Below are positions 1 through 64,000 of a stretch of 64,000 nt of DNA, piece by piece. The notes below the pieces were generated by a model. It made no database searches and was not told the DNA's origin. It worked only from the letters and a program-made list of their open reading frames with translations. The translations under genes and the position numbers were made by a program. This DNA is from Verrucomicrobiia bacterium (lineage in GTDB: Bacteria > Verrucomicrobiota > Verrucomicrobiia > Palsa-1439). The stretch's first letter is position 1; each line of letters opens with the position of its first letter. The stretch spans positions 62,001 through 126,000 of the forward strand of contig JAJVHY010000021.1 in the NCBI GenBank assembly GCA_022072455.1, given 5' to 3'.

Positions 1-1193
1 GCAAGGCGGCGCAGCGACTTGGTCAACCCCGCGTTGTCGGTGAAATCGTCGGCGGCCTGCTCCTCGGGCCGTCGCTCTTTGGGCGGCTGTTGCCGGCGCA
101 ATTCGAGTTCGTTTTTCATTCCATCGCGCCCCTCCCCTTGGTGATCCTCAGTCAAATCGGACTGGTGTTCTTGATGTTCCAAATCGGGTTGGAGTTCGAT
201 TTCGCGCACTTGAAGGAAAAGCCGAATCGAACCGCCATGCTGTGGGTCTCGCTGGCCGGGATTGTTTTCCCATTTGGCTTGGGCTGGCTGATCGGGGATT
301 GGTCGCATCCGGTGCTCGCACCAGGAATCAATCCGCTGGGGTACCGGCTCTTCCTCGGCGCGGCCATGTCCATCACGGCGATTCCCATTCTGGGACGCAT
401 CATGATGGAGTTGGGAATCACCAAAACCCGGCTCGGAGTCATCGCGATCACGGCGGCCGCCCTGAATGACATCGCCGGTTGGACTTTGTTGGCGATCGTC
501 AGCGCGCTGACGGTGGCGGAGTTTTCGGCGGTGTCATTTCTGACCAAACTCGGCTTGTTGGGTTTGCATCTGGTGTTCTGTTTGCTCGTGGCGCGGCCGC
601 TGTTGCGCAAGCTCGTGGACAAACTCATGGGGACGCGCGAGCAGATTCCCCACGAGTTGATGGCGCTGATGATTGCGGTGACATTTGTGTCCGGACTGAT
701 CACGTACTCGCTCGGAGTGTTTGTGATCTTCGGTGGGTTTGTCGTGGGCGTCTTGCTGCATGACCACCACCGGTTTGTCGCGGCGTGGAACAAATCAGTC
801 TCGCACTTTGTGACCGTGTTTTTCCTGCCGATCTTTTTCACCTATACCGGCCTGCGCACAAACGTCAACGGGCTCGATTCGTGGGGTCTGTGGGGCTGGT
901 GTCTGATCATCATCGGCGGAGCGACCATCGGCAAGTTCGTGGGCTGTGGCGCGGCCGCCCGGGCTTGCGGGTTGAGTTGGGCGGATGCCGGTTGTCTCGG
1001 AATCATGATGAACACACGCGCGTTGATGGAGTTGGTGGTAATCAACGTCGGCTACGATCTCGGCGTCATCCCGCCGAACGTGTTCACGATGCTGGTGTTG
1101 ATGGCGATCTTCAGCACAGTGATTACCGCGCCGCTGTTGCGGGTCTACTTCCGCATGGTTGGGCTCAAGTACGAACTGCGCGCGGATGTGTAG
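1..1193 (+). CDS. Cation/proton antiporter, CPA2 (KefB/NhaA-like) family, 5' truncated
   Basis: Integral inner-membrane antiporter that probably exchanges Na+ or K+ for protons. The reading frame is open from base 3, and its first codons encode a QPRVVGEIVGGLLLGPSLFG segment, the typical first-helix signature of the CPA2 family, so the gene begins before the window. About ten hydrophobic segments follow. Family hallmarks visible are the NDIAGW stretch, in the position of the ion-binding acidic pair, and the NTRALMELV motif in a late helix. No C-terminal TrkA-N or USP regulatory domain is present; the protein stops soon after the last helix. The family is clear; the exact ion is not decidable from sequence. 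Confidence 0.88.
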   Translation, partial: KAAQRLGQPRVVGEIVGGLLLGPSLFGRLLPAQFEFVFHSIAPLPLVILSQIGLVFLMFQIGLEFDFAHLKEKPNRTAMLWVSLAGIVFPFGLGWLIGDWSHPVLAPGINPLGYRLFLGAAMSITAIPILGRIMMELGITKTRLGVIAITAAALNDIAGWTLLAIVSALTVAEFSAVSFLTKLGLLGLHLVFCLLVARPLLRKLVDKLMGTREQIPHELMALMIAVTFVSGLITYSLGVFVIFGGFVVGVLLHDHHRFVAAWNKSVSHFVTVFFLPIFFTYTGLRTNVNGLDSWGLWGWCLIIIGGATIGKFVGCGAAARACGLSWADAGCLGIMMNTRALMELVVINVGYDLGVIPPNVFTMLVLMAIFSTVITAPLLRVYFRMVGLKYELRADV

Positions 1194-1215
1194 CCGCACC
1201 CTGCACGGTCGGCGA

Positions 1216-2823
1216 TTACAAATGAAAGCCGATCCCACCAACCACGGCGGTCCCGCTGCCCAGCCGGGATTCCAAACCAGCGCGTTCGACACTGAAGAAA
1301 ACTTTTCCCCACGGTCGCCGGATTCCGCACTCGGCGAACCAGTCTGGGATCTCGTTGCCAACCGAGATGAGACCGCGACCGTACAACACATTTCCCTGAA
1401 TCGTCGCCGCATCCCAATTCAATCCCAATTGCGCAGCCGGATTGTGGCGATCCCGCGAATGGTACCAGTCGTAGCCAAGCGTCACGCGCCAATCGAGGTA
1501 GTTCAGAAATTCCGTTTTCCGGTCGTACATCGCCGGGTCGCGGTAGGGCAAATCCCAGCCGAGCGTCTGCCATCGGAGCCGGACGATGTTGACACTGTTG
1601 CGCTCCAGGAATGTTCCCGGCGGAACACGCGCCGCATCGGGAGCCAACGCATGCGCGCTCCGATGCAGGTAATCCACCCCCAACACGAGCGGTTGTCCCT
1701 GCGAGACCGGTGAAGCCAATCCAATCGGTGCTTGGATGCCGGGACTGACGCAATAGGAGATGTTATCGTAATCACCGTCCCGCTGTTCCTGCCGGGATTC
1801 ATACCAGACAATCGGGGTGATCCGGTGATCACGGATTTTAATGTCATGCACCTCGGCATTCACTTCGAATTTCTGAATCGCCCGCGCGTTGCCGTAGCCA
1901 ACGGAATACTGCCCCCACACCACCGGCAACAGGCCGCTGGGACGCTCATCACGGGCGTTGAGGACTTTGTCTTGGTCGAACGCCGCCTCCACGCCCACTC
2001 CCAACACCAAACCACTATCGCGGTCTTCATAGAATGGATTGCCATCCGTGTGATACCAACGCGCCTCGAAACGAAGTTGGTTGCCGTTAGCACTCAGCAT
2101 TTCCACCACTGGGCCAACCCGATATCGGGCGCGAAATGCACCACCTTCATTGGCAGACTCGACATCAACCGCCAAGCCCACTGCCGGTCGAACCGGGCCG
2201 CCGAACGCATTCCGTTCCGCTCCCTGCCACACACGCCAGATCGCGTGCCCATCCGCCCACCAATCCGAGTCCAACCGCTCACGGGACAAGTAACCCCCGG
2301 CCACCACCGCCCACTCCAACCACGACCGGCCCCGCGGCGAACCCAGTCCCGCGCCGACAACATAAGCGCTCAACGACCCCGGCCGGTCTTGAAATTGTGT
2401 CTGCCGGTAGCCACCAACCGCCAGCAACCGGGCTTGGTCACACAACGTGAGTTCGGCCTGCAATTCGTACCGGGCATACAGCAACTGGGCTTGGGCGTTC
2501 TCCTTGAAGAACGGTGAAGTCTCCGCATACCGGTAGGTCAGCGTCAACGGTTCCACCCGCAACACCGGCAAGTCCAGCCAGGATTCCGCAATGTAGCTAT
2601 GATCGCGACTGGGTAACCCGCCGATCATCCCGCCAAATGTCGGCGGTGGCGGTTCTTCAGCGCGGGCGACACTGATGGCAAGGATCAACCAAACCAATGT
2701 CGCAACAGGGAGACTGCTGACGGTAGGGGCGAGCCGCCGGCTCGTCCGTCGCAAAAAAAAACTGAGGCCGCCCCGGCGGGTCGTCCCTACCAGTAACCGA
2801 CGTCTGAGCGCAAATCGGTTCAT
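1216..2823 (-). CDS. Predicted outer-membrane beta-barrel protein
   Basis: A 535-residue protein I cannot assign to a named family. After a long basic N-terminus comes a hydrophobic signal-peptide core (VATLVWLILAISVARA) and an AEEPPPP junction. The rest is rich in alternating polar/aromatic strands (for example RFEARWYHTDG and WRVTLGYDWYHSRD) and ends in GGIGFHL, as expected for a barrel inserted in the outer membrane. The ATG at 2823 overlaps the tyrS stop codon as ATGA, which favours this start over a GTG two codons upstream. Residues about 11-34, before the signal core, are encoded by a palindromic repeat element. Function unknown; porin-like or assembly roles are both possible. Confidence 0.65.
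   Translation of the reverse strand: MNRFALRRRLLVGTTRRGGLSFFLRRTSRRLAPTVSSLPVATLVWLILAISVARAEEPPPPTFGGMIGGLPSRDHSYIAESWLDLPVLRVEPLTLTYRYAETSPFFKENAQAQLLYARYELQAELTLCDQARLLAVGGYRQTQFQDRPGSLSAYVVGAGLGSPRGRSWLEWAVVAGGYLSRERLDSDWWADGHAIWRVWQGAERNAFGGPVRPAVGLAVDVESANEGGAFRARYRVGPVVEMLSANGNQLRFEARWYHTDGNPFYEDRDSGLVLGVGVEAAFDQDKVLNARDERPSGLLPVVWGQYSVGYGNARAIQKFEVNAEVHDIKIRDHRITPIVWYESRQEQRDGDYDNISYCVSPGIQAPIGLASPVSQGQPLVLGVDYLHRSAHALAPDAARVPPGTFLERNSVNIVRLRWQTLGWDLPYRDPAMYDRKTEFLNYLDWRVTLGYDWYHSRDRHNPAAQLGLNWDAATIQGNVLYGRGLISVGNEIPDWFAECGIRRPWGKVFFSVERAGLESRLGSGTAVVGGIGFHL
2722..2791. repeat. REP-like palindromic element inside a signal-peptide coding region
   Basis: About 70 bp bounded by GGTAGGG (2722-2728) and its inverse CCCTACC (2785-2791). 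Inside are two GC-rich hairpins: CGAGCCG/CGGCTCG at 2730-2744, and a CCGCC/GGCGG stem near 2769-2780. They are separated by a run of nine A residues. The element lies in frame within the N-terminus of the outer-membrane protein gene. It resembles the short interspersed palindromes common in large bacterial genomes; mobility is inferred only. Confidence 0.7.
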
Positions 2824-3977
2824 ACGCACGAAAGTTTCACGACAACAAGCTTGCCAGCTTTGAGGATCTGACCGGGGTTCACGGTGAGTTTTGCCTTGTC
2901 GTCAGTGATCTTCTGCCCGTCAATCGTCACCCCGCCCTGCTGAATCAACCGGCGAATGTCACCCCGGCTTTTGAACTTACCGGTCTTCTCGACCAGTTCG
3001 ACAATCCAGACCTCAGCCGGTACGGCCAACGTCTCAGCCGCGCTATAGTCCTGTTTCGAGAAGCGCTTCTCGAACTCCTCCCGCGACTGGGCGCCGGCCG
3101 CTTCGCCGTGGTATTGCGCGACGAGTTTTTGGGCGAGAGTCTTCTTGGCATCCATCGGGTGACCGGTCGGCTGTGCGTTGAGCAGGAGCCGGTACCACTT
3201 TTCCATGAGGGCGTCGCTGATGCTCATCGTCTTGCCGAAGATGTCGGTCGGGTTGTCGCTGAGGCCGATGTAGTTGCCCTTGCTCTTGGACATTTTCTCA
3301 ACGCCATCGAGGCCCTCGAGAATTGGCAGGATCATCACGCATTGGGGCTCTTGCCCGGCATCCCGCTGCAGATCGCGACCAACAAGATTGTTGAAAAGCT
3401 GATCGCTGCCGCCGAGTTCGACGTCCGCCTTGATGCAAACCGAGTCATGACCCTGCATCAACGGGTAGAGAAATTCGTGGACGCTGATTGGCTCACCGGC
3501 TTTATAGCGTTTCTCGAACGTGTCACGTTCCAGCATTCGCGCGACGCTCATCTGGCTTGCCAACCGGATCACGTCGGCAAACGACATCGTCGCGAGCCAT
3601 TCGCTGTTGTAGTGGATCTCGAGTTTGTCGGGCGACATGTCGAGAATCTTGCCGGCTTGCTGAAAATAAGTCGTGGCGTTTTGCTTGATCTGCTCGGCGT
3701 TGAGCATTGGGCGAGTTTTATTCTGACCGGTCGGGTCGCCGATGAGTGTGGTGTAATCGCCGATGATGAAAATCGCCTTGTGCCCGAGGTCTTGAAACTG
3801 CCGCATCTTGCGGAGGACGACGCTGTGGCCGAGATGCAAATCGGGTGCGGTCGGGTCGGCCCCGAGTTTGATTCGGAGTGGCCGGTTCTTTTCGAGCTTC
3901 TTGAGCAGTTCTTCGCGCGTCACGACGGTCTCGCAACCGGTGACAAGCAACTCAAGTTGTTCAGCTGGTGATTTCAC
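2820..3977 (-). CDS. tyrS: Tyrosyl-tRNA synthetase
   Basis: Charges tRNA-Tyr with tyrosine in the cytoplasm. The class I signatures are present: HLGHS in the HIGH position (in KLGADPTAPDLHLGHS) and KMSKSKG in the KMSKS loop. A C-terminal S4-type RNA-binding domain follows (about the last 70 residues, RGDIRRLIQQGGVTIDGQKI). The KTRPML segment and overall length fit the TyrZ-like branch. The longest open frame begins at a GTG at 3998, but that codon lies inside the terminator hairpin of rpsA. The in-frame GTG at 3977 is therefore the more likely start (385 aa). The downstream outer-membrane protein gene overlaps its stop codon by 4 bp. Confidence 0.95.
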   Translation of the reverse strand: MKSPAEQLELLVTGCETVVTREELLKKLEKNRPLRIKLGADPTAPDLHLGHSVVLRKMRQFQDLGHKAIFIIGDYTTLIGDPTGQNKTRPMLNAEQIKQNATTYFQQAGKILDMSPDKLEIHYNSEWLATMSFADVIRLASQMSVARMLERDTFEKRYKAGEPISVHEFLYPLMQGHDSVCIKADVELGGSDQLFNNLVGRDLQRDAGQEPQCVMILPILEGLDGVEKMSKSKGNYIGLSDNPTDIFGKTMSISDALMEKWYRLLLNAQPTGHPMDAKKTLAQKLVAQYHGEAAGAQSREEFEKRFSKQDYSAAETLAVPAEVWIVELVEKTGKFKSRGDIRRLIQQGGVTIDGQKITDDKAKLTVNPGQILKAGKLVVVKLSCV

Positions 3978-3979
3978 GG

Positions 3980-4011
3980 AAAAACAAAACCCCGACACTT
4001 TCGTGCCGGGG
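3980..4011 (-). terminator. Rho-independent terminator after rpsA
   Basis: On the minus strand, a CCCCGGCAC/GTGTCGGGG stem (one mismatch) with a four-base loop occupies 4011-3990. It is followed immediately by TTTTGTTTTT (3989-3980). It ends the rpsA transcript just before tyrS, so tyrS depends on readthrough or its own promoter. Confidence 0.85.
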
Positions 4012-4040
4012 TTTGTTGTAACGAATCTACTGAGAAAAGC

Positions 4041-5708
4041 CTACTGGTTTTTCTCGTCCTGCGCTTGGTCGAACGCGTGTTCCAAGTCGACGATCGCTTC
4101 GCCGGGCTTGAGGGCGTCTTCGAACATCCGCTTCTCGACTTCGAGCTGCTCCATCGAGTAGTTCGCCGCCTTGATGCTCAGACCGATGCGGCGTTCGGCT
4201 TGGTCGATCTTGATAACGCGGGCGTTGACTTCTTCGCCGACTTTGAGGACGTCCTTCATCTTCTCGATGCGCTCTTCGCGAATCTGGCTGATGTGGACGA
4301 GACCTTCGAGTTTGTCCGGCAGTTCGATGAACGCGCCGAAGCTCGCGAGTTTGACGACTTTGCCCTTCACGAGATCGCCCATCCGGTAGTGCTTGTCGAT
4401 TTCGCGCCACGGGTCGACTTCGAGTTGTTTCAAACCAAGTGACATGCGCTGGTTGGCCGGATCGACTTCGAGCACCATCGCTTCGACAGTCTGCCCCTTC
4501 TTGAGGATATCGGCTGGGTTGGTGACTTTACGCGTCCAAGACATGTCGGAGACATGCACCATTCCGTCGATGCCTTCTTCGACTTCGACGAACGCGCCGA
4601 AGTTGGTGAGGTTGCGAACCTTGCCGGTGACCTTGGTGCCGACCGGATATTTCTTCGGCACATGCGTCCATGGATTGGCTTCGAGTTGGCGGATGCCGAG
4701 GGAAATCTTCTGCTCGTCGCGTTTGATTTCCAACACCATCGCATCAATCTCGTCACCGACTTTGAGCACATCCGAGGCGCGGGCAACCCGCTTGGTCCAG
4801 GACAACTCGCTGACGTGCACCATGCCTTCGATGCCTTCTTCGATCTCCACAAACGCGCCGTAGGGCACGACACTGACAACCTTGCCGTGGACTTTGCTGT
4901 TGATCGGGAACTTGGCCGCGATGTCGTCCCACGGATTGCGGTTCTTTTGCTTGAGGCCGAGGGAAACGCGTTCTTTTTCGCGATCGATTTCGAGGATCAT
5001 GACTTCGATCTTCTCGCCGACCTTGACCATTTCGCTGGGGTGATTGATGCGCCCCCAGCTCATGTCGGTGATGTGCAGCAAACCATCCAACCCATCGAGA
5101 TCGATGAACGCGCCGAAATCGGTGAGGTTCTTGACGACGCCTTCCCGGATTTCGCCGACTTTCATGCCGCCGAGCAATCCCCGGCGTTTCTCGTCACGTT
5201 CGTACTCGATCAATTCCCGGCGCGAGAGCACGATGTTCCGGCGTTCCTGGTTGATCTTGACGACCTTGAATTTGAAAGTTTTGCCAACGTAATCATCCAG
5301 ATTGCGCGGCGGAATCACATCAATCTGCGATGCCGGCAAGAATGCCTCGACGCCGATGTGAACCGTTAAACCGCCCTTGACCTTGCCGCGGACGCGGCCT
5401 TCGATGGTGCCGCCTTCCTGACAGACGGTGACGATGTGATCCCAGTTCTTCTTCTGCTCGGCTTTCTCGTGAGACAACACGACCAAGCCATCTTCATCCT
5501 CGATTTTTTCGAGGAGGACTTCGATCTCGGCGCCGACGGACAACGATTCGGGGTCGTAGAACTCGTGCTTGGGAACCAAGCCTTCGGATTTATAACCGAT
5601 GTCCACGAGGACCTCGTTGGCCCGGACTTCGATGATCGTGCCTTTCACTACGCTTCCCTCGACGAATTGCTTCACGTCCGAGAGATACTGCTCCATGGGG
5701 TTAGCCAT
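4041..5708 (-). CDS. rpsA: 30S ribosomal protein S1
   Basis: Ribosomal protein S1 binds mRNA leaders on the 30S subunit and promotes initiation. The 555-residue product consists of six S1 (OB-fold) repeats in tandem, recognisable by recurring G.V..(L/V)..FGAF(I/V)E..EG(I/L)EG(L/M)VHVS units. Its length is nearly the same as that of the six-domain enterobacterial S1. The start ATG at 5708 is preceded by a good ribosome binding site (GGAG about 11 bases upstream). A consensus-like promoter lies at 5785-5813 and a strong terminator follows at 4011-3980, so it appears to be a monocistronic housekeeping unit. Confidence 0.97.
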   Translation of the reverse strand: MANPMEQYLSDVKQFVEGSVVKGTIIEVRANEVLVDIGYKSEGLVPKHEFYDPESLSVGAEIEVLLEKIEDEDGLVVLSHEKAEQKKNWDHIVTVCQEGGTIEGRVRGKVKGGLTVHIGVEAFLPASQIDVIPPRNLDDYVGKTFKFKVVKINQERRNIVLSRRELIEYERDEKRRGLLGGMKVGEIREGVVKNLTDFGAFIDLDGLDGLLHITDMSWGRINHPSEMVKVGEKIEVMILEIDREKERVSLGLKQKNRNPWDDIAAKFPINSKVHGKVVSVVPYGAFVEIEEGIEGMVHVSELSWTKRVARASDVLKVGDEIDAMVLEIKRDEQKISLGIRQLEANPWTHVPKKYPVGTKVTGKVRNLTNFGAFVEVEEGIDGMVHVSDMSWTRKVTNPADILKKGQTVEAMVLEVDPANQRMSLGLKQLEVDPWREIDKHYRMGDLVKGKVVKLASFGAFIELPDKLEGLVHISQIREERIEKMKDVLKVGEEVNARVIKIDQAERRIGLSIKAANYSMEQLEVEKRMFEDALKPGEAIVDLEHAFDQAQDEKNQ

Positions 5709-5784
5709 TTGGTGGTTTCTTCTCCTGCCTTCGGGGGGCTTACTGCTTTGTCAGCTAGGGCACTCCACTACATAAGGCGGGCGG

Positions 5785-5813
5785 ACTATAGGCACCCCAC
5801 CCCCACCTGACAA
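5785..5813 (-). promoter_or_regulatory. Sigma70-like promoter of rpsA
   Basis: On the minus strand, TTGTCA (5813-5808) and TATAGT (5790-5785) are separated by exactly 17 bp. This places transcription start near 5778, about 70 bases before the rpsA start codon. Confidence 0.75.
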
Positions 5814-5900
5814 GGGCAATTTTCACCGAATTGCGGCACCGGCAGCGCCAGCGCGATGCAGCAGTTACATATGCATCACACATCTACTCTGAATGGTCGC

Positions 5901-5990
5901 ATGAGAACCACCTCGGACTTGCCGGAAAAAGCAATCGAGGAATTGGTCAAATTGAACGGCGCATCTTCCAAGACCCAAGCCATCGTGTAG
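5901..5990 (+). pseudogene. VapB-like antitoxin remnant
   Basis: A 29-codon frame starts with MRTTSDLPEKAIEELVKLNG and continues to a premature stop after SSKTQAIV. This matches the N-terminal ribbon-helix-helix part of VapB-type antitoxins. The remainder of the antitoxin is missing, and a PIN-domain fragment follows at once. In a functional pair VapB would repress the operon and neutralise VapC; here it is too short. Confidence 0.6.
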
Positions 5991-6279
5991 GCGGGCGGAA
6001 ACACCGGAGGCGTTGCTGGGGCTCCGGTACGTCGAGGAGGAGATTGACACTTGGTTGCGGACGGACGAATTGGGCCGTTCGCTCGATGCCGCCGGTAAGA
6101 TGTTGCCACTGCCCGATCTGTTGCTGTCAGTATTGGCGCAGGGAGTGGACACGGAAGTCTACAGCACGGATAAACATTTTCAGAAGGTGCCTGGGCTGCG
6201 GCTCTACCGGCCGGTTTTACAGCCACAAGAAGGCGCAAAGAATCACAAAGTGGTTCCCACACGGGATTCGTCTGGTTAG
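5989..6279 (+). pseudogene. VapC-like PIN-domain toxin remnant
   Basis: The frame reads ETPEALLGLRYVEEEIDTWL near its start and has GRSLDAAGKMLPLPDLLLSV and YSTDKHFQKVPGLRLYRP further on. This is the C-terminal half of a VapC-like PIN ribonuclease, including the acidic D in the PLPD segment and the TDKHF motif. The N-terminal half with the first catalytic aspartate is absent. Together with the VapB fragment it looks like one deletion that removed the antitoxin end and the toxin start. The 5709-6310 stretch otherwise holds only the rpsA promoter and leader. Confidence 0.6.
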
Positions 6280-6310
6280 AGCGCGGCGATCTGACTACAA
6301 TTCACACCCG

Positions 6311-9300
6311 ATGAGCACTGTGGTCGGCTATTTGAATGGGCAACATGGCGAGCTTTCGGGACTGCGGCTGGCGATTCCAGAGGCCGGGTTGGTCATTGGC
6401 CGCGAGCCGAAAGAGGCGGACGTGGTGCTGGAAGACACGATGGTTTCCCGCCGGCATGCGCAGCTTGCCTTGCACGATGGGAATCGAGTCTTTCTGCTTG
6501 ATCTCAATTCCACCAACGGCACGTTTGTGAACGGTCGCAAGATTACACTACCAGTACAGCTTGCGGCCAATGACAAGGTGGATTTCGGCGGCAAGGGACG
6601 GGCGGTATTCGTCTTCGAGACCGCCGATACGCCGTCGATGACTGGCCTGTTGAACCAAGTGTTCGGCGAAAACTTCGCGCCGGTGGAATGGAAAGTCGGT
6701 GACAACATTCTCGGCATCTACGAAGTCACCGGCATCTTGGGACAAGGAGGCATGGGGCGGGTGTACAAGGTGCACCACAAGTCATGGAACATGGACTTGG
6801 CGGTGAAAAGCCCGCTGCCCGGTTTGTTCACGGAAGAAAAGGCCGTCGAGAACTTTATCCGCGAAGCGGAAACGTGGGTGAACCTCAATCTGCATCCCAA
6901 CATCGTCCAGTGCTTCTACGTCCGCACCATCGGCAGCATCCCGCGCATTTTTTCGGAGTACGTCCCCGGCGGCACGCTGGCCAGTTGGATCAAGAAGCGG
7001 AAGCTGACGCAACTCGACCAGATTCTCGACGTGGCGATTCAGTTCGCTTGGGGACTTCACGCCGCGCACGAACAAGGCATCGTCCACCAAGACGTCAAAC
7101 CGCTCAACGTCCTGATGACCTCCGACGGCATCGCCAAGGTGGCCGACTTCGGGTTGGCCCGGGCCAAGCCCTTCACCGGCGACAACGCTGCCACCACGCC
7201 CGACAACATGGTGACAATGGCGGGTATCTTCACGCGCGCCTACTGCTCACCGGAGCAAGTTTTGGCTGCTAAACAGGAGTTCGATAAAGCTCCCCGCGAA
7301 CGTCGTGTCCGGCTGAGCCGCGCGACGGACATCTGGAGTTGGGCGGTGTCGGTATTGGAAATGTTCACCGGCGGAATCGTCTGGCAGAACGGACTGCAAG
7401 CCCCGGACACGCTGAAAAATTACCGGAGTCTGCTGGGACCGAAGTTCGTCGTGAAGATGCCGAAAGAATTGGGAGCGTTGCTTGAACAATGTCTGTGCGT
7501 ACAACCAGACGACCGTCCGAAAGACATGCCGGCCATCGTGAAGAAGTTGCAGGCAATCTATCGCGCAAATATTGGTCAAGCATACCCGCGCTATGAAACG
7601 AAAGCCGGAGAGCATCTGGCTGACAGCTTGAACAACCGGGGGCTGTCGCTGGTGGACTTGGGCAAAGAGCCAGAGGCGGTAAAGCTTTTCGAGAAGGCGC
7701 TGGCGACAGACCCGCATCACTTGGAAGCGACGTATAACCGGGGTTTGCTGTTGTGGCGCTCGGCGAAGACTACGGATGATCAGGTAATCAAGCAATTGGA
7801 GGAGGTTGGGAAATCCCATCCAGGCGATTCCCGCGCTAACTATTTAATTGGTTTAGTCCACCTAGAACGGGGCGATGCTGAATCGGCAGTGCGTGTGCTT
7901 TCCAGGGCTGCGAACGAGGCGGCGCAATCGCCTGCAATCGGGCTGGCGTTGATGACGGCACGTCAAGACCTAGAAAAGCGGGGGCGGCGTCCAAGCGCAT
8001 TTGAGGGTCACTCAAAATATGTATCATCGGTCGCGATCAGTCCAGACGGGCGCTGGGGCTTGTCGGGAAGCTGGGATAATACACTCCGTTTGTGGGAACT
8101 GGCCAGCGGACAATGCTTACGAGTATTTGTCGGGCACTTAGAGGAAGTGAGTTCGGTCGCGATTAGCCCAGATGGGCGCTGGGGGGTATCGGGTAGTTCG
8201 GACAGAGTGCTTCGGCTGTGGGATTTAGACAGTGGGCAGTGCCTGCGTACATTTGAGGGACACACAGAGGATATGAGTTCGGTCGCGATTTGTCCAGATG
8301 GCCGAAGTGTACTGACGGGTGGTTGGGGCGAACCATGCCGGCTATGGGATCTGGAGAGCGGCCGGTGCCTGCGCACTTTCGGAGTACAGCCTGATTTCGA
8401 CACGCTCACTCAAGCGAGTCCTCCTAGTAAAGACCGGCCTAGAGTGGAATCGGTCGCGGTTAGCCCAGATGGCCGCTGGGGGCTGTCGGGAAGTAGCGAC
8501 AAGACGCTTCGGCTGTGGGATTTGGCAAGTGGCCAGTCCGTGCGCACGTTTGAGGGACACTCAGATTCTGTGGAATCAGTTGCAATCAGCCCGGATGGTC
8601 GGTGGGGGCTGTCGGGGAGTAGTGACAATACACTTCGGGTGTGGGATTTGGCGAATGGCCAATGCCTGCGTGTATTCGCTGGGCACAGCAGTTCGGTGAA
8701 ATCCGTCGCTTTTAGCCCTGATGGAAGGAGGGGACTGTCAGGAGGTTTGGACCGGACGGTTCGACTATGGGATTTAACAAGCGGCCAATGTCTGCGCACG
8801 TTCAAGAGGCACTTAGGTTCTGTAAGTTCGGTTGCGATCAGTCCAGATGGGCGGTGGGGACTCTCAGGAGGTTGGGATAATACTATTCGGCAATGGAGTT
8901 TGGTGTTGCCATTTGTCAGGAGCAGTTTGGCAACTGCGATTCCCCAGCAATCCCGTGAGTTGTTGAGGCAGCGCGATGAATTTGTTCGGTTGATTGATAC
9001 GGCAGAAGCTAACCTGCTTAAAAGTGAGATGAGTGCAGCGCTCCATTGTCTGACCGAGGGGCGGGCAATCCGTGGATACGAGCGAGATACTCGCGCCATG
9101 GTACTCTTGGAGCGGGTGGCTTGCTATTGTAAAAAGACTGCAATTCGCGGGGGTTGGCAACTGCGCGCATTCGAGGGGCACTCAGGTGGAGTGAATTCGG
9201 TCGCAATCAGCCCGGATGGTCGCTGGGGACTGTCGGGAAGTTCAGACAAGACACTTCGACTGTGGGATCTGGCCTGCGGCCGGTGCCGGCACACATTGGA

Positions 9301-10207
9301 GTATCACATAGATTCTGTGAATTCAGTCGCGATTAGCCCGGATGGGTGTTGGGGGCTATCGGGTGGTGGGGATTTTGGGGAACGTTCTGTCGGCAATCAG
9401 CTTCACCAGTGGGTTTTAGACTGTGGCGAGTTCTGTGCGGTGTACGATGGGCATACATATCGTGTGACATCAGTTGCAATCAGCCCAGACGGGCGCTGGG
9501 GACTGTCCGGGAGTGAGAGCGGGTTGCACACCGGGGAGGAGGAGAGTGGGGACACGCTTCGGCTATGGGATTTAGCCAGCGGAGAGTGCTTGCGCGAATT
9601 TGAAGAGCTGTCAGAATCGGTGCTATCGGTCGCGATTACTCCAGATGGGCACTGGGGACTATCGGGTAGTCGAGATGGTATGGTTCGACTATGGGATTTG
9701 GCCACCAGCCAATGCCTGCGAGAATTTGACGGGCACTCAGGTAGAGTGAATTCCGTCGCGGTCACTCCTGACGGATGTTGGGGGCTGTCGGGTAGTTCGG
9801 ACGGGACGCTTCGGCTCTGGAATTTAGCCAGTGGCAAGTGCCTACGCGCATTCGAGGGACACTCAGGGAGCGTAAGTTCAATCGCGATCAGTCCAGATGG
9901 AAACCGGGTGCTGTTGGGGTGTGGTAGCCAGCTATGGTTGTGGCAACTAGATTGGGAGTATGAATTTCCCGGCTGGGCAGATTGGCACGAGGATGCCAGT
10001 CCCTATCTGAATATCTTCCTGACACTCCATTGCCCAATTCTGACTGACGACTTCACTCGCGTTGGAAAACCGACTTGGACCGAAGAGCAATTCCAAGGAC
10101 TCATCAAAGACCTCCAACATCGCGGCTACGGCTGGCTCCGACCGGACGGAGTGCGCCGCGAATTAGATGTGATGGCAAGGAATTGGGGTAATCCGCCGGC
10201 AAGATAA
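6311..10207 (+). CDS. FHA - Ser/Thr kinase - TPR - 13 x WD40 protein
   Basis: A 1298-residue multidomain signalling protein. Residues 1-110 form an FHA phosphothreonine-binding domain (GREPKEADV, SRRHAQL, NSTNGTFVNG). Residues about 132-415 are a Hanks-type kinase with GQGGMGRVY, ATP-binding K166, HQD at 259-261 (not HRD) and DFG at 279-281. TPR-like helices follow (about 435-500). WD40 repeats then form two blocks, about 564-863 (seven) and 951-1218 (six), separated by a helical spacer. The C-terminal tail contains a WTEEQFQGLIKDL segment. No membrane span is seen, so it should be cytoplasmic. The frame is open from 5831, but the upstream part encodes toxin-antitoxin debris in another frame, so the ATG at 6311 is chosen. 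Target unknown; a signalling or defence role is inferred. Confidence 0.85.
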   Translation: MSTVVGYLNGQHGELSGLRLAIPEAGLVIGREPKEADVVLEDTMVSRRHAQLALHDGNRVFLLDLNSTNGTFVNGRKITLPVQLAANDKVDFGGKGRAVFVFETADTPSMTGLLNQVFGENFAPVEWKVGDNILGIYEVTGILGQGGMGRVYKVHHKSWNMDLAVKSPLPGLFTEEKAVENFIREAETWVNLNLHPNIVQCFYVRTIGSIPRIFSEYVPGGTLASWIKKRKLTQLDQILDVAIQFAWGLHAAHEQGIVHQDVKPLNVLMTSDGIAKVADFGLARAKPFTGDNAATTPDNMVTMAGIFTRAYCSPEQVLAAKQEFDKAPRERRVRLSRATDIWSWAVSVLEMFTGGIVWQNGLQAPDTLKNYRSLLGPKFVVKMPKELGALLEQCLCVQPDDRPKDMPAIVKKLQAIYRANIGQAYPRYETKAGEHLADSLNNRGLSLVDLGKEPEAVKLFEKALATDPHHLEATYNRGLLLWRSAKTTDDQVIKQLEEVGKSHPGDSRANYLIGLVHLERGDAESAVRVLSRAANEAAQSPAIGLALMTARQDLEKRGRRPSAFEGHSKYVSSVAISPDGRWGLSGSWDNTLRLWELASGQCLRVFVGHLEEVSSVAISPDGRWGVSGSSDRVLRLWDLDSGQCLRTFEGHTEDMSSVAICPDGRSVLTGGWGEPCRLWDLESGRCLRTFGVQPDFDTLTQASPPSKDRPRVESVAVSPDGRWGLSGSSDKTLRLWDLASGQSVRTFEGHSDSVESVAISPDGRWGLSGSSDNTLRVWDLANGQCLRVFAGHSSSVKSVAFSPDGRRGLSGGLDRTVRLWDLTSGQCLRTFKRHLGSVSSVAISPDGRWGLSGGWDNTIRQWSLVLPFVRSSLATAIPQQSRELLRQRDEFVRLIDTAEANLLKSEMSAALHCLTEGRAIRGYERDTRAMVLLERVACYCKKTAIRGGWQLRAFEGHSGGVNSVAISPDGRWGLSGSSDKTLRLWDLACGRCRHTLEYHIDSVNSVAISPDGCWGLSGGGDFGERSVGNQLHQWVLDCGEFCAVYDGHTYRVTSVAISPDGRWGLSGSESGLHTGEEESGDTLRLWDLASGECLREFEELSESVLSVAITPDGHWGLSGSRDGMVRLWDLATSQCLREFDGHSGRVNSVAVTPDGCWGLSGSSDGTLRLWNLASGKCLRAFEGHSGSVSSIAISPDGNRVLLGCGSQLWLWQLDWEYEFPGWADWHEDASPYLNIFLTLHCPILTDDFTRVGKPTWTEEQFQGLIKDLQHRGYGWLRPDGVRRELDVMARNWGNPPAR
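8000..9965 (+). repeat. Tandem WD40-coding repeats, highly similar to each other
   Basis: Thirteen units of roughly 125 bp share a core encoding SVAISPDGRWGLSGSSD and LRLWDLASGQCLR with few changes. Seven units (to about 8905) and six units (from about 9160) are split by a non-repeat spacer of about 260 bp. Near-identity among units implies recent duplication or gene conversion. Confidence 0.85.
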
Positions 10208-10232
10208 TCGGCCTGAGTGTGGGAGCATACGT

Positions 10233-10832
10233 ATGAATAAGATATCGTTAAGCATTCCAAAACTTAATTGGCCTAAGGCAGGTGATGATCCATTTCTCCC
10301 CACGGGCAAGCCTCGGCATGTAGCTTGTCTCGACATGGCGCACCGCACTTTTGGCGTCTATGCGACCGCCTACAAGGAAGCGGCTGACCGGGTTGTGGCC
10401 TGCGCAATAAGAAAGACAATCCAATATCCGGATTTAGACGTATTCCCGGCGGGATACCTGTATCGCCACTACTTGGAGTTAGCGCTGAAGGAGATAATCT
10501 GTGATGTCCGAAGGTGCACTCTCAAAGCAGCAGGCATTTCCAACGAACACAACCTGTCGCGCCTTTGGAGAGACGCACGTTCTGCCCTCGAGGACATCTG
10601 GCCGGGGAAATACCTCGAAGAGCTCTCAATTGTTGAGGGTTGCATTATGAGGTTTCACAAAGAGGACACGTCCTCGCAAGGATTCCGGTATCCGATAGAT
10701 TCGAAAGATCAGAAAACTCTCCAATCATTGAGTCGTGTTAATCTCTGCAATCTACGCGCAGTTATGACTCGCGTTGCAGGATTTCTCGACGCTGCCAAGG
10801 ACGGCATCTGCGAGATGCATCGGACTTCGTAA
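10233..10832 (+). CDS. Uncharacterised HEPN-like helical protein
   Basis: A 199-residue, mostly helical cytoplasmic protein. I recognise no named family with certainty. The pattern YLYRHYLELALKEII, then EHNLSRLWRDAR, then FRYPIDSKDQKTL and a final long helix resembles HEPN-type proteins that accompany defence loci. No unambiguous R-x4-6-H ribonuclease motif is visible, so catalytic activity is doubtful. The ATG at 10233 follows GGGAG with 8-base spacing. Its stop overlaps the mqnP start (TAATG), so it is physically coupled to the menaquinone operon although base composition and function look accessory. It lies 25 bp after the kinase-WD40 gene and may act with it. Confidence 0.5.
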   Translation: MNKISLSIPKLNWPKAGDDPFLPTGKPRHVACLDMAHRTFGVYATAYKEAADRVVACAIRKTIQYPDLDVFPAGYLYRHYLELALKEIICDVRRCTLKAAGISNEHNLSRLWRDARSALEDIWPGKYLEELSIVEGCIMRFHKEDTSSQGFRYPIDSKDQKTLQSLSRVNLCNLRAVMTRVAGFLDAAKDGICEMHRTS

Positions 10833-11671
10833 TGATTCGTAAATACTTCGAGTTCGTCCGCTTCTCACACACGGTATTTGCCTTGCCGTTTGCACTTGCG
10901 GCAATGTTTGTCGCGGGCTGGCCGGGGTGGCGGTTTTTTGGACTGATCCTTGCGGCGATGGTTTGTGCGCGAACGGCGGCGATGGGATTTAACCGGATTG
11001 TCGACCGGAAGTTCGATGCGGCGAATCCTCGGACGAAGAATCGGCATTTGCCGGCGGGGCAAATCACGGTGGCGAGTGCCTATGTGCTTACGTCACTAAG
11101 TGCCTTAGGATTGATTGTCGTGAGTTGGTTTATCAATCCAATCTGCTTTTACCTTTCGCCGGTAGCTCTCGTGGTGGTGTGCGGTTATTCGCTGACGAAA
11201 CGGTTCACGGATTATACGCATGTGTTTCTCGGAATCGCGTTGGGGCTAGCGCCGGTGGGGGCTTGGTTGGCGGTGCGAGGCCGGTTTGATTGGGAGCCGG
11301 TGGTGCTGGCGGGAGCGGTCGTGTTGTGGTTGGTGGGGTTTGATATTATTTACGCGACGCAAGACGTGGAGTTTGACCGGCAGGTCGGGCTGCGGTCGTT
11401 GCCGGCGAAACTGGGGATACCGGCGGCGCTGCGGGTGGCGCAGGTGGCGCATGCGTTGATGGCGGTGAGCTTGGGGGGATTCGGGTTGATTTCGGGGCTG
11501 GGCTTGCCTTATTACGCAGGGCTGACGGTGATCGCGGTGTGTCTGATCGTCCAGCATCGGCTGGCCCGCAAACAAGACCCGGTAAGCCTGAATGTGGCTT
11601 TTTTCCGCATGAACGCGGTGATCAGTGTCGTTTTTTTGGCGGCGGTTGTGGCGGACATTTTTTGGCGATGA
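10832..11671 (+). CDS. mqnP: UbiA-family prenyltransferase of the futalosine pathway
   Basis: An integral membrane enzyme that probably attaches the polyprenyl chain to the naphthoate-type intermediate of menaquinone made via futalosine. UbiA hallmarks are present: NRIVDRKFDAANPRT (first Asp-rich motif) and YATQDVEFDRQVGLRSLP (second). There are about eight hydrophobic segments in 279 residues. The assignment to mqnP rather than ubiA rests on the next three genes being mqnE, mqnA and mqnC. The start overlaps the preceding stop by 1 bp, and the mqnE start overlaps this stop as ATGA. Confidence 0.88.
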   Translation: MIRKYFEFVRFSHTVFALPFALAAMFVAGWPGWRFFGLILAAMVCARTAAMGFNRIVDRKFDAANPRTKNRHLPAGQITVASAYVLTSLSALGLIVVSWFINPICFYLSPVALVVVCGYSLTKRFTDYTHVFLGIALGLAPVGAWLAVRGRFDWEPVVLAGAVVLWLVGFDIIYATQDVEFDRQVGLRSLPAKLGIPAALRVAQVAHALMAVSLGGFGLISGLGLPYYAGLTVIAVCLIVQHRLARKQDPVSLNVAFFRMNAVISVVFLAAVVADIFWR

Positions 11672-12843
11672 ACATTTTGATTCAACGGTCGGAACTCAAA
11701 GACATTTATAACAAGGTCGAGGCGGGGCACCGTATCGACGAGGCGGATTGCCTGCGGCTATTTCGCTCGAACGATCTGGCAACCATCGGCGCGATGGCGG
11801 ATTCCATCCGGCAACGGAAGAATGGCAACGCGGCCTTCTACATCCTCAACCGTCATATCAACTACTCGAACATTTGCATTCTCGATTGCGATTTCTGCGC
11901 GTTTTACCGGCGACGACGGGATGCCGGAGCGTATGAGTATAATTTGCCGCAGATGATCGAGAAGGCGCGGGAGGCCTTGAAGCTCGGGATAACCGAGATT
12001 CACATCGTCGGTGGGCTGCATCCGTCGTTCAAGTGGGAGTATTATGTCGAGATGTTGCGGGAGTTGAAGAAGCTCGATCCGCGGCTGCATTTGAAGGCGT
12101 TCACGGCAATCGAGATCATGCATTTGTCATGGGTCGGGAAACGGAGCGTGCCGGCAACGCTGGCGGCATTGCGGGAAGCCGGGCTTGGTTCGCTGACCGG
12201 CGGCGGGGCGGAGATTTTTGATCCGGAAGTGCGGAAGGTGATTTGTCACGCGAAAGAGTCGGCGGAGGAATGGGCCGATGTGCATCGAATGTGGCACAAG
12301 ATGGGCGGGCGTTCGACGTGTACGATGTTGATTGGGCATGTCGAGCAGATGGAGCACCGGGTGGATCATCTGAGGAGACTCCGGGCGTTGCAGGATGAGA
12401 CGAAAGGTTTTACGGCGTTCGTGCCGTTGGCGTTTCATCCGGAGAACACGAAGCTGTCGCACCTGACCGGGCCGAGCGGGTTCGACATGCTGAAGACGTT
12501 GGCGATTGTGCGCATCTATCTCGACAATGTCGATCACATCAAGGCGTATTGGATTCTGATGGGGATGAAACTCGCGCAGGTGTCGTTGAGTTACGGCGTA
12601 GACGATCTTGATGGGACAATCATCGAGGAGAAGATTTATCACATGGCCGGGGCGCAGACGCCGCAGCAGATGGCGCAGGCCGAGATGGTGCGGGCGATTC
12701 GCGAAGCAGGCCGGGAGCCGGTGCAGCGGGATTCACTTTATAACCCGGTCGGAATGAACCGCAGTGACACAGAGGCCACGGAGAACGGCAGGGCGAAGGC
12801 GACGACGTTGGCAGGCGCAAACAGCGAAGGCGGCGCGGCGTGA
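11668..12843 (+). CDS. mqnE: Aminodeoxyfutalosine synthase (radical SAM)
   Basis: A radical SAM enzyme that joins the chorismate-derived enol ether made by MqnA to adenosine, giving aminodeoxyfutalosine. The cluster motif is CILDCDFCAF (CxxxCxxC), preceded by NRHINYSNI. GGLHPSF and TGGGAEIF segments are also typical of the MqnE/MqnC/CofH superfamily. The true start is the ATG at 11668 (ATGA overlap with mqnP), not the much longer open frame. The conserved protein ends around LYNPVG. A tail of 29 residues beginning MNRSDTEATENG appears to be encoded by an interspersed repeat sequence. Confidence 0.93.
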   Translation: MNILIQRSELKDIYNKVEAGHRIDEADCLRLFRSNDLATIGAMADSIRQRKNGNAAFYILNRHINYSNICILDCDFCAFYRRRRDAGAYEYNLPQMIEKAREALKLGITEIHIVGGLHPSFKWEYYVEMLRELKKLDPRLHLKAFTAIEIMHLSWVGKRSVPATLAALREAGLGSLTGGGAEIFDPEVRKVICHAKESAEEWADVHRMWHKMGGRSTCTMLIGHVEQMEHRVDHLRRLRALQDETKGFTAFVPLAFHPENTKLSHLTGPSGFDMLKTLAIVRIYLDNVDHIKAYWILMGMKLAQVSLSYGVDDLDGTIIEEKIYHMAGAQTPQQMAQAEMVRAIREAGREPVQRDSLYNPVGMNRSDTEATENGRAKATTLAGANSEGGAA

Positions 12844-13595
12844 ATTGGCGGATCGGGAGCGTGCCATTTCTGAATGCGCGCCCGTTGATTTTTGGAATCG
12901 AAGAGCAGGTGACGTTGGCCGAGCCGGCGCGGTTGGCGGATTTGCTTTATCGGGGGCAATTCGATGCGGCGCTCGTGCCGGTGGCGGAGGTGTTGGCGCA
13001 CGACCGGTACGATTTGTTGGATGGGGTGGCGATTGCCTCTGATGGGCGGGTTGACAGTGTGATTTTGGCGCACCGGGATCCGGTGGAGAAATTGACGCGT
13101 GTGGCGGTGACGCCGGTGTCGCGGACATCGGTGTGGTTGTTGCGCGTCCTGTTGAAGGGGCGCTACGGAATCACGCCGGAGTTTTATCCGTTGCCGACGG
13201 GAGCAACGTTGGTTGAGCATCCAGCGATGTTGATGATTGGCGATGAGGCAATTTGGTATCGAATGCAGAGTCCGTCCAACCTGTGGGATTTGGGGGCGGC
13301 CTGGAAAGAGTGGACGGGGTTGCCGTTTGTGTATGCGGCGTGGGCGTTGCAGCGCGCGGTACCGGCGGGGTTGCGGTCGGTGTTGCGGAATGCGCAGGCC
13401 AATGGGCTTGCGCACCTCGAGGAGATTGTGCAAGATGCCGCGGAAGCCACGGCGAGTTACCGGCGCGAGTATTTGACGCGGTGTGTCAGCTATCACTTGG
13501 GCGAATTGGAAAAACAAGGGTTGCGACAGTTCCAACTGTTATTGAAGGAATATGGGTTGATCGAGTCTGTGCATGATTTGCGATATGTCAGTTGA
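12840..13595 (+). CDS. mqnA: Chorismate dehydratase
   Basis: First enzyme of the futalosine route, removing water from chorismate to give 3-(1-carboxyvinyloxy)benzoate. The 251-residue product has the periplasmic-binding-protein-like fold signature of MqnA: RIGSVPFLNARPL at the N-terminus, FDAALVPVAEVL, RTSVWLLRVLL, and LMIGDEAI near the middle. The GTG start at 12840 overlaps the mqnE stop (GTGA). No signal peptide, so cytoplasmic. Confidence 0.93.
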   Translation: MNWRIGSVPFLNARPLIFGIEEQVTLAEPARLADLLYRGQFDAALVPVAEVLAHDRYDLLDGVAIASDGRVDSVILAHRDPVEKLTRVAVTPVSRTSVWLLRVLLKGRYGITPEFYPLPTGATLVEHPAMLMIGDEAIWYRMQSPSNLWDLGAAWKEWTGLPFVYAAWALQRAVPAGLRSVLRNAQANGLAHLEEIVQDAAEATASYRREYLTRCVSYHLGELEKQGLRQFQLLLKEYGLIESVHDLRYVS

Positions 13596-14631
13596 GAAGG
13601 TGTTGGGGGGCGAGCGCGTTGACGCGGAGGAGGCGCTCGAACTCTATCGGCTCCCTCTGCCCGAACTCGGCGCGCTGGCCGACGCGGTCCGGCAACGGCT
13701 GCACCCCGACCGGCGCGTGACGTACATCATTGATCGCAATATCAACTACACCAATGTCTGCGATGTGTACTGCACGTTTTGCGCGTTCATGCGCGAGGAG
13801 AAGGACGACGATTCGTACGTGCTATCGAAGGAACAGATCGGGGCGAAGATTCAGGAGTTGGTGGACATCGATGGCGTGCAAGTCTTGCTGCAGGGCGGAC
13901 ATCATCCGCAGTTGAAAATCGATTACTATCTTGAACTGCTGCGGTATATCCGGGAAAAGTTCCCACAGGTCAACGTACACGGGTTTTCGCCGCCGGAATT
14001 CACGCATTTTGCGAATGTGTTCGGAATCCCGGTCAAGGAATTGATCCGGCAATTCAAAGAGGCCGGACTGGGTTCGATACCGGGAGGCGGCGGGGAAATT
14101 CTCGTGGATAAAGTGCGGAAGCGGATCGCGCCGTTGAAGTGTTCCGGCCAGCAATGGCTTGATGTGATGGAGACGGCGCATGGGCTGGGCTTGAATTCGT
14201 CGGCGACGATGATGTTTGGGCATGTGGAGACGATTGAAGATCGGATTGAACACCTGAACCTGCTCCGGCAAGTGCAGGATCGGACGCACGGGTTCACGGC
14301 GTTCATCTGTTGGACGTTTCAGAATGAAAACACCCGGCTGCGTGTACCGTCAGCCGGCGCGCACGAATATTTGCGGATGCAGGCATTGGCGCGGATCTTC
14401 CTCGATAATTTTCCGAACGTGCAATCGAGTTGGGTGACGCAGGGGCCGCAGATCGGTCAGATTGCGTTGCAGTTTGGCGCGAATGATTTCGGCAGCGTGA
14501 TGATGGAAGAAAATGTCGTCTCGCAGGCGGGCGCGACATTTCGGATCAACGAAGACACAATGAAACGGTTGATTGCCGAGTTGGGCTACGAGCCGCACCG
14601 GCGTAATAATTGGTACCAGCTATTGAACTAA
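13585..14631 (+). CDS. mqnC: Cyclic dehypoxanthine futalosine synthase (radical SAM)
   Basis: Cyclises dehypoxanthine futalosine in menaquinone synthesis. CDVYCTFCAF provides the CxxxCxxC cluster ligands, after RNINYTNV; LLQGGHHP and IPGGGGEI are characteristic. The product is a paralogue of MqnE. Two in-frame ATGs are possible (13573, 13585); the second gives the usual MSVEKVL start, and both lie inside the end of mqnA. The hydrolase that acts between MqnE and MqnC (MqnB or an equivalent) is not in this window. Confidence 0.93.
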   Translation: MSVEKVLGGERVDAEEALELYRLPLPELGALADAVRQRLHPDRRVTYIIDRNINYTNVCDVYCTFCAFMREEKDDDSYVLSKEQIGAKIQELVDIDGVQVLLQGGHHPQLKIDYYLELLRYIREKFPQVNVHGFSPPEFTHFANVFGIPVKELIRQFKEAGLGSIPGGGGEILVDKVRKRIAPLKCSGQQWLDVMETAHGLGLNSSATMMFGHVETIEDRIEHLNLLRQVQDRTHGFTAFICWTFQNENTRLRVPSAGAHEYLRMQALARIFLDNFPNVQSSWVTQGPQIGQIALQFGANDFGSVMMEENVVSQAGATFRINEDTMKRLIAELGYEPHRRNNWYQLLN

Positions 14632-14643
14632 TCGAGGATCACC

Positions 14644-15288
14644 ATGGCTAATCGGATCAAGACGGTGTTGCTGTTTGGCGCGCCCGGCAGCGGCAAAGGC
14701 ACCCAAGGAAAATTGCTCGGCACATTGCCGGGGTACAAGCATCTGGCCTGCGGCGATGTGTTCCGGCAAATTGACCTCAACAGCGAAGTCGGCAAGGTAT
14801 TCCTCCAGTATTCCAGCCGCGGGGAATTGGTGCCCGATGATTTTACCGTCCGCCTCTGGAACGAACATATCAACAAACTCATGGCGGTGAAAACTTTTCG
14901 CCCGGATGTCGAAACGCTCGTGCTCGATGGGATCCCGCGCAATGTGGCCCAAGCCAAAATGCTCGACGAGCACATCGAGGTCATCAAACTCATCTGTCTG
15001 CGGGCTGTCCACAACCGCGAAGAAATGGTGCGGCGCTTGAAATCACGGGCCTTGAAAGATAACCGGCTCGACGACGCCAACGAAGACACGATTCGCCGCC
15101 GGCTGGAAGTGTACGACCGGGAATCGCGCCCAGTCTTGCAGTATTACCCGCAGGAGAAGCGGGTGGATGTGGATGCGTTACAGTCGCCAATTGAAGTCGC
15201 GCATGATATTCTCAGCGCGATTCTCGGACGAACCGAGGAATTGCACGCCGTGCCGCCGGTGCCACCAGTTGTGGCGCCGGTCAACTAA
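14644..15288 (+). CDS. adk: Adenylate kinase family protein
   Basis: A nucleoside monophosphate kinase, ATP + AMP to 2 ADP. The P-loop GAPGSGKGTQ is close to the N-terminus, with GDVFRQ and DGIPRN in place of the usual GDmlR and DGFPR. The LID region is short and has no Cys4 zinc site. The C-terminal 20 residues are proline/valine rich. Because of the divergent NMP-binding segment it could be a specialised NMP kinase. It follows mqnC by 12 bp and probably belongs to that transcript; GAGG precedes the ATG. Confidence 0.8.
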   Translation: MANRIKTVLLFGAPGSGKGTQGKLLGTLPGYKHLACGDVFRQIDLNSEVGKVFLQYSSRGELVPDDFTVRLWNEHINKLMAVKTFRPDVETLVLDGIPRNVAQAKMLDEHIEVIKLICLRAVHNREEMVRRLKSRALKDNRLDDANEDTIRRRLEVYDRESRPVLQYYPQEKRVDVDALQSPIEVAHDILSAILGRTEELHAVPPVPPVVAPVN

Positions 15289-15307
15289 AGTTTCGGGAGA
15301 TATTTTC

Positions 15308-16036
15308 ATGAAATCATGGTTAGCAGTAAGCGCAGGATTGATGGTGGGACTGATGGCAACAACGACCGGCCGTGCTGCCACGAGCGCGGTCTTCCGGGTC
15401 AACGTCACCCTGCAAGGCGTCGTGCAATCCGGCGTCGTCAGCAACCCGATCAGCAGTCGCGTCCAAGTGTCGTCATCGGACTTCATCAATTTTGCCTTCG
15501 GCCGCCCACTCGGCAGCCTCATCAACCCCAACGAAGCCCTCGCTTTAGCCAGCGACTGCGCCGCCCCCAACCTGCGCTTGATTGTCTATGACCTCAACTC
15601 CGGTGAAAATCTCGTGACGGTGGCCAACATCCAATCATTGCTGGAAGTGGAAAATCTGAAAAACGGCGATCGCAGCCGCACTCTCATCGCCGACCTGATT
15701 ATCCTCCCCACCGGCGATGCGACCAACGGCTTGACGGGCGGCGAACTCAAACTCACTGCCACGACCACCGCGAAAGGCAGCGACTGCGTCACCAGCCTCA
15801 AGGGTAAAATGATCGGCACCCTCGGCGCGGTTTTCCCATACGTCATCACCAATTTTCCCTGCACCAACTTTGTCTCCTGCAGCACCACCAACGTGGACTT
15901 CTGTGTCACCAATTGCGTCCCCGACGGCACCGTGGAAATCATCAACACCGTCACCAACTACAACGTCGCCGTCTCCCAAGGAAACCTCACCGCCACCAAA
16001 CGAATCGGCACTCTCATCGAAGCCGACCCCGATTAG
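15308..16036 (+). CDS. Secreted protein of unknown function, paralogue 1
   Basis: A 242-residue protein with a cleavable signal peptide (MKSWLAVSAGLMVGLMATTTGRAA). The mature part resembles the product at 16179: both carry (F/L)INxAxGR, then a PxEVLA/NEALALASDC segment, then LRLIV(F/Y)D. The protein has several cysteines (SDC, SDCVTS, CTNFVSC, CVTNCV) compatible with disulfides. No known domain recognised. GGGAG precedes the ATG at 15308; the longer open frame upstream overlaps adk and is rejected. Confidence 0.7.
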   Translation: MKSWLAVSAGLMVGLMATTTGRAATSAVFRVNVTLQGVVQSGVVSNPISSRVQVSSSDFINFAFGRPLGSLINPNEALALASDCAAPNLRLIVYDLNSGENLVTVANIQSLLEVENLKNGDRSRTLIADLIILPTGDATNGLTGGELKLTATTTAKGSDCVTSLKGKMIGTLGAVFPYVITNFPCTNFVSCSTTNVDFCVTNCVPDGTVEIINTVTNYNVAVSQGNLTATKRIGTLIEADPD

Positions 16037-16044
16037 AATTCCAC

Positions 16045-16178
16045 TTGTCACCACGCCGCGCCATGCTACGTTTGTAACTGAGACGGACGCCGCGAAATGG
16101 CGTGAGACTGCCGGCGGGCAACGGTTCGCCCATCCGCCCCGATGGAGCAAACAAACTGTTGCTTGAAAGGAGACAAAC
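16045..16178 (+). promoter_or_regulatory. Promoter and structured 5' leader
   Basis: TTGTCA (16045-16050) and TACGTT (16067-16072) with a 16 bp spacer precede about 100 bases of leader containing successive small stems. These are ACGCC/GGCGT (16087-16103), a GGGC/GCCC stem near 16115-16130, CATC/GATG (16131-16144) and GCAA/TTGC (16147-16162). GGAGA follows just before the ATG. The last stems lie close to the ribosome binding site, so a cis-regulatory role is possible. I cannot match it to a known riboswitch class. Confidence 0.35.
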
Positions 16179-16781
16179 ATGAAAGCGCTCCGCTTCTGTA
16201 GACCGTTCGTCATCGCCGCCCTTGCCGTAACCGTCGCCACCGCTGTGCCGGCCGCTGACGTTTACAGCGTCAAGTTCGGCTTCGCCGGTACAACCCAGGA
16301 TGAAGTCAATGGGCAACCGGCTCTCGAATCCGTCAAAGCCACCGCCGCCAACCTGATCAACATTGCCCGTGGGCGCGCCCCCAATGCAGCTGTTCCACCC
16401 AGTGAAGTTCTCGCGGTCGTCCTCGACTGCGACGCGGCCTTGCGGCTCATTGTCTTCGACACCGTGACCAAGCAAAGTCTGGTCACAATCGTGACGCCCA
16501 CCGAAGTCAACACCGCCGGCAATCCCAAAACCGGTGTAGCCGTGGTTACCGGCAAAGTCAACGCCACGGGCGGCTTGGCCAATTCACTCAATGGCGGCTA
16601 CCTGGTCTTCACCGGCAAAGCCAGCCTTGATCTCAATGGCTGCCCGACGAAAGCCAGCTTTGCCGTCACGGGTGTCATCAATGCCACCATCACCGACGAT
16701 CTCGGAATCGTCACCTCCGACGTGCTGGTGCTGAAGGGCAAACTTAGCCTCGGCACCAAGCTCGGCACTATCGCGCCATAG
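16179..16781 (+). CDS. Secreted protein of unknown function, paralogue 2
   Basis: A 200-residue exported protein with a signal peptide (FVIAALAVTVATAVPAA). It is homologous to the preceding secreted protein: LINIARGR, PPSEVLAVVLDCDAALRLIVFD and KQSLVTIVTP align with that protein's FINFAFGR, NEALALASDC and NLVTVAN segments. The C-terminal half is strand-rich with a recurring GK(V/L/A)xxxG pattern. GGAGA lies about 6 bases before the ATG. Tandem duplication followed by divergence is likely. Function unknown. Confidence 0.7.
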   Translation: MKALRFCRPFVIAALAVTVATAVPAADVYSVKFGFAGTTQDEVNGQPALESVKATAANLINIARGRAPNAAVPPSEVLAVVLDCDAALRLIVFDTVTKQSLVTIVTPTEVNTAGNPKTGVAVVTGKVNATGGLANSLNGGYLVFTGKASLDLNGCPTKASFAVTGVINATITDDLGIVTSDVLVLKGKLSLGTKLGTIAP

Positions 16782-16791
16782 CTGTCCTGCG

Positions 16792-16824
16792 GCGCGGGGC
16801 GCAAGCTTGCAATGCGCCCCGCGC
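16792..16824. terminator. Perfect 12-bp hairpin after the secreted-protein gene
   Basis: GCGCGGGGCGCA (16792-16803) is the exact inverse of TGCGCCCCGCGC (16813-16824) around a 9-base loop. It follows the upstream stop by about 10 bp and precedes fmt. There is no T-tract on either side, so it may be a weak terminator, an mRNA stabiliser or a REP-like element. Confidence 0.55.
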
Positions 16825-16842
16825 TCTGGTACCGCATCGCCC

Positions 16843-17667
16843 ATGCGAATTTTGTTCATGGGCACCGCCGAACTGGCTTGCCCCTGCCTCGAAGCACTGG
16901 CCAGTCGGAACGTCGTCGGCGTCATTACTCAGCCCGACCGACCGAAAGGCCGGTCGCTCCACCTCACTCCCCCACCCGTCAAAATCACCGCCACCAAACT
17001 TGGCTTACCGGTGGCGCAGCCGGTCAAGGTCCGGGAGTCCGTGACCGAAATCGCCGCCTACCGGCCCGACCTGATTGTCGTCGTTGCCTACGGCCAGATC
17101 CTCCCGCAAGCCTTACTCGACATCCCGCCCCTCGGCTGTATCAACGTCCACACCTCCCTGCTGCCCCGGTGGCGTGGCGCGTCCCCCATTCAATCCGCCA
17201 TCCTGGCCGGCGACCAGCAAACCGGCGTCACCACCATGTACATTGACGCCCAACTCGATCATGGCGACATCATTCTCCAACGTCCCGAACCGATTCACCC
17301 CACTGACACGAGTGCGACGTTACATGACCGGCTCGCCCAACTCGGGGCGCACGTGTTGGTGGAAACCATCGAACTCATCGCCGCCGGCACCCCCCCGCGC
17401 CGCCGGCAAGATGAAACGCTAGTCACGCACGCGCGCAAGTTCACGAAAGACGATGGCCGGATCGATTGGACGAAATCCCCCGCCGCGATCGACCGGCAAG
17501 TCCGCGCTTTCAACCCGTGGCCCGGCGCATTCACCGATCGCGATGGAACATTCTTGAAGGTTTGGCGCGTGGCGCTGGTGAACGACACAGTTGAACTGGT
17601 GGAAGTCCAACCGGCGGGCGGTAAACGGATGAGCTACGAAGCCTACTTGCGCGGTCGCCGGACCTAA
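16843..17667 (+). CDS. fmt: Methionyl-tRNA formyltransferase
   Basis: Formylates initiator Met-tRNA using 10-formyl-tetrahydrofolate. Diagnostic segments are MRILFMGTAELACPCLEAL, VITQPDRPKGR, VVVAYGQILP and the catalytic NVHTSLLPRWRGASPIQ (Asn and His), with LDHGDI carrying the third catalytic Asp. The product is 274 residues against roughly 310 in typical Fmt; the C-terminal OB-like domain is shortened, ending at RMSYEAYLRGRR. The start chosen is the ATG at 16843. Its stop codon overlaps the convergent pgeF stop. Confidence 0.92.
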   Translation: MRILFMGTAELACPCLEALASRNVVGVITQPDRPKGRSLHLTPPPVKITATKLGLPVAQPVKVRESVTEIAAYRPDLIVVVAYGQILPQALLDIPPLGCINVHTSLLPRWRGASPIQSAILAGDQQTGVTTMYIDAQLDHGDIILQRPEPIHPTDTSATLHDRLAQLGAHVLVETIELIAAGTPPRRRQDETLVTHARKFTKDDGRIDWTKSPAAIDRQVRAFNPWPGAFTDRDGTFLKVWRVALVNDTVELVEVQPAGGKRMSYEAYLRGRRT

Positions 17668-18224
17668 AGCGCGAGTAACGCAAACATCCGGCCCGTCTGC
17701 CCTTTCTCGGCGCGATAGGAGTAATACCGGTCGAGGTGGCAGGCGGTGCAGAGGTGCGGATTGTGAACTTCCAAGCCAGCCAGTTGCCGCTCAATCTCCG
17801 ACCACAAATCCATCTCGTAGTGACAGGGGCCGATGCACGGACCGATCACTGCGAGGTCAGCTCGGATGTGTTGCAAAGTTTCGCCGACGACGTTGGCCAG
17901 CGTACCTTTCTTGCCGGAGTGTATGAGCGCGATGGCCGGTGTCTGCCGGTCTACGAGGAAGACTGGCGCGCAGTCGGCACAGCGGATGATCAGCGGCAGG
18001 TTCGGCCGTCGAGTGACGAGCGCGTCCACGCCTGGATAGAGACCCGGGGCGTCAACGACTGCGACGGCGTTCCCGTGCGTTTGTTCTGCCGCCGCGTAGC
18101 CAGCAAAGCCCAGTGACTTGGTCAACTCGCCGGCAAAAAAGTCGGACCGGGTATCGTCGGCTGGATCACGAAGCGTGCAGGCATGCCGGTAGTCAGCGAG
18201 GGGCGCGAAGGTCTCCCAGCGCAT
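17664..18224 (-). CDS. pgeF: Polyphenol oxidase/laccase-domain protein, PgeF family
   Basis: A YfiH/DUF152 cytoplasmic protein; in E. coli PgeF corrects peptidoglycan precursors carrying L-serine. The metal-site motifs are EQTHG, RCADCAP and IHSGKKG, the latter replacing the more common HAGWRG. The product is 186 residues, shorter than the usual 230-250, mainly at the N-terminus. The ATG at 18224 begins one base after the stop of the TPR membrane protein gene, so the two are probably co-translated. Confidence 0.8.
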   Translation of the reverse strand: MRWETFAPLADYRHACTLRDPADDTRSDFFAGELTKSLGFAGYAAAEQTHGNAVAVVDAPGLYPGVDALVTRRPNLPLIIRCADCAPVFLVDRQTPAIALIHSGKKGTLANVVGETLQHIRADLAVIGPCIGPCHYEMDLWSEIERQLAGLEVHNPHLCTACHLDRYYSYRAEKGQTGRMFALLAL

Positions 18225-18225
18225 G

Positions 18226-20748
18226 TCAGGGGCGCGCCGCCGCCGCTGGACCAACCACGGGCTGTAATGGCGGAACCGGGCGGTCGAACAACTCTGCGGG
18301 ACACTTGTAGTTTTTCGTCGCGTTGTCGCGGGTGCTGGCGGCCAAACCAGTCTGTTTGGCGCGTTGGAAGATCTGACTCAAGCCGGCGTAGGCGTAACAG
18401 ATATGCGTTTTGACGAGCTGGCAATCGGCGTTGAGTTGCGGCACCGGATGGCTGGGGGAGAAAATGACGGCACAGCCATCCTTGTCAATTTGCCGGTAAA
18501 TTTCGACGAGGAGACGCAGGGCTTCTTGCCGGTTGCTATCGAGCAGGAGGGCTTGGAGCAAGGTGACGGCGGCTTCTTCGTTCCGGCCACTGGTGATGTG
18601 GACAGAAGCGATGCTCAGGTAGGCGTCGGGATTGGTGGGGGCCAAGTGCTGCATGTACAGGTAGGCGCGCAAGGCTTCGTCGTGGTTGCCGAGGCGCATG
18701 TGCGAGAGACCGAGATTCCAGTAGATTTCGTGATTGCCAATATCCGGGATCTCTTCGGCTTTCCGGCCTCGCTTGAGTTCTTTGGTGCGATTGTCAGTGT
18801 TGAATTCGGTGTCGAGCGGTACGGCGCGCGCCAAGGTATCGGCGGATTTCTGGTACCACGGGACGCTGGCCGGCGAGGGCACGAGTGTGCCGTCGGCGGC
18901 GCGTTGGGCCAGTAAGTCGCCTTTGATCCGGTAGTAGGCGCCAAGGTGGAGAAAGACAATCTGGGTCCGGTCGGTGATTTTGACGGCTTTCTCCCCCTCC
19001 TCGATGATGCGATCAATGTTTTTGTAGTCGGCGGTTTCTTTTTCGTAGAGCGCGTAGGCGAGGGATTTGTGTGTTTTGAAACTATTGGGACTCGCTTTCA
19101 CGGCTTGTTGCCAGAGGCGGACATCATCTTCCCAATCGTAATTGCGAATAAAGGTGCGGACACAGAAGCCGACGACGATAAGCGCCAAGGCGGTGCGCGC
19201 GACGACTTGGAGCCAGATCCGTTGGGCCCACGCTGATATGTCGAGCTGCGGAATGATGCGCCGGCAAATCGCGTAGACGGCAATCACCAGGCAGCCGGCA
19301 TAACCCAACGATGGCATATACATGAACCGTTCCGCCATGATGCTGCCGATCACCCAGGTTTCTTTCTGGAAGAGCGGTTCCCCGAGCTTCGGGAAAAGAT
19401 TGGATGTCGGCAAAAACGTGCCGAAGAAAAAGAGGATGAAGAAAAACACCGCCTTGTTGCGTTTGAAGTTGCGCAACGCTACCAGCAGAACGATCACAAT
19501 CGCCGCCAACGCCAGCAACGCCTGAATATCTTCCCACGAAGTAAACCGCCACGTGACCAGCGGAATCTGGTTGTAGGAGTAATCACACGACAACGTTTGC
19601 GGCCAGACCAGCAACGCAAAATAATGCCCGATCACCTTGATGGCTGTCAGGCGCGCCGTCCAGAAATCGGCGCCAACCAGCGGATTATCCACGAACGGCA
19701 ATTCCGGCGGTCGCAACTGGCCGAAGACCCATGACCGCACATACCACAACGCCAAAATCGCTGGCACAAAAGCGATGTAACCCCGCCACAGAAAACTCCA
19801 GAAGTTCAACACGAGGCTGACCAACCAGTTCGCATGTTTCCGTTCCAGCCGGTAAGTGAAATCGTACAACCCGACGACCCCGATCACCACCACCGCGCTC
19901 TCCTTGCAAAATACCCCAGTTGTGGTCACCACCAGCATCAACCCCAACCAAAACGCACTGCGAAACCCGCCGAACATCGAGCAAATACTCAACGTCATTG
20001 CCGCCAACAGGACCAACCCCAACACCGCCCACCATGCACCGCGCAAGCCCACCGGTAATAAGGTCGGCTGCACCCGGTGTAACACGATAAACGCAACCAC
20101 CACCGCAGCCACCACCGCCGCGCCGAACACGACCGACCAAGCTGGCCGGCGATCCGTGCCGACCGTGGCACTCTTGGCATACAGCAGGAAACTCAACAAC
20201 ACCGATAACATCGCAAACAGATCCGCCCGCCCCACCAGATTCGTCACCGACTCCGTCACGACCGGGTGAACCGCAAACAAAACCGCCGTAAACATCGCCG
20301 GCCACAATTTCTCCATCAACACCAAGACCGTCAGATAAACCAAAATCGCATTGATCCAATGCAGGAAAAAATTGACCCAATGATAGCCGGCCGAGTTGTC
20401 CTTGTTCCCGAACACCGTGTAATTGATCATGTAGGACAACGTCGTCAGCGGCCGGTACAACCCGCTGACCGCCTTGGGCCACCAATAATCCTGCTGAAAG
20501 ATCTGCTGGATGTTTTCGGATTTATTATCCCGTAACCGCGGGTCTTCAAGAATGATGAACTTATTGTCGAGCGCAAACCCGGTATTATGCAACGTGTTGG
20601 CAAACGCCAGCAACAACACCGCCCCGAGCACCGCGATGACTGCGATGTGCGGCCCAAGCCGCAGCGCCGGCCACAGCTCCGTCTTTTGGGAAGACTCACC
20701 GGCGGCAGCCAGATCCAATTCAGTTGTCGTCGGTTGTGGGTTGTCCAT
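18226..20748 (-). CDS. TMTC-like polytopic membrane protein with C-terminal TPRs
   Basis: About 840 residues. The N-terminal half has around ten membrane helices and the sequence pattern of TMTC/DUF1736 and PMT-like glycosyltransferases: FALDNKFIILEDPRL, GLYRPLTTLSYMINY, HWVNFFLHWINAILVY and LFAVHPVVTESVTNLVGRADL. In eukaryotes TMTC proteins are O-mannosyltransferases; bacterial homologues are uncharacterised. The C-terminal half contains tetratricopeptide repeats (IYWNLGLSHMRLGNHDEALRAY, AYLSIASVHITSGRNEEAAVTL). The start is set at the ATG at 20748 (MDNPQPTTT); a longer frame begins at 20856. Lipid-linked sugar transfer to secreted proteins is plausible. Confidence 0.8.
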   Translation of the reverse strand: MDNPQPTTTELDLAAAGESSQKTELWPALRLGPHIAVIAVLGAVLLLAFANTLHNTGFALDNKFIILEDPRLRDNKSENIQQIFQQDYWWPKAVSGLYRPLTTLSYMINYTVFGNKDNSAGYHWVNFFLHWINAILVYLTVLVLMEKLWPAMFTAVLFAVHPVVTESVTNLVGRADLFAMLSVLLSFLLYAKSATVGTDRRPAWSVVFGAAVVAAVVVAFIVLHRVQPTLLPVGLRGAWWAVLGLVLLAAMTLSICSMFGGFRSAFWLGLMLVVTTTGVFCKESAVVVIGVVGLYDFTYRLERKHANWLVSLVLNFWSFLWRGYIAFVPAILALWYVRSWVFGQLRPPELPFVDNPLVGADFWTARLTAIKVIGHYFALLVWPQTLSCDYSYNQIPLVTWRFTSWEDIQALLALAAIVIVLLVALRNFKRNKAVFFFILFFFGTFLPTSNLFPKLGEPLFQKETWVIGSIMAERFMYMPSLGYAGCLVIAVYAICRRIIPQLDISAWAQRIWLQVVARTALALIVVGFCVRTFIRNYDWEDDVRLWQQAVKASPNSFKTHKSLAYALYEKETADYKNIDRIIEEGEKAVKITDRTQIVFLHLGAYYRIKGDLLAQRAADGTLVPSPASVPWYQKSADTLARAVPLDTEFNTDNRTKELKRGRKAEEIPDIGNHEIYWNLGLSHMRLGNHDEALRAYLYMQHLAPTNPDAYLSIASVHITSGRNEEAAVTLLQALLLDSNRQEALRLLVEIYRQIDKDGCAVIFSPSHPVPQLNADCQLVKTHICYAYAGLSQIFQRAKQTGLAASTRDNATKNYKCPAELFDRPVPPLQPVVGPAAAARP

Positions 20749-20843
20749 GTGCTCAAAAGCGGCTGACCGCTTGCGCCGCGGCAGTGTGTCAGCAGCGTGT
20801 CGCAAAGTCAAAAAATTTCCCGCCCCGGCCAGCCTCTCGCTGT

Positions 20844-20872
20844 TTGACATTGGCAATTCAACCGCATAGCCT
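20844..20872 (+). promoter_or_regulatory. Putative promoter of the fucose-related operon
   Basis: A perfect TTGACA (20844-20849) and TAGCCT (20867-20872) with a 17 bp spacer lie 30 bp before the nucleotidyltransferase start. The -10 match is weak. Confidence 0.5.
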
Positions 20873-20901
20873 GCCGGCCAACAGCCATCAGAGGACTACC
20901 G

Positions 20902-21747
20902 GTGAAAATTCGCAAAGCCATCATCACGGCCGCGGGCCAATCCCAGCGTTCCCTCCCGCTCCAACGCCTCGTTGACCGCGACGGCAACTCCAAAACCGCC
21001 CTGCAAATCATCCTCGAAGAAGCTGGCACTGCCGGCTGCGAGGAAATCTGCCTCGTCGTCTGCCCTGGGGACGAAGATTCGTTCCGCACCGCCGCCGGCC
21101 CCCGCGCCGCCCAACTCCAATTCGTCACCCAACCCGAACCGCGCGGCTACGGCCACGCCCTTCACTGCGCCCGCGCTTTTGCCGGCGACGAACCGTTCCT
21201 CCATCTGGTCAGCGACCACCTCTACGTCAGCACCGGCCCCCAACGCTGCGCCCAACAACTCGTTGCCGTCGCCTCTGCTGAAAATTGTGCCGTCTCAGCC
21301 GTCCACGCCACCCGTGAAACCATGCTTCCCTACTACGGCACCGTCGGTGGCCGCCGCGTCCCGCAACGTCCGAACCTCTACGAAATCACCACCGTCGCCG
21401 AAAAACCAACACCGACAGAAGCCGAACAAACCCTCATCGTTCCCGGCCTGCGCGCCGGTCACTACCTCTGTTTCTTCGGCATGCACATCCTCACCCCGGC
21501 GCTCTTGGGAATCCTCGCCGACGAAGTTGCCCAACCGGCCAACCGCAACATCCAACTCTCCCCAGCCCTCGCCAAACTCGCCGACCGCGAACGCTACCTT
21601 GCCCACGAAGTCGCCGGCCAGCGTTACAACATCGGCGTCAAATACGGCCTGCTCACCGCGCAACTTGCCCTCGCGCTTGCCGGCAATGACCGCGCGGAAG
21701 TCCTCACTCAACTCGTCGAACTCGTCGCCACCCAACCCAAGCCATGA
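20902..21747 (+). CDS. Sugar-1-phosphate nucleotidyltransferase, GalU-like
   Basis: A 281-residue Rossmann-type nucleotidyltransferase, probably transferring UMP (or another NMP) to a sugar 1-phosphate. The N-terminal [20 protein letters not shown] corresponds to the GxGTRxxPxTK nucleotide loop but has lost the usual TR pair. [12 protein letters not shown] and the LVSDHLYV metal-binding segment are conserved. GTG at 20902 is the chosen start. The stop overlaps the next gene as ATGA, making it first in a four-gene coupled operon. The altered loop suggests either unusual specificity or a regulatory partner. Confidence 0.75.
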
Positions 21748-24700
21748 GCCAGTTGGTTTCGATCATCACGGCCACCGACCCGGCCCGCCGCAACCAATCC
21801 CTCGACGCCTACTGCCGGCAAGCCGACTTCTCGGCGTTGCTGATCGAGTGCGCGGCCCTCGACGCGTTTCGCCGGCAAAGCGACAATCTCTACGAACGCG
21901 TTCGCGCCCTGTTTTTCCTCTACGCGATTTACCGGTTTCACCTCCCGGCCAAACTCCCGGCCACCAGCGCGACGCTGATTCCTTTCGCCGGCTACTCCCG
22001 CCTCTTGAATCGCCGGTTCGAAGAAGCCCTCGATGAATTCCTCGCCCTGCCGGTCTCCGATGGCATCGCCAGCGCGTTGGCCACCGCCTACCACCAACTC
22101 GCGTTCCAAACTCTCGCCAACCAAGTCCGCCGCAGCGTCCGCTCCGTCCGCGGCAACCAATGGATGTTCCGCATCGGCCACCCGGCCGATCAACCGCTCC
22201 GCATACGCCCCGAACTCCTCCATCCCGGCACCGATCAGACCTACCCGATTCTCCGCGAACTCACTCCCGTCCGCATGGACCTCTCGCACTCCGGCTGGAG
22301 CGACATTTTCTTCCTCGGCATGGATTACCCCGAAGGCGCGCGTGTTCTCAACATCTCGATTGACCTCGCCGTCCACGGCCGCGACACCGCGCCGCGCCCG
22401 CCCGTCGAAGCCTACCTCCGCGTCATCACCGAACCCGTCCTCCGCCTCACCAGCGTTGACCTCGGTCAGACCGTTGACATCCGGCAACTCGACGAAGTCT
22501 TCGATTTCGCGCGCGACTACCTCGGCCTCCTCAAAGCTGCCATCATCGCCGCCGGCATCGTCCCGCCGGGCGTCGAAGGCTCCGGTGAATCCCTCGCCGA
22601 ACTTCTCGCCCGCACCGTCGGCCCCGGCTTCGGTTTGGAAATCGTCAGTAGCGTCAACAACATCCCGAAAGGCTCGCGTCTCGCCGTCTCGACTAATCTA
22701 CTCGCCGCGCTCATCGCCGTCTGCATGCGCGCCACCGGCCAAGCCCGCCACCTGACCGGCACTCTTTCGGAAGACGAACGCCGGCTCGTTGCGGCCCGCG
22801 CAATTCTCGGCGAATGGCTCGGCGGCAGCGGCGGCGGCTGGCAGGATTCCGGCGGCGTTTGGCCGGGCGCAAAACTCATTCAAGGCGTCCCCGCGCAACC
22901 CGGCGACCCCGAAGCCGGCATCAGCCGCGGCCGGTTACTCCCGAATCACACCGCGTTGCCCATCGGCGCGCGCCTGCAAGATTCACTCGTCCTCGTCCAC
23001 GGCGGCATGGCGCAAAACGTCGGCCCGATCCTCGAAATGGTCACGGAAAAATACCTGCTCCGTTCCGAGTCCGAATGGCTCGCCCGGCAAGACGCCAAAT
23101 TGATCCTCGACGACATCATCGCCGCGCTCGCTGCCGGTGACGTCCCGCGAATTGCTGCCGCGACGACCCGCAACTTCTTCGGCCCCCTCCAAGCCATCAT
23201 CCCGTGGGCGACCAATCTCTACACCGAGACGATCATCGCCCGCGTCAAAAAGCAGTTTGGTACCGACTTCTGGGGCTTTTGGATGCTCGGCGGCATGAGC
23301 GGTGGCGGCATGGGGTTCATCTTCGCGCCCGAGAAAAAAGCCGCCGGTCAAACAGCTCTCGCCGCGATTATGGCGCAAACGAAACTTGAACTGCAATCCG
23401 CCCTGCCCTTCGCCATGGAACCGGTCGTCTACGATTTCGCCATCAACGAACACGGCACCCGCGCCGAACTTCTGACCGGCGACGCAGCGCTTCTGCCGGC
23501 CAGTTACTACGCCTTGCTCGTCCCGCGTCTGCTCAAAACCGAATTGACCACGCCGCAACGCGCCGAGCTGCAAAAGTTCGGCGCTGCCTGCCGGACGCAA
23601 CCCGAACTCGCCGGCATGGTGCACACGTTATTTGACCGGCTTTTCCCCCGTCCCGCCAGCACCGCCGGCAAATCGTCGTTGCACGACCTGCTCAACGAAC
23701 TCGGCTTCGACCGGGTCGCCCACGAACAAATTCGCGCCGACTTGAAAAACGGGCGTATTGGCCTCGCGCAAAACCGGCTCGCCGCCACCACGCTCATTGA
23801 AGACGTCCGCGATTCCGACGTCACCCCGGTGACCGATCAACACCGGCAACTCGGCCTCGCCGCCATCCGCGCCGGCGAAGCCGCCGTGGTTTCACTCGCC
23901 GCCGGCGTCGGCAGCCGTTGGACGCAAGGCGCGGGGGTCGTCAAAGCATTGCATCCGTTCTGCAAACTGGGGGGCCGGCATCGCAGTTTTCTGGAAGTCC
24001 ATCACGCCAAAGCCCGGCGCATTTCGCCCGACCTCCCGCACATCGTCACAACGAGTTACCTGACGCACCGGCAAATCGAAGCCGCCGGATTGCCGGTCAT
24101 TCTCTCGCCCGGTCGCGCTGTCGGCCTCCGCCTCATCCCGACCGTCCGCGACCTCCGGTTTCTCTGGGAGGAAACCGCCCATCAGATGCTCGACGAACAA
24201 AAACAAAAAGTTCGCGACAGTCTGCACACCGCGCTGATCAGCTGGGCGCAATCCGCCGGCGAAGCGAGTGACTACACCGACAACTTGCCGGAACAATGCC
24301 TGCACCCGGTCGGCCACTGGTACGAGATCGCCAACCTCCTCCGCAACGGCGTCCTCGCCCAACGCCCGCAACTGCGCTGGCTGATGCTCCACAACATTGA
24401 CACCACCGGCGCCGACCTCGACCCGGCCTTGCTCGGCCAACACATTCAGTCGGGCGCGACCCTGAGTTTTGAAGTCATCACCCGCCGCCTCGAAGATCGC
24501 GGTGGCGGTTTGGCGCGCATCAACGGCCGGCCGCGCCTCGTCGAAGGTCTCGCCCTCCCCCGCGAAGAAGACGAATTCGCCTTGCGCTATTACAACACGA
24601 TGACGACATGGATCAGCGTGGACAAACTTCTGGCCGTCTTTGGCCTGACCCGTGCGGACTTGACCGACGCTGCCAAAGTCGCCGCCGCCACTCGCGCGCT

Positions 24701-24956
24701 CGCCGCGAAGATGCCGACCTACATCACGCTCAAGGACGTGAAAAAGCGTTGGGGTCACGGTCAGGAAGATGTTTTCCCGGTCGCGCAGTTTGAAAAACTC
24801 TGGAGCGACATGACCGCCTTGCCGGAAGTGGACTGTCGGTTCATCGTCGTCCCCCGCCGGCGCGGTCAACAACTCAAAGACATCGCCCAACTCGACGGCT
24901 GGTTGCGCGACGGTTCCGCCGCCTACGTCGAATCCCTCTGCGACTGGCCGGCGTGA
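21744..24956 (+). CDS. Bifunctional fucokinase-like GHMP kinase / UDP-sugar pyrophosphorylase fusion
   Basis: A 1070-residue fusion. The central part (about residues 260-620) is a GHMP sugar kinase of the L-fucokinase type: [18 protein letters not shown] (near residue 307) is the ATP loop, [17 protein letters not shown] (near 363) is the fucokinase signature, and [12 protein letters not shown] is the third motif. From about residue 715 a UDPGP-type pyrophosphorylase follows ([34 protein letters not shown]). Kinase and pyrophosphorylase would turn a free sugar into its NDP form. The domain order is the opposite of FKP from Bacteroides. The ATG overlaps the upstream stop and the GH95 start overlaps this stop (GTGA). 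Confidence 0.8.
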
Positions 24957-27073
24957 AACTCTACTACCATCAACCGGCCACCCGCTGGACTGAAGCGCTT
25001 CCTGTGGGCAATGGCCGGCTCGGCGCGATGATCTACGGCGGCGTCGACCGGGAAGAACTCCAACTCAACGAAGATACCGTGTGGGCCGGCAAGTACATTG
25101 ACCGCGCCAATCCCGCCGCCTTGCCGGCGTTGCCGGAAGTCCGCCGCTTACTCTTCGCCGGTCGCAATACCGAAGCCACCGAGTTAGCCACGCAATCCAT
25201 GCTCGGCATCCCGGTCAACATCGAATCCTATCAACCGCTCGCCAGCCTGATCATCACCCGCCCGGCCGCCCTGCTGACCGGCTACCGGCGTGAACTCGAC
25301 CTCCGCACCGGCATCGCCCGAACCACCTTCGGCAACGCCACCCAGGAAGTTTTCGCCTCGGCTCCTGACCAAGTCATCGTCGTGAGGCTGACCGGTCAAA
25401 CCGCCGTGCAACTCCACTTCGAGCGCGAGCAAGAAAGTCACCCCCTAGTTTTAACCGGCCGGCTCGGTGCGGACGGATTGTTCTACCGGGCTGAAGCCAT
25501 CGTCCTGCCGGTCAGCGCATCCGAAATGGTGATCCTAATTGCCGGCGCGACGAGTTACGTCAGCCCGACGGATTATTCCGCCGATCCCGCTGCGCGTTGC
25601 CGGGCGGTCCTCGACCGCGCCGCCGGCAAAACATACGCGCAATTGCTCGCCACCCACATCGCCGATCACACCGCGCTGTTCGACCGGGTCAGCCTTGATC
25701 TCGGGTCTCTGCCCCAAATTCCAACCGACCAACTCTTGGCCACCGGCACCGCTAATCCGGCTTTTGCTGCGCTGTACTTCCAATACGGCCGGTATCTGTT
25801 GATGGCCTCCTCGCGGCCGGGCAGCCAGCCCGCCAATTTGCAGGGCATCTGGAACAATTTGATCAAGGCGCCGTGGAACAGCGATTACCACCCGAACATC
25901 AATATTCAGATGAACTACTGGCCGGCCGAGGTCGCGAACCTTTCGGAATGTCATCAGCCGTTGTTCGACTGGATGACCGCCTGCGTGCCGTCGGGCGAAC
26001 ACATGGCGCGGGCGCATTACGGCGCGCGTGGCTGGGTGATGCACCACGTGTCGGATATTTTCGCCTGCACCGCGCCGATGGACGGGATCTGGGGCGTCTG
26101 GCCGGTCGGCGGCGCGTGGCTGGCGCAACATTGTTGGGAACACTATGCCTTCACCAACGACCTCGCCTGGCTTCGCCGGCAAGGTTGGCCGTTGCTGAAA
26201 GGCGCGGCGCGGTTCATCCTCGATTTTCTCGTCGAATCCCCCGCCGGCCAGTTGGTCACGAATCCATCGCACTCGCCAGAAAATGAATTCATCAAACCAG
26301 ACGGCACAAAATCCAAGTTCACGTATGGCGCCACGATGGACCTGCAGATCGCGCATGATTTGTTGTCGAACTGCCTCGCCGCCATCGTGGTGCTGGCCGA
26401 CCCGGCTGAGGAGCCGTTCCGCGACGAATTGCAGAGCGCACTCGACCGGCTCGCGCCGCTGCAAATCAGTCCGCGGACCGGACGGATGCAAGAGTGGATC
26501 GAGGATTACGCCGAGCCCGAACCCGGCCATCGCCACATCTCCCACCTATTCGGACTGCATCCCGGCCGGCAACTGACGTGGAGCAAAACGCCGGAGTTGA
26601 TGGCCGCCGCGCAAAAATCACTGGAGGCCCGGTTGGCGGCTGGCGGCGGGCATACCGGCTGGAGCCGGGCGTGGATCGTGAATTTCTGGGCGCGCTTCGG
26701 CGATGGGGAACGCGCCGGCGAACATCTCCGGTTGTTGTTCGCCAAGAGCACGCTGCCCAATCTGTTCGACACGCACCCGCCCTTCCAGATTGATGGCAAC
26801 TTCGGGGGTTGCGCCGGCATTGCGGAAATGTTGCTGCAAAGTCACGAAGGCTTTCTGCACCTGTTGCCGGCCTTGCCGGCCGCTTGGCCGACCGGTACGG
26901 TGCGCGGGCTGCGGGCGCGCGGCGGGTACACGGTAAGTATTGCGTGGACTGCCGGGCAACTCACTCAGGCGACGGTCCGGTCGGATTCAGCGCGGGAGTG
27001 TTCGGTGAAATACCGGGGCAAAATTCGCCACTGGGAACTGACGCCCGGTACGGAGACTTCGATTTTCTCATGA
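24953..27073 (+). CDS. GH95 alpha-L-fucosidase-like glycoside hydrolase
   Basis: A 706-residue GH95 enzyme expected to release terminal alpha-L-fucose (or L-galactose) by inversion. Visible family features are [17 protein letters not shown] near the N-terminus, [20 protein letters not shown] (near residue 316), SHSPENEF with the catalytic glutamate region (near 442) and IDGNFGG with the conserved aspartate (near 612). No signal peptide is evident, so it appears cytoplasmic and would act on imported oligosaccharides. It is coupled upstream to the kinase/pyrophosphorylase, which suggests that the released sugar is salvaged directly, and downstream to a reductase (ATGA). Confidence 0.9.
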
Positions 27074-27981
27074 GAAGCTACGCCGTCATCGGTGCCGGGG
27101 CGCTGGGCGGTTTTTACGGGGCGCGGTTGCAGCAGGCCGGCTGTGAGGTTCATTTTCTGCTGCACTCTGATTACGACCACGTCCGGCAGCATGGGTGGGT
27201 CATCGAATCGAAGGACGGCGATTTCACGCTGCCCAAGGTGAATGTGTACCGGAGCGCGCGGGACTTGCCGGCTTGCGATGTCGTGATTGTCGCGTTGAAA
27301 GCCACGCAGAATCATTTGTTGCCGGAATTGTTGCCGGCGCGCGGGGCGGTGTTGTTGCTGCAAAACGGGCTGGGCGGCGAGGAGTTGATCGCCGGGATCG
27401 TGGGGCCAGACCGGGTGCTGGGCGGGTTGTGTTTTCTGTGCTCCAACAAAGTCAGGCCGGGGCATATCCGGCATCTGGATTATGGGTTGGTGTCGCTCGG
27501 CGAGTTTGCGCAGCGCGGCGTGAGTGACCGGCTGCGCGGGATTGCCGCGGATTTGAATCAGGCCGGCATCAAGACGCAGTTGCTCGATGATTTGCGGGTG
27601 GCGCGATGGAACAAGCTGGTTTGGAACATCCCGTACAACGGCCTCTCGGTCATTCTCAATGCCAACACGGACGTGTTGATGGCGCAGCCCGACTCGCGCC
27701 GGCTGGTCGAGTTGATCTTGCGCGAGGTTGTGGCTGACGCCCAAGCCTGTGGAGTACCGGTGGAGGATGCGATTGTCCCGAAGATGTTGGAGTACACCGA
27801 CAAAATGACGCCGTACCGGACGAGCATGAAGATTGATTTCGACGCCGGCCGGCCGATGGAGGTGGAAGCAATTTTCGGGAACCCGCTCCGCGCCGCGCAA
27901 GCCGCCGGAGTGCCGTCGCCACTGCTGGAAACACTCTATCGGCAGTTGGCGTTTCTTAATCGCCGGACTGCCAGCGCTTGA
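27070..27981 (+). CDS. 2-dehydropantoate 2-reductase family protein
   Basis: A 303-residue NAD(P)H-dependent reductase of the PanE/ApbA family. The N-terminal nucleotide-binding GAGALGGFYGARL, the VIVALKATQ segment and the C-terminal catalytic lysine region WNKLVWNIPYNGLSV are present. PanE makes pantoate for coenzyme A, but the family is broad. Being last in a fucose-type operon, this member may reduce a sugar-derived 2-keto acid instead. The start is the ATG overlapping the GH95 stop; the much longer open frame is an artefact. The 3' end overlaps convergent ubiX by 26 bp. Confidence 0.8.
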   Translation: MRSYAVIGAGALGGFYGARLQQAGCEVHFLLHSDYDHVRQHGWVIESKDGDFTLPKVNVYRSARDLPACDVVIVALKATQNHLLPELLPARGAVLLLQNGLGGEELIAGIVGPDRVLGGLCFLCSNKVRPGHIRHLDYGLVSLGEFAQRGVSDRLRGIAADLNQAGIKTQLLDDLRVARWNKLVWNIPYNGLSVILNANTDVLMAQPDSRRLVELILREVVADAQACGVPVEDAIVPKMLEYTDKMTPYRTSMKIDFDAGRPMEVEAIFGNPLRAAQAAGVPSPLLETLYRQLAFLNRRTASA

Positions 27982-28507
27982 CCAAGCGGTGTTCGATGCC
28001 GAGGTGGTCGAGAATGCGGGCGACAATCGTATCCACCAAATCCGTGATGGTAGCCGGCTGGTTGTAGAACGCCGGATTGGCCGGGATGATGGTCGCGCCG
28101 GCTTCGGTCAACGTCACCAAGTTGCGCAGATGGATGAGATTAAACGGTGACTCACGCGGGACGATGATGAGTTTGCGGCGTTCCTTGAGAAACACGTCCG
28201 CCGCCCGTGCAATCGTGCTGTCAGAACAACCGCTGGCGATGCGGCCAACAGTGCCCATGGAAGCCGGCACGATCACCATCGCATCGAGTTTCGCTGAGCC
28301 GCTGACGAACGGGACGAACATTGAGCCATTTTCCTCGTAACATTTCACGCCGGCCGGCACCTTCAGTCCGCCCGGCAATTCCAACGCCACGACTTCGCCG
28401 GCATGTTTGGTGGCGATGAAATGCACCTCGTGACCGGTTAGGTTATCCAGTAAGCGTTGCGCATAAATCGCGCCGCTGGCACCTGTCATGGCGATGACAA
28501 TCTTCAT
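27956..28507 (-). CDS. ubiX: Flavin prenyltransferase, UbiX family
   Basis: Makes prenylated FMN, the cofactor of UbiD-type decarboxylases; in futalosine organisms it supports a late decarboxylation. The 183-residue protein has [14 protein letters not shown] at the N-terminus, [16 protein letters not shown], and the [20 protein letters not shown] segment, all typical. Its ATG overlaps the hemL stop (ATGA). No ubiD homologue is in this window. It probably works with the mqn genes at 11-15 kb. Confidence 0.92.
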
Positions 28508-29778
28508 AGCTGTTTGAACGCCTCGGACGCGGCGTGAATGGTTTTCTCGATGTCCTCGCTGGTGTGCGCCAGCGACATGAAGCCAACCTCGAACTGCGAT
28601 GGCGCGAGATACACGCCCCGCTCCAGCATCGCGTGGAAGAATTTGCCGTAGCGTTTCGTGTCGCTGCGCTTGGCCGAGGCATAATCCACCACCGGCTGGT
28701 CGGTGAAAAACGTGCAGAATTTCGAGCCGATCCGCGTTTGATAAACCGGCACGTTCGCCATGGCAGCGGCACCGCGCAGGCCGTCACAGAGTTGCGTCGT
28801 GAGCACGTCGAGTTTGTGATAGTTGCCGGGCTTGAAGAGTTCTTCCAAGGTCGCGATGCCGGCGGCCATGGCAAGTGGATTGCCGGAGAGCGTGCCGGCT
28901 TGGTAGACGGGGCCGGTCGGCGCGAGACAATCCATGATCTCGGCCCGACCACCAAACGCCCCCACCGGCAAGCCGCCGCCGATGATTTTGCCGAGGGTCG
29001 TGAGGTCGGCTTTGAGCCGGTAAAGCTCTTGCGCGCCACCTTTCGCGACGCGGAAGCCGCACATGACCTCGTCCAGGATCAGCAACGCGCCGCTGTCGCG
29101 GGTGACTTGCCGGAGAGCTTGGAGGAATTCTGGCGTTAGCGGAATCAAGCCCATGTTCCCCGGGACGGGTTCGATGATGACGCAGGCGATTTCGTCCCAC
29201 TTCACGCGCTGCAAGCCGGCCACGTCGTTCAAGGTCAACGTCAGCGTGTTGCGAGCGAAATCGGCCGGTACACCCGCGCTGTCGGGCACGTCGAACGTGG
29301 CGCCACCACTGCCGGCTTTGACCAATAGCGAATCGGCGTGGCCGTGATAACAGCCGTCGAATTTCACGATCTTGTCGCGCTTCGTGAACCCACGCGCCAG
29401 GCGGATGGCCGACATCGTGGCTTCGGTGCCGGAGTTGACGAAGCGGAGTTTCTCGATGGAGGGATAAGCTTCGACGACGAGTTGCGCCAAGCGGATTTCA
29501 CGCGGATTGGGCGTGCCGAAACTCGTGCCTTCGCGGGCGGCTTCCTGCACGGCGCGGACGACTTTCGGGTGTGCGTGACCGAGGATGGCCGGCCCCCAGG
29601 TGCCGACGTAATCGATGTACTCGTTGCCATCCACGTCCCAGAGTTTGGCGCCGGACGCGCGTTGCGTGAAGAACGGGGTACCGCCGACGCCGCGGAAGGC
29701 ACGCACCGGCGAATTCACGCCGCCGGGAAAGAGTTGGGAGGCTTCCTGCCAGAGTTTGTCAGAGTAGTCGCGTTTCAT
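28504..29778 (-). CDS. hemL: Glutamate-1-semialdehyde 2,1-aminomutase
   Basis: A PLP-dependent enzyme that converts glutamate-1-semialdehyde to 5-aminolevulinate for tetrapyrroles (C5 pathway). The 424-residue product is of standard length. It has [12 protein letters not shown] near the start, [34 protein letters not shown], and the PLP lysine in [18 protein letters not shown] (near residue 264). A good promoter lies at 29827-29799, and it forms a two-gene operon with ubiX. Confidence 0.96.
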
Positions 29779-29798
29779 GGTGTTAGGAATCCGTGGCA

Positions 29799-29827
29799 GT
29801 TTTAGCCGCGCGCACGCTGGAGGTCAA
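29799..29827 (-). promoter_or_regulatory. Sigma70-like promoter of hemL-ubiX
   Basis: On the minus strand, TTGACC (29827-29822) and TAAAAC (29804-29799) are separated by 17 bp, about 20 bases before the hemL ATG. The implied 5' leader is very short. Confidence 0.55.
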
Positions 29828-29893
29828 ACGCTGCATTGTCGACGGTCCCTTGCGCTTCCAAGAAATCGGCCTAGGTTTCAATGGAGGTATCTG

Positions 29894-30259
29894 ATGAAAG
29901 TTGTGCGAAATGTTTATCTGACCTATGTGGTCGTGGTTGCGCTCGCGCACTTGTTCCTGACTCTGTCGCCGTGGACGGCACCGGTGTTTGCCGGGACGGT
30001 GACTTGGTTTGTGCCCCTGCTCGCGGCGTGGTTATTGGCGGCGGTGCTCGAGTTGGTTCTCAGCCTGTTTGATAGCCTGCCGCTGTCGTTTGCGGCCGAA
30101 GCCGTGATGGGGCTGATCAGTCTGGCGATCTTGAGCACTCTCACCGCCGGCGTAGCGTATGTCCTGTTCGCGACGCTGGTGCCGACGTTGGTGGTTCTCA
30201 AGGCCTCGGAACAATTCGCCGGCGTGGATACCCATTTCCATCACGCGCCGACAGCGTGA
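29894..30259 (+). CDS. Small polytopic membrane protein
   Basis: A 121-residue protein with about four hydrophobic helices (TYVVVVALAHLFLTL, TWFVPLLAAWLLAAVL, AVMGLISLAILSTL, VAYVLFATLVPTLVVL) and a short soluble end. GGAGG lies about 8 bases before the ATG at 29894. No family recognised. The 3' end overlaps the end of the convergent gene by 19 bp. Confidence 0.6.
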   Translation: MKVVRNVYLTYVVVVALAHLFLTLSPWTAPVFAGTVTWFVPLLAAWLLAAVLELVLSLFDSLPLSFAAEAVMGLISLAILSTLTAGVAYVLFATLVPTLVVLKASEQFAGVDTHFHHAPTA

Positions 30260-30708
30260 GATGGCGGGAGTTTTGATTGGAGGAAGTGCGCCAGCGCCTC
30301 GGCGTCATCGGTGCCGATGCGGATGAGTTTGCCGCCAAGCCGGATCTCGACGCAATCGAAGCCCCACAAGTTGTACGTCCAACCACGCCCCGGCGACCAG
30401 TGAATTCCCCATCCATCCAGAAACGTCGAGCGGGCACGCTTGACGTCGGTCATCGCCGCGTAGGAAACCCGCTTCGAAAACACCGGCACTGGCCCGTACC
30501 GGATGGCGAGGTGGGTGCGCTCGTCTTGGACGGTCAACGTTTTGAAACAATACGCCAGAGCCACGAGAATGAGGGCAACCACAGTGAAGACCCGACCGAC
30601 CGGCGTCACGCCGGTTAGTCCGGAGCCAATCAGCGCTAACACGAGCGCCATGACGAGAAGAAGCCGGTACAGTGGCGCGTGTTGGGTGTGTTGATACGGG
30701 ACGTTCAC
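30241..30708 (-). CDS. Membrane-anchored PH-like domain protein
   Basis: A 155-residue protein with two N-terminal membrane helices (LLLVMALVLALIGSGL and FTVVALILVALAYCF). A soluble domain follows with strands such as LTVQDERTHLAIRYGPVPVF and WGFDCVEIRLGGKLIRIGT, resembling bacterial PH (YdbT/PF03703-like) domains. The GTG at 30708 overlaps the stop of the cytosine deaminase gene (GTGA), which sets the start. Function unknown; the fold assignment is by pattern only. Confidence 0.55.
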   Translation of the reverse strand: MNVPYQHTQHAPLYRLLLVMALVLALIGSGLTGVTPVGRVFTVVALILVALAYCFKTLTVQDERTHLAIRYGPVPVFSKRVSYAAMTDVKRARSTFLDGWGIHWSPGRGWTYNLWGFDCVEIRLGGKLIRIGTDDAEALAHFLQSKLPPSHAVGA

Positions 30709-31142
30709 AGTTCGCCGATGTCTTCGTTCCAAAGGTGCGGCTGCTTGGCGATGAAGTCACGCATCATCTCGACGCATTCCGGCAAATTGAGATCAATGAC
30801 TTCGATGCCGTGGGCGCGCATGAACTCGGGGCCGCCGGGGAACGTCTGGGATTCGCCCACGATCACTTTCGGTATGGCGAATTGCACGGCGGCGCCGGAG
30901 CAGAGATAACACGGCATGAGCGTGGAGTAGAGAATGGTGTCTTTGTAGCTGCCGAGGCGGCCGGCATTTCGCAAGCAATCAATCTCCGCGTGGGTGATCG
31001 GGTCGCCGTCCTGAACGCGCCGGTTATGGCCGCGCCCGACGATCTGGCCGGCTTTGACGAGGACGGAACCGATAGGGATGCCGCCTTCGCGGAGTCCGAG
31101 CCGGGCTTCCTCGATGGCGGCTTGCATGAATGGGTCAGTCAT
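30705..31142 (-). CDS. Cytosine deaminase, fungal FCY1-like type
   Basis: A 145-residue zinc-dependent deaminase likely to convert cytosine to uracil for pyrimidine salvage. The zinc motifs are HAEIDC (His plus the proton-shuttling Glu) and PCYLCSGA. The whole C-terminus, GPEFMRAHGIEVIDLNLPEC followed by MMRDFI and LWNEDIGEL, parallels yeast FCY1, including the terminal EDIGE, rather than the large metal-dependent bacterial CodA. The start codon lies just after a palindromic repeat, and it is coupled to the downstream PH-like gene. Confidence 0.82.
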   Translation of the reverse strand: MTDPFMQAAIEEARLGLREGGIPIGSVLVKAGQIVGRGHNRRVQDGDPITHAEIDCLRNAGRLGSYKDTILYSTLMPCYLCSGAAVQFAIPKVIVGESQTFPGGPEFMRAHGIEVIDLNLPECVEMMRDFIAKQPHLWNEDIGEL

Positions 31143-31152
31143 TATTCCTTTT

Positions 31153-31213
31153 TGTAGCCGAAGCGTGAGCTTCGGTCCGAGGCTTACGCCTCGGCTACAG
31201 GCTTGCGGCTACA
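31153..31213. repeat. REP-like palindromic element between radC and the deaminase gene
   Basis: Outer arms TGTAGCCGA (31153-31161) and TCGGCTACA (31191-31199) enclose two perfect 7-bp stems, CCGAAGC/GCTTCGG and CCGAGGC/GCCTCGG, each with a four-base loop. A further GGCTACA copy at 31207-31213 supplies the TAG stop codon of radC on the minus strand. It resembles the element at 2722-2791 in layout but not in sequence. Confidence 0.75.
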
Positions 31214-31895
31214 TCAATCCCAATTCCTTCAAGCTGACGTAATCGCGCTCGCGTCCATAGCCGATGATGACATGATCATGGACGCTGATGTTCAGCAACT
31301 CGCCGGCTTTGACCAACCGCTTCGTGATGGCGATATCCTCACTGCTCGGCGTCGGATCACCGCTGGGGTGATTGTGCGCGAGAATGATGGAAGTGGCCGA
31401 ATGCGTGATCGCTTGTTTGAAGACTTCGCGCGGTTCGACCAGGCTGGCGTTGACGGTCCCAACCGTGACCTGACAGATGCGGATGAGCCGGTTCTTTGTG
31501 TCGAGCAAAAGCACACGGAAGACTTCCCGGTCTTCGGACCGGAATTCCTCGCGCACACAGGCGGCGGCTTGGGCGGGATCATTGATTGGTTCGCGGTGGA
31601 TGGTTTCTTCGGTCATGCGTCGGGCCAACTCAAAGGCGGCTTTTAACTGGATCGCCTTGATGCGGCCGACACCCTTTTTACTCGCAAGCTCGGCTTGCTC
31701 CAGTTTGGCGAGGGCGTTCAGCGAATGACTGTTATCTGCGAGCATTTCGGCGGCAAGCGCGATGGCGGATTTACCCTTCATCCCGGTCCGCAGGAGGATC
31801 GCGATGAGTTCCTCGGTTTTCAGCTTGGCCGCGCCGTGTTTCCAGAGTCGTTCGCGCGGACGCTCGTCTTCGGGCATCTCGTAAATCAAATTCAT
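31209..31895 (-). CDS. radC: RadC-family (JAB/MPN) protein
   Basis: A 228-residue RadC homologue. The N-terminal helix-hairpin-helix-like part (LKTEELIAILLRTG, KGVGRIKAIQLKAAFEL) is followed by a JAB/MPN metal-binding domain with HNHPSGDPTPSSED, the H-x-H-x7-D zinc site, and EVFRVLLLDTKNRL. Despite the old name, a direct repair role is doubtful in this family. The ATG and the upstream amidase stop overlap (ATGA). The stop codon is contributed by a repeat element, so the last residues (KELGLM) could be slightly changed from the ancestral end. Confidence 0.9.
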   Translation of the reverse strand: MNLIYEMPEDERPRERLWKHGAAKLKTEELIAILLRTGMKGKSAIALAAEMLADNSHSLNALAKLEQAELASKKGVGRIKAIQLKAAFELARRMTEETIHREPINDPAQAAACVREEFRSEDREVFRVLLLDTKNRLIRICQVTVGTVNASLVEPREVFKQAITHSATSIILAHNHPSGDPTPSSEDIAITKRLVKAGELLNISVHDHVIIGYGRERDYVSLKELGLM

Positions 31896-32413
31896 TTTTG
31901 CTTCAATCGCTTGTGCAACTCATCCCAAGGGAATTCCTTGCCGGGGCATTCGCTGAATTCGCCGATGACTTCGCCGTGACCGAGCACGTTGTCGGCGGGG
32001 ATTTTGAATTGGTGTTGCAGGCCGCGAATCAAGAGGACGAGCGCGTCGAGTTGTTTCGCCGTGGGCTGGTCGTCGGTGAAGTTGCCGACGAGGCAGATGC
32101 CGATGCCGCGGTCGTTGATGTGGCCTTGCCGGCAGTGGCCGCCATGCATCTGGTTGACCCACCGGTCGCCAACTTCGATGTGGCCATCGGGCCGGTCGGC
32201 GGTGCCGTTGTTGATGACGAAATGATAGGCCAAGCCGTTGATCATGCCGCGGGCGCGATGGCCGGCGTCGAATTCTTCCGCGTTACCGGTGCGGGTGGCG
32301 CTGTGGTGGATGATGATGTATTGCCATTGCCGGGGCGGCGCCGTCGCGGCGTGAAGAAGCGACATTCCGGTCGCGACCAGCAGGACGAGGAAACTATTCT
32401 TCTTCCACCACAT
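31892..32413 (-). CDS. Exported N-acetylmuramoyl-L-alanine amidase (Amidase_2/PGRP)
   Basis: A 173-residue peptidoglycan amidase with an N-terminal signal peptide (FLVLLVATGMSLLHAATA). The zinc fold is shown by IIIHHSATRTG (first His), the Y in LAYHFVI, and VLGHGEV with a downstream SECPGKEFPW (His and Cys ligands). It would cleave the lactyl-peptide bond in the periplasm during wall recycling or remodelling. The first 20 bp overlap the end of hflX, so it is co-transcribed with miaA-hflX. Confidence 0.88.
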   Translation of the reverse strand: MWWKKNSFLVLLVATGMSLLHAATAPPRQWQYIIIHHSATRTGNAEEFDAGHRARGMINGLAYHFVINNGTADRPDGHIEVGDRWVNQMHGGHCRQGHINDRGIGICLVGNFTDDQPTAKQLDALVLLIRGLQHQFKIPADNVLGHGEVIGEFSECPGKEFPWDELHKRLKQK

Positions 32414-33677
32414 AGGGTTTTAATTCGCCGGCCAGGACTTTGGGGATTTGGGCGCGGAGGATGACCTGTGCGCCGTCGTGTTCGCGGGCGGTCACGTAGC
32501 CGGAGCGGTAGACCAACGCAATCGTCGGGGCTTTGTCCGCCGGGATGGATAAGGTGACATCCACGCGCCGGGCGCGAAGTTGGTTGCCGATTTCATCCTG
32601 CAACTGGTCGAGATTGGTGCCGTGGCGGGCGGAAATGGGCACGCTGTGGGGAAACTCGCGCTGGAATTTTTCGAGGATGGATTGATCGTCGCCGAGCCGG
32701 TCGATCTTGTTGAGGGCGACGATGGTCGGTTTGCCGACGCACTCGATTTCTTCAAGGACGACACCGACGGCCTTGATTTGTTCGTGGGCTTGCGGGTGGC
32801 TCACGTCCACAACGTGCAGGAGGAGGTCGGCTTCGGCGGTTTCTTCGAGTGTGGCTTTGAAGGATTCGACGAGATGATGCGGAAGTTTGCGGAGAAAGCC
32901 GACGGTGTCGCTCAGTAAAATATTTTGATTGTTGGGCAACCGGAATTTGCGGGTGGTCGGGTCGAGCGTCGCGAAGAGTTTGTCTTCGGCCAAAACGCCG
33001 GCATTGGTGAGCTTGTTCATGAGCGTGCTCTTGCCGGAGTTGGTGTAGCCGATGATTGAGACCGACGGCCAGTGGAGCTTGGAGCGGCCGCTGCGTTCGA
33101 TGCGCCGATTTTTGCGGACTTCTTCGAGTTGGTCCTGCAGACGCTTGATCTTTTCCTGAACGCGCCGCCGGTCGACTTCGAGCTGCGTTTCGCCGGGGCC
33201 GCGGCAGCCCATGCCGCCGCGTTGGCGGGAAAGGTGCGTCCAGAGGCCGGTGAGGCGCGGGAGCATGTATTCGAGTTGGGCGAGTTCGACCTGGAGTTTG
33301 CCTTCGCGCGTCCGGGCGCGTTGGGCAAAGATGTCGAGGATCAATTCCGTCCGGTCAATGACCTTCACATCCTTGCCGAAGATGTCCATCAGGTTGCGGC
33401 CCTGGGCGGGAGTGAGGTCGTCGTCGAAAATGACGGTGTTGGCGCCGGTTGCGGCGCATTGGGCGGCGATCTCGGCGGCCTTGCCGGTACCGACGAATGT
33501 GGGCGCGCTCGGCGTGTCGCGGCGCTGGGTGACAGAGTCGAGAACGGTGGCACCGGCGGACTCGGCGAGTTCGCGGAGTTCTTCGAGGGAATCTTCGATA
33601 GCCCAGCGGTCGTAGCCCGGCCGTTCTAATCCAATGAGCAGGGCGTGCTCGGGCGGCGGCGCCTGCGTGTCGTACAT
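32394..33677 (-). CDS. hflX: GTPase HflX
   Basis: A ribosome-associated GTPase that splits or rescues stalled 70S ribosomes. The N-terminal nucleotide-binding subdomain (TFVGTGKAAEIA, VIFDDDLTPAQGRNL) is followed by GGMGCRGPGETQLE, the HflX hallmark. The G domain then has GYTNSGKST (G1), DTVGFLRKLPHHLVESF (G3) and NKIDRL (G4). The ATG at 33677 is two bases after the miaA stop and gives the canonical N-terminus; the open frame continues upstream into miaA. Operon miaA-hflX is the same pairing as in many bacteria. Confidence 0.95.
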   Translation of the reverse strand: MYDTQAPPPEHALLIGLERPGYDRWAIEDSLEELRELAESAGATVLDSVTQRRDTPSAPTFVGTGKAAEIAAQCAATGANTVIFDDDLTPAQGRNLMDIFGKDVKVIDRTELILDIFAQRARTREGKLQVELAQLEYMLPRLTGLWTHLSRQRGGMGCRGPGETQLEVDRRRVQEKIKRLQDQLEEVRKNRRIERSGRSKLHWPSVSIIGYTNSGKSTLMNKLTNAGVLAEDKLFATLDPTTRKFRLPNNQNILLSDTVGFLRKLPHHLVESFKATLEETAEADLLLHVVDVSHPQAHEQIKAVGVVLEEIECVGKPTIVALNKIDRLGDDQSILEKFQREFPHSVPISARHGTNLDQLQDEIGNQLRARRVDVTLSIPADKAPTIALVYRSGYVTAREHDGAQVILRAQIPKVLAGELKPYVVEEE

Positions 33678-33679
33678 CT

Positions 33680-34522
33680 TCAGTGCGATGGCAGTTTCTC
33701 CAAAATTTTTGCAGCGGTCGCGGCGGGCGCTTCGTCCACTGCGACCGTGAGCCACTGTAGTCCCGGCTCGCGGCGAAACCAAGTCATTTGTCGTTTGGCG
33801 AGTTGCCGGGTGCGGATTTTGATGAGGGCGACGGCTTCCGGCAAGGAGAGCTTCCCGCGCAGGTGGGCGACGAGTTCCCGGTAGCCGGCGGCTTGCATGG
33901 CGACGGGGTTTTGTTCGATCCCCTTCGCCATCAATTGCCGGACTTCATCGAGCCAACCGGCACGCATTTGTTCTTCGATGCGTTGCTCGATGCGCTGGAT
34001 GAGGTCTTGCCGGTCCCGGTGGAGGCCGAAGATCAAGCCGCCGGAACTGGTCTGGGTCTGGAAATCCCGGATGGACTTACCGGTGGTGTGGAAGACTTCG
34101 AGCGCGCGGACGAGACGGCGCGGGTTGTGCCGGTCAATTGTCGCGGCGGCTTTGGGATCGAGGCGTTCGAGTTCCGCAAACAGCGCGGCCGCCGGCAATG
34201 CTTCGAGCCGAGTGCGAAGTGCGGTGTCGCGCACCGGGCCGTCAAAGATTCCTTGCCGGAGGGCGCGGATGTAGAGGCCGGTGCCGCCGCAAACGACGGC
34301 GCCGGGAAGCAACGGCGTGGCGAGCTCGACGAAGCGTTTGACGTCGAAGGCTTCTGTGATGTCGCAGATGTCCACGAGTTGGGCGGCTTTGTCTTTGGCG
34401 GTGCCGATGTCCATACCGCGGTAGACTTGCATGGAGTCGGCAGAGATGACCGGCCGGCCGAGCGCGTGGGCGACGGCGGTTTTGCCGGAGGCAGTGGGGC
34501 CGACGAGGAACACCGGGGTCAT
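33680..34522 (-). CDS. miaA: tRNA dimethylallyltransferase
   Basis: Transfers a dimethylallyl group to A37 of tRNAs reading UNN codons. The P-loop GPTASGKT is at residue 8, followed by ISADSMQVYRGMDIGTAK, GGTGLYIRAL and MTWFRREPGLQWL, all diagnostic. The 280-residue length is slightly below the average of 300. It is the first gene of the miaA-hflX-amidase-radC block and lies divergent from the response regulator with 61 bp between start codons. Confidence 0.95.
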   Translation of the reverse strand: MTPVFLVGPTASGKTAVAHALGRPVISADSMQVYRGMDIGTAKDKAAQLVDICDITEAFDVKRFVELATPLLPGAVVCGGTGLYIRALRQGIFDGPVRDTALRTRLEALPAAALFAELERLDPKAAATIDRHNPRRLVRALEVFHTTGKSIRDFQTQTSSGGLIFGLHRDRQDLIQRIEQRIEEQMRAGWLDEVRQLMAKGIEQNPVAMQAAGYRELVAHLRGKLSLPEAVALIKIRTRQLAKRQMTWFRREPGLQWLTVAVDEAPAATAAKILEKLPSH

Positions 34523-34583
34523 GGCGGCGACGATAGTGAAAAGAGCTTTTCCCGGCGAGGGGAATCAGTTAGTGTCCGCGCTC

Positions 34584-35042
34584 ATGAGTGAGGCCAAGCC
34601 GACGAAGATTCTCGTGGTCGATGATGAACCGTCCATCCGGGAGTTTCTCCATCAGATCCTGACCGACGAAGGGCATACAGTATTCACCGCCAGTGACGGC
34701 CGGGAGGCGTTGCTGATGGCGGTGAAAGAGCAGCCCGATCTGATCTTGCTCGATATCGCGATGCCGAACATGGACGGAATGGAGACGTGCCGGCAGTTGC
34801 GGGAACGACCGACGACGCGGCACATCCGTATCATCATGTTGACGGCGTACGATTCGCGGGACCGGCTTGAAGAAAGTATCGTGGCGGGCGCGGATGATTT
34901 TCTGGGCAAGCCGGTCAATCTCGCGGAATTGCAGGTGCGGGTGGGTTCGATGTTGAAGGTGAAGGATATGCAGGACGAAGTTGACCGGCTCGAAGCGTAC
35001 ATCAAATCCATGAACGAGCTGCGGGAGCAGGCGAAGCACTGA
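34584..35042 (+). CDS. Single-domain response regulator (CheY-like receiver)
   Basis: A 152-residue protein with a complete receiver domain: acidic pair VDDEPS, phospho-acceptor Asp in LILLDIAMPNMDG (near residue 57), T in MLTAYD, and K in LGKPVNL. About 30 residues of coiled coil follow (MQDEVDRLEAYIKSMNELREQ). There is no DNA-binding or enzymatic output domain and no neighbouring histidine kinase. It probably works by protein-protein contact or as a phosphorelay intermediate. Confidence 0.9.
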   Translation: MSEAKPTKILVVDDEPSIREFLHQILTDEGHTVFTASDGREALLMAVKEQPDLILLDIAMPNMDGMETCRQLRERPTTRHIRIIMLTAYDSRDRLEESIVAGADDFLGKPVNLAELQVRVGSMLKVKDMQDEVDRLEAYIKSMNELREQAKH

Positions 35043-35045
35043 CGG

Positions 35046-35324
35046 CTACTTGCCGGTGGGCACCCAGAGGGCGGTTAGCTTGCGTTCCCAGTTGTCGAGT
35101 TGATACTTCACGTCTCGGACGCCACCCAATTTCCGAATGCGCTGATCCATCTCGCGGAGAACCGTGTCGGACAAATCCTGATGGGAGGCGGTCATGCGTT
35201 GGATGGTCCCGACCAAATAGACCACACCCCCGGTCGTGCGGACTTGCACGCGGGTGATGTCCACCCAGCAACTCGTGAGAATCCGGCGCACTGCGACATT
35301 CGTCAGTTTGTCTTCGACCGACAT
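35046..35324 (-). CDS. Small BON-like domain protein
   Basis: A 92-residue protein with NVAVRRILTSCWVDI, VRTTGGVVYLVGTIQ and a final helix-strand unit (MDQRIRKLGGVRDVKYQLDNW). This alternation of helix, two strands, helix and strand, plus the V.L.G motif, resembles a single BON domain, usually a membrane- or ligand-associated module. There is no signal peptide. It is convergent with the response regulator, 3 bp apart. Confidence 0.5.
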   Translation of the reverse strand: MSVEDKLTNVAVRRILTSCWVDITRVQVRTTGGVVYLVGTIQRMTASHQDLSDTVLREMDQRIRKLGGVRDVKYQLDNWERKLTALWVPTGK

Positions 35325-35411
35325 GGTGGCGGAATGTAGCGATGCGCTGAGCCTGATGCAAGCCCTGACGAATGCCGGTCGATTGTTGCGAGTTCGTCAC
35401 AGTCTTTGAGC

Positions 35412-35440
35412 TTGGCACGATCGGGGTAACGTGCTATGAA
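35412..35440 (+). promoter_or_regulatory. Sigma70-like promoter of the secreted-protein cluster
   Basis: TTGGCA (35412-35417) and TATGAA (35435-35440) are separated by 17 bp, 40 bases before the ATG at 35481. It probably drives the run of secreted proteins from 35481 to 43151. Confidence 0.6.
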
Positions 35441-35480
35441 GCCATAGCAGTGGGTCGCGGGTTATCTACTTTGGAGAAAC

Positions 35481-37133
35481 ATGGTGGGCGCAGCTATTCT
35501 GCGGGGCATTCTGAGGTACTGGGGATATGGACTCGGTTACTTGGTCATCTTCCTGACACCCACTCCCGCGTTGGTGTGCGCGCAAAACCTGCAGGATCCC
35601 ACTCTGGGCGTGGTCGAAGCGGCCAGCGGGTTCAGCTTGCCGATTGGGATGGAATTCCTCGCGACCAACGATTTTCTCGTCATCGAAAAAAACAGCGGCC
35701 AAGTGCGCCGGGTCATTGCCGGTGTCATTCAACCGCAACCGGCCCTGGTGCTGGACGTCGACACGGCGAACGAGCGCGGCTTGCTCGGCATTGTGAAACA
35801 TCCCGGCTTCGCGACCAACAACTTCATCTACCTCTGCCACACACCCAGCGCCGGCAACTGTGTGTGCATCCAGCGCTACACTTGGAACGGCAGCGCGTTG
35901 GTGGATCCGACCGACATTTTTTCGTTCCCCACATTTACCGGGATCAGCAACCATCAGGGCGGCGTGATGACGTTTGGCCCGGATGGAAAACTCTATGCCG
36001 TAACCGGCGACCACGGGCAATTCGGGCCGCTCCAAAACCAACCGACCGGCCCTCTGGACGATACCAGCGTCATCGTCCGCCTCAACGATGATGGTTCAAT
36101 CCCCGCAGACAATCCGCTCGCAGTGGCCGCCGGCGACGCCGTGAAATATTACGCCTATGGGATCCGCAACTCATTCGGTATGGCGTTCGATCCCTTGTCG
36201 GGCGAGCTGTGGAATACGGAAAACGGCGCGCAGGCTTATGACGAAATCAATCGCGTTTTACCGGGCTTCAACAGCGGCTGGCGGGAGATCATGGGGCCGG
36301 CAGCGCGCAATCCCAGCGGAACTAACAACCTCGTCAACCTTACCGGCGGCCAATATGCCGACCCGGTTTTTTCCTGGCTCGAAACCGTCGCGCCGACCGG
36401 CCTTGTTTTTCTAAATTCCACCGCGTTGGGCAGCGCGTATGAAAACGATTTGTTCGTCGGCGATTTCAACAACGGTTACCTCTATCACTTCGACCTCAAC
36501 GCCCAGCGCGACGCGCTGGCATTGACCGGCGGCTTGAGCGATACCGTCGCGGATAACGCCAACGAACTCGACAGCGTGGTCCTCGGCACCGGCTTCGACG
36601 GCATCAGCAGTCTCAAAGTCGGACCGGACGGCAAACTCTACGTCGTCTCACTTTTCCAAGGGAAAATTTATGCTGTCACCGAGGTGTCAGGCAGCGACTT
36701 GGCCATCACCCGCCTCAAGGCCCCCAAGAAAATCAAACTACCGGTCCGCCCCAAGACCGTGACGGTGACTCTGCAAAACCGCGGCCCGGCAAACGTGACT
36801 TTCTCGAACTTGTCCACGCTCACGAACCTCATCCAGATCCAAATCGAATCTCTCGGCGACTGCCCGACCCCAACCGCGACCATCGTCCCGCCGAAAAAAC
36901 TCCCCGTCACGCTGGCGCCCGAGAGGAAAATCACACTTCGGTATACCGTCACGTTTGACTGCGCCAATGACGCCGGCAGTGGCTCCGGCCGGGAAGATTA
37001 CCGGTTCACCGCGCGCATAAATCCGTACGACGATCCCAATTCCGCAAACAACGAGTGTCCCCGCCCGCCGGTCAGCGTGGACAAAGGCTGCAACAAGGGC
37101 CGCCTCGTGCTCACCGATGTTCACCAACAATGA
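35481..37133 (+). CDS. Exported sugar dehydrogenase-like beta-propeller with shared C-terminal domain
   Basis: A 550-residue secreted protein. Residues about 40-395 follow the PQQ-dependent glucose/sorbosone dehydrogenase propeller pattern: LPIGMEFLATNDFLVIEK, ERGLLGIVKHPGF, TFGPDGKLYAVTGDHG, YGIRNSFGMAFDP, and SSLKVGPDGKLYVVS. Residues 406-550 are a separate domain (DLAITRLKAPKK, DCANDAGSG, EDYRFTARIN, NECPRPP, DKGCNKG) that recurs in two neighbouring proteins. The signal peptide follows a slightly long N-terminus (YLVIFLTPTPALVCAQ). GGAG precedes the ATG. A soluble aldose oxidation role is possible but the calcium/PQQ ligands were not verified. Confidence 0.78.
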   Translation: MVGAAILRGILRYWGYGLGYLVIFLTPTPALVCAQNLQDPTLGVVEAASGFSLPIGMEFLATNDFLVIEKNSGQVRRVIAGVIQPQPALVLDVDTANERGLLGIVKHPGFATNNFIYLCHTPSAGNCVCIQRYTWNGSALVDPTDIFSFPTFTGISNHQGGVMTFGPDGKLYAVTGDHGQFGPLQNQPTGPLDDTSVIVRLNDDGSIPADNPLAVAAGDAVKYYAYGIRNSFGMAFDPLSGELWNTENGAQAYDEINRVLPGFNSGWREIMGPAARNPSGTNNLVNLTGGQYADPVFSWLETVAPTGLVFLNSTALGSAYENDLFVGDFNNGYLYHFDLNAQRDALALTGGLSDTVADNANELDSVVLGTGFDGISSLKVGPDGKLYVVSLFQGKIYAVTEVSGSDLAITRLKAPKKIKLPVRPKTVTVTLQNRGPANVTFSNLSTLTNLIQIQIESLGDCPTPTATIVPPKKLPVTLAPERKITLRYTVTFDCANDAGSGSGREDYRFTARINPYDDPNSANNECPRPPVSVDKGCNKGRLVLTDVHQQ

Positions 37134-37146
37134 AAGGTCCGCACCC

Positions 37147-38895
37147 ATGAAAACCACCCCACTGCTCCGTTGCCTGATCCTTGGAACTTTGACTGCCGGC
37201 CTGAGCGTCTTACCGGCACAGGCGCAGTTTCAACTCCTCCACGCATTCGGTGGCAGTCCGAACGACGGCGCGACACCTTGGTGGGGCGCGTCGCTTGTGG
37301 CGACCGGCACGACGTTGTACGGCGTGACTGCCAATGGCGGCACGAGCAGCAACGGTGTGGTGTTCAAGGTCAGCACCACCGGCACGGGCTACCAGGTGCT
37401 CCACCACTTCAACGGGTATGACCTGTTCTTAAACCCGACCGGATCGAAGAACGATGGCTCAGTGGCGTACGGCACGCCCTTGCTCGATGCCGGAGTGTTG
37501 TACGGGATGACGGCGTTGGGCGGCAGCAACGGGTTCGGCACAGTCTGGCGGATGAACACCGATGGCAGCGCGTTTCAAGTGCTGCATCACTTCGGCAGCA
37601 GCCTCGACGGCTATCAGCCCGTGGGCGGACTGGTGAAAGATGGTTCGACGCTCTACGGCCTGACTTCTAACGGTGGCAGCAACTCTGCGATTGGCGTTTT
37701 GTTCAAGATCGACACCAGCGGATCTGGCTACCAGATCCTGCGGCATTTCGACGTGGCCAACAGCGGCCTGTTGACGCCCTATGGCACGCCCCTGCTTGCC
37801 GGGGGAAGATTGTATGGCATGACGCGTCTCGGCGGCACCGGCAGCCAAGGTGGCATCTGGGCCGTGGATGCGGATGGCAGCAACTATCAGGTGTTGCACA
37901 ACTTTACCGGCACGAGCACGGACGGCTCGCAGCCCAACGGCTCACTCATCATCGACGGCACCACGCTGTACGGCATGGCCCAAAATGGCGGGGCGAACAA
38001 TGCCGGGATCATTTTCCAGATTCAATCCAACGGCACCGGCTTTCAGATCATGCACAACTTCGCGCTGACCGAGGCGCATTTTCCTCAAGGCGATCTGATT
38101 CGGGACGGCACGACGCTGTACGGTTTCACCAAAGGCGGCGTGACGAACATCTTCAGCTCCAACCTCGGCGGCGGCGCGATCATCCGGATCAACACCGACG
38201 GCAGCAACTACAAACAACTGTATACGTTCCTGTTCCCGATCACCGATCCAGACGGGCAATGGCCGTGGGGCACGCCGCTGAAGATCGGCACAAAACTATT
38301 CGGCATCACCCAACTGGGCGGCACGTTGCTGGGCAATAACCAAGGGACGGTGTTCGCTTTCGACCTGACCGGGAATGGCGGCGGAGGTGGTGGTGGCGGT
38401 GGCGGCGAAACCGACCCGATCTTTGACTTGGCCGTCGTCAGCCTCAAGGCCCCGAAGAAAGTCACGCTGCAAGATGGTAAAGAACCCAAACCCGGTAAGC
38501 TCAGCATCGCCGTCCAAAACACCGGCAATCAAACCCTCACGATTCCCAATCTCACGGCGTTGGAGAATCTGCTGAATCTCCTCATCACCTCGCGCGGTGG
38601 ATGTCCGACACCCGAGCTGGTCTTGTTGTCGCCAACGACATTTCCGGTCCTGCTCGCTCCCAAGAAGAAATTGACGGTGGCTGGGTTGCTGCCCATTGAT
38701 TGCGCCAACGATCCGCTGGCTTCATCCAAAACGGCCGACCATGCGGATTACGAATACAGCGTCGAGCTCAATTTAACTGCCATCGGTGCCACCGATGCCA
38801 ACTCCGCCAACAACACTTGCCCACGGGGGGCCAGTGGAGCTGACAAGGGGTGTAACAAAGGGTTACCGGCCCGCACCGATGTCATTGTGAAATAA
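37147..38895 (+). CDS. Secreted GloVer-type tandem-repeat protein with shared C-terminal domain
   Basis: A 582-residue exported protein (signal LRCLILGTLTAGLSVLPAQA). Residues 28-410 consist of about nine repeats of around 40 residues with the pattern GTTLYGxTxxGG....G.(I/V)F.(I/V)...G..(Y/F)..LH.F, matching the TIGR03803 'GloVer' tandem repeat, presumably a beta-propeller. A run of ten glycines then leads to residues 427-582, which repeat the C-terminal domain of the previous gene (DLAVVSLKAPKKVTL, DCANDPLAS, DYEYSVELN, NTCPRGA, DKGCNKG). It is 13 bp after its neighbour and probably in the same transcript. Confidence 0.8.
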   Translation: MKTTPLLRCLILGTLTAGLSVLPAQAQFQLLHAFGGSPNDGATPWWGASLVATGTTLYGVTANGGTSSNGVVFKVSTTGTGYQVLHHFNGYDLFLNPTGSKNDGSVAYGTPLLDAGVLYGMTALGGSNGFGTVWRMNTDGSAFQVLHHFGSSLDGYQPVGGLVKDGSTLYGLTSNGGSNSAIGVLFKIDTSGSGYQILRHFDVANSGLLTPYGTPLLAGGRLYGMTRLGGTGSQGGIWAVDADGSNYQVLHNFTGTSTDGSQPNGSLIIDGTTLYGMAQNGGANNAGIIFQIQSNGTGFQIMHNFALTEAHFPQGDLIRDGTTLYGFTKGGVTNIFSSNLGGGAIIRINTDGSNYKQLYTFLFPITDPDGQWPWGTPLKIGTKLFGITQLGGTLLGNNQGTVFAFDLTGNGGGGGGGGGGETDPIFDLAVVSLKAPKKVTLQDGKEPKPGKLSIAVQNTGNQTLTIPNLTALENLLNLLITSRGGCPTPELVLLSPTTFPVLLAPKKKLTVAGLLPIDCANDPLASSKTADHADYEYSVELNLTAIGATDANSANNTCPRGASGADKGCNKGLPARTDVIVK

Positions 38896-38922
38896 ATGAA
38901 ACCCACAACCACTCGAGGAACT

Positions 38923-40356
38923 ATGCAACCGACACCACTCATTCTCAGCGCCCTGTTTCTTACGCTGGCCAGCCTGGCTTCCGCCGTACCGGTGCGCCAG
39001 ATTCCCGGCCTCACTGCCGTGACGTATCATGAACGAACCGGCGGCTCAGCGCCCGTCGCGCAAATGTTTCTGATTGACGATCCCCGGATGACCACCCGGC
39101 GGGCGGATCCGCTCAGCATCAACAACAATGATTTTGCCGGCGTGCCGGACAAGGAGTTCTACGACGTGTTCTACTCGGACGTTGATGGCACTCCGAACGC
39201 GGATGGCGAGTTTCTGACCATCGAAGGTGTGTACAGCTCCACCGCACCGGCCGGCGGCGCGTTGAACCTCGCGGAGATCACCCTGAACTTTAGCGGCGGC
39301 GCGACGGAATACGGCCTCTACGTCGCCAGCTTCCTCGCGCTCGGCGACAATGCCGTCCCCACCACCGTGTTTAACTGCATTGACGGCGACCTCCAAACCC
39401 ACACCACCATGGGCAACACGGTCGGCCAAAACCAACGGATGCGCATCACCCTCGGCTTTCAATCTTCGTCAGGCGAGCCGGTCGGCGCCAACCTCGCCAT
39501 CAGCAAGAAAGCCAGCTTCAAAGCCGTCTCGGTCAGTTCCAACTTCACCTACACCATCACCGTCGTGAACCTCTGGAACGTCACCAACACCAACGTCATC
39601 GTCACCGACTTTTTGCCGGCCAAGGTGGACTTGCTGGCGTTCACCTCCAGCACTGGCACTTGCACAAACATTGACGGAATCGTGACCTGTGAGTTGGGCG
39701 ATCTCCCGCCGCGCGCCATGGCGACCATCACCCTCGACGTGGCCCCGGCCCGCATCGGCATCGTCACCAATACCGTCAGCGCCGTGGCCGACCAATCCGA
39801 AGCCGTGGCCACCGACAACGAATCCATCTTCGTTACCGAGCTGGCGCAGACGCTCCCGCCCGACCTGACGGCGGCCATCGATGTTGATTTCGCCGATTGC
39901 GCCGCCGGTAAGAAAGGCGTGGACTGTCCGCTCATCGCGCAACTCCTGCTCCTGAACAACGGCATCATCTACGGCGATGCCACCGTCGAACTCCTCAAAT
40001 CCTGCGCCACCAACACCGTGCCACCCAAGTGCAAGATCAAGGGCATCCTCACTCTCAACGAACTGGATCTCACGGGCTTGGCGGATCACACTGTGGCGTT
40101 TTATCTCTCGACCGACACCGCGTTCGATGCCGCGGACTCGTTGCTGGCGATTGTGCCGTTGAACAAGGCCATCAAAGCCTTTTTCAAAGGCAAGCCGGTC
40201 AAGGTCAGCTTCAAGCTACCCAAGGGCGTGGATCTCACCGATCGCCACATCCTCGCCGTCGTGGACGCCCCCGGCAAAACCGGCCTCAATGCCGTCGACG
40301 AATCCAACGAAACCAACAACACCGCCGCCAGCCCGGCGATTCCGGCGATTCCCTAA
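38923..40356 (+). CDS. Secreted protein with DUF11-like and CARDB-like regions
   Basis: A 477-residue exported protein with a clear signal peptide (LILSALFLTLASLASA). The middle contains a DUF11-type Ig-like repeat (ANLAISKKASFKAVSVSSNF, TNTNVIVTDFLPAKVDLLAF, NTVSAVADQSEAVATDNES). The last third has a CARDB-like pattern (DHTVAFYLSTDTAFDAADS, ILAVVDAPGKTGLNAVDESN) ending in ETNNTAASP. The ATG at 38923 is favoured because GAGG lies 6 bases upstream; an in-frame ATG directly after the previous stop (38896) is the alternative. It lacks the shared C-terminal domain of its neighbours. Likely a surface-exposed structural protein. Confidence 0.7.
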   Translation: MQPTPLILSALFLTLASLASAVPVRQIPGLTAVTYHERTGGSAPVAQMFLIDDPRMTTRRADPLSINNNDFAGVPDKEFYDVFYSDVDGTPNADGEFLTIEGVYSSTAPAGGALNLAEITLNFSGGATEYGLYVASFLALGDNAVPTTVFNCIDGDLQTHTTMGNTVGQNQRMRITLGFQSSSGEPVGANLAISKKASFKAVSVSSNFTYTITVVNLWNVTNTNVIVTDFLPAKVDLLAFTSSTGTCTNIDGIVTCELGDLPPRAMATITLDVAPARIGIVTNTVSAVADQSEAVATDNESIFVTELAQTLPPDLTAAIDVDFADCAAGKKGVDCPLIAQLLLLNNGIIYGDATVELLKSCATNTVPPKCKIKGILTLNELDLTGLADHTVAFYLSTDTAFDAADSLLAIVPLNKAIKAFFKGKPVKVSFKLPKGVDLTDRHILAVVDAPGKTGLNAVDESNETNNTAASPAIPAIP

Positions 40357-40364
40357 CCTGCCGT

Positions 40365-43151
40365 ATGAAAACGTGCTTCAAACTCATCGCGCTCGGCCTG
40401 CTGGCCGGGCTGGCTGAAGCCGGCCATCTGCCGCTGAGTTTTGAAGCCCGCGACGGTGCCTTCATCACCCATGGGCTGCGCCAACCACTCGCGCTAACCC
40501 CGACCGGCATCACATTTCTGGAACTGGTCGGCGCCAACCGGTCGGCGGAGGGCACCGGCCTAAATCGCTTGGCGGGTGTAGCCAATTACTATCTCGGCAA
40601 TGACCCGGCCCAATGGCGAGTCGGCGTGCCGCTCTATGAACGCGTCGAGTTTCGCGGTGTGTATCCGGGCGTGGACGTCGTGTACTACGGCACCGACCAG
40701 CACCTCGAACACGATTTCATCGTCGCGCCGGGCGCGGACCCGAATCAGATTCGGCTGCGCGCCGGCAAGTTTGCTCTCACACCCGACGGTGAACTCACCA
40801 CCGGCGAGTTTCGCTTGCGCCGGCCCGTCATCTTCCAGGGCAACCGTCAGATCGCCGGTGGCTATTGCCTCGACACCGACGGCACCGCGGGATTTGTCGT
40901 GGGCGAGTACGACCCGAGCCGGGAACTGGTAATTGACCCGGTCTTGGTGTTCTCAACATACCTCGGTGGCACCGGCACGGAGATCGGCCAATCCATCGCT
41001 GTCCACACGAACGGGCAAGTCTACGTGACCGGCTACACGGAATCGGCGAACTTTCCGTCGGCCACCGGTTCGCTCGGCGGCACCCGCGACGCGTATGTGG
41101 CGAAGTTGAATGCAGCCGGCACCGCGCTGTTGTTCGCCACCTACATCGGCGGCACCGGAATTGAACAAGGCCACGGCCTCGCAGTGGATAAGGACGGCAA
41201 CGCCTACATCGGCGGCGTGACGCAATCGGCGGATTTTCCGACGACGGTTGGCGCGTTCGACACGACGTACGGTGGCCCGTCGGACGCGTTCGTGGTGAAG
41301 TTGTCGGCCACCGGCGCGCTGGTGTACTCGACGTACCTCGGCGGCAGCGGCGACGAGAACAACGTCTTCGCTCTCGGCGGCGTCGCCGTCAACACCGCCG
41401 GCAACGCCTTTGTCGCCGGCATCACCACCTCGGCCGACTTCCCTACGACCAGCGGCGCGCACAAACAGTTCTTGAGCGGGCCGAGCGATGCGTTTGTAGT
41501 CAAACTCGACGCCACCGGCACCGGTTTGGTGTACGGCACGTACTTGGGCGGCAGTTCGTACGACGGAGCATATGGAGTCGCCATTGATGCAACGGAGGCC
41601 GCGTATGTGGCCGGTCTGACCCGGTCGAGCAACTTTCCCACGACTGCCGGGGCTTTTGATCGGACGTTTGGGGGCGGGTTGTGTTTCAACAATTCGGTGC
41701 CGTGCGCGGACGGCTTTGTTGCCAAACTCAATCCCGCCGGCAGCGCACTGGTCTACTCGACGTATCTCGGCGGCGCGCGCGAGGACAACAGTTACGCCAT
41801 TGCCGCGGACATAAAAGGCAACGCGTATGTCACCGGCGACACGACTTCGACAAACTTCCCGGTCTCGCCCGGCGCGTTTAGCAGTGTCAACACCGGTTTG
41901 GGCGATGCGTTCGTCACGAAGCTCAATAGCAACGGCACGGCAGCGGTGTTCTCGACGTATCTCGGCGGCTCGTCCGGGTTGGATGGCGGTTACGCCATCG
42001 CAGTGGACGCGCACCAAAGCGCCTACGTGGCCGGCGAAGGACGCGCTTTCACGTTCCCGGTCACCCCCGACGCGGTGAATACCAATTCGCCCGGTGGTTT
42101 CGTCGCCAAACTGAACGTCGGCGGCACAGACTTGGAATATTCAACCTTCCTCGGCGACGGCGCGTATGGCATCGCCCTCGACAGTGCGGCCAACATCTAC
42201 GTCACCGGTTACACCGACGCGACGAATTTCCCCACGACCGGCGGCGCCATCAGCACCACCCGCAGCGGATTCCGCGACAGTTTCGTCACCAAACTCAGCA
42301 ACATTCCCAGCCCACCCCAAGCCGATTTACATCTCACAAAAACCGGCCCCGCCGGCGACGCCCCAATCAGCGCCCCGATCGCCTACACCCTGCTCGTCAC
42401 CAACCTCGGCCCCGACCAAGCAACCACTGTCGTACTAACCGATACCTTGCCGGCGACCACGGCGTTTCTCTCCGCGGTACCGAGCCAAGGAACTTGTCAA
42501 CTCCAAGGCAATCTTCTGACCTGCCAACTCGGCACCCTCACCGCCGCCGCCACGGTCACGCTGCAATTGAGCGCCAGCACCGATGGGCGGCTGACCAATA
42601 CCGCCAGCGTCACCGCCACGCAACCCGACCCCGATCCGTCGAACAACTCCGCCGTCGTCATCACCCAAGTCGTCCGGCCAATCCACGATCTCGCAATCAC
42701 CGCGTTCAAAGCTCCGAAAAAAGTCACCCTCAAAGCCGGAGTCCTACCCAAACCCGACAAGATGAAACTCACCGTTCGCAATGCCGGCCCGAACACCGAA
42801 ACCATCACGACGCTCGCCATGCTCACCAACCTGGTGAAGATCACCATCGAATCCCTCGGCGGCTGCCCCGTCCCCGGGCCGGTCTTGACGCCGCCGAAGC
42901 TGTTGCCGGTCGTGCTCAGTCCCGGCAAGTCGCTGAAACTCTCCTACACCGTCACACTCGACTGCGCCAACGATGCTGCGGCCGGCCTCGGCCACGAAGA
43001 TTACCGATTCACGGCGCAGGTCAATCACGCGGTCATTGACGGCAACCCCGATACCACGCCCACCAACGACACCTGCCCCCGCCCCGCCAGCGGCACCGAC
43101 AAGGGGTGCGCCAAGGGGTTGGAACTATTGACCGACGTGATCGGGCCATGA
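40365..43151 (+). CDS. Secreted SBBP-repeat propeller protein with DUF11 and shared C-terminal domain
   Basis: A 928-residue exported protein. After the signal peptide comes an N-terminal region (FEARDGAFITHG, WRVGVPLYERVEFRGVYPGV, LEHDFIVAPGADPNQI) typical of the module preceding SBBP repeats. Then come about eight repeats of YSTYLGGSG....A.AVD..GNAYV.G.T.S.DFPTT.GA (about residues 190-650). A DUF11-like repeat follows (ADLHLTKTGPAGDAPISAPI), and finally residues 775-928 carry the domain shared with the proteins at 35481 and 37147 (DLAITAFKAPKKVTL, DCANDAAAG, EDYRFTAQVN, DTCPRPA, DKGCAKG). The ATG at 40365 is chosen; the longer open frame overlaps the upstream gene in another frame. Confidence 0.82.
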   Translation: MKTCFKLIALGLLAGLAEAGHLPLSFEARDGAFITHGLRQPLALTPTGITFLELVGANRSAEGTGLNRLAGVANYYLGNDPAQWRVGVPLYERVEFRGVYPGVDVVYYGTDQHLEHDFIVAPGADPNQIRLRAGKFALTPDGELTTGEFRLRRPVIFQGNRQIAGGYCLDTDGTAGFVVGEYDPSRELVIDPVLVFSTYLGGTGTEIGQSIAVHTNGQVYVTGYTESANFPSATGSLGGTRDAYVAKLNAAGTALLFATYIGGTGIEQGHGLAVDKDGNAYIGGVTQSADFPTTVGAFDTTYGGPSDAFVVKLSATGALVYSTYLGGSGDENNVFALGGVAVNTAGNAFVAGITTSADFPTTSGAHKQFLSGPSDAFVVKLDATGTGLVYGTYLGGSSYDGAYGVAIDATEAAYVAGLTRSSNFPTTAGAFDRTFGGGLCFNNSVPCADGFVAKLNPAGSALVYSTYLGGAREDNSYAIAADIKGNAYVTGDTTSTNFPVSPGAFSSVNTGLGDAFVTKLNSNGTAAVFSTYLGGSSGLDGGYAIAVDAHQSAYVAGEGRAFTFPVTPDAVNTNSPGGFVAKLNVGGTDLEYSTFLGDGAYGIALDSAANIYVTGYTDATNFPTTGGAISTTRSGFRDSFVTKLSNIPSPPQADLHLTKTGPAGDAPISAPIAYTLLVTNLGPDQATTVVLTDTLPATTAFLSAVPSQGTCQLQGNLLTCQLGTLTAAATVTLQLSASTDGRLTNTASVTATQPDPDPSNNSAVVITQVVRPIHDLAITAFKAPKKVTLKAGVLPKPDKMKLTVRNAGPNTETITTLAMLTNLVKITIESLGGCPVPGPVLTPPKLLPVVLSPGKSLKLSYTVTLDCANDAAAGLGHEDYRFTAQVNHAVIDGNPDTTPTNDTCPRPASGTDKGCAKGLELLTDVIGP

Positions 43152-43423
43152 AGAATTCCAAACAATTTCTCCTCGTCTGTGCGGCAGGATGCACCGCGCT
43201 TCTGGTACTCGTCGCCGGCAGCATGTGGATCGAAGGCCGGTATCCAAGCGATGACCCGCAGCGGGTGATCGCGCCGGACCAGTCACTTGACCAAACAATC
43301 ACGTGGTTTCTCGATGAACGCGGGGCGTCGCAAACTTGCTCGACTATACCGGCCCGTCGAATGGCCGGCGGTCAGTGCAGTTTGAAAACGAATTGCGCTT
43401 CACCGATGGCGATCCGGTCGTAG
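43148..43423 (+). CDS. Small membrane-anchored protein, possibly truncated
   Basis: A 91-codon frame whose ATG overlaps the stop of the SBBP protein gene (ATGA). It begins with MKNSKQFLLVCAAGCTALLV, a single N-terminal membrane helix or lipoprotein-like signal, followed by a short polar stretch. The last 50 bp overlap the 3' end of the convergent FHA gene, and the C-terminus looks non-native, so the gene may have lost its original end. No family recognised. Confidence 0.4.
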   Translation: MKNSKQFLLVCAAGCTALLVLVAGSMWIEGRYPSDDPQRVIAPDQSLDQTITWFLDERGASQTCSTIPARRMAGGQCSLKTNCASPMAIRS

Positions 43424-43659
43424 GGCTGCAACGTCACAACCTTGCCGTCAATCAATTGGTCATTGATCCGTGTTCCGTTCGTGGAATGCAGATCCGCCAA
43501 GGTGAACGGGCCGTCGCCTTGAATTGAGATGACGCAGTGAACCCGCGAGACTTTCCGGCTGAACAGGACAACATTGGCCTCCTTGCTCCGGCCGATCATC
43601 AATGGTTTGTCGGATATTTCCCAACGGTCACCTTCAAAACCGTCAGGTTCAATCTTCAC
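43372..43659 (-). CDS. Single FHA-domain protein
   Basis: A stand-alone forkhead-associated domain that binds phosphothreonine peptides: PLMIGRSKEANVVL, SRVHCVISIQ, DLHSTNGTRIN and AIGEAQFVFKL. It is a possible adaptor for one of the Hanks-type kinases in the window. The first standard start in frame is the GTG at 43659, but it has no ribosome binding site nearby. A strong GGAGGGGAG (43701-43693) lies 9 bases before an in-frame CTG at 43683, which would give an N-terminus of LATAKAYLVKIEP; that longer form is quite possible. Confidence 0.78.
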   Translation of the reverse strand: MKIEPDGFEGDRWEISDKPLMIGRSKEANVVLFSRKVSRVHCVISIQGDGPFTLADLHSTNGTRINDQLIDGKVVTLQPYDRIAIGEAQFVFKLH

Positions 43660-43772
43660 AAGATATGCCTTCGCGGTAGCCAGAAGATTAGTCTCCCCTC
43701 CAAACGACCCAAGATAATTCTGACATAATGGGTCATTGACAGCAAGCCAAGTGCCGTCAAACCTGCGCTACG

Positions 43773-44489
43773 TTACTTCAGCGCGGTGTAGATGCGATGC
43801 ACGTCGTCGTGTTCGTCGATGGCGTTGATGAATTCCACGACAACTGCCTTCTGCGATTCGGGAACTTCCACTGCATTTTTCGCGAGGTAACTCATCTCCG
43901 AAGTCGTCACGCTCCAGCCAGCTTTCTTGAGGTACTTGGTCACGGAATCCAAATCCGCCCGGTCGCAAATAAACCGCGCTCCCACCTCGCCCGCGGGCGC
44001 TTCGGCGAGCGGCTCGACGTTTTGCGCGCCCGCTTCGATCGCCACGCCTTCCAAATCAACCCCCGCCCCGGCAATATGCGCGTCCACGATCCCGACGTGT
44101 TCGAACATCCACATCACACTGCCGGGCGCGCCCAATTGGCCGTCCTTGAACAGCATCCGAATCTCCGGCGCCGTCCGATTGCGGTTATCGGTCAGACATT
44201 CCACGATCAGCGGCACCTTGCCCGGCGCAAAGCCTTCGTACGTGACCAACTCATAATTCACCGTCTCGCCGGTCAGACCCGCGCCTTTTTTCACAGCCCG
44301 CTCGATGGTATCGCGCGGCACAGATTGCTTTTTCGCGGCCTCAATGGCAACGGCCAGCCGGGCGTTCAAATCGGGATCCGGCCCGCCCAACTTCGCGGCC
44401 ACGACAATTTCCTTGGCTAATTTCCCGAACAACTGACCGCGTTTCAGCGCGCTGATTTCGCGGCCCTTCTGTTTCCATTGTGCTCCCAT
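43773..44489 (-). CDS. yebC: YebC/PmpR family protein
   Basis: A 238-residue member of the YebC/TACO1 family, described as a transcription regulator or as a translation factor relieving proline stalls. Family features: MGAQWKQKGREISALKRGQ with a modified start (usually MAGHSKWxxIKHRK), FGKLAKEIVVAAKLGGPDPD, VPRDTIERAVKKGAG, YEGFAPGKVPLIVECLTDNRNRTA. The divergent N-terminus fits the second YebC subgroup. A promoter lies at 44526-44497. Confidence 0.92.
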   Translation of the reverse strand: MGAQWKQKGREISALKRGQLFGKLAKEIVVAAKLGGPDPDLNARLAVAIEAAKKQSVPRDTIERAVKKGAGLTGETVNYELVTYEGFAPGKVPLIVECLTDNRNRTAPEIRMLFKDGQLGAPGSVMWMFEHVGIVDAHIAGAGVDLEGVAIEAGAQNVEPLAEAPAGEVGARFICDRADLDSVTKYLKKAGWSVTTSEMSYLAKNAVEVPESQKAVVVEFINAIDEHDDVHRIYTALK

Positions 44490-44496
44490 GTCGTCA

Positions 44497-44526
44497 GTCT
44501 TAGCAGTTTCGCTGCGATACCGACAA
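44497..44526 (-). promoter_or_regulatory. Putative promoter of yebC
   Basis: On the minus strand, TTGTCG (44526-44521) and TAAGAC (44502-44497) are separated by 18 bp, immediately upstream of the yebC start at 44489. The short distance implies a nearly leaderless transcript. Confidence 0.4.
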
Positions 44527-44544
44527 GCGCGATTGTGCCCCGCC

Positions 44545-44573
44545 TTGACGCCTGTTGCGGGTAACGGTATTGG
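44545..44573 (+). promoter_or_regulatory. Putative promoter of the secreted cyclophilin gene
   Basis: TTGACG (44545-44550) and TATTGG (44568-44573) with a 17 bp spacer lie 12 bases before the ATG at 44586. Again this suggests a very short leader. Confidence 0.4.
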
Positions 44574-44585
44574 TTCCGTCAGCGC

Positions 44586-46196
44586 ATGATTCGTCCCACA
44601 TTTTTCCTTGTTCTCCTTGCTGCGGCATTACCGGCGCAGGCGGTGGAACTCCTCCTCGTCACCAACACCATCTCGATGCCGGTCGGCACCACGTTTCAAA
44701 TGCCGTTGACCGGCTCCAACAACATCGCCGGGCCGCTCCAATTCAAAGTCGAATCCGTCAGTTGGCGCGCCGTCAGAGCCGCGCTTGCACCGGCAACGAA
44801 TCGCAGCCTTCAACTTGACGTTACCGGCGTGGACTCCAACGACCAGCCCTTCGCCGGCACGATCGTCCTCCAACTTTTTGAAGATCTCGTCCCCCGGACC
44901 ACTGCCCGCATCATTGAACTCGTCCAAAGCAACTTCTACAACGGCCTGATCTTTCACCGCGTTGCGCCGGATCTCGTCTGCCAGACCGGGGCCGACAGTT
45001 CGGGCGTTACCCTCGACGACGAGTACGAACGCACCCTCTTCTACAATGGCTTCGGCCAACTCGGCCTCGCGAAAACGGCCGGTTTTTTTACCGGGCTCAT
45101 CGACGACTCCGGTGACTCGCAAATTTTCATTACCGACGTTGACCTCAGCGTCGGCTCCACGAACAAGCCCTCGCCCCGGTCATTCGATTTCAAGTATCCG
45201 TTGTTCGGCCAGTTGACCCGCGGCTTTGATATCGTGGACAAACTCATGAACACGCCGGTCGACGGCGAATCACCGGTCAACTCCAATATCGTCCAACAAG
45301 CCACGATTATCTCCGACCCGCAAGCCGCCGTCCTCCGCCTGACCGCCTTGCCGGGGTTCACAGGTGAAGTCACCGTGGTCGTCAGCGCCGCGAACGCCAA
45401 CAAGCAAAAGGACACCCAAACTCTCCGCGTCCGCGTCATCGCCAACCCCATCAACACCCCGCCGTTCCTCGGCCCGATACCGAGCGCGTTCGTCGTCACG
45501 CAAGCGATGGCCGCGTCTTTCATCCTCACGACCACCGATGTCGAAAATAACAACGTGAGCCTGCAACTGCTTGACGACGACACCCAAGACTTCCCCGATG
45601 GATTGGATGCCGCCGTTGATCCACTGACCAGCCGGCTCTGGTTGCTGCCGGAATTGGCGGTGACCGGCACCGTCAATCTGGTGCTCGGCGTCACCGATGG
45701 ACTCCACCCCTACGACACTCAGAAATTTTCGCTGACTGTCGCGCCGTCGAGCGACCTCCCGACGTTCGACATCCTCCCCAAATCCGGCAGCCTAAGTGTC
45801 TCCCCCCAACCACTCGGCTCGCGCGTCAAACTTTCCGGTCGCCTCGTCTTCACCAACAACTCCGACCGCGTCTTCACCAGCCATGACTACGTTCTGCTCT
45901 CCGTTGGCGACCTGGCCGATCCATTGACCATGACCATCCTCCCGAATGCGATTGGCCGTTCTCACAAAGGCGCCGTCGTCCGCATCAAAACCATTCCCGG
46001 CGCAATTCCAACTTTCGCCGGCACGTTCGACAGCGTCAAAGGCACCTTCAAAATCGCCCTCAGCAACTTCAACTTCCCCGGCCCGCAGACAAACCCGGTC
46101 ATTCAAGTCAGCTTCACCGTCGGCAACGACTACGGTTCCAACATCACCACTTGGACTCAATCCAAACCCGGCACCTTCACCTTCCCTAAACCTTAG
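44586..46196 (+). CDS. Exported cyclophilin-type peptidyl-prolyl isomerase with Ig-like regions
   Basis: A 536-residue secreted protein (signal TFFLVLLAAALPAQA). Residues about 85-250 form a cyclophilin-like domain: IVLQLFEDLVPRTTARIIEL, FYNGLIFHRVAPDLVCQTGAD, FGQLTRGFDIVDKLMNTPV. The usual QGGD is changed to QTGAD, so activity may be reduced. Residues about 290-390 look like a cadherin/Ig-like repeat (NTPPFLGPIPSAFVVTQAM, VTGTVNLVLGVTDGLHPYDT). The last 140 residues are a strand-rich C-terminal domain (ending KPGTFTFPKP). A periplasmic or surface folding role is suggested. Confidence 0.75.
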   Translation: MIRPTFFLVLLAAALPAQAVELLLVTNTISMPVGTTFQMPLTGSNNIAGPLQFKVESVSWRAVRAALAPATNRSLQLDVTGVDSNDQPFAGTIVLQLFEDLVPRTTARIIELVQSNFYNGLIFHRVAPDLVCQTGADSSGVTLDDEYERTLFYNGFGQLGLAKTAGFFTGLIDDSGDSQIFITDVDLSVGSTNKPSPRSFDFKYPLFGQLTRGFDIVDKLMNTPVDGESPVNSNIVQQATIISDPQAAVLRLTALPGFTGEVTVVVSAANANKQKDTQTLRVRVIANPINTPPFLGPIPSAFVVTQAMAASFILTTTDVENNNVSLQLLDDDTQDFPDGLDAAVDPLTSRLWLLPELAVTGTVNLVLGVTDGLHPYDTQKFSLTVAPSSDLPTFDILPKSGSLSVSPQPLGSRVKLSGRLVFTNNSDRVFTSHDYVLLSVGDLADPLTMTILPNAIGRSHKGAVVRIKTIPGAIPTFAGTFDSVKGTFKIALSNFNFPGPQTNPVIQVSFTVGNDYGSNITTWTQSKPGTFTFPKP

Positions 46197-46450
46197 CAAA
46201 CGAAGTTATGGAATTTCTAATTCTAGGATGGCGTTTTGAAAGTCGAGTTGAACAGGTGCCGATTATTGCCGGCAGCTGAAAACCGAGTGCAAAACAATGT
46301 AGCTTTCAGGACAGCTGATAGCTACCGCCCTGCTTGCTTCATTTTCGAGCTTTGGAACGTGGAAAATGTTGACCTCGATGGTAAGTAAGAATCTTAATTC
46401 TCATTGCCTTCGAAGTATAGTTTCACTTATGTACGCATAATTCGACTTTC
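46197..46450 (+). other. AT-richer intergenic region upstream of the NACHT gene
   Basis: 254 bp without a credible gene. Base composition drops sharply compared with both flanking chromosomal genes, marking the left edge of an acquired segment. A weak promoter-like TTGCCT-N18-TATGTA occurs within the last 50 bp. No terminal inverted repeat or integrase was found. Confidence 0.5.
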
Positions 46451-48304
46451 ATGGAGCCACACAGTTTAATAGTAACTGAGATTGTTAAAGCCTTGATGCC
46501 TAAACTTCTCGAGCATCTAGGGAAAAAGACAGTTCGCGACAACGATATAGAAGTAAGAATCGCAGAGCATATGTCGTTTGTAGCCAATTGGTCCCAGACA
46601 GTTCAGTTTCACGGAATGGCTGTCGCGAAAGATACTGCTGCCGCCACAATACCGCTTACAATCGACACTCTGCCCCGGAAATTTCGCGGGAAAACGTCAA
46701 GAGGGAAGGAGGTGGATGAACTTGCGCTGATTCACGACAGCTATCAATACATCCTCTTAGGTGATCCTGGTTCAGGAAAAACGACCACACTCAAACGCAT
46801 GGCAAGAAGAGTATTACTTGAAGAACCAGATAGTGATGATCGTTGGCAGTTTCCTGTAGTTGTCCGACTGCGCGATTTGGATCAAGGATATTCTCTACTT
46901 GAGCACATTGCGGCGACCTTCGGGATCCCTTTTGAGACGCGTAATGAAGAGATTCGCGAAAAAATTACATGGATGGAGCGGACGTTCAATAAGCAAAGCG
47001 TGTCTGCTTTGGCTAAGAGTAGCCGATCTGATGGGAGAATTGAATATGATGCTAAAGGCAACCCAGCTTTCAGGGTAAAACAAATTCGCCAAAGGTACGT
47101 GCTGAATACAAAGCTGATGCATGTCTTGCATGATGTTTTTTCAACTACTAATACCCTTATTCTCCTCGATGGGTTGGACGAACTCTCTCAAGACAGGCAT
47201 GCCGATACGGTTCAAGAAATAGAAGCTCTGTCAGCATCCTTAAGAGAAAGCAAGATCGTGGTAACTTGTCGTTCGGGGGAGTACACTCGCACTCTCGATG
47301 GCTTCCATGTTATGGAGCTATGCCCGTTAAGCAGGGATCAAAAAGTCACAATTGCAAAAAAATGGTTACCAGATGCGGATCGTTTCTTAAACACTTTGGA
47401 CCAAATGCCGTACTCGGATCTTGGTGATCGTCCACTGTTTCTTACCCACCTAATTATTCTTTTCCAGAATCACGGGCAACTTCCCGAACAGCCGGGCACA
47501 ATTTATAAGAAAATAGTCCACTTGATGCTGGAGCTTTGGGATTCGCAAAGGAGAATTGCGCGCGATTCTATCTATTCGAGCTTCATGCCAGATCGTAAGC
47601 TAGAGTTCCTTGCCGCATTATCATTCCAACTGACTTATCATTTACGCAGGAAAACATTTAGTGAGGTTGACCTTATTGACGCGTATAGATTGGTTTGCGA
47701 GAGCTTCAGATTGCCGGCTAGCGAGGCAAAAGAAGTTGTCAAAGAGATAGAGAGTCACACGGGCCTAATTTTCGAAGGTGCCACCGATAGCTATGAATTC
47801 TCGCACCTATCGTTGCAGGAATACTTAGCCGCCACCTATTTGGTCAAAGCGTCATTCTCTGCATGTGTGGACGAGTACGTAAGAGATTATCCAGAACCTG
47901 TGGCAATAGCGGTTGCAATATCGTCGGACCCGACTAGCTGGCTCGTGGAATTACTACTCAAGAGGAAAACCCTGCATTGTTTTTCACCCGAAAGCGCGGT
48001 GAGCTTTCTAAGTCGGCTCTCGTTGGAAAGACCGTATTTTACTCGCTCCTCTAAACTTGGTTTTGCCATTCTTCGGCTTGCTTTCGAATTCCCAGAGGCC
48101 ACGGAGTATCCCATCCAACGGTTGCTTAGCGATGAGTTCGTGACTAAATCAGTCAAAGACGCGCTAGGATATTATGTCGAGACTCCACAACAAAAACATC
48201 CAACCGCGGTGGAACTAGTACAGTCTTTTGATTTGACTACCTTACAATTCGGCTACCCAGCACTGGGTGGGGCTTTACGTAGGAGTCTTTACATTAAAGA
48301 TTAG
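46451..48304 (+). CDS. NACHT-domain STAND ATPase, probable anti-phage defence protein
   Basis: A 617-residue protein. After a short N-terminal region (1-95) comes a NACHT NTPase: Walker A GDPGSGKTTT at residues 104-113, an ILLDGLDEL Walker B with D240, and VVTCRSGEY as sensor. The helical part carries YEFSHLSLQEYLAATYL (near 447), the typical end of NACHT modules. Bacterial NACHT proteins (bNACHT/Avs relatives) sense phage and trigger abortive responses. Here the N-terminal effector is small and unrecognised, and the C-terminus (about 150 residues) lacks obvious repeats. Low GC content and codon use unlike the neighbours indicate horizontal transfer. The start ATG at 46451 lacks a strong ribosome binding site. 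Confidence 0.85.
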   Translation: MEPHSLIVTEIVKALMPKLLEHLGKKTVRDNDIEVRIAEHMSFVANWSQTVQFHGMAVAKDTAAATIPLTIDTLPRKFRGKTSRGKEVDELALIHDSYQYILLGDPGSGKTTTLKRMARRVLLEEPDSDDRWQFPVVVRLRDLDQGYSLLEHIAATFGIPFETRNEEIREKITWMERTFNKQSVSALAKSSRSDGRIEYDAKGNPAFRVKQIRQRYVLNTKLMHVLHDVFSTTNTLILLDGLDELSQDRHADTVQEIEALSASLRESKIVVTCRSGEYTRTLDGFHVMELCPLSRDQKVTIAKKWLPDADRFLNTLDQMPYSDLGDRPLFLTHLIILFQNHGQLPEQPGTIYKKIVHLMLELWDSQRRIARDSIYSSFMPDRKLEFLAALSFQLTYHLRRKTFSEVDLIDAYRLVCESFRLPASEAKEVVKEIESHTGLIFEGATDSYEFSHLSLQEYLAATYLVKASFSACVDEYVRDYPEPVAIAVAISSDPTSWLVELLLKRKTLHCFSPESAVSFLSRLSLERPYFTRSSKLGFAILRLAFEFPEATEYPIQRLLSDEFVTKSVKDALGYYVETPQQKHPTAVELVQSFDLTTLQFGYPALGGALRRSLYIKD

Positions 48305-48334
48305 GTCATTGAGGTTAACCCTGTAGTCTGAAAA

Positions 48335-48348
48335 TTGGGGTACCCCAA
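48335..48348. promoter_or_regulatory. 14-bp perfect palindrome before the methyltransferase pair
   Basis: TTGGGGTACCCCAA is an exact palindrome ending directly before the GTG start at 48349. It could be an operator, or simply a junction motif between the NACHT segment and the methyltransferase genes. Confidence 0.3.
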
Positions 48349-48861
48349 GTGAAACAAATTACCGACAGCCAGCCGACCATCGTCATCACCGCGTCTGCGC
48401 CGGTCGTCCCGGCCATTCTTAACGACTGTGTTCGCGCCCTCCAACCGGGCGGCCTGCTCTTTGTTTACGGCGCGCCGCGCGACTTACCGGCTTGGGGTGT
48501 GGAACTCATGCGGCACTTGACCTTCAAATACTGGATTGCCCTCGACATCAACGACACTCCCTCCGCCGGCTTCCTGAAACCGACGCACCAAGGCTTGCTG
48601 CTTTTCTGGAAACCCAAACGCTACGAGCCCTACCCGCTCAACGCCAAAGCCGTCCGCATCCCGCACCAGAACTGTGCCGTCTGTCGCCGGCCGCTCAAAG
48701 ATTGGGGCGGCAAAAAACATCTGATGAACCCCGCCGGCGCCGCCCTCGCCGATGTCTGGCGCGACCTTCCCCGCCGGCCGGTTCGCGGCGCGAAACTACC
48801 GGCCGACGTCGCCCAACGGATCCGCGCCCTCGCCGGCGATTACCACCTCGTCGCCGCATGA
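48349..48861 (+). CDS. Methyltransferase-like partner protein, incomplete MTase fold
   Basis: A 170-residue protein similar to part of an amino-methyltransferase. VITASAPVVPAILNDCVRAL with PGGLLFVYG matches the strand-helix region following a DPPY motif, but the catalytic tetrapeptide is replaced by TASAP. FKYWIALDI, THQGLLLFWKP and ADVWRDL align with the target-recognition side of the next protein. CAVC could bind metal. The SAM-binding FCGAGT motif is missing. Either it is the non-catalytic half of a two-subunit enzyme, or its 5' end was lost at the junction with the NACHT gene. GTG start at 48349; the stop overlaps the next gene as ATGA. Confidence 0.6.
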   Translation: MKQITDSQPTIVITASAPVVPAILNDCVRALQPGGLLFVYGAPRDLPAWGVELMRHLTFKYWIALDINDTPSAGFLKPTHQGLLLFWKPKRYEPYPLNAKAVRIPHQNCAVCRRPLKDWGGKKHLMNPAGAALADVWRDLPRRPVRGAKLPADVAQRIRALAGDYHLVAA

Positions 48862-49787
48862 AAACCGACTACGTCCACCTCGGCGATTGCGTCGAATATC
48901 TCCGGCAAATCAAAGCCGAACACCCCGGCGGCGTGTTCGACCTCGCGTTTGCCGACCCGCCTTACAACCTCAAAAAACTTTACGATCAATACGACGACAC
49001 CCTCGCCGAGCAAGCTTACCTCGACTGGTGCAACGCCTGGCTCGCCGGCATGGCGGACACACTCAAACCCGGTGGCAGCCTCTTCGTTCTCAACCTCCCC
49101 AAGTGGGCGATCTATCACGCGGCATTCCTGAATGACCGGCTCGATTTCCGGCATTGGATCGTCTGGGACGCGCTTTCCGATCCGCGCGGCAAACTCATGC
49201 CGGCGCACTACGCCCTGCTCTACTACACCAAACCCGGCGGCACTCCCACATTCCATCCACTCACCACCGACGCCCCCGACCGGTGCGCCCGCGCCGCCTG
49301 CCGCACCACCCGGCAATCCGCCGAGTGCGAACTCACCGATATCTGGTTCGACGTCTTCCGCATCAAACACAAACGCGACCGCGACGCCCATCCCTGTCAG
49401 TTGCCGGAAAAACTGATGGAACGCATCATTCTCCTCACCACCAATCCCGGCGACCTTGTCTTCGATCCGTTCTGCGGGGCCGGCACCACCGCGTTGGCCG
49501 CCAGAAAACTCGGCCGCCGGTTTGTCGTCACCGACGTTGACCCGAATTACGTCAGCATCACCACCGCCAAACTCGCCACGCCCGACGTGCCGCGCGCCTC
49601 GGTCCGAAAACCCAAACGCAGCGCCTCCAAGCGCGAAGTCGAACTCTACCTCCAAAATCTTGCCCGCGAACTCGGTCGCATCCCAACCGAAGCCGAAATC
49701 ACCCCGGCCATGCTCGACAAGATCGATGCGCTCTATCCCTACCGGGGAGCCGCGCTGAAACGTGCGAAAGTTGCGCTTCCGGCTTGA
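48858..49787 (+). CDS. Site-specific DNA methyltransferase (N4/N6, beta-type order)
   Basis: A 309-residue SAM-dependent enzyme that methylates an exocyclic amino group in DNA. The motif order is DPPY first (LAFADPPYNLKKLY near residue 33), then a target-recognition region (FRHWIVWDALSDPRGKLMPA, CARAACRTTRQSAECELTDIW), then the SAM-binding FDPFCGAGTTALAA near residue 212. HPCQLPEKLMERII precedes it as in many such enzymes. No restriction endonuclease gene is adjacent, so it is an orphan or part of a larger defence set with the NACHT gene. It is co-translated with the incomplete partner upstream. Confidence 0.88.
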   Translation: MKTDYVHLGDCVEYLRQIKAEHPGGVFDLAFADPPYNLKKLYDQYDDTLAEQAYLDWCNAWLAGMADTLKPGGSLFVLNLPKWAIYHAAFLNDRLDFRHWIVWDALSDPRGKLMPAHYALLYYTKPGGTPTFHPLTTDAPDRCARAACRTTRQSAECELTDIWFDVFRIKHKRDRDAHPCQLPEKLMERIILLTTNPGDLVFDPFCGAGTTALAARKLGRRFVVTDVDPNYVSITTAKLATPDVPRASVRKPKRSASKREVELYLQNLARELGRIPTEAEITPAMLDKIDALYPYRGAALKRAKVALPA

Positions 49788-49864
49788 GTTATTGCGGAAA
49801 ATCACGTTCATTGAACCCGGCGTTCGCGACCAAGGACCCGAGCGCGACAACTTAAGGTGGTACT

Positions 49865-51274
49865 ATGAAGGGATTCAAAATTGTTTGGGGCGTGCTGTTA
49901 TTTGCAGCACTTATTGCTGTCGTTCAACTCGCGGACGTACCGCTCGATTCCCCGGCTGTGCTCTACCAACGCTTGCCGGCGGTGGCGCGTCTGGACCGGC
50001 CCGTCACCGGCAACTCGTTTGAGAATCTCGCCGGCGGCACAGTCGCCGACGGCATTCTCGCCGGCACTCTCACCACGCCGGTGACGCAACCCGCCGACGA
50101 CCTCCTCGAAAAACTCCGGCCCATGACGACAGTCTTTCCGGCTGCCGCCGGTGGAATCGCCTTGACCAAGGCGGCGCTCGAAGCCGGCGCGATCAACGCC
50201 ACCCTCACGAAACAGTTCCGGAACATCCTGACCCAAATCCAAGCCGAGCCGCGCTCCGCGTTGGCCGTGGAAAAATTCCGTGACAATTTCATGCCGGTCT
50301 TCGAGTTGGCCAAGCAATGCCGGACCTGGGACGAATTCCAAACCATCCTCCGGCAAGCCGACAGCCCGGATCAATTGAAGGTGCTTACCAAGATGGCGAC
50401 CGGCTCACCCGCCGCCGCGCAGCGACTCAGTGCGGTCCTCGCCGTGGCCGCGTCGGATGGTCGCGCCACTGTGACCGGCGCGCTCGACCACATCATGCGC
50501 TTCGGGCCGAAAGGATTGGATGCGCTCGCCGCCGCGCTCGACAAAGGCGTGGCCGGTCTCAAGTTCACCATCGCGCATCCCGGCTTCACCCCCGGCAACA
50601 CGCCAGCGCCGACCGGCATCCAAGCCACCTATCAATCGCTCCGGCACGAGTACGGGGCCGTGGTCACGGCAGCAAAATATCTCCTCATCACCTTGCTGGC
50701 CGCGTTGCTAGTCCTCGTCGTCGTCCCCGGCCGGTATCTCGAACAACTCGTCGCACGGCCCGGTGCGGACATCGTTCCCGGCGCGTTCCATTATTTTCTC
50801 TCGGCGCTCGCCGTCGGGATCATCCTCAGCGGTTTGGCGTATCTCTTGTCGCTGGCCGCCAGTCCGGCCATCGAATCGCCCACACTGACCGCGACCGCGA
50901 CCGGCGAAGCCACGACAACTGCTACCTCTGCCGCGGAGAACCCGCTGCTATCCGGCTTGGTCGTGCTCATATCGCTGGCGATTCACGCCGTCGTCTGGTT
51001 CATCGTCCGCGGTAAACTCCGGCAAGTCGAAGAGGATGAGACCGCGACGGTGGAACTGCGTTTGAAGCGATTGGAGAACCTTGACGTGTTCCTCGATCTC
51101 CCGTTGTTTACCGGCCTGGCGCTGACGGTGGTGGCGTTCATCCTCATCACCCTCAACGCCGGCATGAGCCGCCATTTTGCTTACACCGCGACGGTCGTGG
51201 GGATTCTTTCGGCCGTCTCGCTGCGCATCCGGTATTTATATCCGTTGAAGGAACGTCTCATCCAAGCGAAGTGA
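49865..51274 (+). CDS. Polytopic membrane protein, possible ExbB/TolQ/MotA-like channel subunit
   Basis: A 469-residue protein with one N-terminal helix (VWGVLLFAALIAVVQLA), a soluble region of about 230 residues, then around five membrane helices from residue 260 on. The last two (LPLFTGLALTVVAFILITL and HFAYTATVVGILSAVSLRI, the latter followed by RYLYPLKERL) resemble the paired GLxGTVxG and ATAxGLxxA helices of ExbB/TolQ. That similarity is only by eye. AAGGTGGT precedes the ATG. The next gene begins one base after its stop and encodes an ExbD/MotB-like helix, which supports the channel idea. Confidence 0.45.
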   Translation: MKGFKIVWGVLLFAALIAVVQLADVPLDSPAVLYQRLPAVARLDRPVTGNSFENLAGGTVADGILAGTLTTPVTQPADDLLEKLRPMTTVFPAAAGGIALTKAALEAGAINATLTKQFRNILTQIQAEPRSALAVEKFRDNFMPVFELAKQCRTWDEFQTILRQADSPDQLKVLTKMATGSPAAAQRLSAVLAVAASDGRATVTGALDHIMRFGPKGLDALAAALDKGVAGLKFTIAHPGFTPGNTPAPTGIQATYQSLRHEYGAVVTAAKYLLITLLAALLVLVVVPGRYLEQLVARPGADIVPGAFHYFLSALAVGIILSGLAYLLSLAASPAIESPTLTATATGEATTTATSAAENPLLSGLVVLISLAIHAVVWFIVRGKLRQVEEDETATVELRLKRLENLDVFLDLPLFTGLALTVVAFILITLNAGMSRHFAYTATVVGILSAVSLRIRYLYPLKERLIQAK

Positions 51275-51275
51275 C

Positions 51276-52946
51276 ATGAAGCCGTCCATCCTCATTGTGA
51301 TGTTGGATTTTCTGGTCTGCTCGCTGTTGATGTTCGTCGTGGGCACCGGCGGCGACCAGACCACCAGCGCCACCTCCGCCACTCCGGCCGTTCACGCCGA
51401 GTTCTCGCCGGCCGCGCTCCAATCCCAACAGTCGGAATGGAACCGCGCCTACGAACAAGACGCGCTCCTGACCCAACTCCAAGCCGAAACCACCGCCAAA
51501 GAACAACTCCAAGCGCGGCTCAGCGAAACCACCACCGCCGCCCAGCGACTCGCGGAGGAAAAAGCCCGCGTCGAACAAGCCAAAGCGCAGACCGAAAAAG
51601 AACTGGCCGGGGTCGAGACCCAACTCGGCCGGGTCGCCGCCGAACGTGAGAAGTTGGCCAAGGAAGGCGAAGCCACGAAAGAAAGTCTCGCCCGCCTCCA
51701 GACTGAACAACAGCAACTCCAACAACAAAAAGTCGAACTCGAACAACACGCCGCGCAACTCGGCAAGACCGTTGTCAGCCAGCAAGCGGTTATCACCACG
51801 TTGAGCGAGGAAGTGCGCACCTCACAAACCCGCGTCGAAACCCAACTCAGCGACGTCGCGCTCGGCCAGCAACAACTTGCCGCGACGCTGACGCGACTCG
51901 ATGAATTCTCGCGCACATTGCCGGCGGTCTTGCAAACCAGTGTCGCAGAAGTCCGCAAAGAACAGGAAGTCACGCAACAGAATGCCGCCGCGCTCGCGGA
52001 AGACGTCAAAACGTTGACCGCCGCGCTCAATGCCGAAGAACGCGCCAAACTTCTCCAAGCCGTCGCCGATGTGGCGAAAGGTCAACAAGGTCTGCAATCG
52101 CAACTCGACACGCTGCTCAAGTCGGGCACCGGCGGCCAAGTCGGCGAAAGTCTCACCACAATCCTCGCCGGCCAAGACGCCCTCCGGCAACAGACCGCCA
52201 AACTCGGCGACCAAATCGAATCCATCAAAGCCCGCGGCCCCGGACCCTTCAAAGCCGTCCAAGGCGCCCGCCTGGCAGTCCAGGTCAACCTCGCCACGCG
52301 CGACCCGCGCGAAGCAACCACCGCGAGTTTTCAAGCCGCCGCGTATCCGCCGGTCATTACGGTTGAAGGTCGCGCCTACATTGTGGCCACTGCGCGCACG
52401 CTCGGTCTCGCGTGGCACGCCGCCGGTGATCCCGCCAATGAACTGACCGATTTCATCTTCATGCTCTCGCGCACCGGTGAGACGCCGTGGGCCGGAGTTC
52501 TGACCAGCGCCGCCTGCGTACTCCGCGCAAACCCAGTTGTCGCTGCCGTCGAACTGGCGCAGACCATTCCCGGCTTGACGGTGATGGAACTGGCCGGCCC
52601 CGACGCCGTGCTCCAACAGGATCAGCGCAAGCTCAACATCTTCAAAAGCACCGCGACCGGCCTGAGTTTCGAAGTCGAAGTTTCGCCCGACCTCGCCGAC
52701 GCCCGCTATGTCGTCATCAAGCGCACATTGCGCGGTCCGGCCACTTGGTTTGAAAACCCGGCCTACCGCGCCGATACCGGCGATTATCTGGTCACGGCGG
52801 ATGGGAAATTGGTCGGCATCATGGTTAACCGCGACCGTGCGTTCATCATTACCGCAGCCAATGTTCAGGACTGTCTCCTGACCGCGTCGTTGGCCGACCG
52901 GAAAGAATTTCAGGCTGCGGCCCAGCGCTATTCACGTCTCAAGTAG
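51276..52946 (+). CDS. Coiled-coil protein with ExbD/MotB-like N-terminal helix
   Basis: A 556-residue protein. The N-terminal helix ILIVMLDFLVCSLLMFVVG places one Asp at the start of a membrane span, as in the proton-conducting helix of ExbD, TolR and MotB. Residues about 55-300 are a long coiled coil rich in Q, E, K and A. The C-terminal 210 residues are strand-rich; a late DYLVTADGKLVGIMVN segment recalls the end of trypsin-like folds, but no GNSGG serine motif is present. By analogy to ExbD the coiled coil would be periplasmic. It follows the multispan protein by 1 bp and precedes an FHA-kinase by 41 bp. Confidence 0.5.
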   Translation: MKPSILIVMLDFLVCSLLMFVVGTGGDQTTSATSATPAVHAEFSPAALQSQQSEWNRAYEQDALLTQLQAETTAKEQLQARLSETTTAAQRLAEEKARVEQAKAQTEKELAGVETQLGRVAAEREKLAKEGEATKESLARLQTEQQQLQQQKVELEQHAAQLGKTVVSQQAVITTLSEEVRTSQTRVETQLSDVALGQQQLAATLTRLDEFSRTLPAVLQTSVAEVRKEQEVTQQNAAALAEDVKTLTAALNAEERAKLLQAVADVAKGQQGLQSQLDTLLKSGTGGQVGESLTTILAGQDALRQQTAKLGDQIESIKARGPGPFKAVQGARLAVQVNLATRDPREATTASFQAAAYPPVITVEGRAYIVATARTLGLAWHAAGDPANELTDFIFMLSRTGETPWAGVLTSAACVLRANPVVAAVELAQTIPGLTVMELAGPDAVLQQDQRKLNIFKSTATGLSFEVEVSPDLADARYVVIKRTLRGPATWFENPAYRADTGDYLVTADGKLVGIMVNRDRAFIITAANVQDCLLTASLADRKEFQAAAQRYSRLK

Positions 52947-52987
52947 CCGGTAAGAACGCCCAACATCCGTCGCATATAAGTGGCACC

Positions 52988-55381
52988 ATGGAACTGGAGC
53001 TGATTCTCAAGGAGAACAATGCCGAAACAGCGCGTCTCACGCTCGGCAGCGGTGAGTTTGTCGTCGGGCGCGATGCCGCTTGTGAGGTGCGCATTCCCAG
53101 TGACGCCGTCTCGCGCCGGCATGCGCGGTTGACGGTGGCGGAAGACGCGGTGTTCATCCAGGACCTTGGCAGCGCCAACGGCACCTATGTGGACGGCGTC
53201 CGCGCCGAAGGTCGCGTCGCGCTCGCACCCGGCCAGAAAATCGAAATCGGCATGGTGGTGATGCAACCCCGCTGGGCAACTCAGCAACCGGGGACGCAAG
53301 CCACCGTGGTGGAAACGTATGTTCCCGACGTGGCGGCGGCGACCGAAGCGTTGCTCCACGACCACAAGTACGAGTTGGGCGATGTCGTCGCAATGGGCGG
53401 GATGGGCGTCGTGCGCCGCGCCAAAGATCTGCGAATCCGGCGGCCAGTTGCCATGAAACTGATGTCGCCAACCGCGGTGGACACCCTCGCGAAGCGGCTC
53501 CGCTTCGTGGAAGAAGCGCAGGTCACCGGCCAGCTCGAGCACCCGAATATCGTCCCCGTGTACGACCTCGGCATTGATGAGAACGATCAGCCGTACTACA
53601 CGATGAAGTTCGTCCGTGGGTTGACCTTGAAAGTGGTGCTCGACGACATTGCCACCGGCAAGCAGGACACAATCCAACAATTCCCGCTCAGCCGGTTGCT
53701 CACCATTTTCCAGAAAGCCTGCGACGCCGTCGCATTCGCCCATTCGAAAGGCATCATCCACCGCGACATCAAACCCGAGAACATCATGATCGGTGACTTC
53801 GGTGAAGTGCTCCTGATGGACTGGGGGTTGGCCAAACGCACCGGCCACACCGAAACCCGGCTGGATGAAACGCAGGTCGCCAACCTACCGGCATTTCACA
53901 CGGCCGACGGGGCGGTATTGGGCACTCCGCATTACATGTCGCCCGAACAAGCCGAGGGCAAGATCGAAGAGCTCGATGTGCGGACCGATATTTTCATGTT
54001 GGGAGGGGTGCTCTACAGCATCCTGACGCTCGATCCACCATTTCCCGGTGCGACCGCCAAGGAAGCCCTGCAGCGCATCCGCGCCGGCAACATTCCGCCG
54101 CCAGCGGAAGCCGCCCCGAAACGCTATAGCCCGTCATCACTGGCCGCCGTTGCGATGAAGGCACTCCAATACCGGCCAGAGGCGCGGTATCCAACGGTGC
54201 GCGCCCTGCAGAAAGACGTTGAAGCCTATCAGGGTGGTTTTGCCACGAGTGCGGAACAAGCGAGTACATTCAAGCAGTTGGTTCTGCTGGTCCGGCGCCG
54301 CAAAGCCGAGTTCGTCTTGCTGGCAGTGGCGCTGATGGCCGTGTTTGCAGTGGCCGGCGCCTCGGTGGCGCGCATCGTCGCGAGTCAACAACAGGCGGAA
54401 GACTCGCTCCGCGCCTTGCGGGCTGCCGCCCCGGCGTACGCAAGCCAGGCCAATTCGTTGATCGAGGCGCACAAATTCGACGAGGCGCTCGGCAAAATCA
54501 GCACTGCCCTCGACCTCATTCCGGCGCGCGTGGATTTTCACGTGTTGAAAGGCAACATCCTCCAATCGCAACTGCGGCTGGCTGACGCGCGCGACACCTA
54601 CGCCCGCGCCCTTGAACTCGAACCCAATTCCGAAGTGGCACAACAAAACCTCGCGCTGTGCGAAAAACTGCTCAAGGATAATTCCGGCCGGGAGGAATTA
54701 CTACCCGCCAGCATGAACGAATTACAGGCCGCCATGCTCAAGCAGGGCCGGTCCGCCGAGGCGTTGGCGATGGTGCGCCGGCTGGGCAAGGATACCGTGA
54801 CCGCCCTCGCCACCTGGCGCCAAGTCCTCGAACGCGAAGGCTTGCTCGACAAATCCAAAGGCCCCTCGCAATTCATTGTGGACGCGTCCGGATTATTCAC
54901 TTTGAATCTGAATCGCAACAAGATTGACACAATCGCGGCCTTGCGCGATCTGCCGCTGAAGGAACTGCAATTGATGCTCACGGAGGTCCGGGATTTGTCG
55001 CCGTTGCGCGGCGCGCCGCTGCAATTTCTCAATCTCGCCGGCACACCCGTCGCCGATCTCGAACCGTTGCGCGGCGCGCCGCTCAAAGTTTTGATCCTTG
55101 CAGGGTGCCGTAATCTGACCGACCTCGAACCATTGGCGGACTGCCGGGAATTGGAGACGCTCATTCTGCCGCCGCAACCGGTGAATCTCGACGCGCTCCG
55201 CTCACTCCCCAAGCTGACCCGCATCGCCAGCCCACAACGCTTTGGCAGTGGCGCGCGTGACGAGATTGGGGCCCGTCTCGCGCGCATCGCCGCCCCCGCC
55301 CGCGGCACGAAACCACTCCTCGACGAAACCCAATCTGCTGCCGATTTCTGGCGCGAGTACGACGCCCGCTCCCGCCGGTAA
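52988..55381 (+). CDS. FHA - Ser/Thr kinase - TM - TPR - LRR receptor-like kinase
   Basis: A 797-residue protein. FHA domain at about 1-100 (VVGRDAACEVRI, SRRHARL, SANGTYVDG); Hanks-type kinase at about 125-405 with AMGGMGVVRRA, MKLM (ATP lysine), HRDIKPENIM and DWG (in MDWGLAKR) instead of DFG, then GTPHYMSPEQA. A membrane helix lies at about 441-465 (FVLLAVALMAVFAVAGASVA). Beyond it are TPR-like helices (LDLIPARVDFHVLKGNILQS) and a leucine-rich repeat block (about 636-745; LRDLPLKELQL, LRGAPLQFLNLAGT, LRGAPLKVLILAGC). The architecture is of a receptor kinase with an extracytoplasmic protein-binding end. It probably works with the two membrane proteins just upstream. Confidence 0.87.
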   Translation: MELELILKENNAETARLTLGSGEFVVGRDAACEVRIPSDAVSRRHARLTVAEDAVFIQDLGSANGTYVDGVRAEGRVALAPGQKIEIGMVVMQPRWATQQPGTQATVVETYVPDVAAATEALLHDHKYELGDVVAMGGMGVVRRAKDLRIRRPVAMKLMSPTAVDTLAKRLRFVEEAQVTGQLEHPNIVPVYDLGIDENDQPYYTMKFVRGLTLKVVLDDIATGKQDTIQQFPLSRLLTIFQKACDAVAFAHSKGIIHRDIKPENIMIGDFGEVLLMDWGLAKRTGHTETRLDETQVANLPAFHTADGAVLGTPHYMSPEQAEGKIEELDVRTDIFMLGGVLYSILTLDPPFPGATAKEALQRIRAGNIPPPAEAAPKRYSPSSLAAVAMKALQYRPEARYPTVRALQKDVEAYQGGFATSAEQASTFKQLVLLVRRRKAEFVLLAVALMAVFAVAGASVARIVASQQQAEDSLRALRAAAPAYASQANSLIEAHKFDEALGKISTALDLIPARVDFHVLKGNILQSQLRLADARDTYARALELEPNSEVAQQNLALCEKLLKDNSGREELLPASMNELQAAMLKQGRSAEALAMVRRLGKDTVTALATWRQVLEREGLLDKSKGPSQFIVDASGLFTLNLNRNKIDTIAALRDLPLKELQLMLTEVRDLSPLRGAPLQFLNLAGTPVADLEPLRGAPLKVLILAGCRNLTDLEPLADCRELETLILPPQPVNLDALRSLPKLTRIASPQRFGSGARDEIGARLARIAAPARGTKPLLDETQSAADFWREYDARSRR

Positions 55382-55489
55382 CCCATCCTTCTCCCATCCC
55401 AGAACCGGAGCCGCAGCCTTGATGCCGGCGCTTTCCACATCACCTGCCCACGAACCAGCAATGGGGCCGGCTCCGAGCGCGCGTGAGAA

Positions 55490-56209
55490 TCAGAGCCGCT
55501 GCACAGTCAAGCCACCGTCAACCATGATCACCTGTCCGCTGGAATACGGAAAATCCCCGCGTGCCAACGCCGCCACCGCCCGGCCGACATCTTCCGGCAT
55601 TCCCCAGCGGGCTTGAATCGCCAATCCCCCGGCCAGCAACTTGTCGTACTTCTCGGTCACACCGGCAGTCATATCGGTTTTAATGACGCCCGGCCGGACT
55701 TCGTAAACCGGAATATTGAACTCGCCGAGCCGCGCCGACCACAACTGCGTCGCCATCGCGACGCCGGCCTTCGAGATGCAATAATCGCCGCGATTCACGC
55801 TCGCGACCATCGCGGAGATTGATGAGACGTTGACGATGCAGCCGGTTTTTCGCTCGATCATCCACTTCGCAACGGCTTGCGTGAGAAAATATGGACCTTG
55901 CAGATTGGTGCGGATGAGTTGCTCAAAACTTTCCTCGGTCGCCTCAAGAATGTCGGCGCGAACCTTCGGAGCGATACCGGCATTATTGACGAGGACATCG
56001 AGGCAGCCGAAGCGGTCCCGGATGGCGGCGAGCATCTTCTCGCGCGCTGGCCGGTCGGAAACATCGCACGGGACGTAGAAAAACTCCTTCAAGTCACACG
56101 TCGGCCGCATCCCGCAGATGGCGACTTCAAAGCCATCCTTCAGCAACGCTTGCGCAACGCCGAGTCCAATGCCGCGGCTGCCGCCGGTAACCAGGGCGAC
56201 CTTTTTCAT
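55490..56209 (-). CDS. SDR-family oxidoreductase
   Basis: A 239-residue short-chain dehydrogenase. The nucleotide-binding TGGSRGIGLGVA, the NNAG strand (VLVNNAGIAP), the catalytic Ser in IVNVSSISAM and the YCISKAG Tyr/Lys pair are all present. The C-terminus carries GQVIMVDGGL. FabG-like proteins look similar, but the position in a GH88 operon suggests action on a uronate-derived keto sugar, in the manner of KduD. Its ATG overlaps the stop of the OYE-family gene. Confidence 0.85.
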   Translation of the reverse strand: MKKVALVTGGSRGIGLGVAQALLKDGFEVAICGMRPTCDLKEFFYVPCDVSDRPAREKMLAAIRDRFGCLDVLVNNAGIAPKVRADILEATEESFEQLIRTNLQGPYFLTQAVAKWMIERKTGCIVNVSSISAMVASVNRGDYCISKAGVAMATQLWSARLGEFNIPVYEVRPGVIKTDMTAGVTEKYDKLLAGGLAIQARWGMPEDVGRAVAALARGDFPYSSGQVIMVDGGLTVQRL

Positions 56210-57672
56210 TTCGCGCCCATCGTGAGTTTGATCTGCTTCACCTGCGCGGCTTCCGGTTGCTTCTTGTAATACTCATCGAGCGGATAGCAACCGGAACGCA
56301 GGCCGTTGCGCGGCGCGGTCGTGCAATCGCTGAACGTCCGGCAGATCAACCGTCGCTCGGTATCACCCTTCTCCACCGCGTCAGCAAGGAGGCGTGGATA
56401 GCTGAGGACGACGCGACCAAGGCCGACGCTGTCGACGTGGCCGTGCCGGAGGTAATGCTGCGCGACGTGCGGGAGGTATTCCTGCAAATACGTGTATGCC
56501 GTGCCAATGAGAATCAGTTTCGGGAATTTCGCCTTGAGTTGCTTGACGACGTTGATATGCCGGGCGACGCCGATGAGTGGTTCTTCGGGCGGCTGATAAC
56601 CGTCGCTCGGAGGATACGCGGCGGGGCGCGAAACGTGTGGATTGTAGTACGGACTGCCCCCAGAAATGTTAATCAGCGTAATTCCGAGCGATTCGCAAAT
56701 CTTCAGAAACTCGACCGGCTCGGTGAGATCGTATTGCGTCGGGTTCTGCTGGTTCACGCCGAAGCCGTACCGGTACGGGAGGCATTGCGAGTAATCTTCG
56801 GGGATGCCGGGGCCGAGTGCGCCGGGCTTGCTTAAGGCCGGGTCGGGCTTGAACGGGACGAGATCGAAAATGCTGACGCGCACCGCGAGGCCGAGCTTCG
56901 GCACGGTGCTGCGGATCAGCGCGACGATTTCGCGAAGCATCCGCGTGCGATTTTCCAACGAACCGCCAAATAGACCGGGCCGCGTATGCGCGCCGAGAAG
57001 TTCATGGAGCAAATACCCGTGGCAATGTTTGATGTCCACGAAATCGGCACCCACGTCGAAGGCGATCTTCGCGGCGCGACCGTAGTCTTCAATGAGGCGT
57101 TTGAGTTCGTCGTCGGTAAACACCTGCGCGTCGCTCGTGATGCTGAACTTCTTGTCGAGGATCGGATGCCGGTACGCGACTCTGGATTCAAAACGCTTTT
57201 TGTCGTTCGGCTTGCAGAACCGACCGGAATGCGTGAGTTGGAAACCGATGACGAGGTCGTCCGTCTTGCCGGGGTGCGCCTTGAGCGCAGTCTCGCGGAG
57301 CAACGCGAGATCTTTTTTGTTTTGCTCGAGGCAGAGGAGTTGATTTGGGTTCGCCCGGCCATCAGGCCGGACAGCCATCGCTTCGCCGCCGAAGATGATC
57401 TTCGCGCCACTCTCGCCGAAGCGTTGCCAGCGGCGGATCATCGGTTCAGTCGCGCCGCCGGTCTCTGTGCCGTCCCAACCTTCCATCGGATGAATGCAGA
57501 AGCTGTTTCCGATAGTGCGTCCGTTCCAATTCAGCGGTTTCATCAACGGCGACCCGTTGCCGGTGACGATGCTGTCCTCGATCTGCAAGTCCGCGCCAAT
57601 CTTGCCGCAGTAGTCGCGAAACGCTTGCGGCGTTTTCAGGCTCGGGATGCGAGTGATTTGGACGAAGCTCAT
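56206..57672 (-). CDS. NADH:flavin oxidoreductase, Old Yellow Enzyme family
   Basis: A 488-residue FMN enzyme with a TIM-barrel core: FCIHPMEGWDGTETGGATE near the N-terminus, IGFQLTHSGRF, ADFVDIKHCHGYLLHELLGA (substrate His pair) and NRTRMLREIVALI. A C-terminal segment with cysteines (LICRTFSDCTTAPRNG, SGCYPLDEYYKK) recalls the link to the Fe-S domain of 2,4-dienoyl-CoA reductases, but the full cluster domain is absent. It lies between the GH88 and SDR genes with 4-bp overlaps on each side. Its substrate is unknown; reduction of an unsaturated uronate-derived product is conceivable. Confidence 0.85.
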   Translation of the reverse strand: MSFVQITRIPSLKTPQAFRDYCGKIGADLQIEDSIVTGNGSPLMKPLNWNGRTIGNSFCIHPMEGWDGTETGGATEPMIRRWQRFGESGAKIIFGGEAMAVRPDGRANPNQLLCLEQNKKDLALLRETALKAHPGKTDDLVIGFQLTHSGRFCKPNDKKRFESRVAYRHPILDKKFSITSDAQVFTDDELKRLIEDYGRAAKIAFDVGADFVDIKHCHGYLLHELLGAHTRPGLFGGSLENRTRMLREIVALIRSTVPKLGLAVRVSIFDLVPFKPDPALSKPGALGPGIPEDYSQCLPYRYGFGVNQQNPTQYDLTEPVEFLKICESLGITLINISGGSPYYNPHVSRPAAYPPSDGYQPPEEPLIGVARHINVVKQLKAKFPKLILIGTAYTYLQEYLPHVAQHYLRHGHVDSVGLGRVVLSYPRLLADAVEKGDTERRLICRTFSDCTTAPRNGLRSGCYPLDEYYKKQPEAAQVKQIKLTMGAK

Positions 57673-58970
57673 GAGAAGAACGTGTAATACGGCTCATTGT
57701 TGGCGATGCGCTGAACGTAGAGCGCGGCTTCCCGGAGATGGTAGTCGCCCCACATGCTCGATTCGCCGCACGGAACTTTCTGGCCGGCCGGAATGCAGTC
57801 CCAACCGTTTGGCCGGTGATAGACGCTGTGGAGTAAAAGGCCTTGATGCTTCGCGCTCGTGCTCAGGTAGGGCTCGTTGAGTAATGTGTCGAGCACGGTG
57901 AGACCGGCTTGCCAATAGCGCTTGTTCTTCAGAATGCGACCGAGCCGGAGCAACCCTTGAGCACCAATGGCGGCGGCGCTGCTATCAACCGGCTCGTACT
58001 GATTATATGGATCAGCCGGACGCGCCTGCCAGTTGCCGAGCTTGTGCAACAACGGAGCGCCGGTATCCCAATACGGAATGCCGTCGGAGGCGGTCGCGTT
58101 GTCGATGTAGAAATCGCAGGTCGCTTTGGCAGCTTTCAGAAATTCCGGCGGTGCGTTCTTGCCGAGGTACTCGATTTGTTCCGGGAAGCCGAGCATCGCC
58201 CACGCAAGGCCGCGCGTCCACGTGCTGAACGGCGAATAGCCTTGCTGCGAGTTCGGACACCGGTAATTGCCGTCGTTGACGTTGAAGATCGCTTCGTGCG
58301 TCGTACGGCCCCACACATCGTACGCATCCCGGCCTTCGCCATAAAACACGGAGTATTTCGCCGTCGTCAGGCCATGTTGTTTGAGCCGGTCGAGCAACGA
58401 AACTTTCCGGTCATTCTCTTCCATGCCGACATGCCCAAGCTGGTGCGCGAGCGCGAGCGAACGCAGCGACCGGATCGTGTCCACAAACAGCGAATGTGGG
58501 CCGTTGAACGAGTAGATGTAATTCCCCGACCACCGCCGGGCTTGCGCCGCGCCGGAGATTTTGAGCGCCAATTCGTAAAAGTTCCGCTCCCACCCGTTCT
58601 CCGGCAAGCGGCCTTCGTTCATCAGCCGAAGCAGATTGCCGTAAGTGGAGACGTTGTTGAACCCATGGTCATGGACGCCGAAATGACTGACGTGCGGCGC
58701 CATTTTCGCGACGGTGTTGCGGCGGCCGATCTCCAACATGGCGGTATCGCCCGTCGCATCAAACTGGAGGATCGCGCCGCCGTATTGAAAGCCTTGCGTC
58801 CACTCCGTCCACCCGCGCGCCGTGTACTTGCCGCGCACGGTGAAGACCGGCGAGCCTTTGCGCACATCGTAGTTCGTTTCGAGGTCGGTGATTTTCCGCG
58901 CCGAGAGTTCCCACATCCGCGCAATTTTGCGCGTGAGACTGGCCGGGGTGAGTCGGGCGTTAATCTTCAT
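57669..58970 (-). CDS. GH88 unsaturated glucuronyl hydrolase
   Basis: Cleaves the terminal 4,5-unsaturated uronic acid from oligosaccharides made by polysaccharide lyases. The (alpha/alpha)6 barrel family motifs are HDHGFNNVSTYGNLLRLM, SFNGPHSLFVDTIRSL, QGYSPFSTWTRGLAWAMLGF, PYWDTGAP and SSMWGDYHLREAALYVQR. The 433-residue protein has no signal peptide and is probably cytoplasmic. It is the first gene of a coupled operon GH88-OYE-SDR. The product, 4-deoxy-5-keto uronate, would feed the aldolase/kinase genes in the divergent transcript. Confidence 0.9.
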   Translation of the reverse strand: MKINARLTPASLTRKIARMWELSARKITDLETNYDVRKGSPVFTVRGKYTARGWTEWTQGFQYGGAILQFDATGDTAMLEIGRRNTVAKMAPHVSHFGVHDHGFNNVSTYGNLLRLMNEGRLPENGWERNFYELALKISGAAQARRWSGNYIYSFNGPHSLFVDTIRSLRSLALAHQLGHVGMEENDRKVSLLDRLKQHGLTTAKYSVFYGEGRDAYDVWGRTTHEAIFNVNDGNYRCPNSQQGYSPFSTWTRGLAWAMLGFPEQIEYLGKNAPPEFLKAAKATCDFYIDNATASDGIPYWDTGAPLLHKLGNWQARPADPYNQYEPVDSSAAAIGAQGLLRLGRILKNKRYWQAGLTVLDTLLNEPYLSTSAKHQGLLLHSVYHRPNGWDCIPAGQKVPCGESSMWGDYHLREAALYVQRIANNEPYYTFFS

Positions 58971-58991
58971 GCTGGCATCCTGACGCTGAGT

Positions 58992-59021
58992 TTCCTAGCA
59001 TGCCGCTGAGGAGTTTGACAA
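58992..59021 (-). promoter_or_regulatory. Putative promoter of the GH88 operon
   Basis: On the minus strand, TTGTCA (59021-59016) and TAGGAA (58997-58992) are separated by 18 bp, about 20 bases before the GH88 start. It sits between two divergent carbohydrate operons. Confidence 0.45.
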
Positions 59022-59024
59022 CCC

Positions 59025-59657
59025 ATGAATCAAATCTTGCAGAAACGAGTCGTTCCCGTCGCCGTCATTGAGAAAGTCGAAGATGCCGTCCCGCTGGCCG
59101 ACGCGCTCTTGGCGGCCGGTCTCGACATCATCGAAGTCACCTTCCGCACCGCCGCCGCGCCGGCTGCCATCCGCGCGATCACGAAAGCGCATCCTGGCAT
59201 GTTGGTCGGGGCCGGTACGTTGATTGAGGTGAACCAAGTCCGGCAAGCCCGCGAGGCCGGCGCGCAATTTGGCGTCGCGCCCGGCCTGAACGCGGTCGTC
59301 GTCCAAGCGTCCCTCGCCGCCGGCATGCCTTTTGTTCCCGGCGTGGCGACGGCCAGCGAAGTCGAACGGGCGCTCGAGCTCGGCTGCAAAATCCAAAAAC
59401 TCTTCCCGGCCGACGTTCTCGGCGGGGTGAAACTCTTGAAAGCACTGGCCAGCCCCTACGGGCATACCGGAGTAAAATTCATTCCGCTCGGCGGCATCAA
59501 CGCGCAAAACATGGCCGAATACCTCGCCCTGCCAAACGTCGCCGCCATCGGTGGCTCATGGATCTGCGATAAGAAGCTCATCGCGGAAAAGAAATGGACT
59601 GAGATCATCACGCTAACCAAAGCCGCGCTCGGGATTGCACGTCCGGCGCAGGCATAG
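59025..59657 (+). CDS. eda: KDPG/KDPGal aldolase
   Basis: Splits 2-keto-3-deoxy-6-phosphogluconate or -galactonate into pyruvate and glyceraldehyde 3-phosphate. The TIM-barrel protein (210 aa) has the classical order: VVPVAVIEKVEDAVPLADAL, GLDIIEVTFRT, LVGAGTLIEVNQVRQAREAG, GAQFGVAPGLN, PFVPGVATASE, then KIQKLFPADVLGG with the Schiff-base lysine, and FIPLGGIN. The next gene encodes a DgoK-type kinase, so the substrate may be the galactonate epimer; eda and dgoA cannot be separated by sequence alone. Confidence 0.93.
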   Translation: MNQILQKRVVPVAVIEKVEDAVPLADALLAAGLDIIEVTFRTAAAPAAIRAITKAHPGMLVGAGTLIEVNQVRQAREAGAQFGVAPGLNAVVVQASLAAGMPFVPGVATASEVERALELGCKIQKLFPADVLGGVKLLKALASPYGHTGVKFIPLGGINAQNMAEYLALPNVAAIGGSWICDKKLIAEKKWTEIITLTKAALGIARPAQA

Positions 59658-59669
59658 GGCAGTTCGCCG

Positions 59670-60563
59670 ATGCCGCGCTTCCTGAGTTGCGATTGGGGCA
59701 CGACCCACTTTCGATTGCGCTTGGTAGCCGGCACGCGAGTCCTCCGCCAAGTCGCCGCCCCGCGCGGTGTCGCCAGTTTTGCCAATGCGTCCGATCGTTC
59801 GACGGCATTTCACCGAGTCTTGCGAAGCGCCATCCGCCGCCTCCGCCCGCCGGACAACAAAACACCCGTCGTGATCTCCGGCATGGCGGCCTCCTCAATC
59901 GGCTGGCATGAACTGCCGTATGCGCGATTGCCCTTTGCGCTCGATGGCAGCAATCTCGTGGCACACCAAGTCGAACCGGGAGTCACGTTGTTGTCCGGCG
60001 TGCGCAGCGACACGGACGTGCTGCGCGGCGAGGAAACCGAACTGATTGGCTTATCCCGCATCCACCACCTCGACCGCGCCATGGTTATTCTGCCGGGAAC
60101 GCACTCCAAACACATTTCAGTGGACCGCGGACACATGGTGAGTTTCCAAACTTTTCTCACCGGTGAACTGTTCGCGGTGTTGAGCGAACACAGTGTCTTG
60201 CGTCATTCGGTGCGCGGCCCGGTCTCCCCTCATAGCCTGGCTTTCACCGCCGGTGTGGAAGCCGCCACGAAATTGCCGGTGACGGCCGCCCTCTTCCAAG
60301 TCCGCACCCGGCAACTGTTGCAGCGCGCAAGTACCGGTGATGGGGCAGCGTTCTTGAGCGGCCTTTTGATCGGCGCAGAATGGCAGGCCATTCCGCCACG
60401 CCACCCGGTCGTGCTCGCCGCGCGCGCGCCGGTTGCGAGCTTATATGAACGGGCCGCCCGTTTGCTGGGTTTCAACCGCCGCCTGACGGTCATCCCCCCG
60501 GCTACCGTGGACAAGCTGGCCACGCTGGGCCAAGCATTTTGGTTGCAACAGCAGGAATACTGA
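59670..60563 (+). CDS. dgoK: 2-dehydro-3-deoxygalactonokinase-like kinase
   Basis: Phosphorylates a 2-keto-3-deoxy sugar acid at C6 using ATP. The 297-residue product begins LSCDWGTTHFRLRLV (phosphate-1 loop of this ASKHA-like family) and contains VVISGMAASSIGWHELPYA, RGEETELIGL, VILPGTHSKHI, and FLTGELFAVLSEHSVL, all characteristic of DgoK. It is 12 bp after the aldolase gene. Together they convert KDG or KDGal to pyruvate and a triose phosphate. Confidence 0.92.
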   Translation: MPRFLSCDWGTTHFRLRLVAGTRVLRQVAAPRGVASFANASDRSTAFHRVLRSAIRRLRPPDNKTPVVISGMAASSIGWHELPYARLPFALDGSNLVAHQVEPGVTLLSGVRSDTDVLRGEETELIGLSRIHHLDRAMVILPGTHSKHISVDRGHMVSFQTFLTGELFAVLSEHSVLRHSVRGPVSPHSLAFTAGVEAATKLPVTAALFQVRTRQLLQRASTGDGAAFLSGLLIGAEWQAIPPRHPVVLAARAPVASLYERAARLLGFNRRLTVIPPATVDKLATLGQAFWLQQQEY

Positions 60564-60579
60564 CGATAAGTGTCCAAGT

Positions 60580-61215
60580 ATGATCAAACCCAACGACATC
60601 ATTCTCTTTCAAGGCGACTCCATCACCGACGCTGGCCGGGAACGCGAGGCAACCGGCGCGAATGCCGGTCTTGGGCGCGGTTACGCGTTTTTGACGGCGG
60701 CCGCATTGCTGGCCGACCGGCCGGCGGATAAACTCCAGTTTCTCAACCGCGGCATCTCCGGCAACCGCATCGTTGACCTCTACGCGCGCATCAAAGCGGA
60801 TGTCATCAACCTCAAACCCGCCGTTCTCTCCGTGCTCATCGGCGTGAACGATACGTGGCACGAATTTGGCAGCAAGAACGGTGTCGCGGTCCCCAAATAC
60901 GAACGGGTCTACACGGATTTCCTGAACGAAGTGAAGGCGGCATTACCCGACATCTCCCTCGTGCTCTGCGAACCATTCGTCTTACCGTGCGGCCACGTCA
61001 CAAAAGATTGGATCGTGGAAATGGATCAACGCCGCGCCGTCGTGAAGAAACTTTCCCAACAATTCAACACCGTTTTCGTTCCTTTCCAAGCCATGTTCGA
61101 TGCCGCCCAGAAACAGGCACCACCGGAGTATTGGACCGGTGACGGCGTCCATCCCACCGCCGCCGGTCATTACCGCATGGCGCAGGCGTGGATCCAGGCG
61201 GTTACCGGAGGATGA
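60580..61215 (+). CDS. SGNH/GDSL hydrolase, acetyl esterase-like
   Basis: A 211-residue esterase. The blocks are FQGDSITDAG (Ser), RGISGNRI (Gly), SVLIGVNDTWHEF (Asn) and DGVHPTAAGHYRMA (Asp/His). The pattern suits the acetylxylan or rhamnogalacturonan acetyl esterase branch, removing acetyl groups from plant or algal polysaccharides. No signal peptide. It is the third gene of the eda-dgoK unit; a decayed VOC gene overlaps its stop codon. Confidence 0.88.
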   Translation: MIKPNDIILFQGDSITDAGREREATGANAGLGRGYAFLTAAALLADRPADKLQFLNRGISGNRIVDLYARIKADVINLKPAVLSVLIGVNDTWHEFGSKNGVAVPKYERVYTDFLNEVKAALPDISLVLCEPFVLPCGHVTKDWIVEMDQRRAVVKKLSQQFNTVFVPFQAMFDAAQKQAPPEYWTGDGVHPTAAGHYRMAQAWIQAVTGG

Positions 61216-61564
61216 AAGTGTGCGTGGTCGTTCCTATTTTCGACCTCAACGACTTCCAGCGATCGCTCGTGTTTTAGGTCGCGCCCCCTTGGATTCACAA
61301 ACGAATTTAAATGGGGAAACCCGGCTCTCTATGCCAACGTTCGCTTCGGTGCCGCTGCGCTACACCTCAACGCCGCTAACCACGCAACCAGCCAGCGCGG
61401 CAAAGTCTCCGCCGATATCCTCGTGAAAAAGGGGTGACGGCGAACTACGAGCAAATCAGATCCAACAGCAATCAACTCATCGGCGCCCCACGCGCCGGTC
61501 CAACTATGGCATGATTGGTTTCAAGCTGACCGCCTCAAACGGCAACTGGGTTTCAATCGGGTAA
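61212..61564 (+). pseudogene. Degraded VOC-family (glyoxalase/bleomycin-resistance-like) gene
   Basis: The ATG at 61212 overlaps the SGNH gene stop (ATGA). The frame gives MKVCVVVPIFDLNDFQRSLV then F and a stop. After a shift, GFTNEFKWGNPALYANVRFG leads to AAALHLNAANHATSQRGKVS and a stop at 61435. Then come ANYEQIRSNSNQLIGAPRAG and, in another frame, YGMIGFKLTASNGNWVSIG with a final TAA at 61564. Read in order, these pieces match a VOC-fold protein (SLxFY..LGF, LHL, YGM..F...G). At least one in-frame stop and two or three frame changes show that it is dead, unless they reflect sequencing error. The interval from here to 61634 holds nothing else recognisable. Confidence 0.65.
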
Positions 61565-61634
61565 GATGCCACCTGCGGTTTTTGTCTGAGGTGTGACAAC
61601 AAGCTAACTGGCAATCAAGTATTTCAGCGCCCAC

Positions 61635-62894
61635 TCACTCTCGCCGCCGCCGGTATGCTCGCACTTCCACAGGACCATCCGCAGCATACCACGGCAACAG
61701 GTCCGCCATTTGCATCAGAATCCACGGAATATCGGTATCCCCACCGTTCTTGGTGAAGACGATGTCATCGGCAATATACACGCACGAATGAATGGCCACG
61801 CCATCAGGCCGGACAAACATAATCACATCCCCAAACTCCGTTTCTCCCGGCACACGGTAGTAATCATGCGCCAGAGTCTCAGCCACAACGCTCGCTTGAC
61901 TAAACCGATTTTCAGGCGTCGCCGCAAAAAAGTTGAACGAACTCCAATGACAATCCGTGTAGACCGTGTCCGCATCGGCACGCGGCTCTGGATACGTGTA
62001 CAATCGCATCCGCGCGAATCGGGGCAGTAGATGCACGATATCCAGCAAATAACCGTCAGCTGTTTTCGGCAACGACCGCAGCAACGGCTCGATATCTTTG
62101 GCGCGGGTTGCCGGCGACCAGTAGCGCACCAAGGCGTCAATATCCGCCTCCGGCCGCAGTCGAAGATTGACGTGCAATGCCGCTTTCCGTGCCAGCGTTT
62201 TGATCAACCGGCTCCGCTCTGCGTCAGACTCCAACAACGGCAGGACAGTCGCCTGATCGGCAAACAGCAACGCATTGCCCCGTCGGTACACTAATTTCTC
62301 CACCAGAGCCACGGTAGCGGGCGCCAGCCCACTGTCCGCAAACCACTCCGCCGCCACCTCCGCGCGGATTCGCGCGGGGCGAAACTGCGTGATGTTGGCG
62401 GGATTCTTGCCCAACAATGTGTAGAACGCCGCGCGCGTCGCCGGGCTTAACCCCATGACGAATTCCGGCCGCGGACAGATAGTCAAATTATCCGTTGTTC
62501 GTTCACTGCGCTCTGGGGCCAACAGCTCCCGGCGCTCAGCCTCCGTCAGCGGCACCGCCGCCAAGAACATCCCAAAATCTGCCGATGTCGGCGCCGGCAA
62601 AACCCAGCGGACCGGCTCAATGTTATCAAAGTGCATCGGAATGTATTCGAGCGGTGGCTCAATCAAGATCCGCGTATATTCGAGTTCGCCCCATGGCCCA
62701 GGCCGACAACGCTGAATCCGTTGCTCCAGCAGCACAACCGAATTTGTGGTCGGAACATCTGTCCGGCGCTCCTCCGGTCGCCACCGCCACACCACCACCC
62801 ATGGGGCCAGAATGACCGCCGCCAAGAAAACCGCAACCCAACCAGACACATGAAACCCGCGACTTGGCATGTTGGCGAATGGCGGCTGACTCAT
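61635..62894 (-). CDS. Membrane-anchored protein with possible NlpC/P60-like C-terminus
   Basis: A 419-residue protein with one N-terminal membrane helix (GWVAVFLAAVILAPWVVVW). The middle (about 60-300) is helical and has no recognised domain. Near the end, TDCHWSSFNFF, then GETEFGDVIMFV and AIHSCVYIADD resemble the Cys...GD..F...H pattern of NlpC/P60 cysteine peptidases; a DUF1175-like fold is the main alternative. If correct it would act on the cell wall from the periplasmic side. A good promoter lies at 62938-62910, and it is transcribed divergently from the GH1 gene. Confidence 0.55.
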   Translation of the reverse strand: MSQPPFANMPSRGFHVSGWVAVFLAAVILAPWVVVWRWRPEERRTDVPTTNSVVLLEQRIQRCRPGPWGELEYTRILIEPPLEYIPMHFDNIEPVRWVLPAPTSADFGMFLAAVPLTEAERRELLAPERSERTTDNLTICPRPEFVMGLSPATRAAFYTLLGKNPANITQFRPARIRAEVAAEWFADSGLAPATVALVEKLVYRRGNALLFADQATVLPLLESDAERSRLIKTLARKAALHVNLRLRPEADIDALVRYWSPATRAKDIEPLLRSLPKTADGYLLDIVHLLPRFARMRLYTYPEPRADADTVYTDCHWSSFNFFAATPENRFSQASVVAETLAHDYYRVPGETEFGDVIMFVRPDGVAIHSCVYIADDIVFTKNGGDTDIPWILMQMADLLPWYAADGPVEVRAYRRRRE

Positions 62895-62909
62895 TGATGC
62901 AGTGTGGAA

Positions 62910-62938
62910 GTTGTAGCGAGGGCAGTCTCCGAGTGCAA
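62910..62938 (-). promoter_or_regulatory. Sigma70-like promoter of the NlpC/P60-like gene
   Basis: On the minus strand, TTGCAC (62938-62933) and TACAAC (62915-62910) are separated by 17 bp, with the ATG 16 bases further on. Confidence 0.5.
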
Positions 62939-62948
62939 GGCCGGCCTT

Positions 62949-62978
62949 TTCAACTCGCAGTCAGCGGGCCATTATGCT
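62949..62978 (+). promoter_or_regulatory. Putative promoter of the GH1 gene
   Basis: TTCAAC (62949-62954) and TATGCT (62973-62978) with an 18 bp spacer lie 12 bases before the GH1 start. Confidence 0.4.
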
Positions 62979-62990
62979 GATGATTGCATC

Positions 62991-64000
62991 ATGAGCTTTC
63001 CAAAAAACTTCCTCTGGGGTGCCGCCGCCGCTGCGTATCAAATCGAAGGCGCAGCACGGGCCGATGGCCGCGGCGAATCTGTTTGGGACATGTTCTGCCG
63101 CAAGCCCGGGGCCGTCTGGAATGGACAATCGGGGGCCGTCGCCTGTGACCATTACCGGCGGTTTAAGCGCGACGTCGCCATGATGAAATCACTCGGGCTT
63201 CAAGCCTACCGGCTGTCGGTCGCGTGGCCACGCGTGATTCCGAACGGCACCGGCAAGACGAACGCGAAGGGATTGGCCTTTTATGACAAGCTCATTGATG
63301 AATTGCTCGCGGCCGACATCCAACCGTTTGTGACGCTGTTCCATTGGGATTATCCGCTGCCGCTGTACAACCGGGGTGGCTGGCTCAACCGCGACAGCGC
63401 GGAGTGGTTTGCCGACTATACCAAAATTGTTGTGGCGAAACTGTCCGACCGGGTCAAGCACTGGATGACATTGAACGAGCCCTTTGCGTTCGTCGGCGTC
63501 GGCCACCAAAGCGGTCAGCATGCGCCCGGCGACAAGCATGCGTGGGCGGAGACGTTGCGAGTCGTCCACAATGTGTTGCGCTCACACGGCCGCGCCGTGC
63601 AAGTCATCCGCTCGCATGGAAAACTCAAACCACAGATCGGCTGGGCGCCGTGTGGGCGGACTTGCATCCCGGCCACGCCCAACGACATCCAGTCGGCGCG
63701 CGCCGCGATGTTTACAATCACCGAGCGCACGTTGTGGCAACACACGTGGTGGAGCGACCCGGTATTTTTCGGCCGTTACCCCGCCGAAGGGCTGAAAGTT
63801 TTTGGCGCTGACGCGCCGAAGATCGAACCGGGCGACATGCAGACGATCCAGCAACCGCTCGATTTCTTCGGTGTCAACATATACTGGGGCGACATCATTC
63901 GCGGCGGCAAGCAAATCCCACCGGCGGTCGGCCACGCGCTTACGACGTATGGTTGGACAGTCACGCCCGAGGCGCTGTACTGGGGCCCGCGGTTCTTGCA
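62991..64000 (+). CDS. GH1 beta-glycosidase, 3' truncated by the window end
   Basis: A retaining beta-glucosidase-type enzyme of family GH1. The frame is open from the ATG at 62991 to the window end (336 codons). It shows FLWGAAAAAYQIEGA (the GH1 N-terminal signature), YRLSVAWPRVIPNG, TLFHWDYPLPL, and TLNEP with the acid/base glutamate. The nucleophile (TENG) motif must lie beyond the window. No signal peptide, so likely cytoplasmic, hydrolysing imported di- or oligosaccharides. It belongs functionally with the GH88/esterase genes just upstream. Confidence 0.95.
   Translation, partial: MSFPKNFLWGAAAAAYQIEGAARADGRGESVWDMFCRKPGAVWNGQSGAVACDHYRRFKRDVAMMKSLGLQAYRLSVAWPRVIPNGTGKTNAKGLAFYDKLIDELLAADIQPFVTLFHWDYPLPLYNRGGWLNRDSAEWFADYTKIVVAKLSDRVKHWMTLNEPFAFVGVGHQSGQHAPGDKHAWAETLRVVHNVLRSHGRAVQVIRSHGKLKPQIGWAPCGRTCIPATPNDIQSARAAMFTITERTLWQHTWWSDPVFFGRYPAEGLKVFGADAPKIEPGDMQTIQQPLDFFGVNIYWGDIIRGGKQIPPAVGHALTTYGWTVTPEALYWGPRFL

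Follow-up and report, generated by a model that had tools for sequence, protein, structure and literature searches.

Proteins with unrelated cargo and signal-peptide-like N-termini, encoded in a 64,000-nucleotide contig stretch from a Verrucomicrobiia bacterium (hereafter the window), end in copies of a single domain that falls outside the catalogued families and was found, with a total of 11 copies, in four genomes of one GTDB family. The most likely reading, to which we give a probability of about 0.5, is that this domain is a terminal attachment module that would act at the cell surface or in the extracellular matrix after export, as one of several interchangeable end-modules. A passive cap comes next in our ordering, and a sorting signal last.

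Three copies of one domain in a gene cluster

The window copies lie on the forward strand at positions 36696–37130 (145 aa, at the end of a GSDH protein, with cysteines at domain positions 56, 89, 121 and 132), 38425–38892 (156 aa, at the end of a GloVer protein and preceded by a poly-Gly linker, with cysteines at 60, 93, 132 and 143) and 42687–43148 (154 aa, immediately following a DUF11 domain). These are the C-terminal locations proposed by an earlier, sequence-only reading, and the motifs it listed (DLA, KAPKK, DCAND, DY, CPR and DKGC) are common to all three. Mutual identity is 40–50%, and similarity ends sharply at the DLA boundary. Domain alignment scores of 289–376 are far above the shuffled maximum of 54–63, and the similarity is therefore real and far beyond chance. 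The 150 residues upstream of the domain score 23–32, and whole-cargo alignments are no better than shuffles save for one marginal pair (103 versus 99). That the cargo is truly unrelated, as had also been proposed, follows from separate matches to GSDH (PF07995), GloVer (TIGR03803) and DUF7948, SBBP and DUF11 models.

Four genes for apparently secreted proteins follow one another on the forward strand with intergenic gaps of 13, 0 and 8 nt and probably form an operon; a consensus scan of the cluster found no promoter above chance. Gene 1 (35481–37133, 550 aa) encodes a GSDH propeller with the domain (PF07995, E = 2.5e-55). Gene 2 (37147–38895) encodes a GloVer repeat protein with the domain (TIGR03803, E = 2.9e-61); its open reading frame spans 37117–38895 and its start is probably at 37147, 13 nt past gene 1. 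Gene 3 (38896–40356), which abuts gene 2, encodes a DUF11 protein with a different C-terminal region of ~166 residues, and gene 4 (40365–43151), 8 nt further on, a DUF7948 (E = 1e-38), SBBP (E = 1e-42) and DUF11 (E = 2.7e-27) protein with the domain. The C-terminal region of gene 3 (39853–40356) gave a sub-threshold CARDB match (E = 0.13), and no other occurrence of it was found in the GTDB family; it is an apparent orphan end-domain inside a domain-bearing cluster.

The position of the cluster is fixed on the left by a radC-ampD-hflX-miaA block on the reverse strand (31209–34522), genes that we take to be such by sequence recognition without a model scan. Recognized in the same way, a presumed response-regulator gene also lies on the left and a presumed YebC-like gene on the right. 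The latter is followed, at 44586–46196, by a gene for a peptidyl-prolyl isomerase of the cyclophilin type (PF00160), whose start resembles a signal peptide and whose C-terminal half is long; this protein might assist the folding of exported proteins.

Distribution of the domain

The sequence-only reading had left room for a domain restricted to this cluster, and it is not so restricted: the window genome has a fourth copy at another place (G000:C8:19400-19882), and profile searches recovered seven more in three relatives from the same GTDB family (three in G391, two in G396 and two in G397). These 11 copies, at two to four per genome, are a small sample that includes ortholog pairs. Profile searches found no copy in the other family members, the same-genus genome G388 included, and no credible further copy in 384 class and 388 phylum genomes sampled, where the best nine candidates per genome were scored. 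Matches in G001 and G048, partial, interrupted by stops and no stronger than weak at E = 1e-3 to 7e-3, were rejected as chance.

Two narrow pattern scans of genome contigs gave no match in the first case and only G396 and G397 contigs in the second; absence from such scans is weak evidence, given the narrowness of the patterns and the failure of the first scan to pick up members recovered by the second. No match to the domain turned up in plasmids (tblastn), in viral contigs (scans) or in the PDB (by sequence). Since the narrow pattern scans and the plasmid and viral-contig searches were all that reached beyond Verrucomicrobiota, a wider range is possible. Similar sequences may occur in other phyla, a possibility to which we gave no weight. 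In the sampled searches, with other phyla poorly sampled, the domain was confined to one GTDB family. A tree of the 11 copies was poorly resolved, grouping only L057 with L058 and, moderately, window copies 1 and 3, and we therefore claim no order of duplications.

Predicted fold and relation to known families

Across the family the domain measures ~145–183 residues. Cysteines 1 and 2 are present in all 11 copies and cysteines 3 and 4 in 10; the exception, L063, lacks both together with the intervening loop while keeping the last strand. Their joint loss suggests pairing of 1 with 2 and 3 with 4, giving two probable disulfides per domain, predicted in copy 3 to link residues 60 with 93 and 130 with 141, and L063 further suggests that the loop between cysteines 3 and 4 is dispensable. 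The cysteine loops and a CANDPLATTK segment, both outside predicted strands, are among the conserved parts, as is the last strand (TDVxVK).

With all 11 sequences as input, AlphaFold2 modelled copy 3 at pLDDT 93.8 and pTM 0.86 (83.8 and 0.79 with four sequences only). Foldseek ranks Ig-like domains highest, MSP/PapD-like ones among them (best E = 7e-4, TM mostly 0.3–0.5), and the predicted fold is an Ig-like beta-sandwich without a close solved relative. Against viral models, Foldseek returned generic Ig-like, tail or enzyme-associated domains only, none below E = 1e-3.

No Pfam or NCBIfam model scored above its cut-off on the domain (Pfam, 0 of 11 copies), and the expectation that it would match no known Pfam Ig-like family was thus borne out; searches of the open literature turned up no account of one like it. 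The nearest case is a DUF11 match of copy 1, alone among the 11, which covers nearly the whole model at 18.3 bits against a cut-off of 24.6 (E = 0.003). Like DUF11 (PF01345) and CARDB (PF07705), the domain is an extracellular Ig-like module, often adjoining DUF11, that opens with D-L-x-(V/I) followed by a V-x-V-x-x-x-N-x-G strand. Unlike DUF11, which takes internal positions in these proteins, it is always terminal, and it has four conserved cysteines. When profiles were compared, four local DUF11 domains matched it only weakly (probability 8.5% over 34 columns), and an Ig-like fold is weak evidence of DUF11 or CARDB membership because such features are generic to the fold. We read the domain as a new family of extracellular Ig-like domains in bacteria, close to DUF11 and CARDB in layout rather than a demonstrated member of either.

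Strict terminal position on varied cargo

All 11 copies extend to the stop codon, the last predicted strand being followed by a few residues at most, and all 11 precursors have, by inspection, a signal-peptide-like N-terminus, from which export would follow. It had been predicted that the domain would always be C-terminal on signal-peptide proteins and that a common terminal module would be carried by diverse exported cargo, and both hold across the set. At least eight cargo architectures are represented: GSDH, GloVer, GloVer with a Big_1-like module, SBBP, SBBP with DUF11, beta-helix with HYR, propeller with BACON and HYR, an unknown region with HYR and DUF11, and one unclassified. Where DUF11, HYR, BACON or Big_1 modules occur in these proteins, they are always internal to the domain.

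In three ortholog or homolog pairs, identity was 74% in the domain versus 83% in the cargo, 47% versus 44%, and 36% versus 44%, and by this measure the domain does not appear clearly better conserved than its cargo. Lysine makes up 7.3% of the domain versus 1.4% of the cargo, is higher in the domain in all 11 proteins (Wilcoxon p = 0.001) and occurs in clusters. BACON and LASVEVP end-modules are equally lysine-rich, and electrostatic binding through lysines was dropped as a specific mechanism for this reason.

GloVer proteins with other ends

GloVer repeat matches number 72–97 per domain-bearing relative versus five in the window genome, and one GloVer protein of these relatives (L059) carries the domain. 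Among the matches listed, 33 other GloVer proteins (L087–L119, from G391, G396 and G397) have at least four other end-modules or none, and neither the domain nor PEP-CTERM is found on any of them. Their ends, among the matches listed, are YQLQ...FYR in 16 proteins, GxLLQ in five (six by eye with L103), LASVEVP in two and BACON in two, the remainder having no end-module or an unclassified end. As these 33 proteins end otherwise, GloVer cargo would seem to have no general need of the domain. The commonest end, a module of ~85 residues with the pattern YQLQ...NW...FYRFxITP, stands at the end of roughly half the GloVer proteins among the matches listed, and at least three other ends recur. The arrangement resembles the choice-of-anchor idea known for GloVer (TIGR03803), in that one repeat cargo has alternative C-terminal ends within single genomes, but here the ends are soluble-looking modules or nothing rather than recognized anchors.

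Shared loci with different cargo

Two genera share the domain beside miaA, on different cargo. In G391 and G397 the gene adjoining miaA encodes a beta-helix and HYR protein with the domain, and the corresponding flank of miaA in the window is occupied by the GSDH, GloVer, DUF11 and SBBP genes. G396, a congener of G391 and G397, has no domain gene at this site. Cargo replacement in an ancestral domain gene and independent insertion at a favoured site both fit this pattern. The radC-ampD-hflX-miaA side (window 31209–43151; L058 3154–9667; L057 363–6942) is a possible exchange hot spot for surface proteins.

A looser case is the atpB side, where a domain gene (L056) adjoins atpB in the window genome and another (L060) lies ~8 kb from atpB in G396, with an N-terminal cargo unlike that of L056. 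Separately, in G397 two genes in the vicinity of a domain gene (L061 2218–5150) are 74–80% identical to a window pair at 2823–5750, ~30 kb from the cluster; they make up a second block that is conserved close to such a gene.

Attachment, capping or sorting

The proposal that the domain sorts or anchors its carriers stands in part: a strictly C-terminal module on diverse, putatively exported cargo is what we observe, while a dedicated sorting role found no support. No transporter or protease emerged whose occurrence follows the domain; exosortase, the one candidate compared, does not track it, being present in 10 of the 11 family genomes whether the domain is present or absent. The flanks of domain genes hold no recurrent partner gene, common neighbours being mostly housekeeping genes that reflect conserved location. 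The 33 GloVer proteins that end otherwise, among the matches listed, also count against such a role. We infer that the domain is not an export signal, and it is more likely to be one interchangeable end-module among several than to mark proteins for a novel secretion machinery.

In the attachment reading, Sec-exported proteins of a narrow group of Verrucomicrobiota would carry the domain as their final module. Cassette-like recombination would have placed it on different N-terminal cargos, or it would have stayed while cargos were exchanged ahead of it. After export it would bind the cell surface or extracellular matrix and hold beta-propeller or beta-helix cargo there. Against this reading, a strict C-terminal position is equally expected of a sorting signal.

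A tentative second explanation, which we consider rather less probable, is that the domain is a shuffled Ig-like module that stabilizes or spaces the ends of long repeat proteins without a specific ligand or sorting role. Stacked Ig-like modules (Big_1, HYR and DUF11) do precede it in several proteins, copy 1 weakly resembles DUF11 at a Pfam score below cut-off, and there is no sign that constraint on the domain is stronger than on the cargo. However, in gene 1, gene 2 and L062 the domain follows a propeller directly, with no other Ig module present, a plain cap need not be last in 11 of 11 cases, and the cysteine loops and CANDPLATTK, outside the predicted strands, are among the conserved parts.

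We think it unlikely that the domain is a novel C-terminal signal for sorting to, or anchoring in, the outer membrane, functioning like the C-terminal domain (CTD) of T9SS substrates with a dedicated lineage machine and possibly cleaved. Its strict terminal position, varied exported cargo and several copies per genome would suit such a role, as would a conserved last strand and a predicted folded Ig-like sandwich, which recalls the seven-strand Ig fold of the RgpB CTD of T9SS (PMC4804311). Like the T9SS CTD (Por_Secre_tail, PF18962), it is an Ig-like sandwich, here by prediction, that forms the very end of diverse proteins with signal peptides, but there is no sequence match, and the domain is about twice as long, with two probable disulfides. 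The T9SS CTD is absent among the 50 Foldseek matches listed, and no PF18962 tail protein was matched in the 11 family genomes; PF14349 (SprA/Sov) matched neither the 11 nor the control genomes, which leaves that result uninformative. The likeness to PEP-CTERM/exosortase, first met in Verrucomicrobium spinosum (PMC1569441), lies in a multi-copy C-terminal homology region on varied secreted proteins in genomes that have exosortase; unlike PEP-CTERM, the domain has no PEP motif, transmembrane helix or basic tail, and in the last 40 residues of its proteins the maximum 17-residue hydropathy is ≤1.24, with no hydrophobic tail. The earlier judgement that the domain matches neither kind of tail was correct. 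Further points against a sorting signal are that there are only two to four copies per genome, no recurrent partner at domain loci, an evolution rate about equal to that of the cargo, a same-genus genome (G388) that lacks the domain, and GloVer proteins, 33 among the matches listed, with other modules or none at their ends. More doubtful still is that it is the recognition signal of an unknown CTD-dependent outer-membrane secretion or anchoring system of soil Verrucomicrobiota, analogous to T9SS yet unrelated, with cargo swapped at fixed loci.

Were the domain a sorting signal after all, a secretion route so far unknown would come to light in the phylum Verrucomicrobiota. As an uncatalogued family with a confidently predicted fold, a strict C-terminal position and a clear alignment, it is ready for a Pfam or NCBIfam entry. 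The miaA-side locus, for its part, points to how uncultured soil Verrucomicrobiota may rebuild their surface proteins from modules.
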